Assembly: GCA_902537945.1 (NCBI GenBank)
Contig: CACBDG010000001.1
Coordinates: 62,001 to 126,000, forward strand
Direction: 5' to 3'
Source of the DNA: an uncultured SAR116 cluster alpha proteobacterium
GTDB lineage: Bacteria; Pseudomonadota; Alphaproteobacteria; Puniceispirillales; Marisalimonadaceae
Length of the DNA stretch: 64,000 nt
The notes under the pieces: generated by a model
Database searches by the model: none
The model's input: only the letters and a program-made list of their open reading frames with translations
What the model was told of the DNA's origin: nothing
Position numbers and translations under genes: made by a program
Part shown: positions 1 to 64,000 of the stretch, piece by piece
How the letters are laid out: the number at the start of each line of letters is the position of its first letter
Position numbering within the stretch: position 1 is the stretch's first letter

Positions 1-3000
1 AATTTTTATATTTTTTTCTTTAACGTGACCATACCCTTTTATGGATAAAGGTATATCAAGAAATTCGATAATTTTTTTATAATTATTATCATTTAAAATT
101 TCAGATATCTTCTTAATAGTAGTGATAGTTTTTTGAGCCAAAGCGCGTTCTTTTTTTCTTTCTAAGGTATATCCAAATATATCTAATTTTGTTCCTCTTA
201 AAAATTTAAAATAAGATAATATTTTGAAAATTTTATATACCGAATGACCAAACCTTCTCTTAAGTAGATGACCTGTATCAGGATCTTTTTTAGAGAATAA
301 AGGTGGTGCTAAATAGTATTCTAATTTTGCGTTTTTATTTTCATTTAAAAAGGTTTGGGCAAAATCTCCACTAGTATGTAACCTAGCAACTTCGTATTCA
401 TCTTTGTATCTCATAGCCCTAAATAAAGTAAGAGCAACTTTTCTGGATAGAGGCAATTCTTTTTCTGAATTCTTGATTTGGTTTTCTTTTTCAATTACTT
501 TTTTTACATTAGAAAGAAAAATTTTTGAGTACTCTCTGTTTTGATATTTTTCAAGGATGCCAGAAAAATTATCTACATATTTATCTATTGATATTTTTTC
601 GGACTTTTTTGAGTTTAAGCCCGCTGCAGTAAATACTGATTGAGGTTGTTCGCACAATAATCGTCCCCAATTGAAAGCCCTTAAGTTTTGTTCAATAGCC
701 ACTCCATTCAGCTCTATGGCTTTTTGCAGAGAATCAACTTCTATTGGAAGAAGACCTTTTTGAGCAGCTATTCCCAACATCATTATATTTGCAGAAACTG
801 TGTCGCCAACTAGAGCTTCAGCTAAGTTTGATATATCAATAAAGTCTATATTTTCAGTTTGAAGATGATTTTCTAAATGTTTTTTTAATAAGCTATCATC
901 GACAACTGTACCAATATGTACTCCAGCAACTCCAACTGGCTCTACTCTTCCATTGATGATAGCATTTGTTTTTAATGGGTTTAGTGTTCTAGTAATAGAA
1001 GGAGAAACTGACACAACAGCGTCACATCCTAGAAGCAAGTCGGCCGTTTCATTTGGAAGTCTTGCAGATCTATAATAAAGTGATTTTTCTTTTCCAATTC
1101 TGATTTGACTTGTTACAGCTCCATTTTTTTGGGCTAATCCAGTAAAATTCATTGATTGTGCAAACAGCTTATCAATTCGAGCAGCCATAACTATAATAGC
1201 AGCAACAGTTGAAACTCCAGTGCCACCAATACCTGCCATTATTATATTTTGAATATTATTTAGGCTTTTCTTAGGTTTTTTTAAGTCATTAGTTATATCT
1301 GGAATTTTTGGGAAAGTCTTTTTTTCTTTAGTTGAAGTAGTAACAGCTTGTACACCTATGAAACTTGGACAAAATCCTTTTTTACAAGAATAATCCTTAT
1401 TACAAACACTTTGATCAATTTGTCTTTTAATTCCATCGAAATGCTCAAGTGGTTTCACAGCTACACAATTTGATTTTTCAGCACAGTCTCCACATCCTTC
1501 ACAAACATCAGGATTAATAAACATTTTAATTTCTCTATCTTTAACGTATCCTCTTTTTCTTCTTCTTCGAAGTTCTGTTGCACAAGTTTGAACATAAATT
1601 ATTGCTGTAACTCCAGAAATTTTTCTTACTTCTTTTTGGATATTTATAAGTTCGTCTCTATGAAATATTCCAACTTTGTCTGCAAATAATTTTAACTCTT
1701 TGAACTGCTCTGGTTCATCCGATACAACATAAATTTTTTTAACACCCTCTGCTTCAAGTTGTTTAGATATTGCCCACGGAGTTGAGCCACCAATTGCCTT
1801 TTGCCCACCTGTCATTGCCACTGCATCATTGTAAAGAATTTTAAATGTAATATTAACATTCGCAGAAACTGCGGCTCTTATTGCTAAAGAACCAGAGTGA
1901 GCATATGTACCGTCACCAATATTTTGAAATGTATGTTTATGATTTGAGAATGGTGCTCTTCCTATCCAATGTCCACCTTCACCGCCCATTTGGCTAAAAT
2001 TTGTTAATTTTTCAGGGTGAAGAAAATATCCAATAGAGTGGCAGCCAATACCAATGCCAACAACCTCCTCATCTGGTGTTTTGGTTCCAGAGTTGTGAGG
2101 GCATCCTGCGCAATACCAAGGGGTCCTTGATACAACTGGTGGTAAGTTACTCCCAATAGCTTCTGCTTTTGTTTTTGGAATATCAACGTTTATTGAAGAG
2201 TGGATTACTTTTTTAAGTAAACAATCTGCTATAATATCACTAGATAATTCCGATATCTTAGGGATAAGTTCTTCTTTAGAAAATGCATCTAACTTTCCAG
2301 ATAATTGAGGTCTTGATTTGGAGTTAAAAAGAATATGAGCCACTTGTTCTTCAACAATACTAGCTTTTTCTTCAATAACTAGAATTTCTCTAAATTTTTC
2401 ACAAAAACTAATTATTTCTTGATCTATTAATGGCCAAGGAATTTTGCACGCAAAAAGACCAATACCACTTTTTTCAGGATCTTTTATGCCAATTTTATCC
2501 AAAGCATCAATAGTTTCAGTAGTAGCTTTTCCTACTGTAATTATACCTAAGGTTTTTTTTGCTGGGTCAAATATCAAATTATTGATTTTATTTTCTTTTA
2601 TAAAAACTTTTGACGCAGGTACTCTTCTTTTAATCAGGGCTGCTTCTCTGTCTAAAGCCGGGTCATGTCTATTAACGTGAACATTTACTGGACTTTCCAA
2701 ATTATATAAATTAGGTCTTAATTTTCCGAGATCTATTACAGAATTTGAATCTGCTGTATCACTAGTAATTTTAAGAGCAACACAAATGCCTGCATAACGT
2801 GACAAGGCAAAAGCTTGCAATCCCATTGGTATAACTTCATTTACATTTGCAGGATAAAAAACTGGAATACCCGCAGAAATTAGGGATTGTTCTGATTGGT
2901 ATGCAATTGTAGAACTTTTTCCAATTGGATCATCTGCAACTGCTAATAACATACCACCTTTTTTGGAAACACCACCCATATTCGCGTGTCTTAAAGCATC

Positions 3001-3372
3001 CATAGATCTATCTAAACCTGGTCCTTTCCCATACCACATGGAAAAAACACCGTCTATTTCGGGTTTGTCATAAAGACCAAGCATTTGAGTGCCCCAAGCT
3101 GCAGTAGCAGCTAATTCCTCATTCACCGCTGGTTGAAAAATTATATTATGTTTTTCTAGATGTTTTTTTGATCTTCCTAGTTCTAGATCAAGTGTTCCAA
3201 GCGGTGAACCTGGGTAACCACTTACATAACCATGGGTTTGTAATCCATTATCTTTGTCAAGTTTTGCTTGCTCAATAAGAAGTCGGACTAATGCTTGAAC
3301 ACCATTCATAAGCGCTAAATTATTGTCTCTAGTAAAACAATCGTCTAATCTAATATTATTAATGTAGTTCAT
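1..3372 (-). CDS. Indolepyruvate ferredoxin oxidoreductase, fused alpha/beta form (3' end cut by window)
   Basis: Oxidatively decarboxylates aryl-pyruvates (from Trp, Phe, Tyr) to aryl-acetyl-CoA, passing electrons to ferredoxin. The frame is open for 1124 codons from the ATG at 3372 to base 1, so only a short C-terminal tail should be missing, given a usual length near 1150-1190. Visible in order: an N-terminal pyrimidine-binding part with GYPGSPLG; a ThDP motif GDGTYAHSG near residue 485; a ferredoxin-like cysteine stretch near 620-670 (VCEGCGDCAEKSNC, then further cysteines ending CKKGFCPS); and the gamma-type domain starting IIMAGIGGTGVST. This single-polypeptide fusion is typical of proteobacteria. 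It is divergent from an acyl-CoA ligase, with 98 bases between the starts. Product assignment is firm; the preferred 2-oxoacid is not. Confidence 0.93.
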   Translation of the reverse strand, partial: MNYINNIRLDDCFTRDNNLALMNGVQALVRLLIEQAKLDKDNGLQTHGYVSGYPGSPLGTLDLELGRSKKHLEKHNIIFQPAVNEELAATAAWGTQMLGLYDKPEIDGVFSMWYGKGPGLDRSMDALRHANMGGVSKKGGMLLAVADDPIGKSSTIAYQSEQSLISAGIPVFYPANVNEVIPMGLQAFALSRYAGICVALKITSDTADSNSVIDLGKLRPNLYNLESPVNVHVNRHDPALDREAALIKRRVPASKVFIKENKINNLIFDPAKKTLGIITVGKATTETIDALDKIGIKDPEKSGIGLFACKIPWPLIDQEIISFCEKFREILVIEEKASIVEEQVAHILFNSKSRPQLSGKLDAFSKEELIPKISELSSDIIADCLLKKVIHSSINVDIPKTKAEAIGSNLPPVVSRTPWYCAGCPHNSGTKTPDEEVVGIGIGCHSIGYFLHPEKLTNFSQMGGEGGHWIGRAPFSNHKHTFQNIGDGTYAHSGSLAIRAAVSANVNITFKILYNDAVAMTGGQKAIGGSTPWAISKQLEAEGVKKIYVVSDEPEQFKELKLFADKVGIFHRDELINIQKEVRKISGVTAIIYVQTCATELRRRRKRGYVKDREIKMFINPDVCEGCGDCAEKSNCVAVKPLEHFDGIKRQIDQSVCNKDYSCKKGFCPSFIGVQAVTTSTKEKKTFPKIPDITNDLKKPKKSLNNIQNIIMAGIGGTGVSTVAAIIVMAARIDKLFAQSMNFTGLAQKNGAVTSQIRIGKEKSLYYRSARLPNETADLLLGCDAVVSVSPSITRTLNPLKTNAIINGRVEPVGVAGVHIGTVVDDSLLKKHLENHLQTENIDFIDISNLAEALVGDTVSANIMMLGIAAQKGLLPIEVDSLQKAIELNGVAIEQNLRAFNWGRLLCEQPQSVFTAAGLNSKKSEKISIDKYVDNFSGILEKYQNREYSKIFLSNVKKVIEKENQIKNSEKELPLSRKVALTLFRAMRYKDEYEVARLHTSGDFAQTFLNENKNAKLEYYLAPPLFSKKDPDTGHLLKRRFGHSVYKIFKILSYFKFLRGTKLDIFGYTLERKKERALAQKTITTIKKISEILNDNNYKKIIEFLDIPLSIKGYGHVKEKNIKI

Positions 3373-3470
3373 TTTAACTCGATGAAATTTTGTTTATACG
3401 TATAATTTAAATAATTAAAAAGATTTTAACAAGTAGTAAGAATAATTAAAAAGAAAGGTGATTATTTTTT

Positions 3471-5108
3471 ATGCTTAAAAAATTGAATAATTTTGAAGAG
3501 TTATGTTTAACATTTAAATGGAATATTCCAGAGTTTTATAATATAGCATCCGATACTGTTGATCAGGATAATTATCAAAATAGGATAGCATTAATTAATT
3601 TTTTGCAAGATGGCAAAATAGAGGAGTGGTCTTTTCTTGATGTAAAAAGATCTGCAAACAAACTTGCCAATGTTTTTGATCATTTTCATCTTGAGGCCAA
3701 CGCAAGAGTTGGTATTATTTTAGGTCAATGTCCTGAAACTGCAGTTGCACATATGGCTTGTTTTAAGTCTGGAAAAATTTCAATACCTTTATTTAATTTA
3801 TTTGGAACAGACGCATTACATTATCGTTTGTTGAATTCAAAAGCATCATTGGTGATATGCGATAATATTGGCTTAAATAAAATTTTCGAAATTAAAGATA
3901 GATTACCGGATTTAAAAAAAATAATTTGTATTGATAGTAATGACGAAAAAAGTAATGTTTTTAATTTTAAAAAGTTATTAGAACAGGCTTCAGACAGCTA
4001 TATTACAAAAAAAACAAAAGCATCTGATCCCGCTTTAATTATTTATACATCTGGAACAACAGGTGGGCCTAAAGGTGCTTTGCTCCCTCATAGATCGTTG
4101 TTAGGACATATACCAGGAGTAGAAATCCCTCATGAGTTTTTATCTTCATCTGAGCCAGTTACAGATTTATTTTGGACACCAGCTGATTGGGCATGGATAG
4201 GTGGGTTGTTTGATGTCCTTCTTCCAGCATGGCACTTTGGAATTCCTGTAGTAAGTTACAGATCTCAAAAATTCGATCCTGAAGTTACCTTTGATTTAAT
4301 ATCTAAGCTAGAAATAAAAAATACTTTCTTGCCACCTACTGCATTAAAAATGATGAAATCATTTAATCCCAATAAAACAATAAAAAACTTGAAATTAAGA
4401 ACTGTTGGTTCAGGTGGTGAAGCTCTTGGAGAAGATTTGCTAGAGTGGGGTAAACAAATTTTAGGGGTTGGTATTAATGAGTTTTATGGTCAAACAGAAT
4501 GTAATTTAACAGTCTCGAATTGTGGAGCGATTATGCCAACTAAACAAGGTTCTATTGGCAAACCTGTTCCTGGTCATGAAGTTAGAATAATTGATGAAAA
4601 TGGAGAGCTTATCAAAGAACCTGGATTGGACGGAGAAATAATAGTCAAATCTGATACCCCTGTATCTTTTTTAAAATACTGGGAAAATGATAAAGCAACA
4701 AAACAAAAAGTTAAAGATGGCTGGCTCTACACAGGTGATTTTGCTTATAAGGATGAGGAAGGTTATTTTTATTTTAAAGGTAGAGAAGATGACATTATTA
4801 ATACCTCAGGTTATAGGGTTGGACCAAGTGAGGTAGAAGATGCTGTACTTTCACACCCTAAAGTTAGCATGGTTGCGGTGATTGGCATTCCAGATAAATT
4901 AAGAGGTCAACTCATCAAAGCTTTTGTTGTTACTATGGATCATAATAATGTTTTAACTCAAAATGAAATATTAATAAAATCCATCCAAAATCATGTAAAA
5001 TTAAAGTTAGCTGCTCATGAATATCCAAGACTTATAGAGTTTGTTTATGAATTACCATTGACAACTACAGGAAAAATTATCCGTAAAGATTTAAGAGAAA
5101 ATAATTAA
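3471..5108 (+). CDS. AMP-dependent acyl-CoA synthetase (acetyl/medium-chain type)
   Basis: Activates a carboxylic acid to its CoA thioester through an acyl-adenylate. The 545-residue protein has the full adenylate-forming set: the P-loop-like IIYTSGTTGGPKGALL, the YGQTE motif, GWLYTGDFAYKDEEGYF, the hinge GREDDIINTSGYRVGPSEVE and the catalytic lysine segment TTGKIIRKDL. Overall it resembles acetyl-CoA synthetase-like or medium-chain acyl-CoA synthetases rather than long-chain FadD. The ATG follows an AGGTG ribosome site. It is divergent from the indolepyruvate oxidoreductase, so an aryl or branched acid substrate is plausible, but this is inferred from position only. Confidence 0.88.
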   Translation: MLKKLNNFEELCLTFKWNIPEFYNIASDTVDQDNYQNRIALINFLQDGKIEEWSFLDVKRSANKLANVFDHFHLEANARVGIILGQCPETAVAHMACFKSGKISIPLFNLFGTDALHYRLLNSKASLVICDNIGLNKIFEIKDRLPDLKKIICIDSNDEKSNVFNFKKLLEQASDSYITKKTKASDPALIIYTSGTTGGPKGALLPHRSLLGHIPGVEIPHEFLSSSEPVTDLFWTPADWAWIGGLFDVLLPAWHFGIPVVSYRSQKFDPEVTFDLISKLEIKNTFLPPTALKMMKSFNPNKTIKNLKLRTVGSGGEALGEDLLEWGKQILGVGINEFYGQTECNLTVSNCGAIMPTKQGSIGKPVPGHEVRIIDENGELIKEPGLDGEIIVKSDTPVSFLKYWENDKATKQKVKDGWLYTGDFAYKDEEGYFYFKGREDDIINTSGYRVGPSEVEDAVLSHPKVSMVAVIGIPDKLRGQLIKAFVVTMDHNNVLTQNEILIKSIQNHVKLKLAAHEYPRLIEFVYELPLTTTGKIIRKDLRENN

Positions 5109-5234
5109 TAAATTATAAATTTGTTTTGGCTGATTGTGCAAATGTATAATTTTTTATACTTTAAATTAGGTAAATTTATATTTTTAGGTTTACGAAATAA
5201 GATATAATAATTAAAATTATTTTAAGGAATTTCA
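5109..5234 (+). other. Intergenic gap upstream of metY
   Basis: An AT-rich 126-base gap between the acyl-CoA ligase and metY. I looked for a SAM-type riboswitch, which often precedes metY in alphaproteobacteria, and could not match a SAM-II or SAM-V consensus by eye. A TAAGGAA ribosome site lies just before the metY ATG. Nothing else is recognisable. Confidence 0.4.
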
Positions 5235-6530
5235 ATGAGTGAAAATTACAAATTTGACACCCTCTCTTTACATGCTGGACATATTCCTGATAAGGAAACT
5301 GGTTCACGTGCTGTACCAATCTATCAGACAACATCTTACGTTTTCAATAGCACAGAAGAAGCTGCGTCTTTGTATAATATGGAAGTTGGTGGACATTTAT
5401 ATACTAGAATATCAAATCCAACAGTTGCAGCACTAGAACAAAGGTTAGCAGCTCTCGAGGGTGGAGCAAGTGCACTTGCATGTTCAAGTGGAATGGCTGC
5501 AATGCACCTAGTGATTTCTGCAATTTGTAGTAGTGGGGATCATATTGTTGCATCAAGTAAAATGTATGGAGCAAATATTAATTTACTTCAGCATACTATG
5601 CCTCGTTTTGGAGTTAATACAGATTTTGTTAATCCCAATGATCCAGAAGCAATTAAGAAGGCAATAAAACCAAATACTAAATTAGTATTTGGAGAAGTTA
5701 TTGGTAACCCAGGATTAGATATTATGGATGTTCCAGAAATTGCTAAAATATGTAATTCAAAAAATATCCCTCTAATACTAGACGCTACCTTTAATACACC
5801 ATATTTAATGCAGCCATTTAAACATGGAGCAAATATTATTGTTCATTCACTTACCAAGTGGTTAGGTGGTCATGGTATTGCAATAGGTGGCGCCATTGTA
5901 AATGGTGGTAACTTTGATTGGGGAGATAAAGATAAGTTTCCTACAATTTCAGGACCACATTTTGCTCTAGGTGGTATAAGTTTTTGGGAAGAATTTGGTC
6001 CATCTGCTTTAATAGCAAAAATAAGAGCAGAAGGTATGTATAATTTTGGACCTTCTTTATCCCCAACTAATGCATTTCATTTAATGCAAGGAATTGAAAC
6101 TCTACCTTTGAGGATGAAAAAACATATTGAAAATACTCACTCTATATTAGATTTTTTAGTAAGTCATGAAATGGTAGAATGGGTAAAACATCCAGACTTA
6201 GAAACACATCCTGACCATGAAGTAGCAAAAAGAATATTACCAAAAGGATCTGGTTCAATCGTTGCTTTTGGTATTAAAGGTGGACGTGAAGCAGGGAAGG
6301 CATTTATTGAATCTGTACAATTAGCCTCACATTTAGCAAATGTTGGTGATGCTAAGACACTACTTATTCATCCAGGGAGTACAACTCACTCTCATTTGAG
6401 TTCAGAGGCTATGAAAGAGGGTGGATTGACGGATGACATGATAAGATTGTCAGTTGGATTAGAAGATTTTAATGACATAAAAAAAGACTTTGAAAGAGGT
6501 TTCAAGGCTGTAAAAAAGCTTAACAAATAG
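5235..6530 (+). CDS. metY: O-acetylhomoserine (thiol)-lyase / sulfhydrylase family enzyme
   Basis: PLP enzyme of the Cys/Met metabolism family. It should make homocysteine (or methionine) from an O-acylated homoserine and sulfide or methanethiol. The 431-residue length and the opening (FDTLSLHAGHIPD, then RAVPIYQTTSYVF) are those of MetY rather than the shorter cystathionine gamma-synthase/lyase proteins. The PLP lysine lies in VHSLTKWLGGHG, and LYTRISNPT and the ALEGG stretch are also typical. An alternative overlapping frame at 5239 is a shadow. It is followed after 7 bases by an alpha/beta hydrolase on the same strand, so the two are probably co-transcribed. It supplies the sulfide-assimilation end of a neighbourhood rich in sulfur-related genes. 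Confidence 0.92.
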   Translation: MSENYKFDTLSLHAGHIPDKETGSRAVPIYQTTSYVFNSTEEAASLYNMEVGGHLYTRISNPTVAALEQRLAALEGGASALACSSGMAAMHLVISAICSSGDHIVASSKMYGANINLLQHTMPRFGVNTDFVNPNDPEAIKKAIKPNTKLVFGEVIGNPGLDIMDVPEIAKICNSKNIPLILDATFNTPYLMQPFKHGANIIVHSLTKWLGGHGIAIGGAIVNGGNFDWGDKDKFPTISGPHFALGGISFWEEFGPSALIAKIRAEGMYNFGPSLSPTNAFHLMQGIETLPLRMKKHIENTHSILDFLVSHEMVEWVKHPDLETHPDHEVAKRILPKGSGSIVAFGIKGGREAGKAFIESVQLASHLANVGDAKTLLIHPGSTTHSHLSSEAMKEGGLTDDMIRLSVGLEDFNDIKKDFERGFKAVKKLNK

Positions 6531-6537
6531 GAATATC

Positions 6538-7335
6538 ATGATCATTAATTTCAAAGGTGCTAAGACCTATATAGGTACAGGTGGTAAAAGTTTAGATAAT
6601 ACTAAAAAGACATTGTGTTTTTTACACGGGTCTGGTCAAAATCATTTCAGTTTCATTCAGCAGGCTCGTTTTTTTGCTTATAAAGGGTATTCTGTAATCG
6701 CACCCGATATGCCAGCCCATGGATTTTCTGATGGCAATCCCTGCAAATCAATAAAAGAAAATGCAGATTGGATAAGTGATCTATTAGTTGATCTAAAACT
6801 TAAAAATGTGGTTGTTATCGGACATTCTCAAGGATGTTTGGTTGCTTTAGAATTAAATAGGATTTTGAAAAGTACTTTAGAAGCATTAATATTTGTTGCG
6901 GGATCAAATGAAATTCCAGTTAATCAGTTCTTATTAGATCTTTCAAAAGAAAATCCACAAAAAGCTTCTCAAATGATGGTTACTTGGGGACATGGAATTG
7001 ATGGTGACATGTCAATTAATAAATGGCCAGGACATTCCCATTATGGAGAAGGTAATAATATAATGTGTATGAACAAATCAACAGCTTTAAAGTATGATTT
7101 ACACTCTTGTAATGATTACTCAGACGGAATAGATGCTGCAAAAAATGTCAAAGTTCCTGCATTGGCTGTTTTAGCAAAATATGATCAAATGACACCATTA
7201 AAATCAGGCTTAAAATTTGTTGAACTTATAAAAAATTGTGAAACTCACATACTTGATTGCGGTCATTTTCTTCCATCTGAAAGGCCTGTAGAATTAAACT
7301 CAATAATAAATTCTTTTCTTTCAAAATTAAAATAA
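6538..7335 (+). CDS. Alpha/beta-fold hydrolase, serine nucleophile
   Basis: A 265-residue alpha/beta hydrolase of unknown substrate. Visible are the oxyanion-hole region FLHGSGQNH, the nucleophile elbow GHSQG (Ser), a late Asp in AKYDQMT and the catalytic His in DCGHFLP. It is much shorter than MetX-type homoserine acyltransferases, which share this fold, so I do not call it MetX despite its position directly after metY. It is followed by an acyl-CoA ligase after 27 bases. Esterase, thioesterase or C-C hydrolase activity would all fit; the operon context suggests release of an acid that the next gene activates, which is only inference. Confidence 0.8.
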   Translation: MIINFKGAKTYIGTGGKSLDNTKKTLCFLHGSGQNHFSFIQQARFFAYKGYSVIAPDMPAHGFSDGNPCKSIKENADWISDLLVDLKLKNVVVIGHSQGCLVALELNRILKSTLEALIFVAGSNEIPVNQFLLDLSKENPQKASQMMVTWGHGIDGDMSINKWPGHSHYGEGNNIMCMNKSTALKYDLHSCNDYSDGIDAAKNVKVPALAVLAKYDQMTPLKSGLKFVELIKNCETHILDCGHFLPSERPVELNSIINSFLSKLK

Positions 7336-7362
7336 TTTTCAAATAGGGATTTTGTAAATTAA

Positions 7363-8943
7363 ATGAACGAAAAAAATTACGTCTTATTTAATAATGCTGA
7401 AAATCCAGATCATTGGAAAATTTCTGAAATTATCCTAGATCAATGTAAGAAATATCCAAAAAGAGAAATTATCGAATTTATAAATGGTCCAAAATGGACC
7501 TTCCATGACCTAAAAATTAAATCTTTAGAAAAAGCTCAAATTTTAAAAGAATTGAGTTTAAATGAAGGTGATAATTTAACAGTTTTAATAGAAGACCCAA
7601 AAGAATTCATACTATATTGGATAGCATGCAGTTTTATGGGAGTTATGTTTGTAGCTATCAATACTGCCATAAAAGGCAATGTATTATTATACCAAATAAA
7701 GACATCTAAATCAAAAAATGTTCTTGTTGAAGATAAATTTTATCATGAAGTAAAAAGCTTAGTTAATCTTAATAAATTAGAAGTTGAAATATTAAATTGT
7801 AAAGTTTTAAAAAACAAAGAACTTTTTAATGAAGACGAGATTATTTTAGGAAAAATAAGTGACAACGTTTGTACTATGTTTACAAGTGGAACATCAGGTC
7901 CCTCCAAAGGAGTTATGATGCCCAATGCGCATTGCGTTCTGTTTGCTATTGGAACAATTGAAAATTACAACTTAAAAGATTATCACACATTTTACATCTC
8001 ATTACCTTTATTCCATGCAAATGGATTATTTATGCAGCTTTTAGCTTGTATTATGACTGGTGCAAAAGCAGTTATAAGAAGTAGATTTTCAGCCTCAAAT
8101 TGGCTTAATGATATTAGAAATTATAACATAACTCATACTAATATGTTAGGTGCTATAGCTGCGTTTATTGTTGCACAACCGCCTACTAAATATGACAAAG
8201 ATCATAATTTAGAAGTAATTGGTTCAGCTCCATTGCCAAGTGAACCTGAAAAAATTTTTAGAAATAGATTTGGTGTAAAATATGTATTACCACTATATGG
8301 CATGACAGAAGTTAATATTCCAATATATGGTTTAAAAAATGAAATGGGTAATGGTAGGTGCGGCAAACTATATGAAAAATATTTTGAGGTTGAAATAAGG
8401 GACCCTGAAAAAGACACACCTGTTGATGACGGCTTGGTTGGTGAAATAGTTGTGAGACCAAAACAACCATATGGTTTTATGTCTGGTTATTTAGGAATGC
8501 CAGAGAAAACTTTAGAAAGTTGGAGAAATTTCTGGTTTCATACTGGTGACGCAGGGATTAGAGAAAAGTCTGGGCATTTTGTATTTGTAGATAGAATTAA
8601 GGATTGCATTAGGAGAAGAGGTGAAAATATTTCGTCATACGAAGTTGAACAAGCTTTTTTAGAAATTCCATTTATTACAGAAGCAGCTGCATATGCAATT
8701 TCAGCTGATGGAGGTGAGGGAATGGAAGATGAAGTAATGGTAGCCTTGATGACTGATAATAAAACCAATATAGATTTTGATAAATTACTTGAAAAAACAA
8801 AAATAAACTTAGCTAAGTTTGCCATACCTAAATATATAAGAGTAATGAGAGAGTTTCCAAAAACACAAACAGGTAAGATCCAAAAAAACAAGCTAAGAGC
8901 AGAAGGAGTTACTATAGATACTTGGCAAAATAAAAATATTTAA
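7363..8943 (+). CDS. ATP-dependent acyl-CoA ligase (crotonobetaine/carnitine-CoA ligase-like)
   Basis: A second adenylate-forming enzyme, 526 residues. Motifs seen: MFTSGTSGPSKGVMMPN, YGMTE, FWFHTGDAGIREKSGHFVF, DRIKDCIRRRGENISSYEVE and the C-terminal TQTGKIQKNKL with the catalytic lysine. The RRRGENISSYEVE form and overall layout resemble the CaiC/short-chain ligase group. It is clearly different from the ligase at 3471-5108, so the two are not a recent duplication. It lies in a same-strand run metY - hydrolase - ligase - DapA-like lyase - cupin with short gaps. The acid it activates is unknown. Confidence 0.85.
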   Translation: MNEKNYVLFNNAENPDHWKISEIILDQCKKYPKREIIEFINGPKWTFHDLKIKSLEKAQILKELSLNEGDNLTVLIEDPKEFILYWIACSFMGVMFVAINTAIKGNVLLYQIKTSKSKNVLVEDKFYHEVKSLVNLNKLEVEILNCKVLKNKELFNEDEIILGKISDNVCTMFTSGTSGPSKGVMMPNAHCVLFAIGTIENYNLKDYHTFYISLPLFHANGLFMQLLACIMTGAKAVIRSRFSASNWLNDIRNYNITHTNMLGAIAAFIVAQPPTKYDKDHNLEVIGSAPLPSEPEKIFRNRFGVKYVLPLYGMTEVNIPIYGLKNEMGNGRCGKLYEKYFEVEIRDPEKDTPVDDGLVGEIVVRPKQPYGFMSGYLGMPEKTLESWRNFWFHTGDAGIREKSGHFVFVDRIKDCIRRRGENISSYEVEQAFLEIPFITEAAAYAISADGGEGMEDEVMVALMTDNKTNIDFDKLLEKTKINLAKFAIPKYIRVMREFPKTQTGKIQKNKLRAEGVTIDTWQNKNI

Positions 8944-8979
8944 TTATCATAAACTAAATTTAAATATGAAGGGGTCAAA

Positions 8980-9897
8980 ATGGCAAATAATAAATTTCAA
9001 GGTTGCTGGCCTGTGGCTCCAACACCTTTTAAAGACAATGGTGAACTCGACATAGAAGGCATGAAAAGAGTTCTAGATTGCATGGTGGATCAAAATGTTG
9101 ATGGCATTTGTATATTAGCGAATTACTCCGAGCAGTTTTTGTTATCAGATGATGAAAGAGAGATTTTAACTAGACTATGTATTGAACACGTATCTGGAAG
9201 AGTTCCAGTAATTACAACAGTTAGTCATTTTTCAACAGACATTGTACTTTCACGAGCAAAATTAGTGAAAGAACTTGGTGGTCAAATGCTTATGATGATG
9301 CCCCCATATCATGGTGCTTTAATGAGAGGAACATCTCAACAAACATTTGAACAATTTGCAAAAGTTGGTGATGTAGGAGTAACTATTATGGTTCAGGATG
9401 CACCATTATCGGGAGTTGATTTGCCTGTAACTCTTTTAATAAAAATGGCAAAAGAAATAGAAACAGTAAAATGTTTTAAAATTGAGTGTGCTCAGGCGGC
9501 ATCTAAATTACGAAAACTTGTTGTTGAAGGTGGTGAGGCTATTGAAGGACCGTTTGACGGTGAAGAAGGAATAACATTGTTTGCTGATTTAGAAGCTGGT
9601 GCAACTGGTAATATGAGTTCTGCAATGATACCAGACTTAATTAAACCAGTTGTTTTAGATTATTTGGCTGGAGAATTTGATAAATCTGAAGATAAATATA
9701 ATAATATTTTACCTGTAATTAATTATGAAAATAGGCAATGTGGGTTTAGAGCAACTAAAGTAATTATGAAGGAAGGTGGGGTTATTAATTCAGATTTTTG
9801 TAGACATCCAATTCCCCCTTTAGAAGAACAAATAAAAGCAGGATTGATAAAATTAATTAAGAAATATGACCCAATAGCCTTAAGCTGGGGAAAATAA
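8980..9897 (+). CDS. Dihydrodipicolinate synthase/N-acetylneuraminate lyase family protein, divergent active site
   Basis: A (beta/alpha)8 class I aldolase-family protein of 305 residues. The Schiff-base lysine is seen at K167 (VKCFKIEC). The usual GTTGE loop is replaced by ANYSEQ, and the usual YNxP segment carrying the general-acid Tyr is replaced by VQDAP near residues 138-142. It is therefore unlikely to be the lysine-pathway DapA. It more likely acts on another 2-oxo acid as lyase or dehydratase. The stretch GPFDGEEGI is distinctive of this subgroup. The ATG is preceded by a strong AAGGGG. The next gene (cupin) follows after 37 bases. Confidence 0.82.
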   Translation: MANNKFQGCWPVAPTPFKDNGELDIEGMKRVLDCMVDQNVDGICILANYSEQFLLSDDEREILTRLCIEHVSGRVPVITTVSHFSTDIVLSRAKLVKELGGQMLMMMPPYHGALMRGTSQQTFEQFAKVGDVGVTIMVQDAPLSGVDLPVTLLIKMAKEIETVKCFKIECAQAASKLRKLVVEGGEAIEGPFDGEEGITLFADLEAGATGNMSSAMIPDLIKPVVLDYLAGEFDKSEDKYNNILPVINYENRQCGFRATKVIMKEGGVINSDFCRHPIPPLEEQIKAGLIKLIKKYDPIALSWGK

Positions 9898-9934
9898 AAT
9901 TTAAAATACTTATAAAATAATATTGGAGGAACTA

Positions 9935-10447
9935 TTGCCATACACTTTAGATGATTTAGTCCAAGATATTAGAGAAATAATTAATGCTGAAAAAATGCCA
10001 GATGGCTCAGATAAAATTTGTTATTTTGTTTCAAAAGCCCTAATGGATCAAAATTTTATAACTGACAATCTTCCTGATAGAGTAAATGGTGAATTACCTA
10101 GGCAAATACTTTATGAAGATAAAGACACAGGTTTTTGTGTTTGTGGTCATGTCCATGATAATGAAGCGATAGGAAGCCCTCATGACCATGGAACAAGCTG
10201 GGCTATTTATGGACAAGCCTCTGGCGAAACAGAAATGACTGATTGGGAAATTGTTGAAAAAAATAATTCAGATGATGTTGTAAATGTTAAACTAAAAAAA
10301 ACATATATAATGAAAGCTGGTGATGTGCATTTTTATGATGTAGGGCATGTCCATTCACCAGTTAGAAAGCATCCTGTTAGATTATTAAGGATTGAAGGGA
10401 CTAACTTGGATAATATAAAAAGATCTAATATTAGAGTAATTACCTAA
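9935..10447 (+). CDS. Cysteine-dioxygenase-like cupin (putative thiol dioxygenase)
   Basis: A small cupin of about 170 residues resembling non-haem Fe(II) thiol dioxygenases, which turn a thiol into a sulfinic acid. The metal-binding His pair is visible as SPHDHG (H83, H85), followed by WAIYGQASGETE, and a late His in GDVHFYDVGHVHSP supplies the likely third ligand. Start choice: a perfect GGAGGA at 9925-9930 sits 4 bases before a TTG at 9935, so I prefer TTG 9935 (second residue Pro) over the in-frame TTG at 9923, which would overlap the ribosome site. It converges on, and overlaps by 8 bases, the rhodanese gene. Substrate (cysteine, 3-mercaptopropionate, mercaptosuccinate or other) cannot be told. 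Confidence 0.72.
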   Translation: MPYTLDDLVQDIREIINAEKMPDGSDKICYFVSKALMDQNFITDNLPDRVNGELPRQILYEDKDTGFCVCGHVHDNEAIGSPHDHGTSWAIYGQASGETEMTDWEIVEKNNSDDVVNVKLKKTYIMKAGDVHFYDVGHVHSPVRKHPVRLLRIEGTNLDNIKRSNIRVIT

Positions 10448-11996
10448 AATATCCCCTTTCTTCTTCATCCATTTTTTTTATTAAATCCGTTTCCCATTTT
10501 AAGTAATTTTTGGCGTGTTCTTTGTTTCCTTGATGACGAAGGTATGTATGAAAATTGAAATCAATAAATTTTTCATCCAACACAACTTCTGTTGTATCAA
10601 TATAACCTAAATAATATTCAACGTCTGTTTCATTCCAACTATATACTTGAACCACATAGTTTGGATCTTTTTCTTGAAGATCACTTATAATTAGACTCGC
10701 TTTAGGTAAATCATTACTTACTAGAATGATAGATTTGACATCGTGCGGCATCTCTTTTGTTATTATTAATCTATTAGTCCAAACTGACTTCTTTATTCTT
10801 TTTTTGCAATAATCAACGCTGTTTCGAATATCAAATATAGGAATATTTTTTAAAGTTTTTAAATTCTCTAATTTAATTAAATTTATAGGGTTAGTTTTAA
10901 AGTTTATATTATGTATGAGATTTAAATTTTTAATTCTTTTAGGGCTTTCATTTATAACATAACAATGATAGTTCATTTTTTTTAACCATAATGCTGTCAT
11001 ACCTGCTCTTACTAGATCACCATCATCAAACAAAATTACATGTGATTTTAATACGCCTATATATTTATCGGTAGCTTGTACTAATTGACCACCAGGTACG
11101 TTTCTTAATTTAGATAATTTATTTTTTTGATTTGAGTTTGTTCTTACATCAAAAACATATGTAGTTATGTTCTTATCATTAATGAGTTTTTGGGCTTGAT
11201 TAAAATCAATGATTTCAACTTTATTTTCTAATAACTTTACTATCTTTTCTCTAAGATCATAAATTTTTGCATTTTTTGGTGTTTTCTCCAAAAATTTTAT
11301 TTTTCTATGATCTAATTTTAAATTAGCTAAAAACCATCCTTGTGTACCATTTTCTAATGCAAAAACTTTATTTTTGATACCAAAATTTATTAGTGTCTGA
11401 GCGCCGATTATTGATCTTGTTCTTCCCGCGCAATTAATTATTATTTCAGTATTTGAACTTTTTATTATTTCAGAAATTCTAAAGGGTATTTCAGCATTTG
11501 GGCAACAAACACTTCCAGGTATACTCATCTTATTATATTCATCAAACGGTCTACCATCTAATATGATAATATCTTTCTTTTCTTTTTGTTTTTTTGATAA
11601 TTGTAATGCAGTTATAGATGGTGTCTTAAATCTCTTTTCGACTAATTCACCAAAACTTTTACTAGGCACATTAATTCCATCAAATAAATGAAACTTCGAC
11701 TTTATCCAGCCGTCAACACCATTTCTTAAAATAAAAATATTTGTATATTTTAAATTTTTTGCAAGCCTGTAAGTTATCTCTGAGATTCCATTGTTGTTAT
11801 CAAACAACACAATTCTTACTTTTTTGTTAGGTAATAGCTTTTCAACCTTAATTTCAAATTCACTAAATGGAATAGAAATTGAAAATAATGGATGGCCTGC
11901 AGTGTGTTGAGCCAACTCCCTTACGTCAATAAATGCAATTTCCTTATTATCAGAAATCCAATTCTTGACTGTTTTTGCTTCTACAAAATTTTTCAT
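10440..11996 (-). CDS. Four-domain rhodanese-like sulfurtransferase
   Basis: Four tandem rhodanese-like domains in about 518 residues. Domain 1 (about 5-100) has the loop LFDNNNG. Domain 2 (about 128-225) has CAGRTR with the catalytic Cys near residue 189. Domain 3 (about 265-360) has LFDDGDLV. Domain 4 (about 380-460) has VSNDLPKA. Only domain 2 keeps the persulfide-carrying cysteine, so the others are probably structural or binding modules. I start at the ATG at 11996; an upstream in-frame TTG at 12008 gives four more residues and has no better ribosome site. It is divergent from the ThDP enzyme (75-90 base gap) and tail-to-tail with the thiol-dioxygenase-like cupin. A role in moving sulfane sulfur in a thiol-degrading pathway is inferred. 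Confidence 0.82.
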   Translation of the reverse strand: MKNFVEAKTVKNWISDNKEIAFIDVRELAQHTAGHPLFSISIPFSEFEIKVEKLLPNKKVRIVLFDNNNGISEITYRLAKNLKYTNIFILRNGVDGWIKSKFHLFDGINVPSKSFGELVEKRFKTPSITALQLSKKQKEKKDIIILDGRPFDEYNKMSIPGSVCCPNAEIPFRISEIIKSSNTEIIINCAGRTRSIIGAQTLINFGIKNKVFALENGTQGWFLANLKLDHRKIKFLEKTPKNAKIYDLREKIVKLLENKVEIIDFNQAQKLINDKNITTYVFDVRTNSNQKNKLSKLRNVPGGQLVQATDKYIGVLKSHVILFDDGDLVRAGMTALWLKKMNYHCYVINESPKRIKNLNLIHNINFKTNPINLIKLENLKTLKNIPIFDIRNSVDYCKKRIKKSVWTNRLIITKEMPHDVKSIILVSNDLPKASLIISDLQEKDPNYVVQVYSWNETDVEYYLGYIDTTEVVLDEKFIDFNFHTYLRHQGNKEHAKNYLKWETDLIKKMDEEERGYFR

Positions 11997-12083
11997 CTTA
12001 AAGTACAATCATTGATTTGAATTTTATAATTTTAAAATTTAATATATGTTTTCTAATAAAGTTAGTCAAAATGGGGGGTTTAA

Positions 12084-13736
12084 ATGAAAGACTACAATGT
12101 AGGAGATCTGGTTTCGGAGTTTTTGCATCAAATAGATGTGAAGAATGTTTTTGGAGTAGTATCTGTACATAACATACCCATGCTAGATGCAATTGGCAGA
12201 AGAAACCATATTAGAATGATCCCTGCAAGAGGTGAAATGGGCGCTGGCCATATGGCTGACGGTTATGCTAGAGCGCATAATGGACTTGGTATTGTATTTA
12301 CAAGTACAGGACCTGGTGCAGCTAATGTTGCTGGTGCAATTGTAGAGTCTCGTTTTGCAGGGTCATCTGTTTTGCATTTTACAGGCCAAACAGCAACAGA
12401 AAATTTAGATAAAAATCAAGGTACAGTCCATGATGTTCCTAATCAATTAGACATGCTTAATTCAATCTCCAAAAAGGCTATTAGAATTGATGATGAAAAT
12501 GAGGCTTTAGAGAAATTAATCTATGCATGCAAGATTGCTCTTACACCTCCAAAAGGACCAGTTTCAATTGAGATACCAATAGACATTCAAAGAAAAAAAA
12601 TTGAAAGACCTTTTTTATTGGATTCTATTAATCTACCTAATATAAGTGGTGAATTAGGTGATACAAAATCTATTGATAAAATAGAAAATTATATAAAATC
12701 TTCAAAGAGAAAAATTATATGGGTAGGAAATGGAGCCAAGTTTGCAACTGAAGAAATTAATCTTTTCATTAAAATGGGTTTTGCAGTAGTAACAAGCACT
12801 CAAGGTAGAGGAGTAGTTCCAGAAACCAATAAAATGTGTTTGGGAGCCTTCAATGCTGTCTCCTTAATAGAGGAATTTTATAAAACATTAGATTTAATGC
12901 TTGTAGTAGGTAGTAGATTAAGAGGTCATGAGACGAGAGATATGTCGCTGGAGTTACCAAAGAATTTAGTTCAAATTGATATAGATCCAAATGCCAAAAA
13001 TAGAACATACATTACAAATCTATTTCATTGTGGAGATGCTAAAAAAGTTCTGGCCGAATTAGGTAAAAGATTAGACGGTAAAATTTTTGTAGAGAATGAG
13101 TGGATAAATGAGGTTAGTGATTTAAAAAAACAAATTTATTTGGATTATAAAAATATGTTAGGCGCGTATAAAGAATTTCCAGAAATAATAAGAAAAGTTC
13201 TCCCAAAAGATGGCAAGTGGGTTAGAGACGTTACTATTTCAAATAGTATGTGGGGTAACCGTATGATGTATATAAATGATCCTACTGAAAACATTTATCC
13301 CGTTGGCGCTGCAATTGGGCCTGGAATGGCTTTGGCTATTGGAGCTTCAATTGCTAGTGAAGGAAAAAAAACAATAGCAATGTGTGGGGATGGGGGTTTT
13401 ATGCTTAATCTTCCTGATTTGTGGACTGCTTCTGAAACAAATTGTGATGTTGTGTTTTTAGTAATGAATGATAACGGTTATGGTGTCATAAAGCACATAC
13501 AAGATAGCATGTATGGTGGAAGAAAATTTTTTGCCGATTTAATGGGGCCAAATTTTGAATATTTAGCAAAGGTAGCCAAAATGAAATACAAGAGAATAGA
13601 ATTTGCAAAAGATTTAGAAAAGGTACTTATGGAATCAGTAAATTTTGACGGCCCAGTACTAGTAGAGGTAAATGTAACATCAGTTGGAGAAATGCCACGT
13701 TACTTTGCCCCACCTCCTCACGCTCTTAAAAAATAA
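12084..13736 (+). CDS. Thiamine-diphosphate-dependent enzyme (acetolactate synthase/decarboxylase family)
   Basis: A 550-residue ThDP enzyme with the three standard domains. The activating glutamate is E51 in ARGEMGAGHMADGYARA. The Mg/ThDP motif runs from GDGGFMLN to NDNGYG around residues 434-464. The central domain contains GNGAK and VVGSRLRG. The family includes acetolactate synthase, benzoylformate and sulfopyruvate decarboxylases, 2-hydroxyacyl-CoA lyase and sulfoacetaldehyde acetyltransferase; sequence alone does not separate these. It ends 1 base before a TauE/SafE-like exporter, an arrangement typical of sulfonate or sulfinate breakdown. A GGGGGG ribosome site precedes the ATG. Confidence 0.83.
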   Translation: MKDYNVGDLVSEFLHQIDVKNVFGVVSVHNIPMLDAIGRRNHIRMIPARGEMGAGHMADGYARAHNGLGIVFTSTGPGAANVAGAIVESRFAGSSVLHFTGQTATENLDKNQGTVHDVPNQLDMLNSISKKAIRIDDENEALEKLIYACKIALTPPKGPVSIEIPIDIQRKKIERPFLLDSINLPNISGELGDTKSIDKIENYIKSSKRKIIWVGNGAKFATEEINLFIKMGFAVVTSTQGRGVVPETNKMCLGAFNAVSLIEEFYKTLDLMLVVGSRLRGHETRDMSLELPKNLVQIDIDPNAKNRTYITNLFHCGDAKKVLAELGKRLDGKIFVENEWINEVSDLKKQIYLDYKNMLGAYKEFPEIIRKVLPKDGKWVRDVTISNSMWGNRMMYINDPTENIYPVGAAIGPGMALAIGASIASEGKKTIAMCGDGGFMLNLPDLWTASETNCDVVFLVMNDNGYGVIKHIQDSMYGGRKFFADLMGPNFEYLAKVAKMKYKRIEFAKDLEKVLMESVNFDGPVLVEVNVTSVGEMPRYFAPPPHALKK

Positions 13737-13737
13737 A

Positions 13738-14508
13738 ATGTTAGAGTTTCATGAATCAATTTCAAACATAACGGCATATTTCTTAATTTTTGCCAGCTTG
13801 TCTACTTCATTTATTACTTCAGCTTTTGGGATTGGAGGAGGAGCAATTTTATTGGCATTACTAGCAGTCAAACTACCACCTGTTGCATTACTACCAATAC
13901 ATGGCATTGTTCAAATAGGTTCTAATCTTGGAAGAACAATAATTTTTTTCAAGGACATTAAAAAGAATACTTTAATTCCATTTACTGTTGGCACAATTAT
14001 TGGTTCTATAATTGGAGGTTCCATTTTTATTCAAATAGATGCTTGGTTGCTTCAGTTATCAATATCATTGTTTATATTATGGTCGGTATATGGCAAAATT
14101 CCAATTATTGGATTAAAGCAAATAACAATTGGTGGTACATTTTCAGGTTTTATGACAATGTTTTTTGGAGCATCAGGTACCTTAGTAGCAGGAATGGTGA
14201 AAACACTAAATCTTGAACCAGTAAGACATATAGCAACACATTCAGCATTAATGTCTATACAACATTTGATCAAAGTGGTGGTATTTGGTTTCATAGGTTT
14301 TACTTACTCTGAATATTTTTTACTTATTTTTTTAATGATAATTAGTGGATTTGTAGGCACTATTTTAGGAAAAAAAATTTTAGTGAAATATGGAAGTAAA
14401 TATTTTAAGTTAATTTTGAATGGAACTCTCACAGTCATTGCTTTGTATCTCATTTGGAATGCAATTATTATGAGTAAGGTTTTAGATAATCTTAATCTTT
14501 TTGCTTAG
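13738..14508 (+). CDS. TauE/SafE (TSUP) family membrane permease, putative sulfite/anion exporter
   Basis: A polytopic inner-membrane protein of about 256 residues with the TSUP signature FGIGGGAILLALLAVKLPP near the N-terminus and a repeat-like second half (SGFMTMFFGASGTLVAG). About eight hydrophobic segments are visible. I start at the ATG at 13738, directly after the ThDP gene's stop; the longer reading from 13684 would overlap that gene by 53 bases and adds a non-membrane leader. Family members export sulfite or organosulfur anions. Coupling to the ThDP enzyme suggests disposal of its inorganic product. The 3' end overlaps tctA on the other strand by 17 bases. Confidence 0.85.
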   Translation: MLEFHESISNITAYFLIFASLSTSFITSAFGIGGGAILLALLAVKLPPVALLPIHGIVQIGSNLGRTIIFFKDIKKNTLIPFTVGTIIGSIIGGSIFIQIDAWLLQLSISLFILWSVYGKIPIIGLKQITIGGTFSGFMTMFFGASGTLVAGMVKTLNLEPVRHIATHSALMSIQHLIKVVVFGFIGFTYSEYFLLIFLMIISGFVGTILGKKILVKYGSKYFKLILNGTLTVIALYLIWNAIIMSKVLDNLNLFA

Positions 14509-15976
14509 TTATCCAAGAAAAAATCACAGGTCCACATAAACCTAAAAAGGCAAATACTAAAAACATAAGCGCTAGAGGTTGAGTAAGTATCATCCACCAA
14601 GCTCCATCAAACATTTTAAGTGAATGTTGTAAATTAGTTTCTACCATTTCTCCTAAAATAAGACCTACAGCGATTGGAGCAACAGAAAATCCATGTCTTC
14701 TTGCAAAAAAGCCAATAACTCCAAAAATTAATGCTAACCAAACATCTAAAAGTTGACCTTGGAAAGCATATGCACCAATTACTGATAAAGCAAAAACTAT
14801 AGGCCATAAAATTTGCGTTGGAACTAACGACACTCTAGCAAACAACTTAGCAGCATAGAGACCCATCAACATAAACATCACATTTGCAACAAACATTGAG
14901 CCAAAAATTTGATAAACTTTTTCTACTTGCTCAGTAAACAAATAAACACCAGGTCTAAGGCCATGTACCATAAGTCCAACAAGAATAATTGCAGTTGTTC
15001 CACTTCCAGGTATTCCCAGAACCATTGTAGGTACCATAGCTCCACCAGTTGCTGCATTGTTTGCAGCCTCTGCACCAGCAATACCTTCAATAGAACCTTT
15101 CCCAAATTCTTTCTTATTTTTTGACCATCTTCTTGCTTCTGAATAACCTATCATTGATGCAACAGTTGCACCCTCAGCTGGTAAGACACCTATAAATGTT
15201 CCAATACCACACGATCTAAGTATTGTTTTCCAAATCTTTTTATAATCTTCTAAAGTTGGAAGTTTTACAGCTTTCATGCTGACAGTTTTAATGATCTTAT
15301 CAACAGTTTTAGATTGAACTAATAGTTCAGATATAGCAAAAAGGCCAATAAATATTGGTACAAAGTGCAACCCCTCATACAATTCATAATTACCAAACAT
15401 AAATCTTTCAATGCCTGTAACTCTTTCTGCGCCTATAGTTGAAAGCCAAACACCAAATATTCCTCCAATAAGATTTTTTACAGCTCCACCTGCACTAATA
15501 CTAGCCAGCATCGACAATCCAAAAACTGTTAAGGCAAAATACTCTGGTGATCTAAACTCGTAAGCAACCCTAGCTAATAATGGTGCAGCAAAACATAAAA
15601 TTAGAACTGAAAATATACCCCCAACTGTACTTGAAATAACTGCAATACCAAGAGCCCTACCGGCTTCGCCTTTTTGTGCTAGTGGATATCCATCAAAAGT
15701 AGTAGCCGCTGCTGCAGATGTGCCAGGAGTATTAATCAAAATTGCCGTAATTGATCCTGCAAAAGTAGCAGACACATAAATAGTAGCAAGAACAGCAATA
15801 GCATGAACAGGATCCATAGTTAATGTAAATGGTAGAAGCAATGCTGCGCCAGTCGTTGCACCTAATCCTGGTAGCACTCCAATTATCACTCCTAATATTG
15901 TAGTAGCAAAGATCAATCCTAAGAGATATGGATCTACAACAACAGATGCCATTGCAGATATTGCTTGCTCAAACAT
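14492..15976 (-). CDS. tctA: Tripartite tricarboxylate transporter, large membrane subunit TctA
   Basis: The 494-residue large permease of a TTT system, which brings in carboxylates using a periplasmic binding protein. It shows the family hallmarks GVLPGLGATTGAALLLP and INTPGTSAAAATTFDGYPLA at the N-terminus, the mirrored GVLPAEGATVASMIGY and VLGIPGSGTTAIILVG in the second half, and about twelve membrane segments. It is last in the minus-strand order tctC-tctB-tctA, 11 bases after tctB. Confidence 0.95.
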   Translation of the reverse strand: MFEQAISAMASVVVDPYLLGLIFATTILGVIIGVLPGLGATTGAALLLPFTLTMDPVHAIAVLATIYVSATFAGSITAILINTPGTSAAAATTFDGYPLAQKGEAGRALGIAVISSTVGGIFSVLILCFAAPLLARVAYEFRSPEYFALTVFGLSMLASISAGGAVKNLIGGIFGVWLSTIGAERVTGIERFMFGNYELYEGLHFVPIFIGLFAISELLVQSKTVDKIIKTVSMKAVKLPTLEDYKKIWKTILRSCGIGTFIGVLPAEGATVASMIGYSEARRWSKNKKEFGKGSIEGIAGAEAANNAATGGAMVPTMVLGIPGSGTTAIILVGLMVHGLRPGVYLFTEQVEKVYQIFGSMFVANVMFMLMGLYAAKLFARVSLVPTQILWPIVFALSVIGAYAFQGQLLDVWLALIFGVIGFFARRHGFSVAPIAVGLILGEMVETNLQHSLKMFDGAWWMILTQPLALMFLVFAFLGLCGPVIFSWITKQKD

Positions 15977-15987
15977 AAATTTTTTTC

Positions 15988-16446
15988 CTATCCATAATAT
16001 AAATTCATTAATATACCCCTTGGAAATCTGATTTTTAAAACATAGTCAAACAACAAAAAAACCAACCCAGGAGTTATTGTGGCGGTTAAAAAAGCAACCC
16101 AAATTCTTTTTTCACCCCATAAAATACTCATTAAAAAAATTACAACAAAAATTCCGATAAACATATCCGTATAGACCGTTAACAGATAAAATAGTAGAAA
16201 TAAAAACATACTTCCCCAAGTATGATACTTCTCTAATACTACAGGTTTTGGATTATTTTTATAAAATTGAAAAGTCAAAATTCCAATTAAAATCAATTTC
16301 AAAATCATTAAAAAAATTGGGAAAGATCTAGCCTGCATACTATCACCTACAATCATTTCTGGTGACGTATCAAGCTGCAAGGCAATTGCAATTACCGCTA
16401 GTGAAAAAATGGATAATATTAATGGAACCAGATAGATATTTTTCAT
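15988..16446 (-). CDS. tctB: Tripartite tricarboxylate transporter, small membrane subunit TctB
   Basis: A 152-residue protein with four membrane segments, as expected for the small permease partner of TctA. Sequence is weakly conserved in this family, so the call rests on topology, the DSMQARSFP segment after the first helix and its place between tctC and tctA. It is separated from tctC by a 55-base gap holding a stable hairpin. Confidence 0.9.
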   Translation of the reverse strand: MKNIYLVPLILSIFSLAVIAIALQLDTSPEMIVGDSMQARSFPIFLMILKLILIGILTFQFYKNNPKPVVLEKYHTWGSMFLFLLFYLLTVYTDMFIGIFVVIFLMSILWGEKRIWVAFLTATITPGLVFLLFDYVLKIRFPRGILMNLYYG

Positions 16447-16455
16447 ACTTTTTTA

Positions 16456-16487
16456 ATAAAGACCCCTCAAATTTGAGAGGTCTTTAT
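16456..16487 (-). promoter_or_regulatory. Intercistronic hairpin between tctC and tctB
   Basis: A near-perfect inverted repeat: left arm ATAAAGACC plus CTCAA, right arm TTGAG plus GGTCTTTAT, with one C/A mismatch. On the minus strand it is not followed by a T-run, so it is not a classic terminator. It more likely protects the 3' end of tctC mRNA or attenuates read-through, giving more binding protein than permease. Confidence 0.7.
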
Positions 16488-16501
16488 CTTCTTTTCTATT
16501 T

Positions 16502-17479
16502 TTATTTTAATAAGCCCATTTCTTTTAAGGCAGGCCCAAACTCACCCACCATAAATGCAATTTGCTTACCCCATGGTCCTGATGGCTGTGGGGATGTACT
16601 ATCTAATCCTGAGTTAGCTAGATAAGCTTGATACATTGAATGTTTCATAGCTTTTTGAATACCTTTTTCCATTTCAGCAACTCTAGCCTTATCTACACCA
16701 GCATGTGTTACAAATCCTCTAGTTGTTGATAAAACAAGATCAATACCTAATTCTTTAGCTGTTTTAGCTTTTGGAATTGGAGCCATTCCGTTTTCTGCTA
16801 GAATAACTAGCGGGCAAATATCTCCAGCTTCAACAGGGGCAGCAGCTTCAGATAGGTTTAATGTTCCAACGTCAACTTCACCAGCGACTAGTCTTGTGGC
16901 TAACTCTCCTCCACCTTTATAAGGAATGTATTTTGGCATTTTTTGGCCAAGTCTTTTAGCCCATAAAAAAACAGTTATATGGTCAATGGTACCAGTGTGT
17001 GTACCACCAAAAGTAATCTTATCGCCTTTTTTCATTCCAGCAACAAAATCTTCAGGTGTCTTATAAGGGCTTTTCTTACAATTAACCATTAAAATTTGTG
17101 GATCATTAGTACCTCTTGAAATTGGTGCCATGTCCTCAACTTTTAATTTTGTTTTTCCCATTGCCATTGTTATTGCGTGGCCAACAGTGAATGTTAAAAT
17201 TGTATTACCATCGGCAGGTCTTGTCATGAAATAATTCATTGCAGCGGCACCACCACCACCTCTTTTATTAACAACAACCATGTCTTGCTTAAGAGTTCTT
17301 CTTGAACGAAGCATCATCATCCTTGAGTTGACGTCGGTTCCTCCGCCAGCTCCTGCATGAGTAACAACTTCAATCGCAGGCTTTTTTGAAGCCAGAGTAG
17401 GGCTAGTAGTGAAAGCAATAGCTGACACAATAGCGGCCAGACTAGTTCCAACTTTGAAAAGTGTTTTAGATTTAATCAT
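16502..17479 (-). CDS. tctC: Tripartite tricarboxylate transporter substrate-binding protein (Bug/TctC family)
   Basis: A 325-residue periplasmic binding protein. A Sec signal peptide is seen at residues 1-30 (hydrophobic stretch then ASK). The mature start EVVTHAGAGGGTDVNSR is the Bug-family first ligand loop, and TFGGTHTGTIDH and IPYKGGGE are typical of the second lobe. Ligands in the family are usually carboxylates. A strong GGAGGA ribosome site precedes the ATG, and a small 5-bp hairpin (CCAGC/GCTGG, 17503-17516) lies just upstream in the leader. First gene of the tctCBA operon. Confidence 0.94.
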   Translation of the reverse strand: MIKSKTLFKVGTSLAAIVSAIAFTTSPTLASKKPAIEVVTHAGAGGGTDVNSRMMMLRSRRTLKQDMVVVNKRGGGGAAAMNYFMTRPADGNTILTFTVGHAITMAMGKTKLKVEDMAPISRGTNDPQILMVNCKKSPYKTPEDFVAGMKKGDKITFGGTHTGTIDHITVFLWAKRLGQKMPKYIPYKGGGELATRLVAGEVDVGTLNLSEAAAPVEAGDICPLVILAENGMAPIPKAKTAKELGIDLVLSTTRGFVTHAGVDKARVAEMEKGIQKAMKHSMYQAYLANSGLDSTSPQPSGPWGKQIAFMVGEFGPALKEMGLLK

Positions 17480-17700
17480 TTATTTTCCTCCGTAATGATT
17501 ACCCAGCTGTTGCTGGTTAAAATACTATTTACAATAGCATTATTTTGAGTGCTTATACACTCACCCCATTTAACAATATAGAAACTTTGAAAATTTCAAA
17601 TTACTTACCAAATGAATAATTTGATTATTACGAATTAAAATTATGAGTCAAGCACAACAACAACTTTAATAATTAATTTGTTAATAGTTAAATTATGAAT
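17480..17700. other. Noncoding leader region of tctC
   Basis: About 220 bases between tctC and the candidate small gene at 17701-17868. It holds the tctC ribosome site, a short CCAGC/GCTGG hairpin and otherwise AT-rich sequence. The tctC promoter must lie here, but I cannot assign it with confidence. The 130-150 bases from 17869 to the coq7 start show no recognisable feature beyond the small gene's ribosome site. Confidence 0.4.
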
Positions 17701-17868
17701 TTAATCGTTTCGTTTTTCTTGAAAATTTGATTTCATATTTGATCTATAAAACTCAATGATTTCTGTTCTTGTAAGATTAGAATTTTTTTCTTTTATAAGA
17801 ACTTTGTTAATTTCTGGCGATACTGTAGTTAGTTGAAAAATTACAGATAATATTGATAACGGTTCCAA
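17701..17868 (-). CDS. Candidate small protein, 55 residues, unknown function
   Basis: Not recognised. An open frame starts at TTG 17868 with an ideal AAGGAG ribosome site at 17875-17880, 6 bases upstream, and ends TAA at 17701-17703. The product begins MEPLSILSVIFQLTTV and ends QEKRND: a short hydrophobic N-terminal part followed by a charged tail with a TRTEIIEFYRSN segment. The quality of the ribosome site in an otherwise empty 530-base gap is the main reason to believe it. It would be transcribed toward tctC. It could still be chance. Confidence 0.5.
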   Translation of the reverse strand: MEPLSILSVIFQLTTVSPEINKVLIKEKNSNLTRTEIIEFYRSNMKSNFQEKRND

Positions 17869-18018
17869 ATTTAACTCCTTAGAATTAGATAAAAACCTGC
17901 AATTGATATGCCATTCAAATTTCTAGGAAATAAAAAGATTAAAATAAAGTTTGTTATGCATTGAAAATTTCACAATTAATTTTAAATTATAATATATATA
18001 ATTCAAAAATTGCTAACC

Positions 18019-18582
18019 ATGACTGACCATAACATCATAAATAAGTATAACGCTACTAATATCATTGTCCCTAATTCCATGCTAGATTGGATGAGATCAA
18101 ATCATGCTGGAGAAACAGGTGCAGTTTGGATTTATATGGGTGCCAAATGTATATTTTGGAATAAAAATATTCAGAATATGACCAAAGAACATTATAAAAC
18201 TGAAAAGAATCACCTAATTGTCATGAGCCATATCTTACCAAAAATTTACCATAGTAAACTTTTAATTTTATGGAGGATATTAGGATTTGGTTTAGGATTT
18301 TTTTCTGCATTATTTGGGTATAGATTTTTTTGCGTAACAATTCAATCAGTTGAAACTTTTGTTGAGGAACATTATCAAGAACAAATTGATTTTTTATATA
18401 AAAACTCTACATCTTTTGAACTTCTTAAAGTGTTAGAAAAGTGTTGTGATGAAGAAGTAGAACATCAAATTGATGCAAAATTGCACAAGGGAAATGATAA
18501 GAATAATAGTTTTGAAAGATTTTGGTCCAATTTAATTGGATCTGGATCTAGTTTTGCAGTAAATATCTCAAAACAATATTAG
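18019..18582 (+). CDS. coq7: Demethoxyubiquinone hydroxylase (COQ7 family)
   Basis: A di-iron monooxygenase that hydroxylates demethoxyubiquinone, the penultimate step of aerobic ubiquinone synthesis. The carboxylate/His ligands of the ferritin-like fold are visible: E in NHAGETGAV, EKNH (ExxH), E in VEEHYQEQ and EVEH (ExxH) near the C-terminus. A hydrophobic helix pair (ILGFGLGFFSALFGYRF) matches the membrane-anchoring part. The ATG at 18019 is preferred over the in-frame TTG at 18010. The next gene, a DCC-type thiol protein, follows after 13 bases. Confidence 0.9.
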   Translation: MTDHNIINKYNATNIIVPNSMLDWMRSNHAGETGAVWIYMGAKCIFWNKNIQNMTKEHYKTEKNHLIVMSHILPKIYHSKLLILWRILGFGLGFFSALFGYRFFCVTIQSVETFVEEHYQEQIDFLYKNSTSFELLKVLEKCCDEEVEHQIDAKLHKGNDKNNSFERFWSNLIGSGSSFAVNISKQY

Positions 18583-18595
18583 GGGATATATATTT

Positions 18596-18973
18596 ATGAA
18601 ATTAACTAAAGTTTTTTATGATGGGAAATGTGGGCTATGTAGTAAAGAAATTAATTATTATAAAACAATAGCTCCCAAAAATATTTTTGAATGGCACGAT
18701 ATAGCCTCAAACCCCAAAATACTAAGAGAGATTAACGTTTCTCAGTATGACGCATTAATGTATTTACACGCGACTAATCAAAAATCTAATTTAAAAATTG
18801 GTGTAGACGCCTTCATTCTAATATGGGAACAACTTAAGTACTGGAAAATTTTATCTATTTTGGTAAAAATTCCTATTGTTTACTCAATTGCTAAAATCAC
18901 GTATAAATTATTTGCAAATTACAGATTTCAAAAACTTAAACATTGTCAAATGGCGAGCCGGAAGGTTAAATAG
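18596..18973 (+). CDS. Thiol-disulfide oxidoreductase DCC family protein (DUF393)
   Basis: A 125-residue DUF393 protein. The defining YDGKCGLCSKEI motif (D-x-x-C-x-x-C) is at residues 9-20, and the WHDIAS and GVDAF segments follow as in the family. Presumed to act in redox chemistry of thiols; the substrate is unknown. It follows coq7 closely and precedes a small gene after 4 bases, so the three are probably one transcript. Confidence 0.85.
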   Translation: MKLTKVFYDGKCGLCSKEINYYKTIAPKNIFEWHDIASNPKILREINVSQYDALMYLHATNQKSNLKIGVDAFILIWEQLKYWKILSILVKIPIVYSIAKITYKLFANYRFQKLKHCQMASRKVK

Positions 18974-18977
18974 AAAA

Positions 18978-19169
18978 ATGCTTAAATGGTTCAAAAATTT
19001 CAAATCTAAAAAAAATAATGTTTCTGTAAAAAAAGAGACTCGATTAGAGCAGATGAAAAAAAATCCCTATAAAAGAGTTGATAGTGAAAATATGACAGAT
19101 ATTGAAAAAATGGACCAAGGGTTTAACGGAAAAACTTTTACTATTAATGGTATTGAAGTAGATTTTTAA
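18978..19169 (+). CDS. Small basic hypothetical protein, 63 residues
   Basis: Not recognised. It starts at ATG 18978 (MLKWFKNFKSKKNN), 4 bases after the DCC gene stop, with AAGG in a suitable position. A longer reading from 18876 would lie inside the DCC gene and is less likely. The N-terminal half is very basic and the C-terminus FTINGIEVDF looks like a small beta-hairpin. Codon use matches the neighbours. Confidence 0.6.
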   Translation: MLKWFKNFKSKKNNVSVKKETRLEQMKKNPYKRVDSENMTDIEKMDQGFNGKTFTINGIEVDF

Positions 19170-19257
19170 CCCTATCACCAAAAAATTTTATACTTTGCCT
19201 TTACGTAAATTGTTATATACTTCTGATTCTAATTAAAGGATTATTAGGGGATTAGAT

Positions 19258-20394
19258 ATGAAAAAGTTTACTACAACATTAGCGGCTCTGGTGATATTGG
19301 GGTCCTCATCATTATTTGCAGATGGTCATAAGGTAAAAGTTGGTATGATAACCACATTATCAGGTGGTGGTTCGGGTTTAGGCATTGATGTTAGAGACGG
19401 ATTTATGCTTGCTGTAAAAGGTAATAAAAATATTTCCGTAATTACAAAAGATGATCAGCGCAAACCTGACATTGCAGTTCAATTAGCTGATAAAATGATA
19501 CAATCTGACAAAGTAGATGTGTTAACGGGAATAATCTGGTCAAATTTAGCAATGGCTGTTGTACCTGCTACTGTGAACCAAGGTAAATTTTATTTGTCAC
19601 CAAATGCTGGCCCATCAAAATTAGCTGGTAAAGGATGTCATAAGAATTATTTTAACGTTGCCTGGCAGAATGATAATTTACATGAAGCAGCAGGAGGTTA
19701 CGCTAATTCTGCTGGATTTAAAAATTCTTTTATACTTGCTCCAAATTATCCTGCTGGTAAGGATGCATTAACTGGCTACAAAAGATATTTTAAAGGAAGT
19801 CTAGCTGGTGAAATTTATACAAAATTAGGTCAAAAAGATTATGCAGCAGAAATTGCACAAATAAGAGCATCAGGTGCTGATAGTGTATTCTTTTTTCTAC
19901 CAGGTGGAATGGGCATTGGATTTATGAAACAATTCTCACAATCTGGGATAAAACTTCCAGTTGTTGGCCCAGCTTTTTCATTTGATCAAGGTATTCTTAA
20001 AGCTGTAGGTAATGCAGCACTTGGTGTTAAAAACACTTCTCAGTGGTCAAAAGATATTGACAATGATGCAAACAAAAAGTTTGTGAAAGATTTCCAATCT
20101 GAATATGGAAGGCTACCTTCTTTATATGCATCTCAAGGTTATGATACTGGTAAGCTCTTAATTTCAGCAATGTCAAAAGCTAAAGTTAAAGATAAGGATA
20201 AATTTAGAGATGCTCTAAGAAAAGCTAATTTTTCATCAACAAGAGGTAAATTTAGTTTCGATAAAAATCATCATCCTATTCAGGATATTTATGTTCGTGA
20301 AGTAATTAAGGAAGGTAAAATCCTTACTAATAAGATTGTTTCAGTAGGATTAAAGGATCATTCAAACGCTTATGTTTCTGAATGTAAGATGTAA
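19258..20394 (+). CDS. livK: Branched-chain amino acid/amide ABC transporter, periplasmic binding protein
   Basis: A 378-residue type I binding protein (Peripla_BP_6 type). A signal peptide is seen at residues 1-21 (AALVILGSSSLFADG), then KVKVGMITTLSGGGSGLG, the usual first strand and ligand loop. It heads a complete liv cassette (HMGF follow). Family ligands include Leu/Ile/Val, amides, urea and aromatic or aliphatic acids; the ligand here is not readable. A stable hairpin lies just after the stop. An AGGGGATT ribosome site precedes the ATG. Confidence 0.93.
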   Translation: MKKFTTTLAALVILGSSSLFADGHKVKVGMITTLSGGGSGLGIDVRDGFMLAVKGNKNISVITKDDQRKPDIAVQLADKMIQSDKVDVLTGIIWSNLAMAVVPATVNQGKFYLSPNAGPSKLAGKGCHKNYFNVAWQNDNLHEAAGGYANSAGFKNSFILAPNYPAGKDALTGYKRYFKGSLAGEIYTKLGQKDYAAEIAQIRASGADSVFFFLPGGMGIGFMKQFSQSGIKLPVVGPAFSFDQGILKAVGNAALGVKNTSQWSKDIDNDANKKFVKDFQSEYGRLPSLYASQGYDTGKLLISAMSKAKVKDKDKFRDALRKANFSSTRGKFSFDKNHHPIQDIYVREVIKEGKILTNKIVSVGLKDHSNAYVSECKM

Positions 20395-20402
20395 AAATTT
20401 TA

Positions 20403-20429
20403 TTAGGTGATTTCTTAGAAATCACCTAA
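20403..20429 (+). promoter_or_regulatory. Intercistronic hairpin livK-livH
   Basis: A perfect 12-bp inverted repeat (TTAGGTGATTTC / GAAATCACCTAA) with a 3-base loop, 8 bases after the livK stop. It has no downstream T-run, so it probably stabilises livK mRNA or attenuates the permease genes. A very similar 27-base hairpin occurs at the other end of the operon (23777-23803). Confidence 0.8.
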
Positions 20430-20445
20430 CTCTAAATTATTTTAA

Positions 20446-21363
20446 ATGATATCTATACTATTTTTTGAACAATTATTAAATGGCATACAATTCGGAACTA
20501 TGTTGTTTTTAATGTCCGCTGGTTTAACTCTTATTTTTGGGGTTATGGGTCTAATTAATTTGGCTCATGGATCTTTTTATATGATCGGAGCTTTTAGTGC
20601 TGCTCTGATAGCAAGCCTTACCGGATCCTTTTGGCTTGCATTATTGGCAAGTTTGTCAGGTGCAGCAATTGCAGGAGTGTTGATTGAAATTATAATCATT
20701 AGACGTTTGTATAGAAGAGATCACTTAGATCAAGTTTTAGCAACATTTGCATTAATATTGTTGTTATCTGAAGCTGTTAGATGGTGTTTTGGAGCTTTCC
20801 CTTTATATCTAGACATCCCAAAAAATCTTAATGGCACCTTACCAATTCTAGACGATATAATTTACTCTAAGTATCGATTATTTATAATATTTATGGGTCT
20901 TTTGATAGCTACCGGACTATATATTCTCATAACAAAAACACGCTTAGGTATTCGTATACGAGCAGGTCAAAATGATCGTCAAATGATATCGGCACTTGGT
21001 GTTGATATTTCAAAACTCTACACCATAGTATTTGCCTTAGGAGCTTCCCTAGCTGGTCTGGCTGGAGCGATGATAGGAGCCATTCAATCTGTTGAAGTTG
21101 GAATGGGTGAACCTATTTTAATTTTAGCTTTTGTAGTAATAGTAATTGGCGGAATTGGTTCAATTAAAGGGGCATTTATTGGATCTATTTTAGTAGGGGT
21201 AACTGACACAATTGGCAGAATTTTTTTACCAGAACTTCTAAAGGTTTTTATGGAGCCAGCAAGTGCAACCTCTGTTGGTTCTTCAATCGGTTCAATGTTA
21301 ATTTATATATTAATGGCTTTAATACTTATCATAAAGCCATCTGGATTATTTGGAAAAACTTAA
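20446..21363 (+). CDS. livH: Branched-chain amino acid-type ABC transporter permease LivH
   Basis: A 305-residue inner-membrane permease with about eight helices. It has the family N-terminus (LLNGIQFGTMLFLMSAGLTL then FGVMGLINLAHGSFYMIGA) and the late VIVIGGIGSIKGAFIGSI stretch that contacts the ATPase. The ATG starts 17 bases after the hairpin. It is followed immediately by livM. Confidence 0.94.
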   Translation: MISILFFEQLLNGIQFGTMLFLMSAGLTLIFGVMGLINLAHGSFYMIGAFSAALIASLTGSFWLALLASLSGAAIAGVLIEIIIIRRLYRRDHLDQVLATFALILLLSEAVRWCFGAFPLYLDIPKNLNGTLPILDDIIYSKYRLFIIFMGLLIATGLYILITKTRLGIRIRAGQNDRQMISALGVDISKLYTIVFALGASLAGLAGAMIGAIQSVEVGMGEPILILAFVVIVIGGIGSIKGAFIGSILVGVTDTIGRIFLPELLKVFMEPASATSVGSSIGSMLIYILMALILIIKPSGLFGKT

Positions 21364-21364
21364 A

Positions 21365-22348
21365 ATGATTTTTGAAAAATTCTTAAATAAGTGGATTTTG
21401 TTTTTTCTTTTTTTAATTCCAGTTTTAGGATTTATTTTTGAAGAGCCTTATTACATAACTCTTACAACAAAAGTTGTCATTTTAGGTATTGCAGGTATTG
21501 GACTAAATTTAGCGCTAGGTTATTGTGGCTTAATCTCTTTTGGTCATGCAGCTTTTTTTGGCTTAGGTGGTTATGTTACAGGAATACTTTCTTTTCATGC
21601 TTTGAACTCAGAATTAATATTCAGTTGGCCTTTTATCGCATCTGGCAGTTCTAATATGTTAGTAATTTGGCCAATAGCAATATTGTCAAGTGCATTTTTA
21701 GCTTTAGTTATCGGGTTGTTATCCCTAAGAACCACTGGTGTTTACTTCATCATGATTACTTTGGCATTCGCGCAAATGTTGTATTTTTTTGCAATTAGCT
21801 GGCCCAACTATGGAGGTGAAGATGGATTATCTATATATATGAGAAATTCGTTACCAATCGTTAACACTATGGATCCATTTACATTCTACGTTATATGCCT
21901 TTTTTGGTTATTATTGGTAATTTTTATTTCAGTTAAACTTATAAATTCTTCTTTTGGCATGGCATTTCAAGCTATTAAGCAAAACGAAGAGAGAGTAAAA
22001 TCAGTTGGTATTGAAACTTTTAAAGTAAAATTGCTGGTTTTTGTTATTTCAGGAACAATTACCGGTTTAGCTGGTTCCTTGTATACAGATTTAAACAGGT
22101 TTATAAGCCCGTCCGTTCTTAATTGGCAAATGTCTGGAGAAATAATGGTATTTGTAATTCTTGGAGGAATTGCAAGACTTTATGGACCTATTGTTGGCGC
22201 AGCTTTCTTTATTGTTTTAGAGCAAACCCTAGGAAGTTATACAGAAAATTGGCAGTTTTGGTTGGGATTAATTCTTATTTTAGAAATATTGTATGTACGC
22301 TCGGGTATTTTAAGCTTGTTTGAAAAGAAATTAAAATATGAAAAATAA
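21365..22348 (+). CDS. livM: Branched-chain amino acid-type ABC transporter permease LivM
   Basis: A second permease, 327 residues from the ATG at 21365, one base after the livH stop; the in-frame TTG at 21350 would overlap livH. Hallmarks: GIGLNLALGYCGLISFGHAAFFGLGGY and the coupling loop VFVILGGIARLYGPIVGAA. It overlaps livG by 11 bases, implying coupled translation. Confidence 0.94.
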   Translation: MIFEKFLNKWILFFLFLIPVLGFIFEEPYYITLTTKVVILGIAGIGLNLALGYCGLISFGHAAFFGLGGYVTGILSFHALNSELIFSWPFIASGSSNMLVIWPIAILSSAFLALVIGLLSLRTTGVYFIMITLAFAQMLYFFAISWPNYGGEDGLSIYMRNSLPIVNTMDPFTFYVICLFWLLLVIFISVKLINSSFGMAFQAIKQNEERVKSVGIETFKVKLLVFVISGTITGLAGSLYTDLNRFISPSVLNWQMSGEIMVFVILGGIARLYGPIVGAAFFIVLEQTLGSYTENWQFWLGLILILEILYVRSGILSLFEKKLKYEK

Positions 22349-23087
22349 AATCCTAAATATTAAAAACTTATCTAAATCATATGGTGCATTTAAAGTTACT
22401 GATGAGATTACAATAGACCTTTATTTTGACGAAATACATGCTTTAATAGGACCTAATGGAGCAGGAAAATCAACATTAATTAAGCAAATAGTTGGAAGCG
22501 TAAAACATGATATAGGTTCGATTATCTTGGATCAAGAAGACATAACTGATTTAACTGATGTTGAACGAGCTAAAATTGGAATATCAAGAACATTCCAGGT
22601 TTCTTCTATCATTCCTCAATTTAGCGCAATAGATAATATAGTTTTATCCCTATTAGATAAATCAAGTAAAACATTTCAATTGTTCAAAAGTGTAAGAAAT
22701 AATAAAGAATTGTATTCAAATGCAAAAAAAATTCTCAAGGAAATTGAACTATTAGAAAAAAGTGATATTTCAGCATCTGACTTAAGCCATGGTGATAGAA
22801 GAAAACTTGAAGTTGGTTTAGCTTTAGCTATGGATCCAAAAGTTTTTTTGTTTGACGAGCCAATGGCTGGTTTGGATGAAAATGGTACAAACATGATGAT
22901 CAATTTATTCAAAAAAATAAAATCTAACTCACCAATTTTACTAATCGAACATGATATGGATGCAGTTTTCGCATTAGCTGATAGAGTTTCGGTAATAAAT
23001 TATGGGAAGATAGTAGCTACAGGTACTGTTGATGAGATAAGACGGAATGAATTAGTTAGAGATGTTTATTTAGGCTATGAGATCTAA
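22338..23087 (+). CDS. livG: ABC transporter ATPase LivG
   Basis: A 249-residue ATPase. Walker A is GPNGAGKST, the signature is LSHGDRRKLEVG, Walker B is VFLFDEPMAGLD and the switch His is in LIEHDMD. The AGISRTFQ-like segment KIGISRTFQVS is typical of LivG. It overlaps livM by 11 bases and livF by 1 base. Confidence 0.95.
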   Translation: MKNKILNIKNLSKSYGAFKVTDEITIDLYFDEIHALIGPNGAGKSTLIKQIVGSVKHDIGSIILDQEDITDLTDVERAKIGISRTFQVSSIIPQFSAIDNIVLSLLDKSSKTFQLFKSVRNNKELYSNAKKILKEIELLEKSDISASDLSHGDRRKLEVGLALAMDPKVFLFDEPMAGLDENGTNMMINLFKKIKSNSPILLIEHDMDAVFALADRVSVINYGKIVATGTVDEIRRNELVRDVYLGYEI

Positions 23088-23776
23088 TGGAAAAACTTCT
23101 TGAAATTAATCAATTACGGTCATGGTACGGTCTTAGTCAAGCTCTATTTGATGTGAATTTAGATATTAATCAAGGTGAAGTTGTTGCACTTCTAGGTAGA
23201 AATGGCATGGGCAAATCAACAACTATTAGGTCGATTTGCGGTTTGATAAGTAATTGTAAGGGTGAAATAAAATTTAAAAATATTTCAATTATTAATCAGC
23301 CAAGTTATAAAATTGCTCAGCTGGGAATTGGTCTTGTACCAGAAGGTAGAAGGGCATTTACAAATTTAACTGTTTTAGAGAATCTTATAGCAACTGCAGT
23401 CGAAGGAGAGTGGACCTTAGAGATGGTTTTTAGTTTATTTCCAAAATTAGCAGAAAGAAAACATCAAAGCGCGTCTACTTTGTCAGGTGGCGAACAACAA
23501 ATGCTTGTAATTGGAAGGGCTTTAATGACAAACCCAAATTTACTCATTTTAGATGAAGCCACTGAAGGGTTATCTCCAACTATAAGGTCAGAAATATGGA
23601 AAGTTATAACAATTTTAAAAAGTAAAGGTGTTTCAATTTTAATAATTGATAAATCACTTAAACAACTCCAAGATTTAGCTGATAAATTTTTTATTTTAGA
23701 AAAAGGAAAAACAGTATGGGATGGTTTTTCAAACGACTTAACAAGTGAGATTGCTCAGAGATATTTAGGTGTTTAG
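23087..23776 (+). CDS. livF: ABC transporter ATPase LivF
   Basis: A 229-residue ATPase. Walker A is GRNGMGKST, the signature is LSGGEQQML, Walker B is LLILDEATEGLSP, and GLVPEGRRAF is the LivF-specific stretch. An oddity is the position of the switch histidine: the usual -H- of the H-loop reads LIIDKSLK here, where LIVEQ/LIIEHN is more common; LivF proteins often lack the His at this position. The gene ends exactly one base before the convergent gene's stop codon. Confidence 0.94.
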   Translation: MEKLLEINQLRSWYGLSQALFDVNLDINQGEVVALLGRNGMGKSTTIRSICGLISNCKGEIKFKNISIINQPSYKIAQLGIGLVPEGRRAFTNLTVLENLIATAVEGEWTLEMVFSLFPKLAERKHQSASTLSGGEQQMLVIGRALMTNPNLLILDEATEGLSPTIRSEIWKVITILKSKGVSILIIDKSLKQLQDLADKFFILEKGKTVWDGFSNDLTSEIAQRYLGV

Positions 23777-23803
23777 TTAGATGTGATTCTTGAAATCATC
23801 TAA
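23777..23803. promoter_or_regulatory. Hairpin at the livF / monooxygenase-like convergent junction
   Basis: An imperfect inverted repeat, TTAGATG paired with CATCTAA plus ATT/AAT, with a small bulge. It starts directly after the livF stop and also encodes the last residues of the opposite-strand gene. It matches the livK-livH hairpin in length and about 20 of 27 bases, including a paired G-C to A-T change. It probably marks the 3' end of the liv transcript. Confidence 0.6.
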
Positions 23804-24079
23804 CATATTAATATCAGCTTCACCCCCAACACCAGAAACAATCGCCCCCATTTCGTTAAATTCTTGACTTACTTTTATCCAATTTTTTCTCCCTTTTTCA
23901 AAGTGAGACTTTGAGATCCAATATTTCACAGCAAGAAAATTTGTATCAGAAATATCAACAGTTGTTTGTTTTACAAGGCCAACTTTCATTTGTTCATTTG
24001 CTACTTGTTTGTTAAGCATTTTGAGTGCTTTTTTTGCTGTTTGATTGGGACATTTAATTGTGATTATTCTTAAATACAT
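23777..24079 (-). CDS. Small ferredoxin-like-fold (ABM-type) protein, 100 residues
   Basis: Resembles antibiotic-biosynthesis-monooxygenase/dimeric alpha-beta barrel proteins: two beta-alpha-beta units can be read (YLRIITIKC...; FLAVKYWISKSHFEKGRKNW). No catalytic motif is recognisable. It is the third gene in a minus-strand trio with a class III aminotransferase and another protein of the same size and likely fold. Function unknown. Confidence 0.6.
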   Translation of the reverse strand: MYLRIITIKCPNQTAKKALKMLNKQVANEQMKVGLVKQTTVDISDTNFLAVKYWISKSHFEKGRKNWIKVSQEFNEMGAIVSGVGGEADINMLDDFKNHI

Positions 24080-24091
24080 AAAACTATCAAA

Positions 24092-25423
24092 TCAAAATTT
24101 GCAAACGGAATCAATAGTGGTTTTTAGTTTTTCAGAAATTTCATTAATTTCAGCTTGATTTATTATAAATGGAGGTGCAATGAGAATATGATCGCCACTT
24201 TCACCGTCTATTGTTCCCTGCATTGGATAACAAATTAACCCTTCGTCTAAAGCCTTTTTCTTAATTTTTGCTGCTACATTTAAATTTTTATGAAAAGGCT
24301 CCTTAGTTGATCTGTCAGCTACAAGCTCTATAGCTCTGAATAAACCTCTGCCTCTAATATCTCCAATATATTGATTTTGGCCCAATGATTTTGTTAAGCT
24401 TTCTTGAAGTGTGTTACCTTTTTCTCTTACTTTAGACGGATAATTATCATTTATTAATTTACTTAAAACTGCAAATGAAGCTGCACATGCTACAGGATGA
24501 CCAAGATATGTGTGTCCATGTTGAAAAAATCCAGATCCACTTTCTATCGCTTCATATATATGATTTTGACATATCATAGCTCCAATTGGTTGATATCCTG
24601 CTCCCAAACCTTTTGCGATAGTAATAATATCAGGAATAACTGGCTCATCATCGCAAGCAAATAAAGATCCCGTTCTTCCCATACCACACATAACTTCATC
24701 TAAAATTAATAAAACATCGTATTTATTACAAATTTCTCTTATAAGCTTGAAATATCCTGGCACAGCTGTAAGAGCACCTGCAGTTGCTCCAACAACTGTT
24801 TCTGCTATGAAAGCCATAACATTATCTGGACCTAAATTTAAAATTTCATCTTCTAATTCTTTTGCAACTCTTTGTCCATAATCCCATTCTGTTTCGTCTG
24901 ATCTTTTATTTCTATATATGTAACAAGGTGAAATTAAGCTGGTTTCAATTAGTAAATCTTCAAAAAAATTTCTTCTCCAAATATTACCTCCAGATGCCAA
25001 AGCTCCAAGAGTGTTTCCATGATAACTTTGTTGTCTAGATATAACCTTATGTTTTTGTGGTTTACCTACTTCGATAAAATATTGTTTTGCTAGTTTTATA
25101 GAAGCCTCAACTGCTTCAGAACCACTTGAAACAAGGTATACTTTATCCAGTCCAGATGGAGAAATTTTAGATAATAAATTTGCTAGTTTTTCGGCAGGTT
25201 CGTTAGTAAAAAAAGATGTATGGGCATAAGCTAATTTTTCTGTTTGATTAATAATTGCGTCTTTTATGGTATTGTCAGAATGACCTAAGCAAGACACAGC
25301 GGCACCACCTGACCCGTCAATATATTTTTTCCCATTATCGTCTACAATATAACATCCTTCACCTTTAATAGCTGTGGGTAGATCATAATTTGAATGTCTT
25401 GGAAAAATATTACTACGTTTCAT
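24092..25423 (-). CDS. Class III PLP-dependent aminotransferase
   Basis: A 443-residue omega-type aminotransferase. Motifs: the cofactor phosphate site SSGSEAVEASIKLA, LLILDEVMCGMGRTG with the PLP-pyridine Asp, and the Schiff-base lysine in ITIAKGLGAGY. The opening (GKKYIDGSGGAAVSCLGH) is that of the large aspartate-aminotransferase-family group, whose members act on omega-amino acids, diamines or taurine/hypotaurine-like donors. The amine is not readable from sequence. It lies 12 bases upstream of one small ABM-like gene and 8 bases downstream of another. Confidence 0.9.
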   Translation of the reverse strand: MKRSNIFPRHSNYDLPTAIKGEGCYIVDDNGKKYIDGSGGAAVSCLGHSDNTIKDAIINQTEKLAYAHTSFFTNEPAEKLANLLSKISPSGLDKVYLVSSGSEAVEASIKLAKQYFIEVGKPQKHKVISRQQSYHGNTLGALASGGNIWRRNFFEDLLIETSLISPCYIYRNKRSDETEWDYGQRVAKELEDEILNLGPDNVMAFIAETVVGATAGALTAVPGYFKLIREICNKYDVLLILDEVMCGMGRTGSLFACDDEPVIPDIITIAKGLGAGYQPIGAMICQNHIYEAIESGSGFFQHGHTYLGHPVACAASFAVLSKLINDNYPSKVREKGNTLQESLTKSLGQNQYIGDIRGRGLFRAIELVADRSTKEPFHKNLNVAAKIKKKALDEGLICYPMQGTIDGESGDHILIAPPFIINQAEINEISEKLKTTIDSVCKF

Positions 25424-25431
25424 ATTGTTTT

Positions 25432-25737
25432 CTAAAAAGTTGTTTCACCAAAATCTTGAGTAACTCCACCAACAAAGTGGATTGTTTTAGGTGATAAAGT
25501 TTTGACATATTTAGCTATATTTTCGTCAATTAACTTATCAATTTTTTTCATTGATTCAGCATTAGGAAACTCCCATAAGACTACACTTACATTGGGTGTT
25601 TGCGGATTTTTCATAGCTCTAAACCTAACTCCTTTTACTTGTCGAAGTAAATTAGGCCATCTAGTTTCAAGTATTGATTCGAATAATTCACAATCTTCAG
25701 TAGATGAGAAGGTTCTTACAAAAATTTTTATTAACAT
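25432..25737 (-). CDS. Small dimeric alpha/beta-barrel-like protein, 101 residues
   Basis: Probable ferredoxin-like-fold (ABM/EthD type) protein: a beta strand LIKIFVRTF, a helix with ILETRWPNLLRQVKGVRF, a second strand VSVVLWEFPNAES, then a helix. The ATG at 25737 has a GGAG ribosome site. It heads the minus-strand trio with the aminotransferase, so a linked substrate is likely. No function can be assigned. Confidence 0.6.
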   Translation of the reverse strand: MLIKIFVRTFSSTEDCELFESILETRWPNLLRQVKGVRFRAMKNPQTPNVSVVLWEFPNAESMKKIDKLIDENIAKYVKTLSPKTIHFVGGVTQDFGETTF

Positions 25738-25837
25738 TGTTTCTCCAGACTAAAAAACATTTTAAATTTATTACAATTTGAAGTTTTGTATATTATGTTG
25801 TTTTTTGCAAATATTATAAATTTTTGGTGGGGAATTG

Positions 25838-26062
25838 ATGTTTCATATAGCATTTAGAAAAGATGTTTTTATTAGAGCTTTTAAAATGGCTTTGATAGTA
25901 GGAATCATTTTAGCAATAATTAATCATGGGGATCATATTTTTTTAGGAACTATGACAGTAACAAATTGGACTAAAATCTTAATTACTTTTTGTGTGCCCT
26001 TTTGTGTTTCAACTGTTTCTTCTGTACTTGCAATTAAAAAAGAACAGTTAACAGTTAGATGA
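25838..26062 (+). CDS. NrtS-like small membrane protein
   Basis: A 74-residue protein with two hydrophobic helices. The pattern FKMALIVGIILAIINHGDHIF and WTKILITFCVPFCVSTVSSV closely follows NrtS, a small nitrate/nitrite transporter family. I start at ATG 25838, with GGTGGGG 5 bases upstream, rather than the TTG at 25835. No nitrate assimilation genes are seen in the window, so a nitrate role here is uncertain. Confidence 0.7.
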   Translation: MFHIAFRKDVFIRAFKMALIVGIILAIINHGDHIFLGTMTVTNWTKILITFCVPFCVSTVSSVLAIKKEQLTVR

Positions 26063-26075
26063 AAATAATTTGATA

Positions 26076-26858
26076 ATGAATAAATTTTTAAATGTTCTAA
26101 TTTTTTTAATAATCTTTTCCTTTTTTAATTTTTCAGCAAGTTCCAAACAAGAAAATTATTATTATGAGGTTCAGTTTGGAAATTTAATTGTTGGTAAAGC
26201 AGAAGTTTTGTTTAGATCAACATCTCAAAATTTAAATATAGATATTAAATCACAAACTGCAGGTATTTTAGACGTATTATATGAGTACAATGGCGTATTA
26301 AAATCGTCATCAATAAAAAACAAAGGTACATGGTTACCAAATAAATTTTCAGCTGGTGGAGTATTTAATAAAAAAAAGCGGACTACGGATATTACATGGG
26401 TCAATGATTATAAAACTGTAAGTTATGTAAATGTTCCTACTATAGATCTTAAAAAATACCATGAAGTCCAAAAGTCAAGTTTGGTTAATGTAATTGATCC
26501 AATAACAGCCTTTATGAGAGTTATTGAAAAAATTAATGATGAAAATACTTGTGATCAAAACTTCAAAGTTTTCGATGGCAGAAGGCGATATGATTTGGAA
26601 ATTAAAACGATTGGAAATAGCACAATTAATAATGACAGACCTAAATCATATAAAGGTAATGTGCTGATATGTGGATTGAGAGTTTTCCCAATAGGTGGTC
26701 ATAGACTTGAAACAAAATGGAAACCAAGTGAAGATAAGATTTCTGATATCAAAGTATTTTTTGGTAAAAATCAGAATAAAGATTATGTGCCCGTTAGAGT
26801 TCAGATAGAGAGATGGTTTGGAACAGTTGTTATACGTCTTATCCGAAAGACCCTTTAG
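26076..26858 (+). CDS. DUF3108-type periplasmic/secreted protein
   Basis: A 260-residue exported protein. It has a clear signal peptide (KFLNVLIFLIIFSFFNFSAS), then YEVQFGNLIVGKAEV and TAGILDVLYEYNG, as in the DUF3108 family of proteobacterial envelope proteins. VFDGRRRYDLEI and a late PVRVQIERWFG are further family features. Function is unknown. ATG 26076 is preferred over TTG 26070. It precedes the shikimate dehydrogenase-like gene by 3 bases. Confidence 0.75.
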   Translation: MNKFLNVLIFLIIFSFFNFSASSKQENYYYEVQFGNLIVGKAEVLFRSTSQNLNIDIKSQTAGILDVLYEYNGVLKSSSIKNKGTWLPNKFSAGGVFNKKKRTTDITWVNDYKTVSYVNVPTIDLKKYHEVQKSSLVNVIDPITAFMRVIEKINDENTCDQNFKVFDGRRRYDLEIKTIGNSTINNDRPKSYKGNVLICGLRVFPIGGHRLETKWKPSEDKISDIKVFFGKNQNKDYVPVRVQIERWFGTVVIRLIRKTL

Positions 26859-26861
26859 ATT

Positions 26862-27713
26862 ATGAAAATTGGATTAATAGGTAACAATATTTCAACCTCA
26901 AATGCTCCCGATATTCATATCCGTCTTGCAAAAATATTTCAAATCCCCTTAGAATATTTATTGTTTGATTTGAAAGATAAAGAAGAAAATTATTTTGTAG
27001 TTTTGTTAGAAGAATTAAGAGTTGCAGGTTTCAAAGGAGTGAATATTACATTTCCTTTTAAAGAAAAAGTAATCAAGCATGTAGATAATATATCTAAGAA
27101 CTCAAGAAATGTTGGATCAGCAAATACACTTATATTCAAAAAAAAAATTACAGCTCATAATACTGATTATACAGGTTTTTTGAAAACTTATAATTTTCAT
27201 TTTGGTAAAAATACTCCAGGAACAATTCTAGTCTTAGGTGCTGGTGGAGTAAGTAGGGCAATTTCTTTTGGTCTAGCTTCTCTAGGAGCAGAAAAGATTT
27301 TTTTAATTGATAAAGATGAAATTAAAGCGAACAGCGTATCTAAAGATTTAAGCATTTTAAATATAAATTGTGTTGTAACAAAACCTAATCAAATAGAAAA
27401 AAATTTATCTAGTTTTGATGGTATAATTAACTGCACACCAGTTGGTCATTATGATTTTCCAGGAGATCCATTAGGTAATCTAATGCCAAACAAGAAACAA
27501 TGGATTTTTGATGCAGTTTACACTCCAGCTAAAACCAATTTTATTAAGAAAGGTGAACAAGTTGGAGCAAAAATTATTTCAGGTATTGATCTTTTTATTT
27601 TTCAAGCAATAGACGCTTTTTTATATTTTACTGAAAACAAAGAAAATAATCACGATCTTACAGATCATATACATAAGTTAAGAAAACATTATTTCGATAA
27701 GCTATATATTTGA
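26862..27713 (+). CDS. Shikimate/quinate dehydrogenase family protein
   Basis: An AroE-fold dehydrogenase of 283 residues. Visible: GVNITFPFKEKVI with the catalytic Lys, AHNTDYTGF with the catalytic Asp, and the nucleotide loop LGAGGVSRAI. The N-terminal ligand region ISTSNAPDIH and the C-terminal GIDLFIFQAIDAF resemble the quinate/shikimate dehydrogenase (QsuD-type) branch more than standard AroE (SxSPxxHN). It may therefore act on quinate or shikimate catabolically, or be the only AroE of the cell; the window cannot tell. It ends one base before the CoA transferase's stop. Confidence 0.82.
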   Translation: MKIGLIGNNISTSNAPDIHIRLAKIFQIPLEYLLFDLKDKEENYFVVLLEELRVAGFKGVNITFPFKEKVIKHVDNISKNSRNVGSANTLIFKKKITAHNTDYTGFLKTYNFHFGKNTPGTILVLGAGGVSRAISFGLASLGAEKIFLIDKDEIKANSVSKDLSILNINCVVTKPNQIEKNLSSFDGIINCTPVGHYDFPGDPLGNLMPNKKQWIFDAVYTPAKTNFIKKGEQVGAKIISGIDLFIFQAIDAFLYFTENKENNHDLTDHIHKLRKHYFDKLYI

Positions 27714-27714
27714 A

Positions 27715-28926
27715 TTAAGACTCGTTTTCAAAAATAATTTCATTTTCAAAAAGTCTATTAATTCCATCTTCTGTATAACCATTTTCTCTTAAGACTTCTC
27801 TTGTATGTTCCCCAATAAAAGGTGGTTTATGTTTAACGCCAACTGCTTTAGATCTACTAAACTTAATTGGTGAAGAAACACCTTTGTAATCATCTTTTGA
27901 GATAGTCATCTCTCTTTCTTTTGTTTGAGGATGATTTAAAGCTTCCTCAATATTCCTTACGGGTCCCGCAGGAACGCCTGCTGACAATAGTTTTTCGGAA
28001 AATTCAACTCCATCTACTTTACTAAGAGCATCTTCTAAATATTTGGTTAGTTCTATTCTGTTTTTTACTCTATCACCATTAGTTAAAAATCTTTCATCTT
28101 TTGCAAGATGATCTAAATCTAAAGCTTTACAGAGTCTTATAAAACCAGCATCGTTTCCAATTCCCATAAAAATCTCATTAGTTGCTGTTTTGAATTTATC
28201 ATATGGGGAAATATTTGGGTGTGCATTTCCAGTAGCTTTACCTGGTATTTTTGATAAAAAATAATTGCCAGTATGTGGGTGCATTAATGCAAGTGCTGAA
28301 TCATAAAGAGACATATCCAAAAACTGACCTAAGCCAGATTTTTCTCTTTCTTGCAGTGCCATTAAAATTCCTATCGTTGAATAAAGTCCAGTTCCCATAT
28401 CAACTACAGGAGCCCCAATTCTTACATCGCCTCCGTCAGAATGACCATTTACTGACATCATACCAGTCATAGCTTGAACTATTGCATCATAGCCTGGTGC
28501 GCCACCCAGTGGACCTTTAGCTCCAAATCCAGAAATTCTACAGTGAATTAATTTAGGAAATTTTTCTCTTAAAACTTCCTCATATCCCAAGCCCCATTTT
28601 TCCATTGTACCAGTTTTGAAGTTTTCAATAACTATATCTGAGTTTTTTAGAAGTTCTAAAATTATTTCCTTACCTTCTTGTTTGGTAAGATCGATTGCTA
28701 TAGATTTCTTATTCCTATTAACGTTTATAAAATATGAAGCCATATCGTTTATAAAAGGTGGTCCCCAAGCCCTAACTTCATCACCAATCCTCGACTCTAT
28801 CTTGATCACCTCAGCTCCATGATCTGCAAGTATTTGCGTAGCGTAAGGTCCTCCAAGAACTCTTGTAAGGTCTAAAATCTTAATCCCATTTAATGCATGG
28901 TAATTTTTATTTTTTTTTATCATCAT
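27715..28926 (-). CDS. Class III CoA transferase (CaiB/BaiF family)
   Basis: Moves CoA between carboxylic acids. 403 residues; N-terminal GIKILDLTRVLGGPYATQILAD and IKIESRIGDEVR, and a probable catalytic Asp in GAPVVDMGTG. The acceptor is unknown (family members act on succinate, carnitine, itaconate, formate, sulfinopropionate and others). It is the last gene of the long minus-strand acyl-CoA operon, 15 bases after an acyl-CoA dehydrogenase. Confidence 0.9.
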   Translation of the reverse strand: MMIKKNKNYHALNGIKILDLTRVLGGPYATQILADHGAEVIKIESRIGDEVRAWGPPFINDMASYFINVNRNKKSIAIDLTKQEGKEIILELLKNSDIVIENFKTGTMEKWGLGYEEVLREKFPKLIHCRISGFGAKGPLGGAPGYDAIVQAMTGMMSVNGHSDGGDVRIGAPVVDMGTGLYSTIGILMALQEREKSGLGQFLDMSLYDSALALMHPHTGNYFLSKIPGKATGNAHPNISPYDKFKTATNEIFMGIGNDAGFIRLCKALDLDHLAKDERFLTNGDRVKNRIELTKYLEDALSKVDGVEFSEKLLSAGVPAGPVRNIEEALNHPQTKEREMTISKDDYKGVSSPIKFSRSKAVGVKHKPPFIGEHTREVLRENGYTEDGINRLFENEIIFENES

Positions 28927-28941
28927 ATTGCTTTCTAATAA

Positions 28942-30108
28942 CTAATAAGATTTTGGTAGTCCAAGAACACGTTCAGAGATATAATTTAAGATCATTTGAG
29001 CGCTAACAGGAGCCAATTTGGGGATCAAAGATTCTCTCAATAACCTTTCAACATGATATTCTTTAGCATATCCCATCCCACCTAAAGTTACGACTGCTTG
29101 CGTGGCTGCTTTAAAGCCAGCTTCAGCTGCAAAATATTTAGCTGCATTAGCCATTCCTCCTGCGTTTTCACCTTTATCGTATTGATAAGCTGCTTTTGCA
29201 ATTAGTAGTTCCGCAGCTTCTAATTCAATCCAATTTTCTGCTAATGGATGTTGAATACTTTGATTTTTCCCAATAGGTCTATTAAAAACTACTCTGTCAT
29301 TTGCGTACTTAACTGCCCTTGACAATGCATTTTTACCTATTCCTAGAGCTTCTGCGGCAATAAGAATTCTCTCAGGGTTAAGGCTGTCTAGAATATATTT
29401 AAATCCTTTACCTTCTTCACCAATTCTGTCACATTCAGGTACTTCAAGATTATCTATAAATATTTGGTTGCTATCAACTGCTGCTCTGCCCATTTTGGAG
29501 ATTTCTTTTACTTCTATTTTTTTCCTATCTAAATTTGTATAAAACAAAGTTAAACCGTCTGTATTTTTTTTACATTCTTCAACGGGACTTGTTCGGGCTA
29601 ATAAAAGTATTCTGTCAGCTATTTTAGCAGTAGATGTCCAAATTTTCTGACCATTAACTAAATATCCATTGTTTATTTTTTTTGCAAATGTTTTTAATCT
29701 GCCAGTATCTAAGCCTGCATCTGGTTCAGTAACCCCAAAGCAAGTTTTTTCTTTTCCTAAAATCAATGGTGGTAACCACTTATTTTTTTGCTCTTTAGTT
29801 CCATATACTACAATTGGGTGTGGTCCAAAAATATTAATATGTATTGAAGATGCGGCAGCCATGCCGCCACCTGTTTCTGAAATTTTTTGCATAAAAATTG
29901 ATGCTTCACTTACACCTAAATCACTTCCTCCAAACTCTTTAGGCATACAAATGCCTAACCAACCTCCATTTGCTACCTCTTCGTAGAACTTTTGGGGGAA
30001 TTGACTTTTTTTATCACATTGAAGCCAATACTCATCATTGTAGTTTTTCATAATATTTTTCACGGAATCAATAATAGATAACTGAGTTTGATTTAGATTG
30101 AATTCCAT
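28942..30108 (-). CDS. Acyl-CoA dehydrogenase
   Basis: A 388-residue flavoprotein dehydrogenase. Typical segments: CFGVTEPDAGLDTGRLKT (FAD/substrate loop), GQKIWTSTAKIADRIL and VTLGGMGYAKEYHVERLLRE. The position holding Glu in YEGT-type enzymes reads LAPVS here, while a Glu is present in NPERILIAAEALG, the place used by isovaleryl-CoA dehydrogenase, so the base is probably there. The substrate is not defined. It is paired with the CaiB-type transferase and follows the AhpD-like gene by 4 bases. Confidence 0.9.
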   Translation of the reverse strand: MEFNLNQTQLSIIDSVKNIMKNYNDEYWLQCDKKSQFPQKFYEEVANGGWLGICMPKEFGGSDLGVSEASIFMQKISETGGGMAAASSIHINIFGPHPIVVYGTKEQKNKWLPPLILGKEKTCFGVTEPDAGLDTGRLKTFAKKINNGYLVNGQKIWTSTAKIADRILLLARTSPVEECKKNTDGLTLFYTNLDRKKIEVKEISKMGRAAVDSNQIFIDNLEVPECDRIGEEGKGFKYILDSLNPERILIAAEALGIGKNALSRAVKYANDRVVFNRPIGKNQSIQHPLAENWIELEAAELLIAKAAYQYDKGENAGGMANAAKYFAAEAGFKAATQAVVTLGGMGYAKEYHVERLLRESLIPKLAPVSAQMILNYISERVLGLPKSY

Positions 30109-30112
30109 AAAC

Positions 30113-30709
30113 TTATCTTGCTAAATTATGATAATTATTATTTGGTTCCATTTCCGTTGCCGAAGCTAATCTGTTGGTCATGTTAAACAAACCAACAATC
30201 GCACTAATGTCCCAAATATCTCTATCTGTATATCCAACATCCCTTAATTTTTTCCTATCATTTTCATCAATTTCAGATGGGTCATTTGTTAATTTTTTTG
30301 TAAAATTAAGTAATTCCTCTTGTTTTTTTGGTAATTCTGCAGATCTGAAGTTTGCGGCTATTCGTTCTCCTAATTGAGGGTCATTTGATAATTCTCTAAC
30401 TGCAGATCCATGAGCTACTAAACAATAAAAGCAATGATTTTCTGAAGAAACCGTAACGGCAATCATTTCTCTTTCCAATTTTGTTAAACCAGACTCACCT
30501 AACATCAAAGCATTATACAATTTAGTAAAACCTTCAAATTGTTTTGGAAATTTTGCAAAAGCAGCAAGAACATTTGGAATAAATCCTAGTTTTTGTTGAA
30601 CAATTTCTAAATAGTTCTTTACTTGATCTTCTCCATCTTTAGTGCCTTCATAATCTAGATCTAATTTAGTTAAATTACCCTTTTGGCCTTGTTTTGTAAT
30701 CGTTACCAT
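30113..30709 (-). CDS. AhpD-like / peroxidase-related protein
   Basis: A 198-residue carboxymuconolactone decarboxylase-fold protein with the CFYCLVAHG motif (CxxC with a nearby His), as in alkylhydroperoxidase AhpD and peroxidase-related enzymes. Such proteins can reduce hydroperoxides. The ATG directly abuts the stop of the enoyl-CoA hydratase gene. Its place inside an acyl-CoA oxidation operon suggests protection of, or a step in, acyl-CoA breakdown; this is inference. Confidence 0.85.
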   Translation of the reverse strand: MVTITKQGQKGNLTKLDLDYEGTKDGEDQVKNYLEIVQQKLGFIPNVLAAFAKFPKQFEGFTKLYNALMLGESGLTKLEREMIAVTVSSENHCFYCLVAHGSAVRELSNDPQLGERIAANFRSAELPKKQEELLNFTKKLTNDPSEIDENDRKKLRDVGYTDRDIWDISAIVGLFNMTNRLASATEMEPNNNYHNLAR

Positions 30710-31507
30710 TTACTTCTCCATTAACCAATTTGGTTTTCTCTTCTCAAAAAAAGAATTAATTCCTTCTATTGCCTCAGGATTTTCCCATACATCTGCAAGA
30801 GCTTCAACAGTAAATCGAATTGTATTTTCATCTATTTTTACAGATAGATTTCTTACTAGTTTTTTTGAAGCAGATAACGCAGCAGGCGCATTTTTTAAAA
30901 AAGGTAAAATTTCATTTGTTATTGTGTCATCTATTTTTTCACTCGTAGTAAACGACTTTATCAAACCAATTTTTTGTCCTTCTTGAGGATAAAATGTGCG
31001 GGCACTGGTAAACATATTTATGGCATTGCTCGATCCAACTTTCAAAATCACATATGGACTGATTGTTGCTGGAATTAAGCCAAGCTTTGCTTCTGTAAGT
31101 GCTAATTTTATATTATCTAAAGATACTGCTATATCACATACAGATATAATTCCAATGCCGCCCCCAAAAGCATTTCCTTCAACTTTTGCAATTAAAGGTT
31201 TTGGAAAATTATACATTTTAAAAAGAAGCATTGCTAATTTTTTAGCTTCTTTAATCCTAGTTGATCTATCAGAAAAAATTTGTTTTTTCATCCAATCTAA
31301 ATCTCCTCCAGCACAAAAAGATTTTCCATTGGCTGACAAAATTAACACTCGAGTATTTTCATCTTTTGATAGATTTTCAAAAGCATCACTTAATTCTTCA
31401 ATCATTATTGGAGATAAAGCATTATGTTTATTAGGTTGATTGAAAATAATGTGAGATACTCCGTCCTTATTCCGTAATATTATAGATTTTTTTTTAATTT
31501 CAGTCAT
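30710..31507 (-). CDS. liuC: Enoyl-CoA hydratase family protein, probable methylglutaconyl-CoA hydratase
   Basis: A 265-residue crotonase-fold protein. The oxyanion-hole segments are FCAGGDLDWMK and EGNAFGGGIGI, and TEAKLGLIPATISPYV follows. Crotonases are hard to assign by sequence, but the FCAGGDLDWMK form and the place between mccA/HMG-CoA lyase and the rest of a leucine operon fit 3-methylglutaconyl-CoA hydratase, which completes the route from methylcrotonyl-CoA to HMG-CoA. Confidence 0.82.
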   Translation of the reverse strand: MTEIKKKSIILRNKDGVSHIIFNQPNKHNALSPIMIEELSDAFENLSKDENTRVLILSANGKSFCAGGDLDWMKKQIFSDRSTRIKEAKKLAMLLFKMYNFPKPLIAKVEGNAFGGGIGIISVCDIAVSLDNIKLALTEAKLGLIPATISPYVILKVGSSNAINMFTSARTFYPQEGQKIGLIKSFTTSEKIDDTITNEILPFLKNAPAALSASKKLVRNLSVKIDENTIRFTVEALADVWENPEAIEGINSFFEKRKPNWLMEK

Positions 31508-31511
31508 GGTT

Positions 31512-32366
31512 TCAGTTTAAGATTAATTTCTGAGCAATTACACTACATTCTTTTAATTTATCTCTATCAAGGTTCGTTTCGTAACCTTTAGATAATAGTA
31601 AATTGTTAACTTTTTCGGTTGCTACATTTCCTTTTGCTCCCGGTGAATATGGACACCCACCTAATCCCCCTACGGATGCGTCAAACGTCTTTATACCATT
31701 TTCTAAACAGACATTGATGTTATCAAGCGCATTTTGATAAGTATCATGAAAATGGCCAGCTAATTTATCTGCTGATAAATATTTTAAGCATTCTCTTACT
31801 ACCTCTAGTGTTTGCGTTGGTGTTCCTTTGCCGGTCGTATCTCCAAGTGAAATTTCGTAGCACCCCATTTTAAACAGATCTTTTGCAATTTGACCTACTA
31901 TTTTAGGATTGACAAAATTCTCATAAGGGCAGTGACATACACAACTAATATAACCTCTTACAGGTATATTCAACTTTGAAGCTTTTTCAGTTATTGCAGT
32001 ACATCGTCTTAGGCTAGTTTCAATATCACAGTTGGTGTTTTTTTTACTAAATGTTTCAGATGCTGCAGTGAAAATTGCCACTTCGTCGACTTTAGCATTT
32101 AAGGCGTCATTAAACCCTCTTTCATTGGGTGTTAATGCAGTATATTTGATATTTTTATTTCTATCAATTTTACTAAATACTTCTGAAGCATCGGCCAGTT
32201 GAGGAACCCATTTGTGACTTACAAAACTAGAAGTCTCTATTTTGTTAAAACCACATTGAGATAGTTGGTCAATTAAAAAAACTTTTTCATCAGTTGAAAT
32301 AAATTTTTTTTCATTTTGAAGACCGTCTCTTGGACTCATTTCAAAAATATTTATCAAGTTTCTCAA
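31512..32366 (-). CDS. mvaB: Hydroxymethylglutaryl-CoA lyase
   Basis: Cleaves HMG-CoA to acetyl-CoA and acetoacetate, the last step of leucine breakdown. 284 residues with SPRDGLQNE (metal/substrate), ISLGDTTGKGTP, the metal-binding HFHDTYQNA and the catalytic-Cys loop GGCPYSPGAKGN. The start is a TTG at 32366, just after a TAA, supported by AGGTG five bases upstream and by the family N-terminus length; the first internal ATG would remove residues before SPRDG. It follows mccA by 11 bases. Confidence 0.93.
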   Translation of the reverse strand: MRNLINIFEMSPRDGLQNEKKFISTDEKVFLIDQLSQCGFNKIETSSFVSHKWVPQLADASEVFSKIDRNKNIKYTALTPNERGFNDALNAKVDEVAIFTAASETFSKKNTNCDIETSLRRCTAITEKASKLNIPVRGYISCVCHCPYENFVNPKIVGQIAKDLFKMGCYEISLGDTTGKGTPTQTLEVVRECLKYLSADKLAGHFHDTYQNALDNINVCLENGIKTFDASVGGLGGCPYSPGAKGNVATEKVNNLLLSKGYETNLDRDKLKECSVIAQKLILN

Positions 32367-32377
32367 TTAAGCACCTA

Positions 32378-34396
32378 TTATTTTATTTTTTCAAGATTCA
32401 AGAGTTTAGAATTTTCAGCGACTTGTTCACCATTTTTACAAAAAATCTCATTTATTATTCCATCTCGTGGTGCAATTAATGAATATTCCATTTTCATAGC
32501 TTCTAATTTTAATAATACATCACCTTTTTTAACTCTATCTTTTACTTTTAAATTATTTATTTTTATTATTCCATGCATAGGAGCAAAAATATTATCTTCA
32601 AATTTACTCTTTTCAATTGGATCTTGAGTTAAAGAATTTTTTAAGACAGCATCAAATGTATTTTCATCACTAAAAATGGTAAAATTTTTATTACCCGTTG
32701 ATTTATCTTTAAAAACATAAAACTTTACTACAAAGTTTTTGTCATTTGTCTTCGCTTTTAAAGTTGAATCGTGAAACGAAACAGAAGAGAAATAAAAATA
32801 TTGATTATTAAATGCAACTTCAAAATTCTTATTACTTGTTTTAGTAATGAAAAAAGATGTTACTTTCTTACCTATAGTCATATCAATTGGATAAGTAGTT
32901 GGTTTCCAATTATACCAATAACTTTGTTGTGAAGATGTTAGACTATTAAAAATTATTAATGATGCTAAAGCTTTAAGTTGAGGTTCAATATCTTTATCCA
33001 TAAATTGTTCAATGTTGTTTTCTACAAACTTTGTGTAAATATCTCCTTCCCTAAAGTGATTGTTTTTTAATAATTTTTTTAATAAGTTTAAATTAGTATT
33101 TATACCTGCAACTTCTATATCAAATAAACAATTTCTGAGATGATTTATTGCTTCCTTTCTGTTTTTGCCATGTGAAATTATTTTTGCAATCATTGGATCA
33201 TAATAAGGGCTTATAAAATCGCCTTTTTTATTACCCGTATCTATAATGCAATTGGGATGATCAGAATTTTTTGGAAATTTTAAATGATGCAGACAACCAC
33301 TTTGTGGAAGAAAGTTTTTATTTATGTCTTCAGCGTAAAGTCTAGCTTCTAAAGACCAGCCATTTAAATATATTTCATTTTGTGACTTTGGAAGTGTTAG
33401 GCCATTAGCTATATGTAACTGCCATTCAACAAGATTGGTTGATGTAATTTTCTCTGTAACTGGATGTTCAACTTGAATTCTCGTATTCATTTCCATAAAG
33501 TAAATTTTATTCTTATTTAGGCCATTAGTAATGTCTGCAATAAATTCTATTGTTCCAGCGCCTTGATAGTCTAACGACTTCAACGCGTTTACAGCTAAGT
33601 TACCTAAGAAGTGGCGAATATCCTCACTAAGTTTTGGTGAAGGTGCTTCTTCAATAATTTTTTGTTGCCTTCTTTGTAATGTACAATCTCTATCAAAAAA
33701 ATGTACTACATTTCCGTGCTGATCAGAAAAAATTTGCACTTCAATATGACGAGCTTTAGTTATATATTTTTCAATCAAAATATTTTTATCATTAAAATTT
33801 GTTGAAGCTTCACTTGAGGCCTCTTCTAAAGCGGAAAAAAAATTATCTTTATTTTGTACAACTCTCATGCCTCTTCCGCCCCCACCAGATCTTGCTTTTA
33901 AAAGAACTGGGTAACCAATTTCATCGGCTTTTTTTCTGAGGAAATCCTTATCTTGATTGTCACCATGATACCCTGGAATAACTGGGACACCTACTTCCTC
34001 CATTATAAGCTTTGCTCTATCTTTTTCTCCCATGTTTTTAATAATTTTGCTTTTAGGACCTACAAAAATTAGCTTATTTTTTTCAACGCTTTTTACAAAT
34101 TTTGCATTTTCAGATAACAATCCATATCCTGGGTGAATTGCGTTAGCTTTATATTTTTTACATATACTAATTATCGCAGGCCCATTCATATATGTTTCTG
34201 AGACTAAAGAACCAGGAATGTTTACAGCTTCGTCAGCAAGTTGGATATGTAAACTATCAGCGTCTTCATTTGAATATATAGCAACTGTTGGTATATCAAG
34301 ATTTTTTGCACATCTAATTATTTTACATGCTATTTCACCACGGTTTGCAACTAATAATTTTTTTATCTTTTTTTTAATCATAATTGTATTAGTCAC
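32378..34396 (-). CDS. mccA: Methylcrotonyl-CoA carboxylase, biotin-containing alpha subunit
   Basis: A 672-residue biotin carboxylase/biotin carrier fusion. The carboxylase part shows [24 protein letters not shown] (ATP grasp), [13 protein letters not shown] and [14 protein letters not shown]; the C-terminal carrier has the biotinylation site EAMKMEY. The start is uncertain: GTG 34396 overlaps the mccB stop by 4 bases (GTGA), which suggests coupling, while ATG 34381 gives the more usual N-terminus. Pairing with mccB and ivd identifies methylcrotonyl-CoA, not propionyl-CoA, as the likely substrate. Confidence 0.92.
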
Positions 34397-36000
34397 ATCC
34401 TAAAAATACCAAATTTAGTATCTTCAATTTCTTTGTTTAACGAAATTTTAAGACTAGCAGATAATATATCTCTTGATTTTTTTGGATCTATTATTCCATC
34501 ATCCCATAATCTAGCAGAGGCATATAGAGGATGAGATTGATTTTGAAATTGTTTTAGAATAGGTTTTTTAAATTCACTTTCAATACTTTTGTTCCATTTA
34601 GCTTTTTTGTTAAGAGTGTTTCTTTTTTTTAGAGAGGCTAAAACACTTGCTGCTTGTTCACCTCCCATTACCGAAATTCTTGAGCAGGGCCAAGTCCATA
34701 GAAATCTTGGACCAAAGGCCCTTCCACACATTCCATAGTTACCAGCGCCAAAACTACCACCAATTAACAATGTTATTTTTGGCACTTTTGTTGTTGCCAC
34801 GGCGTTTACAAGTTTGGCACCATTTTTTGCTATTCCACCATGTTCAGCTTTTTCGCCTACCATAAAACCAGTTATATTTTGTAAAAAAATTAAAGGTATT
34901 TTTCTTTGACTGCATAGTTCTATAAAGTGAGTGCCTTTCAATGAGCTATCTGAAAATAGAACTCCGTTATTTGCAACAATTCCACATAAGTCACCTTTTA
35001 ATTTTGCAAATCCAGTAACTAAAGTTGTACCAAAGTTTTTCTTGAATTCATCAAACTCAGATGCATCCACTATCCTCATAATAATTTCTCTGACGTCAAA
35101 TATTTCTTTTGGATCTGCTGGAACTATGCCAGTTAGCTCGTTCTGGTCATATAATGGTTCTTCAAAAGATAAAATATTGCCAGAGGTTTTATTATTTACA
35201 TTTAAATTTTTAATACACTGTCTAGCTAAAGTTAGGGCATGCTCATCATTTTCAGCAAGATAGTCAGCAACTCCGGATATCTTTGTGTGGACTTCTCCTC
35301 CACCAAGACTTTCAGAGTCTGTAATTTCTCCAGTTGCGGCTTTTACTAAAGGTGGTCCAGCTAAAAAAATTGTACCTTGATTTTTTACAATTATTGTTTC
35401 ATCAGACATAGCAGGAACATACGCACCGCCTGCAGTGCAACTTCCTAGAACAACCGCTATTTGAGGTATCTTTTTAGATGACATGTTTGCTTGATTGAAA
35501 AAAATTCTTCCAAAATGTTCTTTGTCAGCGAAAACTTCATCTTGATTTGGTAAATTTGCCCCACCAGAATCTACCAAATAAATACAAGGTAAATTGTTTT
35601 CAAGAGCAATTTCTTGAGCTCGTAAATGTTTTTTCACAGTTATTGGATAATATGTACCTCCTTTAACAGTCGAATCATTACAAATCACCATAACGTCACG
35701 GTTATGAACTTTCCCAACTCCTATTATTATTCCACCTGAAGGACACTCATTATTATACATGTTATAACCTGCTGTTAATCCTACCTCTAAAAAAGCACTT
35801 CCAGGATCTAATAGTTTAGATACTCTATGCCTTGGAAGCATTTTGCCACGTTTTTGATGACGGTCATTTAATTCTTTCCCACCACCATTCATGGCAATTT
35901 TAACTGCTTCATGTGTAAGTTTGTAATCAACAGAAAGTTGTTTTTGGTTTTTAATAAACTTTATATCTTTAGAATTAACTTTTGATTTTAATACCGTCAT
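34393..36000 (-). CDS. mccB: Methylcrotonyl-CoA carboxylase, carboxyltransferase beta subunit
   Basis: A 535-residue carboxyltransferase with two crotonase-like halves: [16 protein letters not shown] and [19 protein letters not shown] in the first; [41 protein letters not shown] and [10 protein letters not shown] in the second. NQDEVF and the NYGMCGRA motif are typical of the methylcrotonyl-CoA rather than propionyl-CoA enzyme. It overlaps ivd by 4 bases (ATGA) and mccA by 4. Confidence 0.94.
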
Positions 36001-37166
36001 TGTGATGTTTCCAAGAACAGTTCTCTCCCAATTAACATTCTTCTTATTTCAGAAGTTCCAGCTCCAATTTCATATAACTTTGCATCTCTAAGAAGTCTGG
36101 CTACAGGAAAATCATTAGTGTATCCATTACCTCCTAATGCTTGTATTGCTTCTAAAGATAATTGAGTTGCTTTTTCTGCTGCATATAAAATACAACCAGC
36201 AGCATCTTTCCTGGTTGTTTCCCCTCTGTCACAAGCTTTTGCTACTTCGTATACATAAGACCTACATGCATTCATAGTTGTATACATATCGGCTATTTTA
36301 CCTTGCATGATTTGAAATTCACCAATTGATTTTCCAAATTGTTTTCTTTCATGAATATAGGGAACTACTGTATCCATTGCAGATGCCATTATACCTAAAG
36401 GACCAGCTGCAAGAACAACCCTCTCATAGTCTAGTCCACTCATTAAAATAGAAGCACCTTTTCCCTCCTCGCCTAAAATATTTTCTTCTGGAACAGGACA
36501 ATTTTCAAAAATAAGCTCCGCCGTATTTGATCCCCTCATCCCTAATTTATCTATTTTTTTGCCAGTAGAAAATCCTGTCATTGTTTTTTCAATTATGAAT
36601 GCTGTAATGCCCTTTGATCCTCCCTTAGGATCAGTTTTAGCATATACAATTAATGTATCAGCGTCGGGACCATTCGTTATCCACATTTTTGAGCCATTTA
36701 ATAAATAAGTATTATTTCCTTGTTTTTCAGCATGGAGTTTCATAGATACAACATCTGACCCAGATCCTGTTTCACTCATTGCAAGGGCACCAACTTTTTC
36801 GCCCTTACACAAGCTTGGCAAATATTTTTCTTTTTGTTCTTCGCTGCCATTCCTATTTATTTGGTTGACACATAAATTAGAAAAGGCTCCATAAGACAGT
36901 CCAACTGAAGCGCTTGCTCTACTTATTTCTTCCATAGCAATACAGTGAGCCAAGTAACTCATTTCACTACCACCATATTTTGTATCAGCTGTGATCCCTA
37001 GAAGTCCAAATTCACCAAGTTTTTTCCATAATTGACTCGGAAAGGAGTTTTCTTTATCTATTTTATCAGCAAGAGGCGCTATTTCTTTTTGTGCAAATTT
37101 AAAAACTGTTTCTCTTAAAGCTTCATTATCTTCGCCGATCGAAAAATTCATTGAATGAAAAAACAT
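35997..37166 (-). CDS. ivd: Isovaleryl-CoA dehydrogenase
   Basis: Oxidises isovaleryl-CoA to 3-methylcrotonyl-CoA. 389 residues; [18 protein letters not shown], the helix-G base Glu in [16 protein letters not shown] (the isovaleryl-specific position), and a C-terminal FGGNGY-like [34 protein letters not shown] 37166 has an AAGGT ribosome site; an internal ATG at 37151 (MNFSIGED) matches the usual family start and is possible. It begins the leucine operon proper, 23 bases after a TerB-like gene. Confidence 0.93.
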
Positions 37167-37189
37167 ATAATTTTATACCTTTTAATTTA

Positions 37190-37642
37190 TTAAGCTTGAT
37201 TTAAAGCTCTTTGTTTTGCTAAAGCACTCTCTTCCCCAGACACATAAAGTAATCCATTCATTCTTCTCATTAAATTAGCTTCAAAGTCGTCAACTATACC
37301 ATCCGAAAGAATTACTCCCCACATCATTTCAATAACATCAATTCTTTCTTCGTGATTCATTTCATTTAAAATAATTTTTATTTGAGAGAAAATTTCTATT
37401 CTTTCATCACTTTTTTCTAGAGCTTCAAGTAAGTTTTTTTCAGCTTGGTAGGGAGTAAAATTAAATTTATTAATTAATAATTTCTTTATATATTCAAGCT
37501 CTATTTTACCAGTATCTCCGTCAATTTGGCAGGCTTCTAATAACAATATTATGACTGCTTGTGTATCCTCTCCTTTGTATTCATCTTCATTTTTATCTTT
37601 TGATGTAATATTTTGAAAGGCAGTTTTAAGATTCGAGAACAT
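37190..37642 (-). CDS. TerB-like domain protein
   Basis: A 150-residue all-helical acidic protein resembling TerB-family/tellurite-resistance-like domains: two helical repeats with Asp/Glu-rich turns (ACQIDGDTGKIELEYIKKLL and GVILSDGIVDDFEANLMRR). No enzyme motif. It is upstream of and on the same strand as ivd, possibly co-transcribed by proximity only. Function unknown. Confidence 0.7.
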   Translation of the reverse strand: MFSNLKTAFQNITSKDKNEDEYKGEDTQAVIILLLEACQIDGDTGKIELEYIKKLLINKFNFTPYQAEKNLLEALEKSDERIEIFSQIKIILNEMNHEERIDVIEMMWGVILSDGIVDDFEANLMRRMNGLLYVSGEESALAKQRALNQA

Positions 37643-37814
37643 TTTTGACCTATTAAATTGAAGTAATGTTTTATTTATTTCTTTATTTCTAAGATGAATA
37701 AAATATAATTTTTTTCAAGTTTAAAATAGACATTATATAGTCCTTTCCTCTTTTTGGTTTTTATGCAAGTGTAATTTATTAAAAATTGTTAATAGGATGA
37801 AATTCTATCGGGGG

Positions 37815-37831
37815 CAATCCTTTAAGGATTG
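37815..37831 (+). promoter_or_regulatory. Hairpin covering the gdh ribosome-binding region
   Basis: Inverted repeat CAATCC / GGATTG with a 5-base loop, 8 bases before the ATG. The only SD-like bases (AAGGA, 37824-37828) lie in its loop and right arm. It could sequester the ribosome site. It does not match the glutamine (glnA) riboswitch consensus as I remember it. Confidence 0.4.
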
Positions 37832-37839
37832 AAAGAATC

Positions 37840-39261
37840 ATGGCTAGTGACGCATTTCTAAATTCTATTGAAATTAATTTTAAAAAAGCAACTCAATATA
37901 TTCAAAAAATTTATGGAAGTGAAACGCTCCCAGAAGATTTATCAAATCAAATTATGATGGCAAATGCTACATACGTAGTTCGATTTGGGGTTAGACTTAG
38001 AGGCTCAGTATTTACATTTGTTGGCTATCGTTCGGTTCACTCTGATCATTTTGAACCAGTTAAAGGTGGCATAAGATATGATTTAGCCGTGAATCAGGAA
38101 GAAGTTGAAGCTTTAGCAGCGTTAATGACGTACAAATGTGCTTTAGTAGAGGTTCCCTTTGGTGGATCAAAAGGAGGACTTTTAATTGATATTAAAGAGT
38201 GGAAAACAGAAGAATTAGAGAGAATTACAAGACGTTTTACTCAAGAATTAGCTAAAAGAGATTTAATACATCCCTCTCAAAATGTTCCAGCTCCAGATGT
38301 TGGAACCGGAGAACGTGAAATGGCATGGATGGCTGATGAATATCGTCGACTAAATCCAACAGACTTAAATGCTTGGGCTTGTGTTACTGGAAAACCCGTA
38401 AGTAAAGGAGGAATTTCTGGAAGAACCGAAGCTACTGGAAGAGGTGTTAAACTAGCGCTTAAAGCATTTTTCCAAAATGAAATTGATGTGAAAAAAACTG
38501 GTTTAAGTCCAGGATTACAAGGAAAAAAAATAATAGTTCAAGGTTTGGGAAATGTGGGCTATTTTGCTGCTTATTTTTTATCCATAGAAGATGGAGCAAT
38601 AATTACTCATGTTATAGAACGTGATGGTTCAGTTATAGACAAGGAAGGTATTGATATATCATCACTAAAAAAACATATAATTGATAAAGGTACTATTAAA
38701 GGTTTTAAAGGTTTTGTTGAGTCTGGGCCAGAAATTTTGGAAGAAGAAGCAGATATTTTAATTCCTGCAGCAATGGAACTGGTTATAGATGAAAAAAATG
38801 CTGATCGAATTAAAGCTAAACTTATTGTTGAAGCAGCCAATGGTCCTGTTTCAGCAGGTGCTGACGAAATAATAAACAAAAAAGGTATTGTAATTATACC
38901 AGATCTATACGCAAATGCTGGTGGAGTTACAGTAAGTTATTTTGAATGGATTAAAAATTTAAGTAGAATAAGACTAGGAAGATTACAAAAAAGAGCCCAA
39001 GAAAATCAAGTTTCTAACTTAATACAAGGTATTGAAAACATGACAGGCAAAACTTTTCCTGCTGATTTTAAGTTAAAGTCTATTGAAGGATCATCAGAAA
39101 TAGACTTGGTTCGTTCTGGTTTAGAAGATACCATGTTGGAAACATATAAAGTTATTAGTGAAGTTTGGAACAAACATAGTGAGATTCCAGATTTAAGAAC
39201 AGCTGCTATGATTGTAGCAGTTAGAAGAATAGCTCAAAGTTATAATTCTCTTGGAATATAA
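37840..39261 (+). CDS. gdhA: Glu/Leu/Phe/Val dehydrogenase family protein, probable glutamate dehydrogenase
   Basis: Interconverts glutamate and 2-oxoglutarate plus ammonium. 473 residues; the substrate/catalytic region KGGIRY, LAALMTYKCALVEVPFGGSKGG and PAPDVGTGEREMAWM, and the dinucleotide loop VQGLGNVGYFAA are all present. It is next to amtB and a glnE homologue, so an ammonium-handling role is well supported. The ribosome site may be within a hairpin. Confidence 0.93.
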   Translation: MASDAFLNSIEINFKKATQYIQKIYGSETLPEDLSNQIMMANATYVVRFGVRLRGSVFTFVGYRSVHSDHFEPVKGGIRYDLAVNQEEVEALAALMTYKCALVEVPFGGSKGGLLIDIKEWKTEELERITRRFTQELAKRDLIHPSQNVPAPDVGTGEREMAWMADEYRRLNPTDLNAWACVTGKPVSKGGISGRTEATGRGVKLALKAFFQNEIDVKKTGLSPGLQGKKIIVQGLGNVGYFAAYFLSIEDGAIITHVIERDGSVIDKEGIDISSLKKHIIDKGTIKGFKGFVESGPEILEEEADILIPAAMELVIDEKNADRIKAKLIVEAANGPVSAGADEIINKKGIVIIPDLYANAGGVTVSYFEWIKNLSRIRLGRLQKRAQENQVSNLIQGIENMTGKTFPADFKLKSIEGSSEIDLVRSGLEDTMLETYKVISEVWNKHSEIPDLRTAAMIVAVRRIAQSYNSLGI

Positions 39262-39263
39262 AA

Positions 39264-39286
39264 AAAGGGAGCGCAAAGCTCCCTTT
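39264..39286 (-). terminator. Rho-independent terminator between gdhA and amtB
   Basis: AAAGGGAGC / GCTCCCTTT, a 9-bp perfect stem with a 5-base loop. Read on the minus strand it is followed by a run of T residues (the A-run at 39261-39266), so it is a strong terminator for amtB. Read on the plus strand it may also end the gdh message. Confidence 0.9.
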
Positions 39287-39310
39287 CATGATTTAATTTT
39301 TTTATTAAGT

Positions 39311-40606
39311 TTACTTTTTGAAATCTGGATAAGCTTCCATTCCGATCTCGGCTAAGTCAACACCTTCAAGTTCTTCTTCGGCAGTAACTCTAATACCTAT
39401 TGTAAACTTAATTATATACCAGACGACTCCTGATGCAATAATTGTAAATGCACCGATGGCAAATATCCCATAAAGCTGAGCACCTATCGTAGCGTCTGAA
39501 TTTGAGAAAATAACTGCTATTGTACCCCAAATTCCAGCAAATAGATGTACAGGTATAGCACCTACGACATCATCAATTTTAAATTTATCAAGCATTGGTA
39601 TAGTTAACACAACAATTAATCCACCCACGGCTCCTATAAAGATTGCAAGCATTGGAGATGGAGCAAGTGGTTCAGCTGTAATAGCAACTAGTCCACCAAG
39701 TGCACCATTTAAAGCCATTGTCAAATCAGTTTTTTTGTAAAACATCATTGTTAATATAAGTGCAACTACTACACCACCAGCTGCGGCAAGATTTGTGTTG
39801 ATATAAATATTTGATATAGCAGCTACATCTGCTCCAGATCCCATAGCTAATTGTGAACCTCCATTAAAACCAAACCAACCAAACCACAAGATAAATGTCC
39901 CTAAAGTTGCTAATGGTAAATTTGAACCTGGCATTGGGTTTACGCTTCCATCGTCAGAATATTTACCTTTTCTTGCACCTAGAATAATAGCACCAGTAAG
40001 GGCTGCCCATCCACCAACACCATGAACAATTGATGAACCAGCAAAGTCAAGGAAACCAGCTTCACTTAAGTAACCGCCGCCCCATGACCATGATCCTTGT
40101 ATTGGGTAAATGAAACCACATAATAAGACAACAAAAACAAAAAAGGCTTTTAGTTTAATTCTTTCTGCAACCGCACCACTAACAATTGATGCAGCCGTAG
40201 CACAGAAAACCATTTGAAACCACCAATCAGAACCAGAAGAATAAGTAGCATCATTTTCTCCACCAAAAGTTTCTCCATCGGATGGACTCCAAATTGAAAA
40301 TGAACCTATATATCCGGAAACATCCATGTACATAAGATTATAACCAACTACTGCAAACATGATGCCTGCAATTGAATAAAGACCGATGTTCTTGGCGCAT
40401 TGAACAACAGCGTTTTTAGCTCTCACTAAACCTGTTTCCAACATACAAAATCCTGCAGCCATTAGCATAACTAGAAAACCATGTACCAGAAAAGAGAAGG
40501 AATTAAATATGTATGCTGTTTCTGCATCTGGTGCAGCATGAGCTGTTCCAGTAATAAACAATATAATTGCAGGTATAAATAAAAATAACCTGGTTAATTT
40601 AGACAT
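39311..40606 (-). CDS. amtB: Ammonium transporter
   Basis: A 431-residue Amt protein with a signal peptide ending AHA and eleven predicted helices. The twin channel histidines are in SSIVHGVGGWAAL and AIPVHLFAGIWG; GFCMLETGLVRAKN is at the N-terminal pore. No glnK is adjacent, unlike the common glnK-amtB pair. About 180 bases upstream are noncoding and should hold its promoter; no sigma-54 site could be recognised. Confidence 0.95.
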   Translation of the reverse strand: MSKLTRLFLFIPAIILFITGTAHAAPDAETAYIFNSFSFLVHGFLVMLMAAGFCMLETGLVRAKNAVVQCAKNIGLYSIAGIMFAVVGYNLMYMDVSGYIGSFSIWSPSDGETFGGENDATYSSGSDWWFQMVFCATAASIVSGAVAERIKLKAFFVFVVLLCGFIYPIQGSWSWGGGYLSEAGFLDFAGSSIVHGVGGWAALTGAIILGARKGKYSDDGSVNPMPGSNLPLATLGTFILWFGWFGFNGGSQLAMGSGADVAAISNIYINTNLAAAGGVVVALILTMMFYKKTDLTMALNGALGGLVAITAEPLAPSPMLAIFIGAVGGLIVVLTIPMLDKFKIDDVVGAIPVHLFAGIWGTIAVIFSNSDATIGAQLYGIFAIGAFTIIASGVVWYIIKFTIGIRVTAEEELEGVDLAEIGMEAYPDFKK

Positions 40607-40786
40607 AATAAATCTCCGTTTAAGTTTATACGTCTTGAAGATCTTACTAAAATTAATTGATTTAAAGAGAGTAAAAATGTGTGTGGCAGAGTTAGTTAAA
40701 TTTGATTAAATATTAAACAATATATATCAATAAAATAATATATGATTAAAATTTATGCATAAAATTCAATCATAGAATTTTGATTT
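40607..40786. other. Noncoding region upstream of amtB
   Basis: About 180 AT-rich bases between the amtB start and the 3' end of the glnE homologue. A nitrogen-responsive promoter is expected, but I see no convincing -24/-12 or -35/-10 pair. Confidence 0.3.
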
Positions 40787-42292
40787 TTATTGTTTTAACA
40801 TTTTTTTTTCGGATTCTAATATTAAACTTAAGATGTTGAAAATATCAATTTTCCCCTGATTAATCTGTGCCTTCAATGTTCCAAAATCTTTTTCGTTAGT
40901 TTCATTAATTAATAAAGATATTGCAGCATTTGGTAGATTACTCTGCTTTTTCTCTTTAAAACATATATTTACAATTTGATCTAATTTAAAAAATAAGTTT
41001 TCTATTCGTTTAAATAACAAAAGTTTTTTTTCTTTTTCGTGTTGATCAATTAGATTTGAATCTTTCTCATAAAAAAATTTTAAAAATTCAATATCTCTTT
41101 GTCCACCTGCTACATATTTAGTTTCAAACCATTTTGGTAGAATTTTTTTTTCTAAATTTTTGGTGTTTTTTTTATTTTTATTTATATTCACTCTCATCTT
41201 TAAAACTTCATTTGCCACTTCCCTGTCAGATATTGGATAAGTATTTAATTTATTTAAGAGATTAGAGATTTTTCTGCTAAATTTACTATCTGTAATAACG
41301 CGAGTTTTTCTAAGAGCTAGCTTTTCCCAAGAAAAAGATTTATGTGTGTGATAATATTCAAAATTTTCGAAAGTGCATGCAACTGGACCTCGATTTCTTA
41401 AGGGTCTTAACTTTGTATCAACTTCATATAAAATACCTTCAGATGTTTTTGTAGATAAGATATTTATAAGTTGTCGAAATATTTCTAAATACATCTTTTT
41501 GTCACGTTCTCCCTCATAAATAAAAACTAAGTCTAAATCTGAATTAGCTGTCATTGTAAAAGTACCAAATCTTCCATATGCTACTATGCTAAAATTTTCA
41601 CATTTAATTTTTTTTGAATTATAAATTTTGCTTTTAATTATTTGTAAAACTATTTCAACAGTAGCTTGTGCTAAATAAGAAAATTCAGTAGAGGCTCTTT
41701 CAATGTTAATGTCATTATTTATTAAAGAATATAAAATTTGAAATTTTAGTAATCTATGTTGTTTTCTTAAAATATTTAACATACTTTCAGTATCTAAGTT
41801 ACCAAAATTAATTTTTTCAAAAATATTCTTATAAAACGAGATATTTCCATTTAACCTTACTGCATACTCTGGTTGGATAACCTCGAGTAACTTTATATCT
41901 TTAGAAATAATATCTGTAATTAATCCTGAAAATGACAAGATTTTCGATAAATTTTCATAAACAAAAGTATTATTTTTTATCATTTCTACGTAATCGAGAT
42001 TTGAGTTTATAGCATTTACATATCTTAGAAGTTGATAAAGACCTTCTTCTTTATGTTTATTTCGAAAAATAATAGGAACTATTTCTTTAAAAATCTTAGA
42101 CAATTTTTCTCTTATTGCATAAGATAAACTGTTTTCAAAAAAACTTTCAAATAGTCTTATGGTTGCATCTATGTTTATATTACTTACATTTCGTAATTCA
42201 ATAATGATATTATTTTCAACTTCATTTACTTCTATTTCTTCGTCGTTTGCTAATGGCAAATTAATTGGTAAATTTAGTTTTTTATAAAGCAT
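40787..42292 (-). CDS. glnE: Half-length GlnE-like glutamine synthetase adenylyltransferase
   Basis: Full-length GlnE (about 950 residues) has two nucleotidyltransferase units, one adenylylating and one de-adenylylating glutamine synthetase. This protein is 501 residues and has one unit. The NTase core is AYGRFGTFTMTANSDLDLVFIYE with metal-binding D252 and D254, then YEVDTKLRPLRNRGPVAC and FSWEKLALRKTRVI, followed by RDIEFL and a helical end. The TMTANSDLDL form matches the C-terminal (adenylylating) unit of alphaproteobacterial GlnE. Upstream sequence is noncoding and reaches fbp in 85 bases, so there is no split N-half here. Neighbouring amtB and gdh support a nitrogen role. Confidence 0.8.
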   Translation of the reverse strand: MLYKKLNLPINLPLANDEEIEVNEVENNIIIELRNVSNINIDATIRLFESFFENSLSYAIREKLSKIFKEIVPIIFRNKHKEEGLYQLLRYVNAINSNLDYVEMIKNNTFVYENLSKILSFSGLITDIISKDIKLLEVIQPEYAVRLNGNISFYKNIFEKINFGNLDTESMLNILRKQHRLLKFQILYSLINNDINIERASTEFSYLAQATVEIVLQIIKSKIYNSKKIKCENFSIVAYGRFGTFTMTANSDLDLVFIYEGERDKKMYLEIFRQLINILSTKTSEGILYEVDTKLRPLRNRGPVACTFENFEYYHTHKSFSWEKLALRKTRVITDSKFSRKISNLLNKLNTYPISDREVANEVLKMRVNINKNKKNTKNLEKKILPKWFETKYVAGGQRDIEFLKFFYEKDSNLIDQHEKEKKLLLFKRIENLFFKLDQIVNICFKEKKQSNLPNAAISLLINETNEKDFGTLKAQINQGKIDIFNILSLILESEKKMLKQ

Positions 42293-42376
42293 TCACAAAC
42301 CAAAAAAAATTTATTATCTTATACAAACTTACATACGTTTTAATTTCGTTTCAATATTGTATTAGTAGAATTAAAA

Positions 42377-43339
42377 ATGGATCTAGATAATTATTTATTA
42401 AAAAATTCTAAAGAAGATGAGATTTCTTCTATTATCAAATCATTAGCAGATGCTGCAATTAAAATATCTTATACTATAAGAAATATTAAACCACAGGAAA
42501 GTATCTCAAATAATTATAGAAAATTAAATTCAGATGGTGATATTCAAAAACCTTTAGATATAATTTCAGATGAAATTTTGATTAGTTTTTTAGAAAAGTC
42601 ACCTGCCGCAGGTTATGCCTCTGAAGAGCAAGAGGGGTGTATTGATTTTAAAAATAATAATAATTTTATTGTTTTCGCTGATCCACTTGATGGGTCAAGT
42701 AATATTGACGTAAATGTTTCAATAGGCACTATTTTTTCGATAATGTCTAAAAATAATTTACCCTTAGAAAAAGCATTTATTCAAAATGGAAGTCATCAAA
42801 AATCGTCAGGTTTTTTTGTTTATGGACCACAAACAACCTTATTTATCACAGTTGGGGTTGGAACATCTTTGTTTGCACTAGATGAAATAAATGGTAAATT
42901 TATTTTAGTGAAAGATAATATCACCATACCAGAAAAAACTACTGAATTTGCAATAAACGCGGCATACAGAAGATTTTGGGATAGAGCCACATTACAATAT
43001 ATAAATGGTTGTCAGAATGGAGAAAGTGGACCAAGAAAGAAAAATTTTGGAATGAGGTGGGTCGGTTCATTAGTAGCAGATGCTAGTAGAATTTTTAATC
43101 GTGGAGGTATTTTTTTATACCCTTCTGATATGAGAGAAAAATATAAGAATGGGCGGTTACGTTTAACTTATGAAGCAAATCCAATTGCTTTTTTGGTAGA
43201 ACAAGCTAATGGAGAAGCTACTGATGGACATAAAAATATATTAAATCTAGAAGTCAACGATTTGCACCAAAGATCACCATTAATTTTTGGTTCTAAAGAG
43301 GAAGTTTTAGAATATAAAAAAACATACTCGAATTTGTAA
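42377..43339 (+). CDS. fbp: Fructose-1,6-bisphosphatase class I
   Basis: Hydrolyses fructose-1,6-bisphosphate. 320 residues; the metal-site ASEEQEG, the FBPase signature FADPLDGSSNIDVNVSIGT and the substrate-loop region KNGRLRLTYEANPIAFLVEQANG are clear. It is first of a six-gene plus-strand sugar-phosphate cluster. A weak AT-rich inverted repeat (TTATGTAA / TTACATAA) lies between it and tkt. Confidence 0.95.
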   Translation: MDLDNYLLKNSKEDEISSIIKSLADAAIKISYTIRNIKPQESISNNYRKLNSDGDIQKPLDIISDEILISFLEKSPAAGYASEEQEGCIDFKNNNNFIVFADPLDGSSNIDVNVSIGTIFSIMSKNNLPLEKAFIQNGSHQKSSGFFVYGPQTTLFITVGVGTSLFALDEINGKFILVKDNITIPEKTTEFAINAAYRRFWDRATLQYINGCQNGESGPRKKNFGMRWVGSLVADASRIFNRGGIFLYPSDMREKYKNGRLRLTYEANPIAFLVEQANGEATDGHKNILNLEVNDLHQRSPLIFGSKEEVLEYKKTYSNL

Positions 43340-43426
43340 TTTTTTTGAAAACTCTTATGTAATTTTTTTTACATAAATGTTATTGATATATAAAATTTCT
43401 TTATATTAATTCTCAGGAGTGTTTTA

Positions 43427-45415
43427 ATGCAAGGACACATAAGATCAAATGATAATATGTCCTCTAAAATGGCTGATGCAATAAGATTTTTATCTATGGA
43501 TGCAGTGCAGGTTGCCAATTCTGGTCATCCAGGAATGCCCATGGGTATGGCAGATGTTGCTACTGTTCTTTTTAAAGATTTTATTAACATTTGCCCAGAT
43601 AAACCAGATTGGCCAGATAGAGATAGATTTGTTTTATCTGCTGGTCATGGATCAATGTTATTATATTCACTTCATTATCTTTTAGGCTATAAAGATATGC
43701 CAATTGAAAACATAAAAAATTTCAGACAGTTAAATTATAATACTGCTGGGCACCCAGAATTTGGTCATGCTGATGGTATAGAGACTACAACTGGTCCATT
43801 AGGACAGGGCCTTGCAACCGCAGTTGGAATGGCTTTAAGTGAAAAGTTAATGGTATCTAGATTTGGTAATAATTTAGTTGATCATTTCACTTATGTTATT
43901 GCTGGAGATGGTTGTTTACAAGAAGGTATTAGTCATGAAGCAATTGAGTTTTCTGGACATCTTAAGTTATCAAAACTAATTGTTTTTTGGGACGATAATA
44001 GAATTTCAATTGATGGATCAATTGACTTATCTAATTCGTCAAATCAAATCAATAGATTTAAAGCAGCAGGTTGGCATACCCAAATTATAGATGGTCATAA
44101 TCATGCTGAAATTAGTAAAGCTATTATGAATGCAAAAAAATCAAGAAAACCATCATTGATTGCATGTAGAACTAAGATTGGATACGGTGCACCTAATTTA
44201 GCTGGCACAGCAAAAACTCATGGTGCCCCTCTGGGTGCTGATGAAATAGCTTCAACAAGAAAGGCATTGGGATGGTCAAATAATCCATTTGAGATACCCT
44301 CAGAAATACTTACAGAGTGGAAAAAAACTACAAAAAGATCAAAAGAACTTTTTAATGTGTGGGAAAAAAAATTAGAAAAAAGCCCTAGACGTAAAAGATT
44401 CCAGATGTTTATTGAAGGAAATATTCCTGATTCTTATCAAAGAAAAATGAATTCATTTATTAAACAAATGAAAAAAGAACTACCAAAACTTGCTACAAGG
44501 CAAGCAAGTCAAAAAGCTTTAGAAGTAATAAATAAAACTATTGTAAATACATTAGGTGGATCTGCAGATTTGACTGGATCAAATTTGACTAAGACTAGTG
44601 AGATGAAAACTGTTACCTCAAGTAAATTTTCAGGAAATTACATCCATTATGGAATAAGAGAGCATGCTATGGGCTCTATTATGAATGGTGTTGCGCTTCA
44701 TAAAGGCTTTATACCTTATGGAGGAACATTTTTAGTTTTTAGTGATTACATGAGAGCATCTATAAGACTATCTGCATTAATGTCTTTAAGAGTGATTTAT
44801 GTATTAACTCATGATTCGATTGGTCTTGGTGAAGATGGACCGACACATCAACCAATTGAACATTTAGCAATTTTAAGAGCGACTCCTAATTTAAATTTGA
44901 TAAGGCCAGCAGATATAGTTGAAACTGCTGAGGCTTGGGATGTAGCACTCAAAACTAATGGACCAACTGTTTTGGCTTTGTCAAGACAAGGTTTGAAAGC
45001 TTATAGATCTGAAAAAACTAATAAAAACTTAGTGTCATATGGTGGATATATTCTAAATAATATATCAAAAGACAGAGATATTACTCTGATAGCTACAGGA
45101 TCTGAAATAGAAATAGCTATGGAAGCTTCTGAAATATTGTATAAAGAAGGTATAAAAGCTACTGTTGTCTCATTTCCTTGCTGGGAATTATTTGATAAAC
45201 AAGATGAAGAATATAAAAATCAAGTTTTAGGAAATTCCCCACGCATAGCTATTGAAGCTGGTTCTGAAATGGGATGGAGTAAGTATATAGGTGAAAATGG
45301 CATCTTCATTGGTATGAAAACTTTTGGAGCATCTGGGCCGGCTTCTGACTTATACAATCATTTTAATATCACTAGTAAATCTATAATTGATTCTGCAAAA
45401 TTATTATTAAAATAA
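43427..45415 (+). CDS. tkt: Transketolase
   Basis: A ThDP enzyme moving two-carbon units between sugar phosphates. 662 residues; [24 protein letters not shown], the ThDP motif [13 protein letters not shown] with the distal Asn in DDNRISIDG, the activating Glu in [12 protein letters not shown], and [12 protein letters not shown] strong CAGGAG ribosome site precedes the ATG. Confidence 0.96.
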
Positions 45416-45444
45416 GTATAATTACAGTGAGTAAATTTTTTTAA

Positions 45445-46641
45445 ATGTCTAGTAACATTAAAAGCATAGTTAATGTAGATGTAAATAATAAGGTTGTTAT
45501 CTTAAGAGCTGACTTAAATATTCCTATTGTAAATGGTGTTGTCCAAGACCATACCAGACTTAATAGGTTAATACCTACAATCAATTATTTGTTAGAAAAT
45601 CAATCGAAACTAGTTATTTGTAGTCATTTAGGTAGACCAGAGGGAAAATTTGATGAAAAATTTTCTCTTAAACCTTTAGTAAATGTTTTGTCTGAAATTA
45701 CAAAAACAAAAGTTCAATTTAATTCATCTTGTATTGGTGATGAAGCTTTGATGAAAAAGAAGTCACTAGAACAAGGAGAAATTTTATTATTAGAAAACTT
45801 AAGATTTCATGAGAGTGAAATTAAAAACGATAATGACTTCGCAAATGAATTATCTAAGGGGTGTGACTTATTTGTGAATGACGCCTTTTCTTGTTCACAT
45901 AGAGCTCATGCAAGTTTACACGCAATAACAAAATTTCTTCCATCTTTTTCTGGTTTATTACTTGATGAGGAAGTTAAAGCACTTACTTCTGTTTTAAACT
46001 CTCCAGTCAAGCCAGTTGCAGCACTAGTCGGTGGTGCTAAAATATCATCAAAAATTAATATAATAGAATATTTGTTAACTAAAATGGATTATTTGGTTAT
46101 AGGTGGAGCAATGGCAAATACTTTTCTTGTTGCTCAGGGTTTTAATATGAGAAAAAGCCTTTACGAAAAAGATTGTATTGATATTGCAAAATCAATATTA
46201 AAAATAAGTGAGACAAATAACTGTAAAATAATTTTACCTTTAGACCTAGTTGTTTCTAAGAAATTTGAAACTAATGCAAAATTTGAAATAGTGTCTTCAG
46301 ATGCAGTCCCATCAGAAATGATGGCTTTAGATATTGGTCCTAAAACGATAAACAAAATAAGTTCTGTGTTTCAAAAAGTTAATACTTTACTCTGGAATGG
46401 TCCAGTCGGTGCCTTTGAAACGCCACCATTTGGAGAGGGAACTTTCAAGCTTGCTAGGGAGGCTGCTAAATTAACTGTAAATAAAAATTTAATTACTGTT
46501 GCTGGTGGAGGTGATACGACTTCTGCTTTAAACAATGCTAATGTTGTTGATGATTTTACATATGTATCGTCAGCAGGTGGAGCTTTTCTAGAATGGCTAG
46601 AGGGTATAGAATTACCAGGAATATTAGTATTAAGTAAATAA
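45445..46641 (+). CDS. pgk: Phosphoglycerate kinase
   Basis: Glycolytic/gluconeogenic kinase, 398 residues of normal length. RADLNIPIVNG and CSHLGRPEG (substrate), VGGAKISSK, and the C-terminal nucleotide region LWNGPVGAFE and VAGGGDTTSAL are intact. It starts 29 bases after tkt. Confidence 0.97.
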   Translation: MSSNIKSIVNVDVNNKVVILRADLNIPIVNGVVQDHTRLNRLIPTINYLLENQSKLVICSHLGRPEGKFDEKFSLKPLVNVLSEITKTKVQFNSSCIGDEALMKKKSLEQGEILLLENLRFHESEIKNDNDFANELSKGCDLFVNDAFSCSHRAHASLHAITKFLPSFSGLLLDEEVKALTSVLNSPVKPVAALVGGAKISSKINIIEYLLTKMDYLVIGGAMANTFLVAQGFNMRKSLYEKDCIDIAKSILKISETNNCKIILPLDLVVSKKFETNAKFEIVSSDAVPSEMMALDIGPKTINKISSVFQKVNTLLWNGPVGAFETPPFGEGTFKLAREAAKLTVNKNLITVAGGGDTTSALNNANVVDDFTYVSSAGGAFLEWLEGIELPGILVLSK

Positions 46642-46676
46642 TTAAGTAATGTATAAATTTAGAAAGGAAAAAAATA

Positions 46677-47684
46677 ATGTCAGTTAGAGTTGCTATTAAT
46701 GGATTTGGAAGAATAGGAAGAAATATTTTAAGAGCTATTGTTGAATCAGCTCGAGATGACATAATTGTTGTTGGTATAAATGATTTAGGTCCAGTAGAAA
46801 CTAATGCTCATTTATTAAGATATGATAGCGTTCACGGAAAGTTTCCAGCAGATGTTAAAGTTAGTGGCAATGATTTGGATGTTGGACAAGGCCCTATCAA
46901 AGTAACTTCTATTAGAGATCCAAAAGATTTGCCTTGGAAAGAGCTTGATGTAGATATAGCTATGGAGTGCACTGGAATATTTACTAGCCGAGAAAAAGCT
47001 TCAATGCATTTAGACGCAGGTGCGAAGAGGGTGCTTGTTTCTGCTCCTGCTAGTGGTGTGGATCTTACTGTTGTTTATGGAGTAAATCATAAAAAAATAT
47101 CTAAAGATCACCTTGTTATCTCAAATGCCTCTTGTACTACGAACTGTCTAGCACCTGTAGCTATGGCGTTAAATAATGGGGTAGGTATAAATCAAGGTTT
47201 TATGACTACAATTCATTCTTATACAGGTGATCAACCAACATTGGATACAATGCATTCTGATCTTTATAGGTCGAGAGCTGCTGCTGGCAATATGATACCA
47301 ACCTCTACTGGCGCAGCTAAGGCAGTTGGATTGGTTTTACCAGAATTAAATGGAAAATTAGATGGTGTTTCGGTAAGAGTACCTACTCAAAATGTATCAG
47401 TTGTTGATTTTAAATTTAATTCTTCAAGATCGACTTCAGTTGACGAAATTAACAACATTATTAAAGAATCTGCCAATGGAGAGTTAAACAATATTCTTGG
47501 CTTTACAGACGAACCTCTTGTATCAAGTGATTTTAATCATGATTCACGTTCTTCTATTTTTCACATGGATCAAACAAAAGTGATGGACAATACATTCGTT
47601 AGAGTATTAAGTTGGTATGATAATGAGTGGGGTTTTTCTAATAGAATGTCAGATACCGCAGTAGCTATCGGTAAGACAATTTAA
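46677..47684 (+). CDS. gap: Glyceraldehyde-3-phosphate dehydrogenase, type I
   Basis: 335 residues; NAD(P) loop AINGFGRIGRNI, the catalytic cysteine in ASCTTNCLAP, and SYTGDQPTLD. INDLGPVETNAHLLRYDSVHG is the form common in alphaproteobacterial Gap. Co-factor preference (NAD or NADP) is not certain from sequence. It lies between pgk and rpe in the cluster. Confidence 0.96.
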   Translation: MSVRVAINGFGRIGRNILRAIVESARDDIIVVGINDLGPVETNAHLLRYDSVHGKFPADVKVSGNDLDVGQGPIKVTSIRDPKDLPWKELDVDIAMECTGIFTSREKASMHLDAGAKRVLVSAPASGVDLTVVYGVNHKKISKDHLVISNASCTTNCLAPVAMALNNGVGINQGFMTTIHSYTGDQPTLDTMHSDLYRSRAAAGNMIPTSTGAAKAVGLVLPELNGKLDGVSVRVPTQNVSVVDFKFNSSRSTSVDEINNIIKESANGELNNILGFTDEPLVSSDFNHDSRSSIFHMDQTKVMDNTFVRVLSWYDNEWGFSNRMSDTAVAIGKTI

Positions 47685-47723
47685 AAAAAGTTTAAACTCT
47701 ATGAAATAAAAAGGAATATTTGC

Positions 47724-48383
47724 ATGTCCGATGTGTTGATAGCACCATCAATATTATCATCAAATTTTTCATGTTTAGCGGAAGAAATTAAAGCTATTGA
47801 TAAAGCAGGAGCTGATTGGATACATTTAGATGTTATGGATGGTCATTTCGTGCCAAATCTTACATTTGGTCCTCCAATTATCAAATCTCTTAGAAATCAT
47901 TCAAAAAAACCATTTGATGCCCATCTAATGGTTACTAATCCAGATGACCTCTTAGAAGAATATGTTAATGCTGGTGTTGAAATGATAACTGTTCATAAAG
48001 AAGTTACTCCACATTTGGATAGAACTTTAAATCGTATTCATGAATTAGGATGTAAAGCAGGTGTTTCTATAAATCCAGCCACGTCTATTTCAGGTTTAGA
48101 GTTTTTATTAGATAAATTAGATCTAATTCTTATAATGACAGTAAACCCAGGTTTTGGTGGTCAAGTTTTTATTGAGTCATCTCTGAAAAAAATTAGATTA
48201 GTCAGAGAGTTAGTAAACAACAAACCTATCAAAATTCAGGTAGATGGTGGTATTGATAGGTTGGTTGCGCCTAAGGTAATTGAAGCAGGTGCAAATGTAA
48301 TTGTTGCAGGCTCAGCTGTTTTTAATGGAGATGGTGTAGAGAGTTATTCAAAAAATATAAAAGCTCTTCGTTATAAAACTTAA
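47724..48383 (+). CDS. rpe: Ribulose-phosphate 3-epimerase
   Basis: A TIM-barrel epimerase of 219 residues. IAPSILSSNFSCLAEEI, the metal-binding HLDVMDGHFVPNLTFGP, MTVNPGFGGQ and VDGGI are all present. Ends 3 bases before gph. Confidence 0.96.
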   Translation: MSDVLIAPSILSSNFSCLAEEIKAIDKAGADWIHLDVMDGHFVPNLTFGPPIIKSLRNHSKKPFDAHLMVTNPDDLLEEYVNAGVEMITVHKEVTPHLDRTLNRIHELGCKAGVSINPATSISGLEFLLDKLDLILIMTVNPGFGGQVFIESSLKKIRLVRELVNNKPIKIQVDGGIDRLVAPKVIEAGANVIVAGSAVFNGDGVESYSKNIKALRYKT

Positions 48384-48386
48384 AAT

Positions 48387-49049
48387 ATGAAAAAAACAGG
48401 TTATAATATTATTTTTGATTTAGATGGCACGTTAGTCCATTCAGTTCCTGACATGCACCATGCAATAAATAAAACTTTAACTAAATATAATTTAAAGAAT
48501 ATCTCTGAGAAAAAACTTCAGACTTTTGTTGGCGAAGGTATGTTGTCTTTATCAAAAAAAGTAGTTGATTTTTGTGGTGGAGATGAAAGTTTATATGAAA
48601 CTATTTTTAATAGTTACAGACAACATTATTCAGAACAACCTTATAGATATAGTACTTTAATGCCTGGAGTAATGGAAACTCTTAAATTTTTTTATGAGAA
48701 AAAAATATTAATGGGCATTTGTACAAATAAAAGACAATTTGTAACTGAAAAATTAATTCAAGAAATGAATCTAAATAAATTTTTTACAACAATTGTTGGG
48801 GCAAGAGATAATGTTCCGTTAAAACCAAAACCAAATATGTTATTATTAGCAATGGAAGGTTTTAAAACAACAAACAAAATGTTTTACATGGTTGGTGATA
48901 CATCAAATGATATTGACGCAGCTAAAGCAGCAAATATAAAATCAATTGTAATTGCAGGCGGTTACACTGATAAGGATGTTAACAAACTTGGAGCAACTCA
49001 TACCTTAAAAAACATGAAAGATATAATCAAACTTTTAGGTTTATACTAA
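48387..49049 (+). CDS. gph: HAD-family phosphoglycolate phosphatase
   Basis: A 220-residue HAD phosphatase. Nucleophile motif FDLDGTLVHSVPD, motif II CTNKR, Lys in LKPKPNML and motif IV MVGDTSNDIDAAKAAN. The cap domain and position after rpe support phosphoglycolate phosphatase. The 3' end overlaps the opposite-strand SDR gene by 4 bases. Confidence 0.9.
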   Translation: MKKTGYNIIFDLDGTLVHSVPDMHHAINKTLTKYNLKNISEKKLQTFVGEGMLSLSKKVVDFCGGDESLYETIFNSYRQHYSEQPYRYSTLMPGVMETLKFFYEKKILMGICTNKRQFVTEKLIQEMNLNKFFTTIVGARDNVPLKPKPNMLLLAMEGFKTTNKMFYMVGDTSNDIDAAKAANIKSIVIAGGYTDKDVNKLGATHTLKNMKDIIKLLGLY

Positions 49050-49966
49050 ATAGGATCCCAGCTAAAAACATCGCCACTTCTTTCATTAGGCGTCATGGAA
49101 TTTTTAAAAGATGGAAGTGCTCTTTCAGCAATTTCTTGTGGTGTCCATCCAGATTCTGAATGAACGCTTTTTATAGGTCTATTTTGATTATATATAAATA
49201 ATTCATTTAATCTTGCACTGAATATTTGTCCGCTGACATTTTTAGCAGCCTCTGAGGCTAAAAAAACAGCTAATGGGGCGTTGGTTTCAGGGGTCATTTT
49301 CTTCAATCTTTCTACCCTTTCTTTTTCAGCATCAGTATTTGAGGGTATTGAGTTAGTCATTCTACTCCAGGCAAAAGGTGCAATACAATTTGATCTAACA
49401 TTAAATCGGCTCATGTCCAGAGAAATTGATTTTGATAATCCAGCAATTCCTAATTTCGCGGCTGAGTAATTTGCTTGACCAAAATTTCCAATTAATCCAG
49501 ATGTACTTGTCATATGTACATAGACGCCTGAATTTTGTTCTCTAAAATAAGGGGCAACAGCTCGACTAACATAAAAGCTACCATTGAGATGAACACTTAT
49601 TACGTCATTCCAATCTGAGGGTTCCATTTTATGGAAAATTGTGTCTCTTAAAATACCAGCGTTATTTATAACAATATCTATTCTTCCATATGTATCTAAC
49701 GCTTTTTTAATTATTAATTGTGCACTATCCCATGAGGAAACACTATCGTTGCTAATTATAGCTTTTCCACCTTTTTGCGTAATTAATCCAACAGTTTCTT
49801 GTGCGGGGGATTCAGAACCACCCTCACCAGTTAATGAAACACCTATATCGTTCACTACAATTAATACTCCTTCTTTAGCAAGGGCAAGAGCTATTTCACG
49901 CCCAATTCCGCCACCGGCTCCAGTTACAATCGCTACTTTATTTTCTAATCCTAAATCTACAGCCAT
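49046..49966 (-). CDS. Short-chain dehydrogenase (3-hydroxyacyl-CoA dehydrogenase-like)
   Basis: A 306-residue SDR. Cofactor motif TGAGGGIG, NNAG (INNAGILRD), and the catalytic Ser/Tyr/Lys in HMTSTSGLIG...NYSAAKLG. The long C-terminus, NDIGVSLTGEGG and HKMEPSDWNDVISVHLNG closely resemble the dehydrogenase half of peroxisomal multifunctional enzyme-type proteins, so a 3-hydroxyacyl-CoA substrate is likely. It faces away from the accessory region and forms its left edge. Confidence 0.87.
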   Translation of the reverse strand: MAVDLGLENKVAIVTGAGGGIGREIALALAKEGVLIVVNDIGVSLTGEGGSESPAQETVGLITQKGGKAIISNDSVSSWDSAQLIIKKALDTYGRIDIVINNAGILRDTIFHKMEPSDWNDVISVHLNGSFYVSRAVAPYFREQNSGVYVHMTSTSGLIGNFGQANYSAAKLGIAGLSKSISLDMSRFNVRSNCIAPFAWSRMTNSIPSNTDAEKERVERLKKMTPETNAPLAVFLASEAAKNVSGQIFSARLNELFIYNQNRPIKSVHSESGWTPQEIAERALPSFKNSMTPNERSGDVFSWDPI

Positions 49967-50166
49967 TTTATTAAAACCTCATAATTGGATTAATTAATGT
50001 TATAAATAACTTTTAGATACTATAGTATATTTTTTTATATTTAAAACATTTGTAAATTATATTTATTATAAACTATATTCCAACATATTTTATGTGTGTC
50101 TGTTAGTGTAAAATAATCTTGTAACTTTTTCTTAATAATTTAAATTATTTCATATCATTAAACATA
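49967..50166. other. Noncoding left edge of the accessory region
   Basis: Two hundred very AT-rich bases upstream of the SDR gene. No gene, repeat or clear promoter can be supported. Confidence 0.3.
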
Positions 50167-50307
50167 ATGAATAATTATACATATTTGTATGTCAAAACTG
50201 TTTATGGTCCTATTGGTAAACTGTATATACCGAGACATTCTAATCAAATTATTTTAAGAAGAGCTTCGCAAAACATCAATAATATCACATCATTGCAAAG
50301 ACCATAA
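50167..50307 (+). pseudogene. Doubtful 46-codon ORF or gene remnant
   Basis: An open frame MNNYTYLYVK...TSLQRP of 46 residues with no ribosome site. Just after its stop the +1 frame reads on with a protein-like string (NRRKFLNEMCNWTDQK, stop TAG at 50354-50356). This suggests a decayed, frameshifted gene rather than a working small protein. Not recognised. Confidence is low. Confidence 0.25.
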
Positions 50308-50353
50308 TCGTCGTAAATTTTTAAATGAAATGTGTAATTGGACTGACCAGAAA

Positions 50354-50381
50354 TAGACAAAATAATGTTATTGATTATAAT
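50354..50381 (+). promoter_or_regulatory. Sigma-70-type promoter of tRNA-Arg
   Basis: TAGACA at 50354-50359, 16 bases, then a perfect TATAAT at 50376-50381, which would start transcription a few bases before the tRNA at 50391. Confidence 0.65.
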
Positions 50382-50390
50382 GGTTTAATT

Positions 50391-50467
50391 GGTCTTGTAG
50401 CTCATCTGGATAGAGCATCTGATTCCTAATCAGAGGGTAGTAGGTTCGAGTCCTATCAAGACCACCA
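50391..50467 (+). tRNA. tRNA-Arg (anticodon CCT)
   Basis: A complete cloverleaf: acceptor GGTCTTG/CAAGACC, D arm GCTC/GAGC, anticodon stem TCTGA/TCAGA with loop TTCCTAA (anticodon CCT, reads AGG), T arm GTAGG/CCTAT with loop TTCGAGT, discriminator A and an encoded CCA. It sits at the left end of the accessory region, as tRNA genes often do at island junctions. Confidence 0.97.
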
Positions 50468-50527
50468 ATATTTTTGTTATTATTAAATTATAAATGAAAG
50501 CTTCTTTATGAAAGTTATTCCAAGTAG

Positions 50528-51337
50528 ATGATTAAGATAGCGGTTATGACAGAAAATGATGGGGTCTGGCTGAATGATGTTTGGGCTAAAACATTTAGAT
50601 TATTATTAAAAGAAGACTTTATTTTAGTTGGCCTCATTGAGACCCCAAAAAAACTTTCAAATCATATGGGTCATAACATACCCCTTTGGTATGCAAGTAC
50701 TTTTGGTTTGACTGATTTTGTTAAGTTGTCATTATTTGCTATCACCCAAATTGTCAAGCGACGATTATCTTCCAATTATGGAGGTGGTTCTCTGAAAAAT
50801 ATTGCTAAAGCGTTTGGGATAACATATATAAAGTGCGATACGCCCAATGATAAACAAATAGTAGACTGGATCAAAGCCCATGATATTGATATCGTAGCTT
50901 GTACCACCAGCTTCATAATTAGCAAAATAACATTAAAAGCACCCCGATTGGGTTTCGTAAATAAACATGCAGCGATACTACCGGCTAACAAAGGTTTGTT
51001 CCCTTACTTTTGGGCTCATTCAAATAACCAACCTAAAGGTGTCTCTTATCATTTAATGTCTGAAGAAGTTGATAAAGGGCCTCTTCTTTATCAAGTTGTA
51101 TATCCTAAATCAAAAGACACAGGTTCAATGGTGAATTTCTATCATTATGTATTTCACTTATTTCCAGAACATATGGTTGATGCCATCAAGGCATGTATCA
51201 ATCAGCGATTTATGTCTCCAAACCAAAAGGTAAAAAGTAGTTATTCTGGATTGCCTAAAAGAAAAGACGTTATAGATTTTCGCATAAAAGGCGGCAGAAT
51301 AATTGATTGGATGGATATTTTTAGGTTAATTAAATAA
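50528..51337 (+). CDS. Formyltransferase-family protein (sugar N-formyltransferase-like)
   Basis: A 269-residue protein of the methionyl-tRNA formyltransferase fold. The catalytic Asn-His-Asp set is visible as N145 and H147 (FVNKHAAILP) and D182 (EEVDKGPLL); the N-terminal part has the expected IAVMTEND start and the VACTTSFI strand. It lacks the C-terminal tRNA-binding domain length of Fmt (about 310 residues), so formylation of an amino sugar in surface polysaccharide is more likely. It is directly followed by a polysaccharide deacetylase. Base composition is visibly richer in G+C than most of the window. Confidence 0.78.
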   Translation: MIKIAVMTENDGVWLNDVWAKTFRLLLKEDFILVGLIETPKKLSNHMGHNIPLWYASTFGLTDFVKLSLFAITQIVKRRLSSNYGGGSLKNIAKAFGITYIKCDTPNDKQIVDWIKAHDIDIVACTTSFIISKITLKAPRLGFVNKHAAILPANKGLFPYFWAHSNNQPKGVSYHLMSEEVDKGPLLYQVVYPKSKDTGSMVNFYHYVFHLFPEHMVDAIKACINQRFMSPNQKVKSSYSGLPKRKDVIDFRIKGGRIIDWMDIFRLIK

Positions 51338-51350
51338 CGAGGGGAAGACT

Positions 51351-52292
51351 ATGACTAATAATAAACCAATAGCTATATCGCTTAATTTTGATTCACTTCA
51401 TGAAGCCTACGGTTTTCCAAAAAACTTCAGAGATCCTTGCTTTAGTGATGGGTTCAATCGGATAGCTGAACTTTGTGCGAAATATAGTTTTCCACTATCA
51501 ATTTATGTTGTCGGAAAAGATCTTACAGATCCTGAAAGGGCGTCTGCGGTCAAAGAATGGTCTGCCCAAGGTCACGAAATAGGAAATCATTCATGGTCTC
51601 ATCATTTTAATCTTGGCAGTCTTTCAAGTGTTGAATTAAGGGATGAAGTTCACCGATCACACGATCTGATCTCGGAAATTACTGGTATTGAACCCAAAGG
51701 TTTCATTTCCCCTTGCTGGTCGACTTCAGCAAAGCTGGTAGAGATTTTATTGGAGTTAGAATATTCTTATGATACATCTGCTTTTCCATCTTTTTTGCTT
51801 TATCCAATGGTCGCAAAAATCGCTCTTAATCACTGGCAAAAACCTCTTAAAGGTTTTCGTGCACTAAGACGTAGAGACTGGTTGGGTCCAATTAAGTTCT
51901 CAAAGCACCCATTTTATTTAGACTCTAAAATGAAGGTTCATAACAAACCAGGAGATGGACGCCTTTTAATTTTACCACTACCTTCATCTGGAAGGTTTTC
52001 CTCAGCAATATGGCATACGGTTGGATTTATGTTTGGTTGGGATTTTGTTCGAGAAGCTGTGATCAAGTTGGGTAAGGAGCAAGAAGGTTTTTATTATTTA
52101 ATTCATCCCGCAGACTTTTTGGGTAAAAACGATATGAATGAAAAGTATAACATGTCACTAGCGCGGATGGATGTTCCATTGAAAGAAAAACTCAAGTATC
52201 TTGATGAAGTTTTTTGTTTGTTAAAAGAGACCAAAAGACCTGTCAAGACAATGAAAGAAGTAGCATTAAGTGTAGAAAACATTGGTACATAG
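51351..52292 (+). CDS. Polysaccharide deacetylase (NodB-fold) family protein
   Basis: A 313-residue carbohydrate esterase family 4-like protein. The metal and catalytic residues are in NFDSLHE (D14) and HEIGNHSWSHH (H80 and H84). There is no signal peptide, so it acts in the cytoplasm, as for ArnD-like or lipid-linked sugar deacylases. A strong GAGGGG ribosome site precedes the ATG, 13 bases after the formyltransferase. Sampled lines are 43-48% G+C (29/60 at 51541-51600; 26/60 at 51661-51720), far above the adjacent genes, suggesting transfer. Confidence 0.82.
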   Translation: MTNNKPIAISLNFDSLHEAYGFPKNFRDPCFSDGFNRIAELCAKYSFPLSIYVVGKDLTDPERASAVKEWSAQGHEIGNHSWSHHFNLGSLSSVELRDEVHRSHDLISEITGIEPKGFISPCWSTSAKLVEILLELEYSYDTSAFPSFLLYPMVAKIALNHWQKPLKGFRALRRRDWLGPIKFSKHPFYLDSKMKVHNKPGDGRLLILPLPSSGRFSSAIWHTVGFMFGWDFVREAVIKLGKEQEGFYYLIHPADFLGKNDMNEKYNMSLARMDVPLKEKLKYLDEVFCLLKETKRPVKTMKEVALSVENIGT

Positions 52293-52315
52293 TTAAGAAA
52301 TATTATATGTTGTAT

Positions 52316-52388
52316 ATTTCTGTAGTTTACCTGGATAATGCAACTTAATAATTACTTGTTCCAGGTTCGTGTCCTGGTAGGATCACCA
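52316..52388 (+). pseudogene. Degenerate tRNA, intact 3' half only
   Basis: The 3' half is perfect: T stem CCAGG/CCTGG with loop TTCGTGT, then TAGGATC, A and an encoded CCA (52386-52388). The 5' half keeps TA and GTTT-ACCTGGATA as D-arm remains, but the acceptor strand barely pairs, and the anticodon arm and variable loop are too short. It is therefore a broken tRNA or an attachment-site copy. Its sequence is not that of the tRNA-Arg at 50391. Confidence 0.65.
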
Positions 52389-52426
52389 ATTTAATTAGAT
52401 TTTAAGAATAGGATGTTTCAAAAAAT

Positions 52427-53353
52427 ATGTTTAAGGTTTTTAAAGTTCCTGAGCTTCACAATATTAATAATATTTTGGATTTATCTGAAGCTAAATTACC
52501 CACAAAATTGGATGATATTGACTATGATGAATTTTATAAAATAGAAAATCATAGCGATAGACCGTATCATAGTTTTAAAAATGTAGTAAAAAAGAACCTT
52601 AAAAAAGAATATAATACATTCCTTGAAATTGGAGCAGGAACAGGAAGGTTCACCGTTCCTTTTTTAAGAAACTCAGATATAAAAACAGCTGTTATTACAG
52701 ATATCTCAAAGCAAATGCTAACGATTAATAAAAATAAACTTAAGAAAGAAAAAATTAATACAAAATTACACTTTGCAACATATACTGGTACAGAAAATAT
52801 ATTCAAAGAAAGTGTTTTTGATTTAATCATTGGAACATCTGTATTACATCATATGGAAAATTATGAAACAACATTATCTAATGTGTTTAAAGTTCTTAGA
52901 CCACGTGGAAAAGCAATTTTTTTGGAACCAGATCTCAATTGGCATAAAGAATTAGTTTGTTTTTTGGAGAATATACTTTTGGATCTCTTCAAGAAATGGG
53001 GAACCCAATCAAAAGATTTTTTAAAATTAATTAATTGGTTATACGAAGTTAAATTCAATGTAAAATATGCTGGTGAATTAGACTTTTTAAAAACAAGGGA
53101 AGATAAGCATATGTTTGATAAAAAAGAAATCCAAAAATTAGGCAGATGTTTGGGATTTAAAAGAGTTAAAATTTTATACGAAGGTATAAAAGTGGAAAAT
53201 AGTTTAAGTACTTATCTGTCACAGTGTGATTTATCGAAACAAGGAATAGAAGATGTATTAGACTTTTTTAAAAATAAAAAAAAATTTTCTTCATTTAAAA
53301 AATTTAATTGTTCATCGATGATTTTCATTTTAAAAAAGTCATATTGGTTTTAG
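52427..53353 (+). CDS. Class I SAM-dependent methyltransferase
   Basis: A 308-residue methyltransferase. Motif I is FLEIGAGTGRFTVPF (about 66-79), motif II ITDIS, motif IV DLIIGTSVLHHMEN, and post-IV VLRPRGKAIFLEPD. The acceptor is unknown. The C-terminal 120 residues are extremely Lys/Phe-rich, matching the A+T-rich composition that starts here. Placed in a region with sugar-modifying genes, a surface-glycan methyltransferase is possible. Confidence 0.85.
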   Translation: MFKVFKVPELHNINNILDLSEAKLPTKLDDIDYDEFYKIENHSDRPYHSFKNVVKKNLKKEYNTFLEIGAGTGRFTVPFLRNSDIKTAVITDISKQMLTINKNKLKKEKINTKLHFATYTGTENIFKESVFDLIIGTSVLHHMENYETTLSNVFKVLRPRGKAIFLEPDLNWHKELVCFLENILLDLFKKWGTQSKDFLKLINWLYEVKFNVKYAGELDFLKTREDKHMFDKKEIQKLGRCLGFKRVKILYEGIKVENSLSTYLSQCDLSKQGIEDVLDFFKNKKKFSSFKKFNCSSMIFILKKSYWF

Positions 53354-53368
53354 TATGAAAGTTAAAAG

Positions 53369-53824
53369 ATGAACTTTGTGTTTTTTGATCTAGTTTTACA
53401 GTTTTATAAAAATAAGAGTGATAATGTTTTGTCAAAAAAAGAATTGGTTTTATCCAATATTGGTGATGAGAGACAAAAAAATCTAAAAAATTCAGCTAAA
53501 CAAAAATTTTTTAAAAACTTCAATAATACACCCGTTTTAAATAAAATACACGGGTGGAGTTATGGTTCTGAGGAGTTATATTGTATTCAAATCGAAATAG
53601 ACTCTATTCTTTACGAAGCCCCGATAGGATTACCTCGACAAGATATTATGAATGCATTTTACGTACAAGAACAAAATAATTTTCTAAATACTTTATTTTC
53701 TGGCATTGATTTTAGCTTTAATAAAACTGATTTTATAATAAAGTCTAGTGAGCCATCCCTGAGTTCTATTAAAATTACATTTCTCAATCTCAATAAACAA
53801 AAAATCTATGACCAAATATGGTAA
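53369..53824 (+). CDS. Hypothetical protein, 151 residues
   Basis: Not recognised. It starts 15 bases after the methyltransferase. No signal peptide or membrane segment; the middle has WSYGSEELYCIQIEIDSILYEAPIGLP, and the rest is polar and Asn/Lys-rich. The even coding pattern and an intact frame between two real genes support it as a gene. Confidence 0.6.
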   Translation: MNFVFFDLVLQFYKNKSDNVLSKKELVLSNIGDERQKNLKNSAKQKFFKNFNNTPVLNKIHGWSYGSEELYCIQIEIDSILYEAPIGLPRQDIMNAFYVQEQNNFLNTLFSGIDFSFNKTDFIIKSSEPSLSSIKITFLNLNKQKIYDQIW

Positions 53825-53940
53825 CTTAAAAAGAAAATTATTGAAAAATTTAAATAAAGATAATCTTAAGTGAAATTAACTTTTTTTTATTAACTTTACA
53901 TGTTAATAAATTTTACTAAACATTATTAATTATGTAAAAA

Positions 53941-55170
53941 ATGTTGATGAAAAATTTTGGTTTTTTTATAGATAATATAGAAAAGAATATAAAAATTAAT
54001 TACTTTTTTATAATTTTTATAATAATTTCTGGATTTTTTATTTACACATTCCCCAATCAGTTATACCCAGATTTTAATAATTTAGATAGAAATTTCAAAA
54101 ACGTACTTAATGCATATTTTTCTGGTTCAACAGAGGTTAAATCAAAAACATATGGTGGAAAATTAGAGGTTCATAATTTATTAACTGATCAGTTATTTTT
54201 AACACCACAGTTAAAAATTATTCAATGTATAAATTTTTTTTATGATCTTTCAAGCATCAAAAATCTAAATATATCAAGCAATCATATTAAATATTATTTC
54301 CTTTTAATAACGACGTTAATAGTTTTTCTTCTTATATTTATAGATAAATTTCTAAATTTTTATCAAGAAAACAAACAAAAAAATACGATATTTTTTACAT
54401 CTTTGTTATTTCCAAGTAGCCTAATGTCTATTACGGTGCCATCTTCGGAAGCGATCTTTACTGTTATTATAATTTTCTTATTTTCAAGAGCTTTTGAAAA
54501 AAATTTAAACTTAATGCAAATAATATTTTATTTAATCTTAGGTGTTTATTGTTTTTTCCTTGATAGCGGAAATTCTATATTAAGTTATATTTTTATTTTT
54601 AATGTACTAATTATGTATGGGCTTATTAAATTTAATAAATTATTTTTTTCAATTGTTTTTTTAACAACTATTTTATTTATTTTATTATTTGTAAATGAAA
54701 TAATTTTCTATTTAGCTTATGCAACTGATAGCCATAAAATTCACCGGATAATTGGAGATATTCATAATACCCCTTTACAAAATAGAGAATTATATGAAAT
54801 TAGTAAAAGATTTTTATTTTTGATTGTAACTTTATTAGCAATATTCACATCCAGTAAAAATTTAGTTATTTCGTCTACAATTTTTATTTTATATTTAATT
54901 TATAATTTTTTATTTAATTTTATTACAAAAAGAAAAACTATTTTTAACAACATTAGCGATTACGAATTAGCCATTTTATTAAATACAATTTTTTTACCAT
55001 TTGTTATTGTTTACATGCTTCCACTTCACGCATATGGAAAATATTATCTATTTTTAATTCCAATCATTTTTAAAATATTTTCAAAAGTAATGAATATCAA
55101 CAAAGTTGCAAAGTTAAATATATTTTTTAGTATCTTATTTATTTTTAATATAATTTTTTTTAATTTTTAA
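53941..55170 (+). CDS. Polytopic membrane protein of unknown function
   Basis: A 409-residue protein with about 9-11 hydrophobic helices; the long loop after helix 1 (roughly 40-110) contains PNQLYPDFNNLDRNF and TYGGKLEVHNLL. The layout (N-terminal helix, large outer loop, many helices, LPLHAYGKYYLF near the end) recalls glycosyltransferase-C or polymerase-like proteins, but no catalytic motif is identifiable. Very A+T-rich. Convergent with the small HAD gene, 8 bases apart. Confidence 0.65.
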   Translation: MLMKNFGFFIDNIEKNIKINYFFIIFIIISGFFIYTFPNQLYPDFNNLDRNFKNVLNAYFSGSTEVKSKTYGGKLEVHNLLTDQLFLTPQLKIIQCINFFYDLSSIKNLNISSNHIKYYFLLITTLIVFLLIFIDKFLNFYQENKQKNTIFFTSLLFPSSLMSITVPSSEAIFTVIIIFLFSRAFEKNLNLMQIIFYLILGVYCFFLDSGNSILSYIFIFNVLIMYGLIKFNKLFFSIVFLTTILFILLFVNEIIFYLAYATDSHKIHRIIGDIHNTPLQNRELYEISKRFLFLIVTLLAIFTSSKNLVISSTIFILYLIYNFLFNFITKRKTIFNNISDYELAILLNTIFLPFVIVYMLPLHAYGKYYLFLIPIIFKIFSKVMNINKVAKLNIFFSILFIFNIIFFNF

Positions 55171-55178
55171 AACAAACT

Positions 55179-55505
55179 TTAATCTAATTTCATTCTAAAA
55201 TAATCCTCACTCCATATGGCTTTATCATCTATCCATAAATCATAATGTGGCTTATCACCAACTCTGAGTGATGTGTATTTACAATTCCATTTTTTTAGTT
55301 GTTCAGTTGTAAGTTGTTTGTGATCTATTCCAGTCAAAGAACCTCTTGCAGTCCAATAATGAATTTCATTTCCATCATCAAATAATTTATTAATGATATT
55401 TATTCTCTCTAAATTAGGTATAGCATTATTATAATTTTTAGATCCATCACTATTAAAAGACTCACTACAAATTGTCCCATCTATATCTACAATATAAACT
55501 TTCAT
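55179..55505 (-). CDS. Small HAD-like phosphatase (capsule/LPS-locus type)
   Basis: A 108-residue HAD protein. The nucleophile motif is YIVDIDGTIC (D7, D9), the motif II region is EIHYWTARGS, and the end LRVGDKPHYDLWIDDKAI resembles the motif III/IV of small capsule-biosynthesis phosphatases. It lacks a cap domain. It is the only minus-strand gene of the accessory region. Confidence 0.75.
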   Translation of the reverse strand: MKVYIVDIDGTICSESFNSDGSKNYNNAIPNLERINIINKLFDDGNEIHYWTARGSLTGIDHKQLTTEQLKKWNCKYTSLRVGDKPHYDLWIDDKAIWSEDYFRMKLD

Positions 55506-55675
55506 AAAACAAAATCCTTTAAAATTTTTTGATTATCATAAACTCAAATAAAAAAAACAACTATTTCTTTTTCATGAAATTATTAGGAGAAATTATTTTG
55601 AAACCATAATTCTCAAGTTCTAAATTGTTATAATAGAACATTGATTTTATCAATTATTTTGTCTAGATTGACCCG
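55506..55675. other. Noncoding region upstream of the DUF4956 gene
   Basis: About 170 A+T-rich bases between two divergent genes; promoters for both should lie here. No ribosome site is seen before the ATG at 55676. Confidence 0.3.
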
Positions 55676-56347
55676 ATGGAAGATATCCTATTAAATCTAC
55701 AATCTCAAGATGATGAAATTTCTCTTTCTTTAACCGTAATTAACTTTGTCCTTTGTATTTTTTTTTCATTGATACTAAAAGAATTTTTTCTACGTTTTTC
55801 AAATGTTTCATTCAACAGAGTATCAATAGCACGAAATTTAGTAATTCTCTCTTCTATAGTATTTGTGGTTATAGTTATAGTTAAAAATTCCTTAGCTTTG
55901 TCACTAGGATTAGTTGGTGCTTTGTCTATAGTTAGATTCAGAACACCAATTAAAGAACCTACGGAATTAATTTATTTGTTTTTTAGTATTGCTCTGGGGT
56001 TAGGCTTTGGCTCATCACAGACATTGATTACTTCAATTTTATCTATTCTATTATTTCTTTATATTTATTTTACAAGAACAAAAGATTTTGCAACATCACA
56101 AATAGATGATTACAACTTAATAATTGAGTGGAGTGATAAAGTTGAAACTTTAGATAAAATTAATGAAATTATAAAAAAATATAACGAAATTATTTCAATT
56201 GAAAAAATATCATCAGATAAAAATAAAATGGTTGTTATGTACTTCATAAACGTACAATCTGAAGAAAATCTTTTCAAATTAATAAATGATGTCAAAAAAT
56301 TAAAAATTAATAGTATTGATTATTTCAAAGTTCAAAATGTTTTATAA
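55676..56347 (+). CDS. DUF4956 membrane protein
   Basis: A 223-residue protein with about four N-terminal membrane helices and a cytoplasmic C-terminal domain. The DUF4956 hallmark LGLVGALSIVRFRTPIKEPTELIYLFFSIALGLGFG is at about residues 76-111, although the start of the track here is typical too. It is first of a three-gene run (2-base and 5-base gaps) with a VTC-domain protein and a CotH-like protein. Function unknown; family members recur beside VTC-domain polyphosphate polymerases. Confidence 0.88.
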   Translation: MEDILLNLQSQDDEISLSLTVINFVLCIFFSLILKEFFLRFSNVSFNRVSIARNLVILSSIVFVVIVIVKNSLALSLGLVGALSIVRFRTPIKEPTELIYLFFSIALGLGFGSSQTLITSILSILLFLYIYFTRTKDFATSQIDDYNLIIEWSDKVETLDKINEIIKKYNEIISIEKISSDKNKMVVMYFINVQSEENLFKLINDVKKLKINSIDYFKVQNVL

Positions 56348-56349
56348 AT

Positions 56350-56985
56350 ATGAATCGAATTGAAAGAAAATTTATTCTTGAAAATGGTTTTAAATCGAAA
56401 ATTGTTGTTCAAAGTTTACAGAAAAAATATCCAATAAAAAAAATTTTTAATTCTAGAGAAATTAACACTATTTATTTTGATACTAATAAACTTGATTATT
56501 TGTATGATAATTTAAGTGGTATAAAAAATAGAGTAAAATCAAGAGTAAGATTTTATTCAAATTATAATGATCAAATTATATATGAAGAAAAAATTAAGAA
56601 AAATGAAATTGGTTCAAAAAGAAAAATTTATATAACTCCTAAGAACGAAAAAACATTAGACTATGAAAATTCACTAAAAAGTTTCAAAAAAAGTAAAATT
56701 TATCTAAATTCTAAATATTTTCTGAAAGAAACACTTTTCGTTAAATACAACAGAGAATATTTCACTGACATATTTGGAAATTTTATAACCCATGATACTA
56801 AAATTGAATTTTTTGATGTAAAGTTTTTCAAAAAGTCTGTTTTGTATAAAAAATCAATTATAGAATATAAAATTAATGAGAAAAATTTTGAAAAAAAATT
56901 ATTCTATAATTTTAATATTAGATATTCAAGACACTCAAAATATGTTGTTGGGATGGCATTGTTAAATAAAACTTCTTACGTATAA
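56350..56985 (+). CDS. VTC-domain protein (polyphosphate polymerase-like)
   Basis: A 211-residue stand-alone VTC tunnel domain. The basic and acidic lining residues are recognisable: RIERKF at the start, INTIYFDT, KSRVRFYSN, YEEKIKKNEIGSKRK, FVKYNREYF, SIIEYKIN and SRHSKYVVGM. In yeast Vtc4 this fold makes polyphosphate from ATP. Whether this one is catalytic is not provable, but the Arg/Lys pattern and a C-terminal Glu (EYK) are kept. Extremely A+T-rich (one sampled line 8 G+C of 60, at 56881-56940). Confidence 0.85.
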   Translation: MNRIERKFILENGFKSKIVVQSLQKKYPIKKIFNSREINTIYFDTNKLDYLYDNLSGIKNRVKSRVRFYSNYNDQIIYEEKIKKNEIGSKRKIYITPKNEKTLDYENSLKSFKKSKIYLNSKYFLKETLFVKYNREYFTDIFGNFITHDTKIEFFDVKFFKKSVLYKKSIIEYKINEKNFEKKLFYNFNIRYSRHSKYVVGMALLNKTSYV

Positions 56986-56990
56986 GATCT

Positions 56991-59657
56991 ATGTATATAA
57001 AAAGACATAAATTTAAAATAAATATTATAATAATCTTCTCAATCTTTCTTTCTTTATTTTTTGTTTATTTAAATTCCAACAAAAAACTGATCAGAAAAGA
57101 ATTTTTTTACATAATTGATATTTTAGATTCTAAACTAGAAAAAGTTACCACTTTTGCGGAATTATTTAATCGTAATAATGTCTATGATATGGGTGAATCA
57201 TATTTAGAAATTTTTCAAACAGTTTTTATAAACTTTCCATCTTTCTTGAAGAAAATTCCAGATTATTATTCTTCTGATAGATATCAATTTGAACATTTAT
57301 TTCTTAACTTTAATTTTAATAATTATAAAAAACTTTTAGAAGATAGATTAGCGTCCATAAAGTCAAATATTGGAACTGTAGATAGAAATGAGGTTGGTGG
57401 ATCACTCAAAATTGACAATGAAATATATAAAATTGATAGTTCAATTAAGGGCAAATTAATAGATCATTTCAGATCACCTCAAAGATTCAGTTTAAAATTG
57501 ACTATGAAAAATAATAAATATTTTTTTGGCATGAGAGAGTTTTCGATACAGAAACCTGAATCAAGAGCTTCTCCTTATGAACAGATATTTCTAGAAATAG
57601 CAAAAAATCTAGATTTTGTAATTCCAAAACATATGTTTTTTAAGGTAAATTTTAATGACAAAAATTGGGGTGTTATGAATATAGAAGAAAACCCCTCCAA
57701 AGAGACACTTGAATTACAAAAATTTACAGGAGAATTAGTTTTCCAATTTGGAAATGAAAAAAATAAATTTTTAGAAAAACAATTTTTTTCTAGCCCTCCT
57801 ATGGATAGTATTATTAATTTAGAGACATTTCCTATAAGGTTTCTAGACAAAAAAAGGTTGCAAGAAAATAAATTCTTTACAAATATTCTAAAAAAAGAAA
57901 AATTTAACCAAAATATCTATGATTATTTTGATCATGAAAAAATGTGTACCCTCGCAATACTTTCTATCATATGGGGTAGTTCTCATGTATTAGAACTTAA
58001 TAACACACAGTATGCTTATAACATATATTCAAGAAAAATTTCTCCAATACCTCAAGATGTAGCTTCTTCACTTCATAAGATAACGGATATAAAGAATATT
58101 CCTCCAATAACAAGATTATATTTTAATTCTTGTTCTAGAGTTGAAAATAAAAAATACATATTAAATAAAATTAAATCAGCAATCAAAAAATCTCAGAAAA
58201 AAATAAACTTATTACAACGTCAATTCCCAATGAACAGAAAACTTAATACTAAAATTCTATATGAAAATATAAATTTTTTAGAAATAAATATTAATAATTT
58301 TTTGAAAATAACAAGAGATAGATTACCTATTAAAAAAGAAGTTTATAACCAAAAGATTTTAGAAAAAATTAATATTTTTAACATTCACTTTATCAATAAA
58401 AAAAATGAATTATATCTTCATTTAGGAAATCAACTTAAATCAGATATATTTTTAAAAAGTTTAATTTTATCTTCTAATGATGGGAATAGTGATTTTAATA
58501 AAAAAATTAAAGTTAACAAAAAAATTAGAGGCATCTATTTTCAAGATTTTCAAGAATTTTTAGATAAAAAAAACAACACAAGAATATCTCTTCCTTTATC
58601 TTCTTCAATATTTAACTCCAAAATTGAAAGAATTTATTTTGACGTCAATATTGACAACGTTGACTTTAGGTTTGTTTTGTCAAAAAAATTCACAAAACTT
58701 AATTATAAAGTAAAAAATAAAAATCATAATTCTTATAAATTCATTGAGAAAATTGATGAAAATGTATTTTTATGGAAAAAGGGAATTTGGACAATCAGCA
58801 AACCAATCATTTTAGAAAAAGATCTTATTATTAAAGAGGGGACTGAAATAAATTTTATAAATAAATCTTATCTCTATCTAAAAGGTAAAATTAAAATTTT
58901 AGGTAAAGAAAGCAATAAAGTTAAAATGTTCTCAAGCGATAATTCTTGGAAAGGTTTACATATAAACTCAAATGATATAAATAATCCTTCCATTATTAAT
59001 CATGCAGAATTTTCTGAACTAAATGCATATATTGATGATAAATTTAAGATGAATGGCGGAATTAATTTTTATAATTCGGATGTAAAAATAAATTATCTTA
59101 AGATCCACAAAGTGTATGCTGAGGATGGAATAAATTTAATAAATTCATCATTTATGATAAACAATCTTATTATTGAAGACACTATATCTGATGCTCTTGA
59201 CGCAGATTTTTCTAAAGGTGTAATCGAAAACTCAATTTTTAAGAATATTAATGGAGATGCTGTAGACACATCAGGTTCAAAAGTATTAATCAGAAATACA
59301 TCCTTCAACAAGATCTTAGACAAGGCTATTTCCGCTGGGGAAAAAAGCAATGTTAAATTATTAAATTTATCATTTAATCAATGTCTAATCTGCATTGTTT
59401 CTAAAGATGATAGCCGTGTTGATTTAGAAAGTTTTGATGTACAAAATTATTCATTATATTTTGCGGCATCCTTCAAAAAGAAAAACTTTTATGAAAAAGG
59501 CGGTGTCTTAAATTTTATTAATTCAGAAAAAGATTATTTAAAATCATTGAAAATTGTAAGAGATAATCAATCAAAAATTTATTTAAATGACAATAGCTTA
59601 AATACAGAAATCAATAATGACTTTAGATATTTTTATGAAAATAAAATCTTTAACTAA
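56991..59657 (+). CDS. CotH-like protein fused to a right-handed beta-helix
   Basis: An 888-residue membrane-anchored protein. One N-terminal helix (about 11-28). The CotH-like part (about 140-400) has SIKGKLIDHFRSPQRFSLKL, YFFGMREFSIQKPESR and KVNFNDKNWGVMNIEENPS, matching the wrapped core of CotH kinases, and NNTQYAYNIY then SPIPQDVASSLH where CotH proteins have the NNyylY and pip(W)D-D motif. The second Asp of the DxD pair appears lost (QDVASS). About 600-830 reads as a parallel beta-helix with repeated NSxF/NxSF turns (INSSFMINNLII, ENSIFKNINGDAVD, RNTSFNKIL). CotH kinases phosphorylate surface proteins; activity here is doubtful. It is third in the DUF4956-VTC cluster. Confidence 0.78.
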   Translation: MYIKRHKFKINIIIIFSIFLSLFFVYLNSNKKLIRKEFFYIIDILDSKLEKVTTFAELFNRNNVYDMGESYLEIFQTVFINFPSFLKKIPDYYSSDRYQFEHLFLNFNFNNYKKLLEDRLASIKSNIGTVDRNEVGGSLKIDNEIYKIDSSIKGKLIDHFRSPQRFSLKLTMKNNKYFFGMREFSIQKPESRASPYEQIFLEIAKNLDFVIPKHMFFKVNFNDKNWGVMNIEENPSKETLELQKFTGELVFQFGNEKNKFLEKQFFSSPPMDSIINLETFPIRFLDKKRLQENKFFTNILKKEKFNQNIYDYFDHEKMCTLAILSIIWGSSHVLELNNTQYAYNIYSRKISPIPQDVASSLHKITDIKNIPPITRLYFNSCSRVENKKYILNKIKSAIKKSQKKINLLQRQFPMNRKLNTKILYENINFLEININNFLKITRDRLPIKKEVYNQKILEKINIFNIHFINKKNELYLHLGNQLKSDIFLKSLILSSNDGNSDFNKKIKVNKKIRGIYFQDFQEFLDKKNNTRISLPLSSSIFNSKIERIYFDVNIDNVDFRFVLSKKFTKLNYKVKNKNHNSYKFIEKIDENVFLWKKGIWTISKPIILEKDLIIKEGTEINFINKSYLYLKGKIKILGKESNKVKMFSSDNSWKGLHINSNDINNPSIINHAEFSELNAYIDDKFKMNGGINFYNSDVKINYLKIHKVYAEDGINLINSSFMINNLIIEDTISDALDADFSKGVIENSIFKNINGDAVDTSGSKVLIRNTSFNKILDKAISAGEKSNVKLLNLSFNQCLICIVSKDDSRVDLESFDVQNYSLYFAASFKKKNFYEKGGVLNFINSEKDYLKSLKIVRDNQSKIYLNDNSLNTEINNDFRYFYENKIFN

Positions 59658-59766
59658 CTATGTTTATTGAAGGTTTGAAGATTTTGGTTTTTAAATTTTT
59701 ACATTACTAACTCAAGTTAACTCTTTACTTTACATATCTTAATGTGAAAGGCATATAATTTAAAGA

Positions 59767-60651
59767 ATGAATTTTTTTTTAGATTTTAACTTATCTTCAT
59801 TAAAAATAAAGGGGGGGTTTATTAGATATAGGTATGCTGGAAATGGACCTCCACTTTTAATGTTGCATGGAAATCCACAAACACATGCAATGTGGCATAA
59901 AATTGCTCCAGCTCTAATTAAGAGATACACGATTATTTGTCCAGATATTCCTGGTTATGGAAAGTCTTTCAAACCTAAAATATCTAAAGATCATAAAAAT
60001 TATTCAAAAGTTAGAATGGCCTCTTATATAAATGAGTTTATGACTTTGTTAGGATTCAATAAATTTTATTTTATTGGCCATGATAGAGGTGCAAGAATTG
60101 GTCATCGTTTAGCATTAAACTATCCTGATAAAATTTTAAAATTAATATTATTAGACATAATACCAACTATTGAACATTTTGAGAGAACTAATAAAGAATT
60201 TGCAATGGGTTACTATCATTGGTTTTGGTTGGCTCAGAGATATCCAATTCCAGAGTCAGTAATTAACAAAGCACCTGAGGAGTGGTTCTTTGCACACACT
60301 TCAAGAGAAAAAAAAGATAAAGATTTTTTTGCACCTAAAGCATTAAGTGATTACCTTGAGTGTGTTAAAAATCCCGAAACTATTAGAGCTATTTGTGAAG
60401 ATTATAGAGCGGCAGCATCTATTGATTTGAAAGATGATGAGATAAGTAGAAAACAAAATATAAAAATTAAGATGCCAATACTAGTTTTGTGGGGTAAAAA
60501 AGGTAAGATAGAACAATGGTATGATCCGTTACCAATTTGGCAAAAATACTGTGTTCAAAAAGTAAAAGGTTATGGTATTGATACTGGTCATTATCTAGCT
60601 GAGGAAAATCCTGATGAAATTATAAAAAGCATTAATAGCTTTTTAAAATAA
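59767..60651 (+). CDS. Alpha/beta hydrolase of the haloacetate (fluoroacetate) dehalogenase type
   Basis: A 294-residue alpha/beta hydrolase with an Asp nucleophile. The residue set of fluoroacetate dehalogenase is present with a constant offset: nucleophile D106 (GHDRGAR), carboxylate-binding R107 and R110, acid D130 (LDIIPT), H151 and W152 (YYHWFW) for the halide pocket, and H275 (DTGHYLAEE). The opening MLHGNPQTHAMW is also the family form. The natural substrate in a marine bacterium may be haloacetate or another small acid. It is not part of the A+T-extreme region. Confidence 0.85.
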   Translation: MNFFLDFNLSSLKIKGGFIRYRYAGNGPPLLMLHGNPQTHAMWHKIAPALIKRYTIICPDIPGYGKSFKPKISKDHKNYSKVRMASYINEFMTLLGFNKFYFIGHDRGARIGHRLALNYPDKILKLILLDIIPTIEHFERTNKEFAMGYYHWFWLAQRYPIPESVINKAPEEWFFAHTSREKKDKDFFAPKALSDYLECVKNPETIRAICEDYRAAASIDLKDDEISRKQNIKIKMPILVLWGKKGKIEQWYDPLPIWQKYCVQKVKGYGIDTGHYLAEENPDEIIKSINSFLK

Positions 60652-60676
60652 AACAAATAAAGGTTGAATATTAAAT

Positions 60677-62467
60677 ATGAATGAAATGCATTTAAATAAA
60701 ATAAACAATGAATTACCGCAATGGGATCTTTCAGAAATATATCAAAATATTAAAGATCCAAGAATTAGCAAAGATATAAAAGATATTAAAGAGTCAGCAG
60801 ATGATTTTGTCAAAAATTGGAAAGGGAAAATAAATAACTTAAGTTCATCAGAATTCTTGGTTTGTATAAATGAATATCAAAAACTTAACGAAGCAATTTA
60901 TAAGATAGCAACACATAGTAGTTTAATTTTTGCTACAAATATGGAAGACCCTGAAATTTCTAGATACAATTCGTCAATATCTGATCAAATTACAGAAATT
61001 TTATCTACCCTCATTTTTGTAACACTAGAACTTTCAAAAGTAGATGATAAAACTATTAAAAATTGGTTAAATGATCAAGATGTAAAAATATGGAAACCAT
61101 ACCTAAATATACTTAGAAAAAGAAACCCTTATCTTCTAGATCCTCTCGTGGAAGAAATTTTAATAGAGAAATCTGCTACTGGTAGGTCAGCATGGATAAG
61201 ATTATTTGATGAGACCTCAGCAGCATTACGTTTTCCTTTTAAAAAAGAATCACTTACTGAAGCAGAAATTTTAAACTTGTTATCTGATGCTGATCCAGAA
61301 ACTAGAAAAATTGCAGGTAAATCACTTTCTGAAGTTTTAGAAAATAATAAACGTATTTTTGGAATGATACTTAATGTTATTTCTCGAGATAGGTTTATTG
61401 AAGATAATAAAAGGGGTTTTAAAAGAATTATGTCCTCAAGAAATCTTGATAATGATGTTGAGGACGAGGTTGTAGATAAATTAGTAAAGACGGTCGATAA
61501 GGCTATGCCTAAACTTACCCATAGATATTATAAATGGAAAGCAAATCAATTTGGGAAGACAAATTTAGATTGGTGGGATAGAAATGCACCATTACCTGAA
61601 TTTTCTGAAAATTTTATAATGTGGTCTGATGCAAAAGATATTATTTTAGATTCATTTTCTTCCTTTCATCCAAAAATTTCTAATCTTGCAAATTTATTTT
61701 TTAAAAATAATTGGATAGACGCAAGTTTGCGAAAAGGAAAAGCATCAGGTGCGTTTGCACATCCGTCTGTACCATCCTTACACCCATATATTTTAGTAAA
61801 TTATCAAGGAAAAATTAGAGATGTTATGACACTTGCTCATGAATTAGGTCATGGTGTTCATCAAATTCTTGCTGGTAAAAATGGATTATTAATGTCAGAA
61901 ACCCCATTAACGTTAGCTGAAACCGCATCAGTTTTTGGAGAAATGTTAGTATTTAGAAAGTTGTTAAATGAAAGTCCAATTGAACAAAAAAAACAACTAT
62001 TATCGGGTAAAATAGAAGATATGTTAAATACTGTTGCTAGACAAATTGGATTTCACCAATTCGAGGTTAAATTTCATGAGGCAAGGATTAAGTCTGAATT
62101 AACACCTGATGAAATTAGTGATATTTGGATGGAAACACAGTCCCATGCTGTAGGTCCTCATATCAATCTTGGTGATGATTACAGGTTCTTATGGGGGTAC
62201 ATTCCTCACTTTGTCCATACTCCATTTTATGTATATGCTTATGCTTTTGGAGATAGTCTAGTAAACGCACTATGGTATGCTTATCAAGAAAGCGATAAAG
62301 ATTTTTTTTCAAAAAACTATATTGAAATGTTATCATCAGGAGGAACTAAAAGTCATAGTGATTTACTAAAACCTTTTAATCTAAGCGCCTACGACAGTAG
62401 TTTTTGGGAAAAAGGTATTAAAATGATAACTGGTTTAATGGATGAACTAGAACTATTGGAAAATTAA
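60677..62467 (+). CDS. pepF: M3 family oligoendopeptidase F
   Basis: A zinc peptidase of 596 residues that degrades short peptides in the cytoplasm. The zinc site HELGH is in LAHELGHGVHQ, with the third ligand Glu in ETPLTLAETASVFGE. Length and the N-terminal WDLSEIYQN are typical of PepF. An AAAGG ribosome site is present; it follows the dehalogenase-like gene by 25 bases. Confidence 0.94.
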   Translation: MNEMHLNKINNELPQWDLSEIYQNIKDPRISKDIKDIKESADDFVKNWKGKINNLSSSEFLVCINEYQKLNEAIYKIATHSSLIFATNMEDPEISRYNSSISDQITEILSTLIFVTLELSKVDDKTIKNWLNDQDVKIWKPYLNILRKRNPYLLDPLVEEILIEKSATGRSAWIRLFDETSAALRFPFKKESLTEAEILNLLSDADPETRKIAGKSLSEVLENNKRIFGMILNVISRDRFIEDNKRGFKRIMSSRNLDNDVEDEVVDKLVKTVDKAMPKLTHRYYKWKANQFGKTNLDWWDRNAPLPEFSENFIMWSDAKDIILDSFSSFHPKISNLANLFFKNNWIDASLRKGKASGAFAHPSVPSLHPYILVNYQGKIRDVMTLAHELGHGVHQILAGKNGLLMSETPLTLAETASVFGEMLVFRKLLNESPIEQKKQLLSGKIEDMLNTVARQIGFHQFEVKFHEARIKSELTPDEISDIWMETQSHAVGPHINLGDDYRFLWGYIPHFVHTPFYVYAYAFGDSLVNALWYAYQESDKDFFSKNYIEMLSSGGTKSHSDLLKPFNLSAYDSSFWEKGIKMITGLMDELELLEN

Positions 62468-62493
62468 TTTAATCTTTAGAGGTTTTAATTTTT

Positions 62494-63858
62494 ATGAGTA
62501 AAGATAGTAATATACAAGATGAGCTAAATTCTTCAATCACTGGAGGAAGGTTCAAACGTTATGCAAAGGTAACCACCACGATGGGAGGACTTGCTGCAAG
62601 GCTGGCAGGTGAAAGATATTTAGGAATTAAAATAAATAGAGAACAGCATGCTGCTGATTTAAGAGCTGCCCTTGGAGGTTTAAAGGGCCCACTTATGAAG
62701 GTTGCTCAAATTCTCGCTACAATTCCTGATGCTCTTCCTAGAGAGTATGTGAATGAATTGTCTCACCTTCAAGCAGATGCTCCCTCAATGGGTTGGCTTT
62801 TTGTAAAAAGAAGAATGAAAGCTGAGTTAGGAGAAAATTGGTTAACTCATTTTAAAGTTTTTGAAAAACAAGCTTCTGCTGCAGCATCTTTAGGTCAAGT
62901 TCACTTTGCTGAAGATATCAACGGCAAAGAATTGGCATGTAAACTACAATATCCTGACATGGGTGCTGCAGTTCAAGCCGATCTTAAACAACTTAAATTT
63001 ATTTTTTCATTATATGAGAAATACGATTCAGCAATTTCAACAGAAGCTATTCATGAAGAATTATCAGATAGACTGAAAGAAGAACTTAATTATTCTCATG
63101 AAATTAAAAATTTAAAACTTTATAGACATATGTTGTCTGATCTAACCCAAATTACATTACCTGATCCAATTGATGAATTGTCAACAAATAGACTTTTAAC
63201 AATGACTAGGATTGATGGTTCAAAAATTATGGATTTTATTTCAAAAAACAGTGATATAAAAATTAGAAATAAAGTTGCTTTGAATATGTTTAAAGCTTGG
63301 TACATCCCATTTTATAAATATGGAGTGATTCATGGAGATCCCCATCTTGGAAACTATACAATACGTCCCGATGGAGGAATTAACTTAATGGATTTTGGTT
63401 GCATTAGAATTTTTAGACCTGATTTTGTAACGGGTGTCATTGAACTCTATCAAGCCTTAAGAGATGGTGATGAGGAGCAGGCGGTAAATGCATACAAAAG
63501 TTGGGGTTTTGAAAATCCTTCAAAAGAATTAATTAACGTTTTAAATATCTGGGCAAACTTTATTTATCAACCTTTATTAGAAGATAAGGTAAGATTAATT
63601 AATCCAAGTGAATCTGGTCAATATGGGAGAGAAACTGCTGAGAAAGTTCATGAAGAATTAAAAAAAATTGGAGGTGTTAAACCTCCTAGAGAATTTGTAT
63701 TAATGGATAGAGCAGCCGTAGGATTAGGCTCAGTTTTTATGCATTTAAAAGCAGAAATTAACTGGTACAGAGTTTTTCACGATTTGGTTGGCGACTTTAA
63801 TGAAAATATTTTGTCAAAGAGACAAAATAAAGCAATGAAAGTATCAGGTTTAGTTTAG
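62494..63858 (+). CDS. ABC1/UbiB-type atypical kinase (AarF family)
   Basis: A 454-residue protein kinase-like family member linked to ubiquinone metabolism and lipid homeostasis. The A-rich loop AAASLGQVH replaces a glycine-rich loop; catalytic HGDPHLGNY and the metal motif LMDFGC are present. The KxGQ motif reads MKVAQILATIPDALP here, a variant with Ala at the Gly position. No C-terminal membrane helices are obvious. Likely works with ubiquinone synthesis (coq7 is also in the window). Confidence 0.88.
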   Translation: MSKDSNIQDELNSSITGGRFKRYAKVTTTMGGLAARLAGERYLGIKINREQHAADLRAALGGLKGPLMKVAQILATIPDALPREYVNELSHLQADAPSMGWLFVKRRMKAELGENWLTHFKVFEKQASAAASLGQVHFAEDINGKELACKLQYPDMGAAVQADLKQLKFIFSLYEKYDSAISTEAIHEELSDRLKEELNYSHEIKNLKLYRHMLSDLTQITLPDPIDELSTNRLLTMTRIDGSKIMDFISKNSDIKIRNKVALNMFKAWYIPFYKYGVIHGDPHLGNYTIRPDGGINLMDFGCIRIFRPDFVTGVIELYQALRDGDEEQAVNAYKSWGFENPSKELINVLNIWANFIYQPLLEDKVRLINPSESGQYGRETAEKVHEELKKIGGVKPPREFVLMDRAAVGLGSVFMHLKAEINWYRVFHDLVGDFNENILSKRQNKAMKVSGLV

Positions 63859-63868
63859 ATAAAAATAA

Positions 63869-64000
63869 TTAATTTATGCTTTTCAAAATGGTATCCAAAG
63901 ATTTTTTTGCATCACCATATACCATTCTTGAATTTTCTTTAAAGAATAACGGATTTTCAATTCCTGAATAGCCTTTTCCTTGTCCCCTTTTTGAAATAAA
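63869..64000 (-). CDS. pntB: NAD(P) transhydrogenase beta subunit, C-terminal fragment (cut by window)
   Basis: The last 43 codons and TAA of a gene entering from the right. They contain KRGQGKGYSGIENPLFF and RMVYGDAKKSLDTI, the C-terminal NADP(H)-domain of PntB. Only this part can be seen. It is convergent with the AarF-type gene, 10 bases apart. Confidence 0.85.
   Translation of the reverse strand, partial: FISKRGQGKGYSGIENPLFFKENSRMVYGDAKKSLDTILKSIN

Follow-up and report, generated by a model that had tools for sequence, protein, structure and literature searches.

The closest described counterpart of the locus studied here belongs to Gram-positive bacteria, in which a CotH protein, a poly-phosphate polymerase and a DUF4956 protein have been published as accessory genes of pel operons (PMC7112168, PMC12345266). 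The streptococcal set is SIR_1592-1594, and studies in S. intermedius demonstrated that the amount of Pel and the aggregation of the cells change when the genes for DUF4956 and CotH are deleted; no change was reported for the polymerase mutant (PMC12345266). A similar set was previously reported to be absent outside Gram-positive pel operons. Furthermore, the yeast VTC complex has been shown to couple polyphosphate synthesis to export (PMC9911596).

We analysed a window of 64,000 nucleotides from an uncultured SAR116 cluster alphaproteobacterium (contig CACBDG010000001.1), in which a first-pass annotation had drawn attention to a DUF4956, VTC and CotH unit as a candidate for an undescribed system. 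This claim holds only in part, since the same three families were already described as accessory genes of pel operons (PMC7112168, PMC12345266).

Gene order and genomic setting

The cassette consists of three intact open reading frames, all on the plus strand, and their coordinates confirm the reported gaps of 2 and 5 bases between them:

55676..56347, plus strand: DUF4956 membrane protein, 223 aa, Pfam PF16316
56350..56985, plus strand: stand-alone VTC domain protein, 211 aa, Pfam PF09359
56991..59657, plus strand: CotH-like / right-handed beta-helix fusion protein, 888 aa

The G+C content of the three genes is 19-24%, compared with ~32% for the window. The genes at 40787-49966 and 59767-62467 have kept their synteny in four same-genus genomes, and those spanning 50528-59657 are missing at the syntenic place in the same four genomes, with the exception of a homologue of 55179-55505 that is present there in two of the four. 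The first description of the region as A+T-extreme and accessory is hereby confirmed, the site being empty in same-genus relatives. The cassette occupies one gap of a tRNA-Arg-linked variable region in the window. A phage origin was also considered and was rejected, as the viral contigs scanned with DUF4956 gave no relative. VTC as the sole polyphosphate enzyme of the cell is ruled out by PPK1, which the window genome encodes; 14 of 26 unit-bearing genomes have PPK1.

Co-occurrence, spread and neighbouring genes

Among 299 Pseudomonadota genomes, an unbiased sample of the phylum, DUF4956 was found in 6 and a VTC domain over the cut-off in 5, all of them among those 6 (Fisher p 3e-10; 1.6e-8 without the window genome). 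Every over-cut-off VTC copy in this sample lies near a DUF4956. Across 80 DUF4956 loci from ~14 phyla, VTC is located within 8 kb in 65 and CotH in 66. The association of the three families, which the first-pass annotation had pointed out, is far above chance. The three genes are not always together: loci of the G143/G159 type contain DUF4956 and VTC but no CotH, and in G267 DUF4956 stands alone (39 bits). We found the unit in Bacteroidota, SAR11, Planctomycetota, Chloroflexota and others, and it is testable now, since its carriers include the named strains Dokdonia pacifica and Pareuzebyella sediminis. A search for PelG (PF16933) gave no match in the window genome, the assembly of which is ~75% complete, and none in 50 of 51 unit-bearing genomes, with PelG present in the remaining one; membership in a pel operon was ruled out by this search.

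An exported inorganic pyrophosphatase stands beside the unit in 6 loci, in four of them at most 80 bp from a unit gene, and an exported metallophosphoesterase is a neighbour in 24 loci. The recurrence of these enzymes points to phosphoanhydride chemistry outside the cytoplasm. Neither was found at the unit in the window or in same-genus relatives. Genes for glycans are located close to the unit.

The DUF4956 and VTC proteins

The identities assigned at first sight to the first two genes hold, as PF16316 matches with 51 bits (curated cut-off 30.6) and PF09359 with 52 bits (curated cut-off 23). The residues of interest in these proteins are:

55934..55954, plus strand: conserved cationic loop R87-F-R89-T-P-I-K93 of DUF4956 (alignment of relatives)
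56542..56550, plus strand: R65 and R67 of VTC, corresponding to Vtc4 R264 and R266 (alignment to Vtc4)
56782..56784, plus strand: F145 of VTC, at the position of Vtc4 R373 (alignment)
56863..56865, plus strand: E172 of VTC, equivalent of Vtc4 E426 (alignment; relatives)

The DUF4956 protein has five predicted membrane helices followed by a C-terminal ACT-like (ferredoxin-like) domain in an AF2 model of the monomer (pLDDT 88), for which the fold matches cover the ACT-like part. This C-terminal part matches the MgtC C-terminal domain 2lqj (E 5e-4), and PF02308 (MgtC) reaches 13.9 bits, under its cut-off of 31.4. ACT-like folds are common, and such a domain is frequently a ligand sensor. R87, R89 and K93 of the cationic loop are invariant in 56 relatives. 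In some Chloroflexota, an N-terminal PF06439 domain is fused onto DUF4956.

The VTC protein has no membrane part and resembles the TTM-type polyphosphate polymerases, the fold of which is already known; its family profile matches the Vtc4 structure 3G3Q with an E value of 1.2e-11. The tunnel was assessed by alignment to Vtc4, in which R65, R67 and E172 fall on the catalytic residues R264, R266 and E426. The basic tunnel residues to which the first-pass annotation had looked are kept, R65 and R67 being invariant in 48 relatives, except for the R373 equivalent, a column that is Arg in 75 of 76 relatives and Phe (F145) in the window copy. It is very doubtful that this VTC is another triphosphate-tunnel enzyme, e.g. 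a triphosphatase or an enzyme with a nucleotide product, and that polyphosphate is not involved at all. TTM enzymes have the basic tunnel in common while their reactions differ, and the cited literature holds no assay of a bacterial member of this VTC group. However, the residues of our protein match Vtc4 R264, R266, K281, K294, R361, E426 and K458, and PF09359 is the sole TTM family matched.

The CotH-beta-helix fusion protein

Profiles were needed for the 888-aa protein because single-sequence searches (Pfam, NCBIfam, phmmer against the PDB) gave no usable match. In a scan of the whole genome, the CotH model has exactly one match, in the third gene, at 19.3 bits (cut-off 23.8). The family profile of the third protein matches B. 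cereus CotH 5JD9, a solved structure, with an E value of 3e-23, and the label CotH-like is therefore correct; what the first-pass annotation had missed is the C-terminal beta-helix. The protein is organised as follows:

57015..57077, plus strand: N-terminal anchor helix, residues 9-29 (AF2 model; sequence)
57285..58307, plus strand: CotH-like domain, residues 99-439 (AF2 model, fold comparison)
57564..57566, plus strand: R192 (alignment of CotH relatives)
57984..57986, plus strand: H332, His at the CotH catalytic Asp column (B. subtilis D228) (alignment; profile)
58056..58058, plus strand: D356, retained as the second Asp of the active site (B. subtilis D251 position) (alignment; profile)
58701..59621, plus strand: right-handed beta-helix, residues 571-877 (AF2 model; fold comparison)
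59124..59483, plus strand: conserved beta-helix ladder (65 relatives)

A Lys/Arg-rich stretch ahead of the anchor helix suggests that the N-terminus is cytosolic and the bulk of the protein probably periplasmic. Fold comparison of the 888-aa model covered the CotH and the beta-helix domains: the former aligns with 5JD9 (Z 25.0, 299 aligned, rmsd 2.9), and the nearest fold of the latter is the alginate epimerase AlgG (4nk8; Z 25.5, 268 aligned, rmsd 2.9). The right-handed beta-helix fold is common to many other families. Membership in the alginate epimerases was rejected because the DPH motif, the catalytic motif of the AlgG/AlgE mannuronan C5-epimerases, is absent from the whole 888-aa protein, the closest stretch being DALDADFS at 734-741. 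The beta-helix has an Asp/Lys ladder that is invariant in 65 relatives (D712, N715, D734, D737, D739, D756, D759, D777, K778, S781, E784, K805, D806, S808 and K831).

The lysines of this ladder would fit an exported polyphosphate that remains outside, either as a polyanion or attached to a glycan, with the CotH-beta-helix protein anchoring the chain without using it as a donor. Synthesis by yeast VTC is coupled to export (PMC9911596), and such chains could be trimmed by the exported phosphatases, but this explanation, which we consider improbable, does not account for a retained kinase fold with conserved active-site columns.

In the active site, the catalytic Asp column is occupied by His in 55 of 64 beta-helix-fused CotHs, and the R192 column is Arg in the fused subfamily and Asp in most unfused CotHs. 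The label of a secretory-type kinase is doubtful because of this His, which could mean a dead kinase. Both His and Arg are strongly conserved alongside E233 and D356 in the fused proteins, and their joint conservation suggests a functional site rather than decay.

A rather unlikely possibility is that the unit acts as a regulatory sensor. In this case, the state of nucleotides or phosphate would be sensed by VTC and by DUF4956, with its MgtC-like and ACT-like parts, and the CotH-beta-helix protein, as a pseudokinase devoid of catalysis, would bind glycan or polyphosphate and tune the output of a surface polymer. The His at the catalytic position and the ACT-like domain, a frequent ligand sensor, would agree with this, as would the S. 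intermedius mutants, in which Pel is altered in amount and not abolished (PMC12345266). However, the conserved columns just described suggest a working site, the VTC catalytic residues are invariant, and the exported pyrophosphatase would be left unexplained.

Proposed mechanism

The first-pass annotation had proposed a machine in the membrane that builds or senses polyphosphate or a surface structure bearing phosphate. This is the best-supported reading because of the VTC residues, the membrane and ACT-like parts of DUF4956 and the recurrent exported phosphatases; its view of CotH as a secretory-type kinase has become doubtful. We tentatively favour, at somewhat less than even chances, a membrane phosphate-transfer machine that acts on a surface glycan. 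As the conserved residues suggest, the cytosolic VTC would, like Vtc4, build polyphosphate from the gamma-phosphate of ATP. DUF4956, with its cationic loop and cytosolic ACT-like domain, may dock VTC and pass or gate the chain over the inner membrane, the yeast counterpart being the Vtc membrane channel. The anchored CotH-beta-helix protein, with its bulk in a periplasm devoid of ATP, would bind the chain after export; the altered CotH site may take this chain as phosphate donor or as ligand, and the epimerase-like beta-helix may hold a polysaccharide. Judging from the neighbours in other genomes, exported pyrophosphatase and metallophosphoesterase would finally clear pyrophosphate or trim the product.

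The co-occurrence, the VTC catalytic residues (PMC9911596), the homology to CotH, the AlgG-type beta-helix, the exported phosphatase neighbours, the nearby glycan genes, the PF06439-DUF4956 fusions and the S. intermedius deletions speak for this phosphate-transfer machine. Against it stand the missing R373 equivalent in the window VTC, the possible loss of kinase activity in CotH, the putative nature of the DUF4956 pore, the absence of phosphatase neighbours in the window and in same-genus relatives, the S. intermedius polymerase mutant, for which no change was reported, and the DUF4956 and VTC loci without CotH.

A narrower version, which we regard as unlikely, is ATP-free extracytoplasmic phosphorylation. 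Here, VTC and DUF4956 would export polyphosphate as the donor, a periplasmic CotH with a catalytic His would phosphorylate the glycan held by the beta-helix, and exported pyrophosphatase would pull the reaction forward. If true, a polymerase together with a channel as the source of polyphosphate would explain how an enzyme of the kinase type could act outside the bacterial cytoplasm, where ATP is absent. The CotH subfamily can be recognised by the exchanges of Asp to His and of Asp to Arg and by the beta-helix fusion, and exported phosphate enzymes recur nearby.

Comparison with known systems

Like the yeast VTC complex (Vtc4 TTM domain with the Vtc1/3/4 membrane channel), the cassette combines a homologous polymerase domain that has the catalytic residues with a membrane-protein partner, but it is devoid of an SPX domain, its membrane family is a different one (DUF4956) and a periplasmic CotH-beta-helix partner is added. 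MgtC shares with DUF4956 a membrane domain followed by an ACT-like domain as well as the weak Pfam match, whereas the signature and the Pfam family are different and DUF4956 is associated with VTC and CotH in the loci examined. With the CotH spore-coat kinase (5JD9/5JDA), the cassette CotH has the fold, the sequence profile, the second active-site Asp and the conserved Glu in common; it differs in the His for the catalytic Asp, the Arg for another Asp, the membrane anchor and the fused beta-helix. The AlgG/AlgE C5-epimerases likewise have a periplasmic right-handed beta-helix (Z 24-25) with an acidic conserved face, whereas identity is only ~11-15%, the DPH motif is missing in our protein and the Asp/Lys ladder is its own.

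The Gram-positive pel accessory set is similar in its three contiguous families, its MgtC/ACT-type membrane protein and its secreted CotH. In contrast, the cassette stands without pel genes, with no PelG in 50 of 51 unit-bearing genomes; its CotH carries a fused beta-helix and has His at the catalytic Asp column, whereas an FN3 domain is described for the streptococcal CotH; and relatives of the cassette in other phyla have exported pyrophosphatase and metallophosphoesterase neighbours. Overall, a similar set was known before only as helper genes by one biofilm-sugar operon; new is a module that is widespread, for the most part independent of pel, and marked by a CotH subfamily that can be recognised.

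Results

The unit comprises three genes, separated by gaps of 2 and 5 bases:

55676-56347, + strand, DUF4956 gene (Pfam, 51 bits, over cut-off)
56350-56985, + strand, VTC gene (Pfam, 52 bits, over cut-off)
56991-59657, + strand, CotH-beta-helix gene (no Pfam match from the single sequence)

The first-pass annotation had described closely spaced DUF4956 and VTC genes and a third gene in A+T-extreme DNA, which agrees with these coordinates, with the two Pfam matches and with a G+C content of 19-24% for the unit genes against ~32% for the window. When the whole genome was searched with the Pfam CotH model, the one match lay within the third gene (19.3 bits).

We sampled 299 Pseudomonadota genomes, almost all of them with a completeness of 90% or more; six contained DUF4956 and five an over-cut-off VTC, all five among those six (Fisher p 3e-10), and all 7 VTC copies lay within ~3 kb of a DUF4956. 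Three genomes gave strong CotH-subfamily matches (>100 bits), in every case next to DUF4956 and VTC, which was not so for three weaker ones (21-22 bits). A DUF4956 scan of the genome_contigs collection gave 80 loci from ~14 phyla. Using home-made HMMs and a distance of 8 kb, we found VTC at 65/80 and CotH at 66/80 of them, counts that are valid for one DUF4956 subgroup because the loci are those whose DUF4956 is most closely related to that of the window. At the 42 loci flanked on each side by 5 kb or more of sequence, the numbers were 39 and 38. The neighbourhood search proposed earlier thus found the families together. Protein distances of the unit genes correlate (r 0.80, 0.75 and 0.70), to which shared ancestry of the host genomes adds. 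The existence and conservation of the module are well supported.

Some alphaproteobacteria carry a two-gene subtype, with a short DUF4956 (~190 aa), a differing motif GLFAILALFSLRSE and VTC without CotH:

L018:6621-8092, L019:5616-7012 and L020:5882-7284, two-gene DUF4956 + VTC subtype

The VTC family profile hits Vtc4 of yeast (3G3Q, E 1.2e-11). Across 48 VTC sequences 20 columns are invariant, among them the equivalents of Vtc4 R264, R266 and E426 (numbered by counting along the 5IIQ alignment), whose triple mutation impairs catalysis (PMC9911596). The window VTC retains these three. Of the basic tunnel residues raised by the first-pass annotation, it keeps by alignment the equivalents of K200, K281, K294, R361 and K458; the R373 equivalent is F145, a position held by Arg in 75 of 76 relatives, both same-genus units included. 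For this reason the window's own VTC may be weakened; this does not extend to the family.

In the DUF4956 model (pLDDT 88), five membrane helices precede a C-terminal ACT-like domain resembling that of MgtC (2lqj, E 5e-4); the signature LSLGLVGALSIVRFRTPIKEP is nearly invariant. Three Chloroflexota loci encode DUF4956 with PF06439 as an N-terminal fusion:

L088:9302-10648, L103:9326-10675 and L089:879-2462, fusions with this 3-keto-disaccharide hydrolase-like domain

The fusion would fit a topology with the N-terminus outside and the ACT-like domain inside. At L088 and L103 it adjoins CotHs of the normal Asp type.

The earlier description of the third protein as CotH-like and membrane-anchored stands, with a C-terminal beta-helix to be added. 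A profile from 46 relatives matches solved B. cereus CotH (5JD9, E 3e-23), and the AlphaFold2 model (mean pLDDT 80) begins with an anchor helix, followed by a CotH domain at residues 99-439 (Z 25.0, rmsd 2.9, 299 aligned against 5JD9). Parts of residues 447-577 are of low confidence, and a right-handed beta-helix (~571-877) is well predicted. Among solved folds this beta-helix comes closest to two alginate epimerases, AlgG (Z 25.5) and AlgE4 (Z 24.3); many further glycan-active beta-helices rank behind them. At L061 CotH and beta-helix are separate, neighbouring genes.

Active-site columns were read from an alignment of 83 CotH domains, 64 of them beta-helix-fused. The column aligned with the Asp of QNFDGF in 5JD9 holds His in 55/64 fused CotHs and Asp in 12/15 unfused ones; the next conserved Asp sits in VIPWDYD. 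At a second column, that of R192, the fused subfamily has Arg in place of Asp; the Glu of E233 never varies, and D356 is mostly retained. The window protein carries R192, E233, H332 and D356. In B. subtilis CotH, D228 and D251 mutants are inactive (PMC7821199), and the window spacing of 24 fits this pair, matched by spacing alone. Our reasoned guess is that the CotH-beta-helix protein uses polyphosphate as donor on a glycan; the main rival is a regulatory pseudokinase.

One unfused-set CotH, from a SAR11 unit (L109:10709-12358, 549 aa), also has the His signature, with no beta-helix detected. At L041, L042 and L045 a second CotH-beta-helix paralogue, lacking most signature residues, adjoins or lies near the unit.

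Clustering of all other genes of the loci revealed metallophosphoesterases (PF00149) in 24 loci; the majority lie near the unit, and most carry an N-terminal signal or anchor sequence. Inorganic pyrophosphatases (PF00719) occur in 6 loci, four of them no more than 80 bp away from a unit gene; all six have a signal-like start and the DxDxxD signature, and five a lipobox-like Cys. Both families are absent at the window unit and its two same-genus relatives. A five-gene version in a SAR11 single-cell genome (L106:9008-14759) reads metallophosphoesterase, DUF4956, CotH-beta-helix, VTC, pyrophosphatase, the last predicted to be exported. Export of such an enzyme suggests phosphoanhydrides outside the cytoplasm.

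The unit ends a hypervariable stretch (50391-59657); four same-genus genomes lack the genes of this stretch at the corresponding position:

50391-50467, tRNA-Arg gene, start of the variable stretch running to the gene at 59767

Core genes on both flanks are syntenic in four relatives (~67-99% identity). At L122, L125 and L130, ~90 to 305 bp separate a homologue of 55179-55505 from the 59767 gene, and the unit is missing between them. DUF4956 was detectable in 3/37 genomes of the genus, many of them incomplete assemblies. The other two units (G006 and G032) are ordered DUF4956, CotH-beta-helix, VTC and lie at other sites (~24-34% identity), consistent with separate gains.

Adjoining the unit, 51351-55505 looks like surface-glycan genes: polysaccharide deacetylase, methyltransferase, a membrane protein (53941-55170, 19.6% G+C, without Pfam match) and a small protein of HAD type with weak similarity to the EcbF/BcbF family of capsule phosphatases. 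Read by eye, the G032 unit (L006:1-18405) is also surrounded by glycan genes: a glycosyltransferase, aminotransferase-like genes and a mannose-1-phosphate guanylyltransferase-like gene.

Discussion

The unit likely makes and exports polyphosphate. PPK1 is also present in the genome, so ordinary polyphosphate does not depend on the unit.

The first-pass annotation had seen a candidate for an undescribed system, which holds in part. Published work assigns CotH, a poly-phosphate polymerase and DUF4956 to Gram-positive pel operons as accessory genes (PMC7112168). In S. intermedius, aggregation fell and Pel amounts changed when the DUF4956 and CotH genes were deleted; the polymerase mutant had no such reported change, and the authors saw no such synteny outside pel (PMC12345266). 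Among 51 unit-bearing genomes PelG occurs in one, on a different contig from the unit, so the unit mostly occurs independently of Pel. Only three papers name DUF4956 in the literature searched (subscription papers and preprints were outside its scope), and an earlier description elsewhere is possible.

Compared with known proteins, DUF4956 shares with MgtC a similar C-terminal ACT-like domain. The third protein shares fold and profile with B. cereus CotH, but differs from it by H332 at the Asp column.
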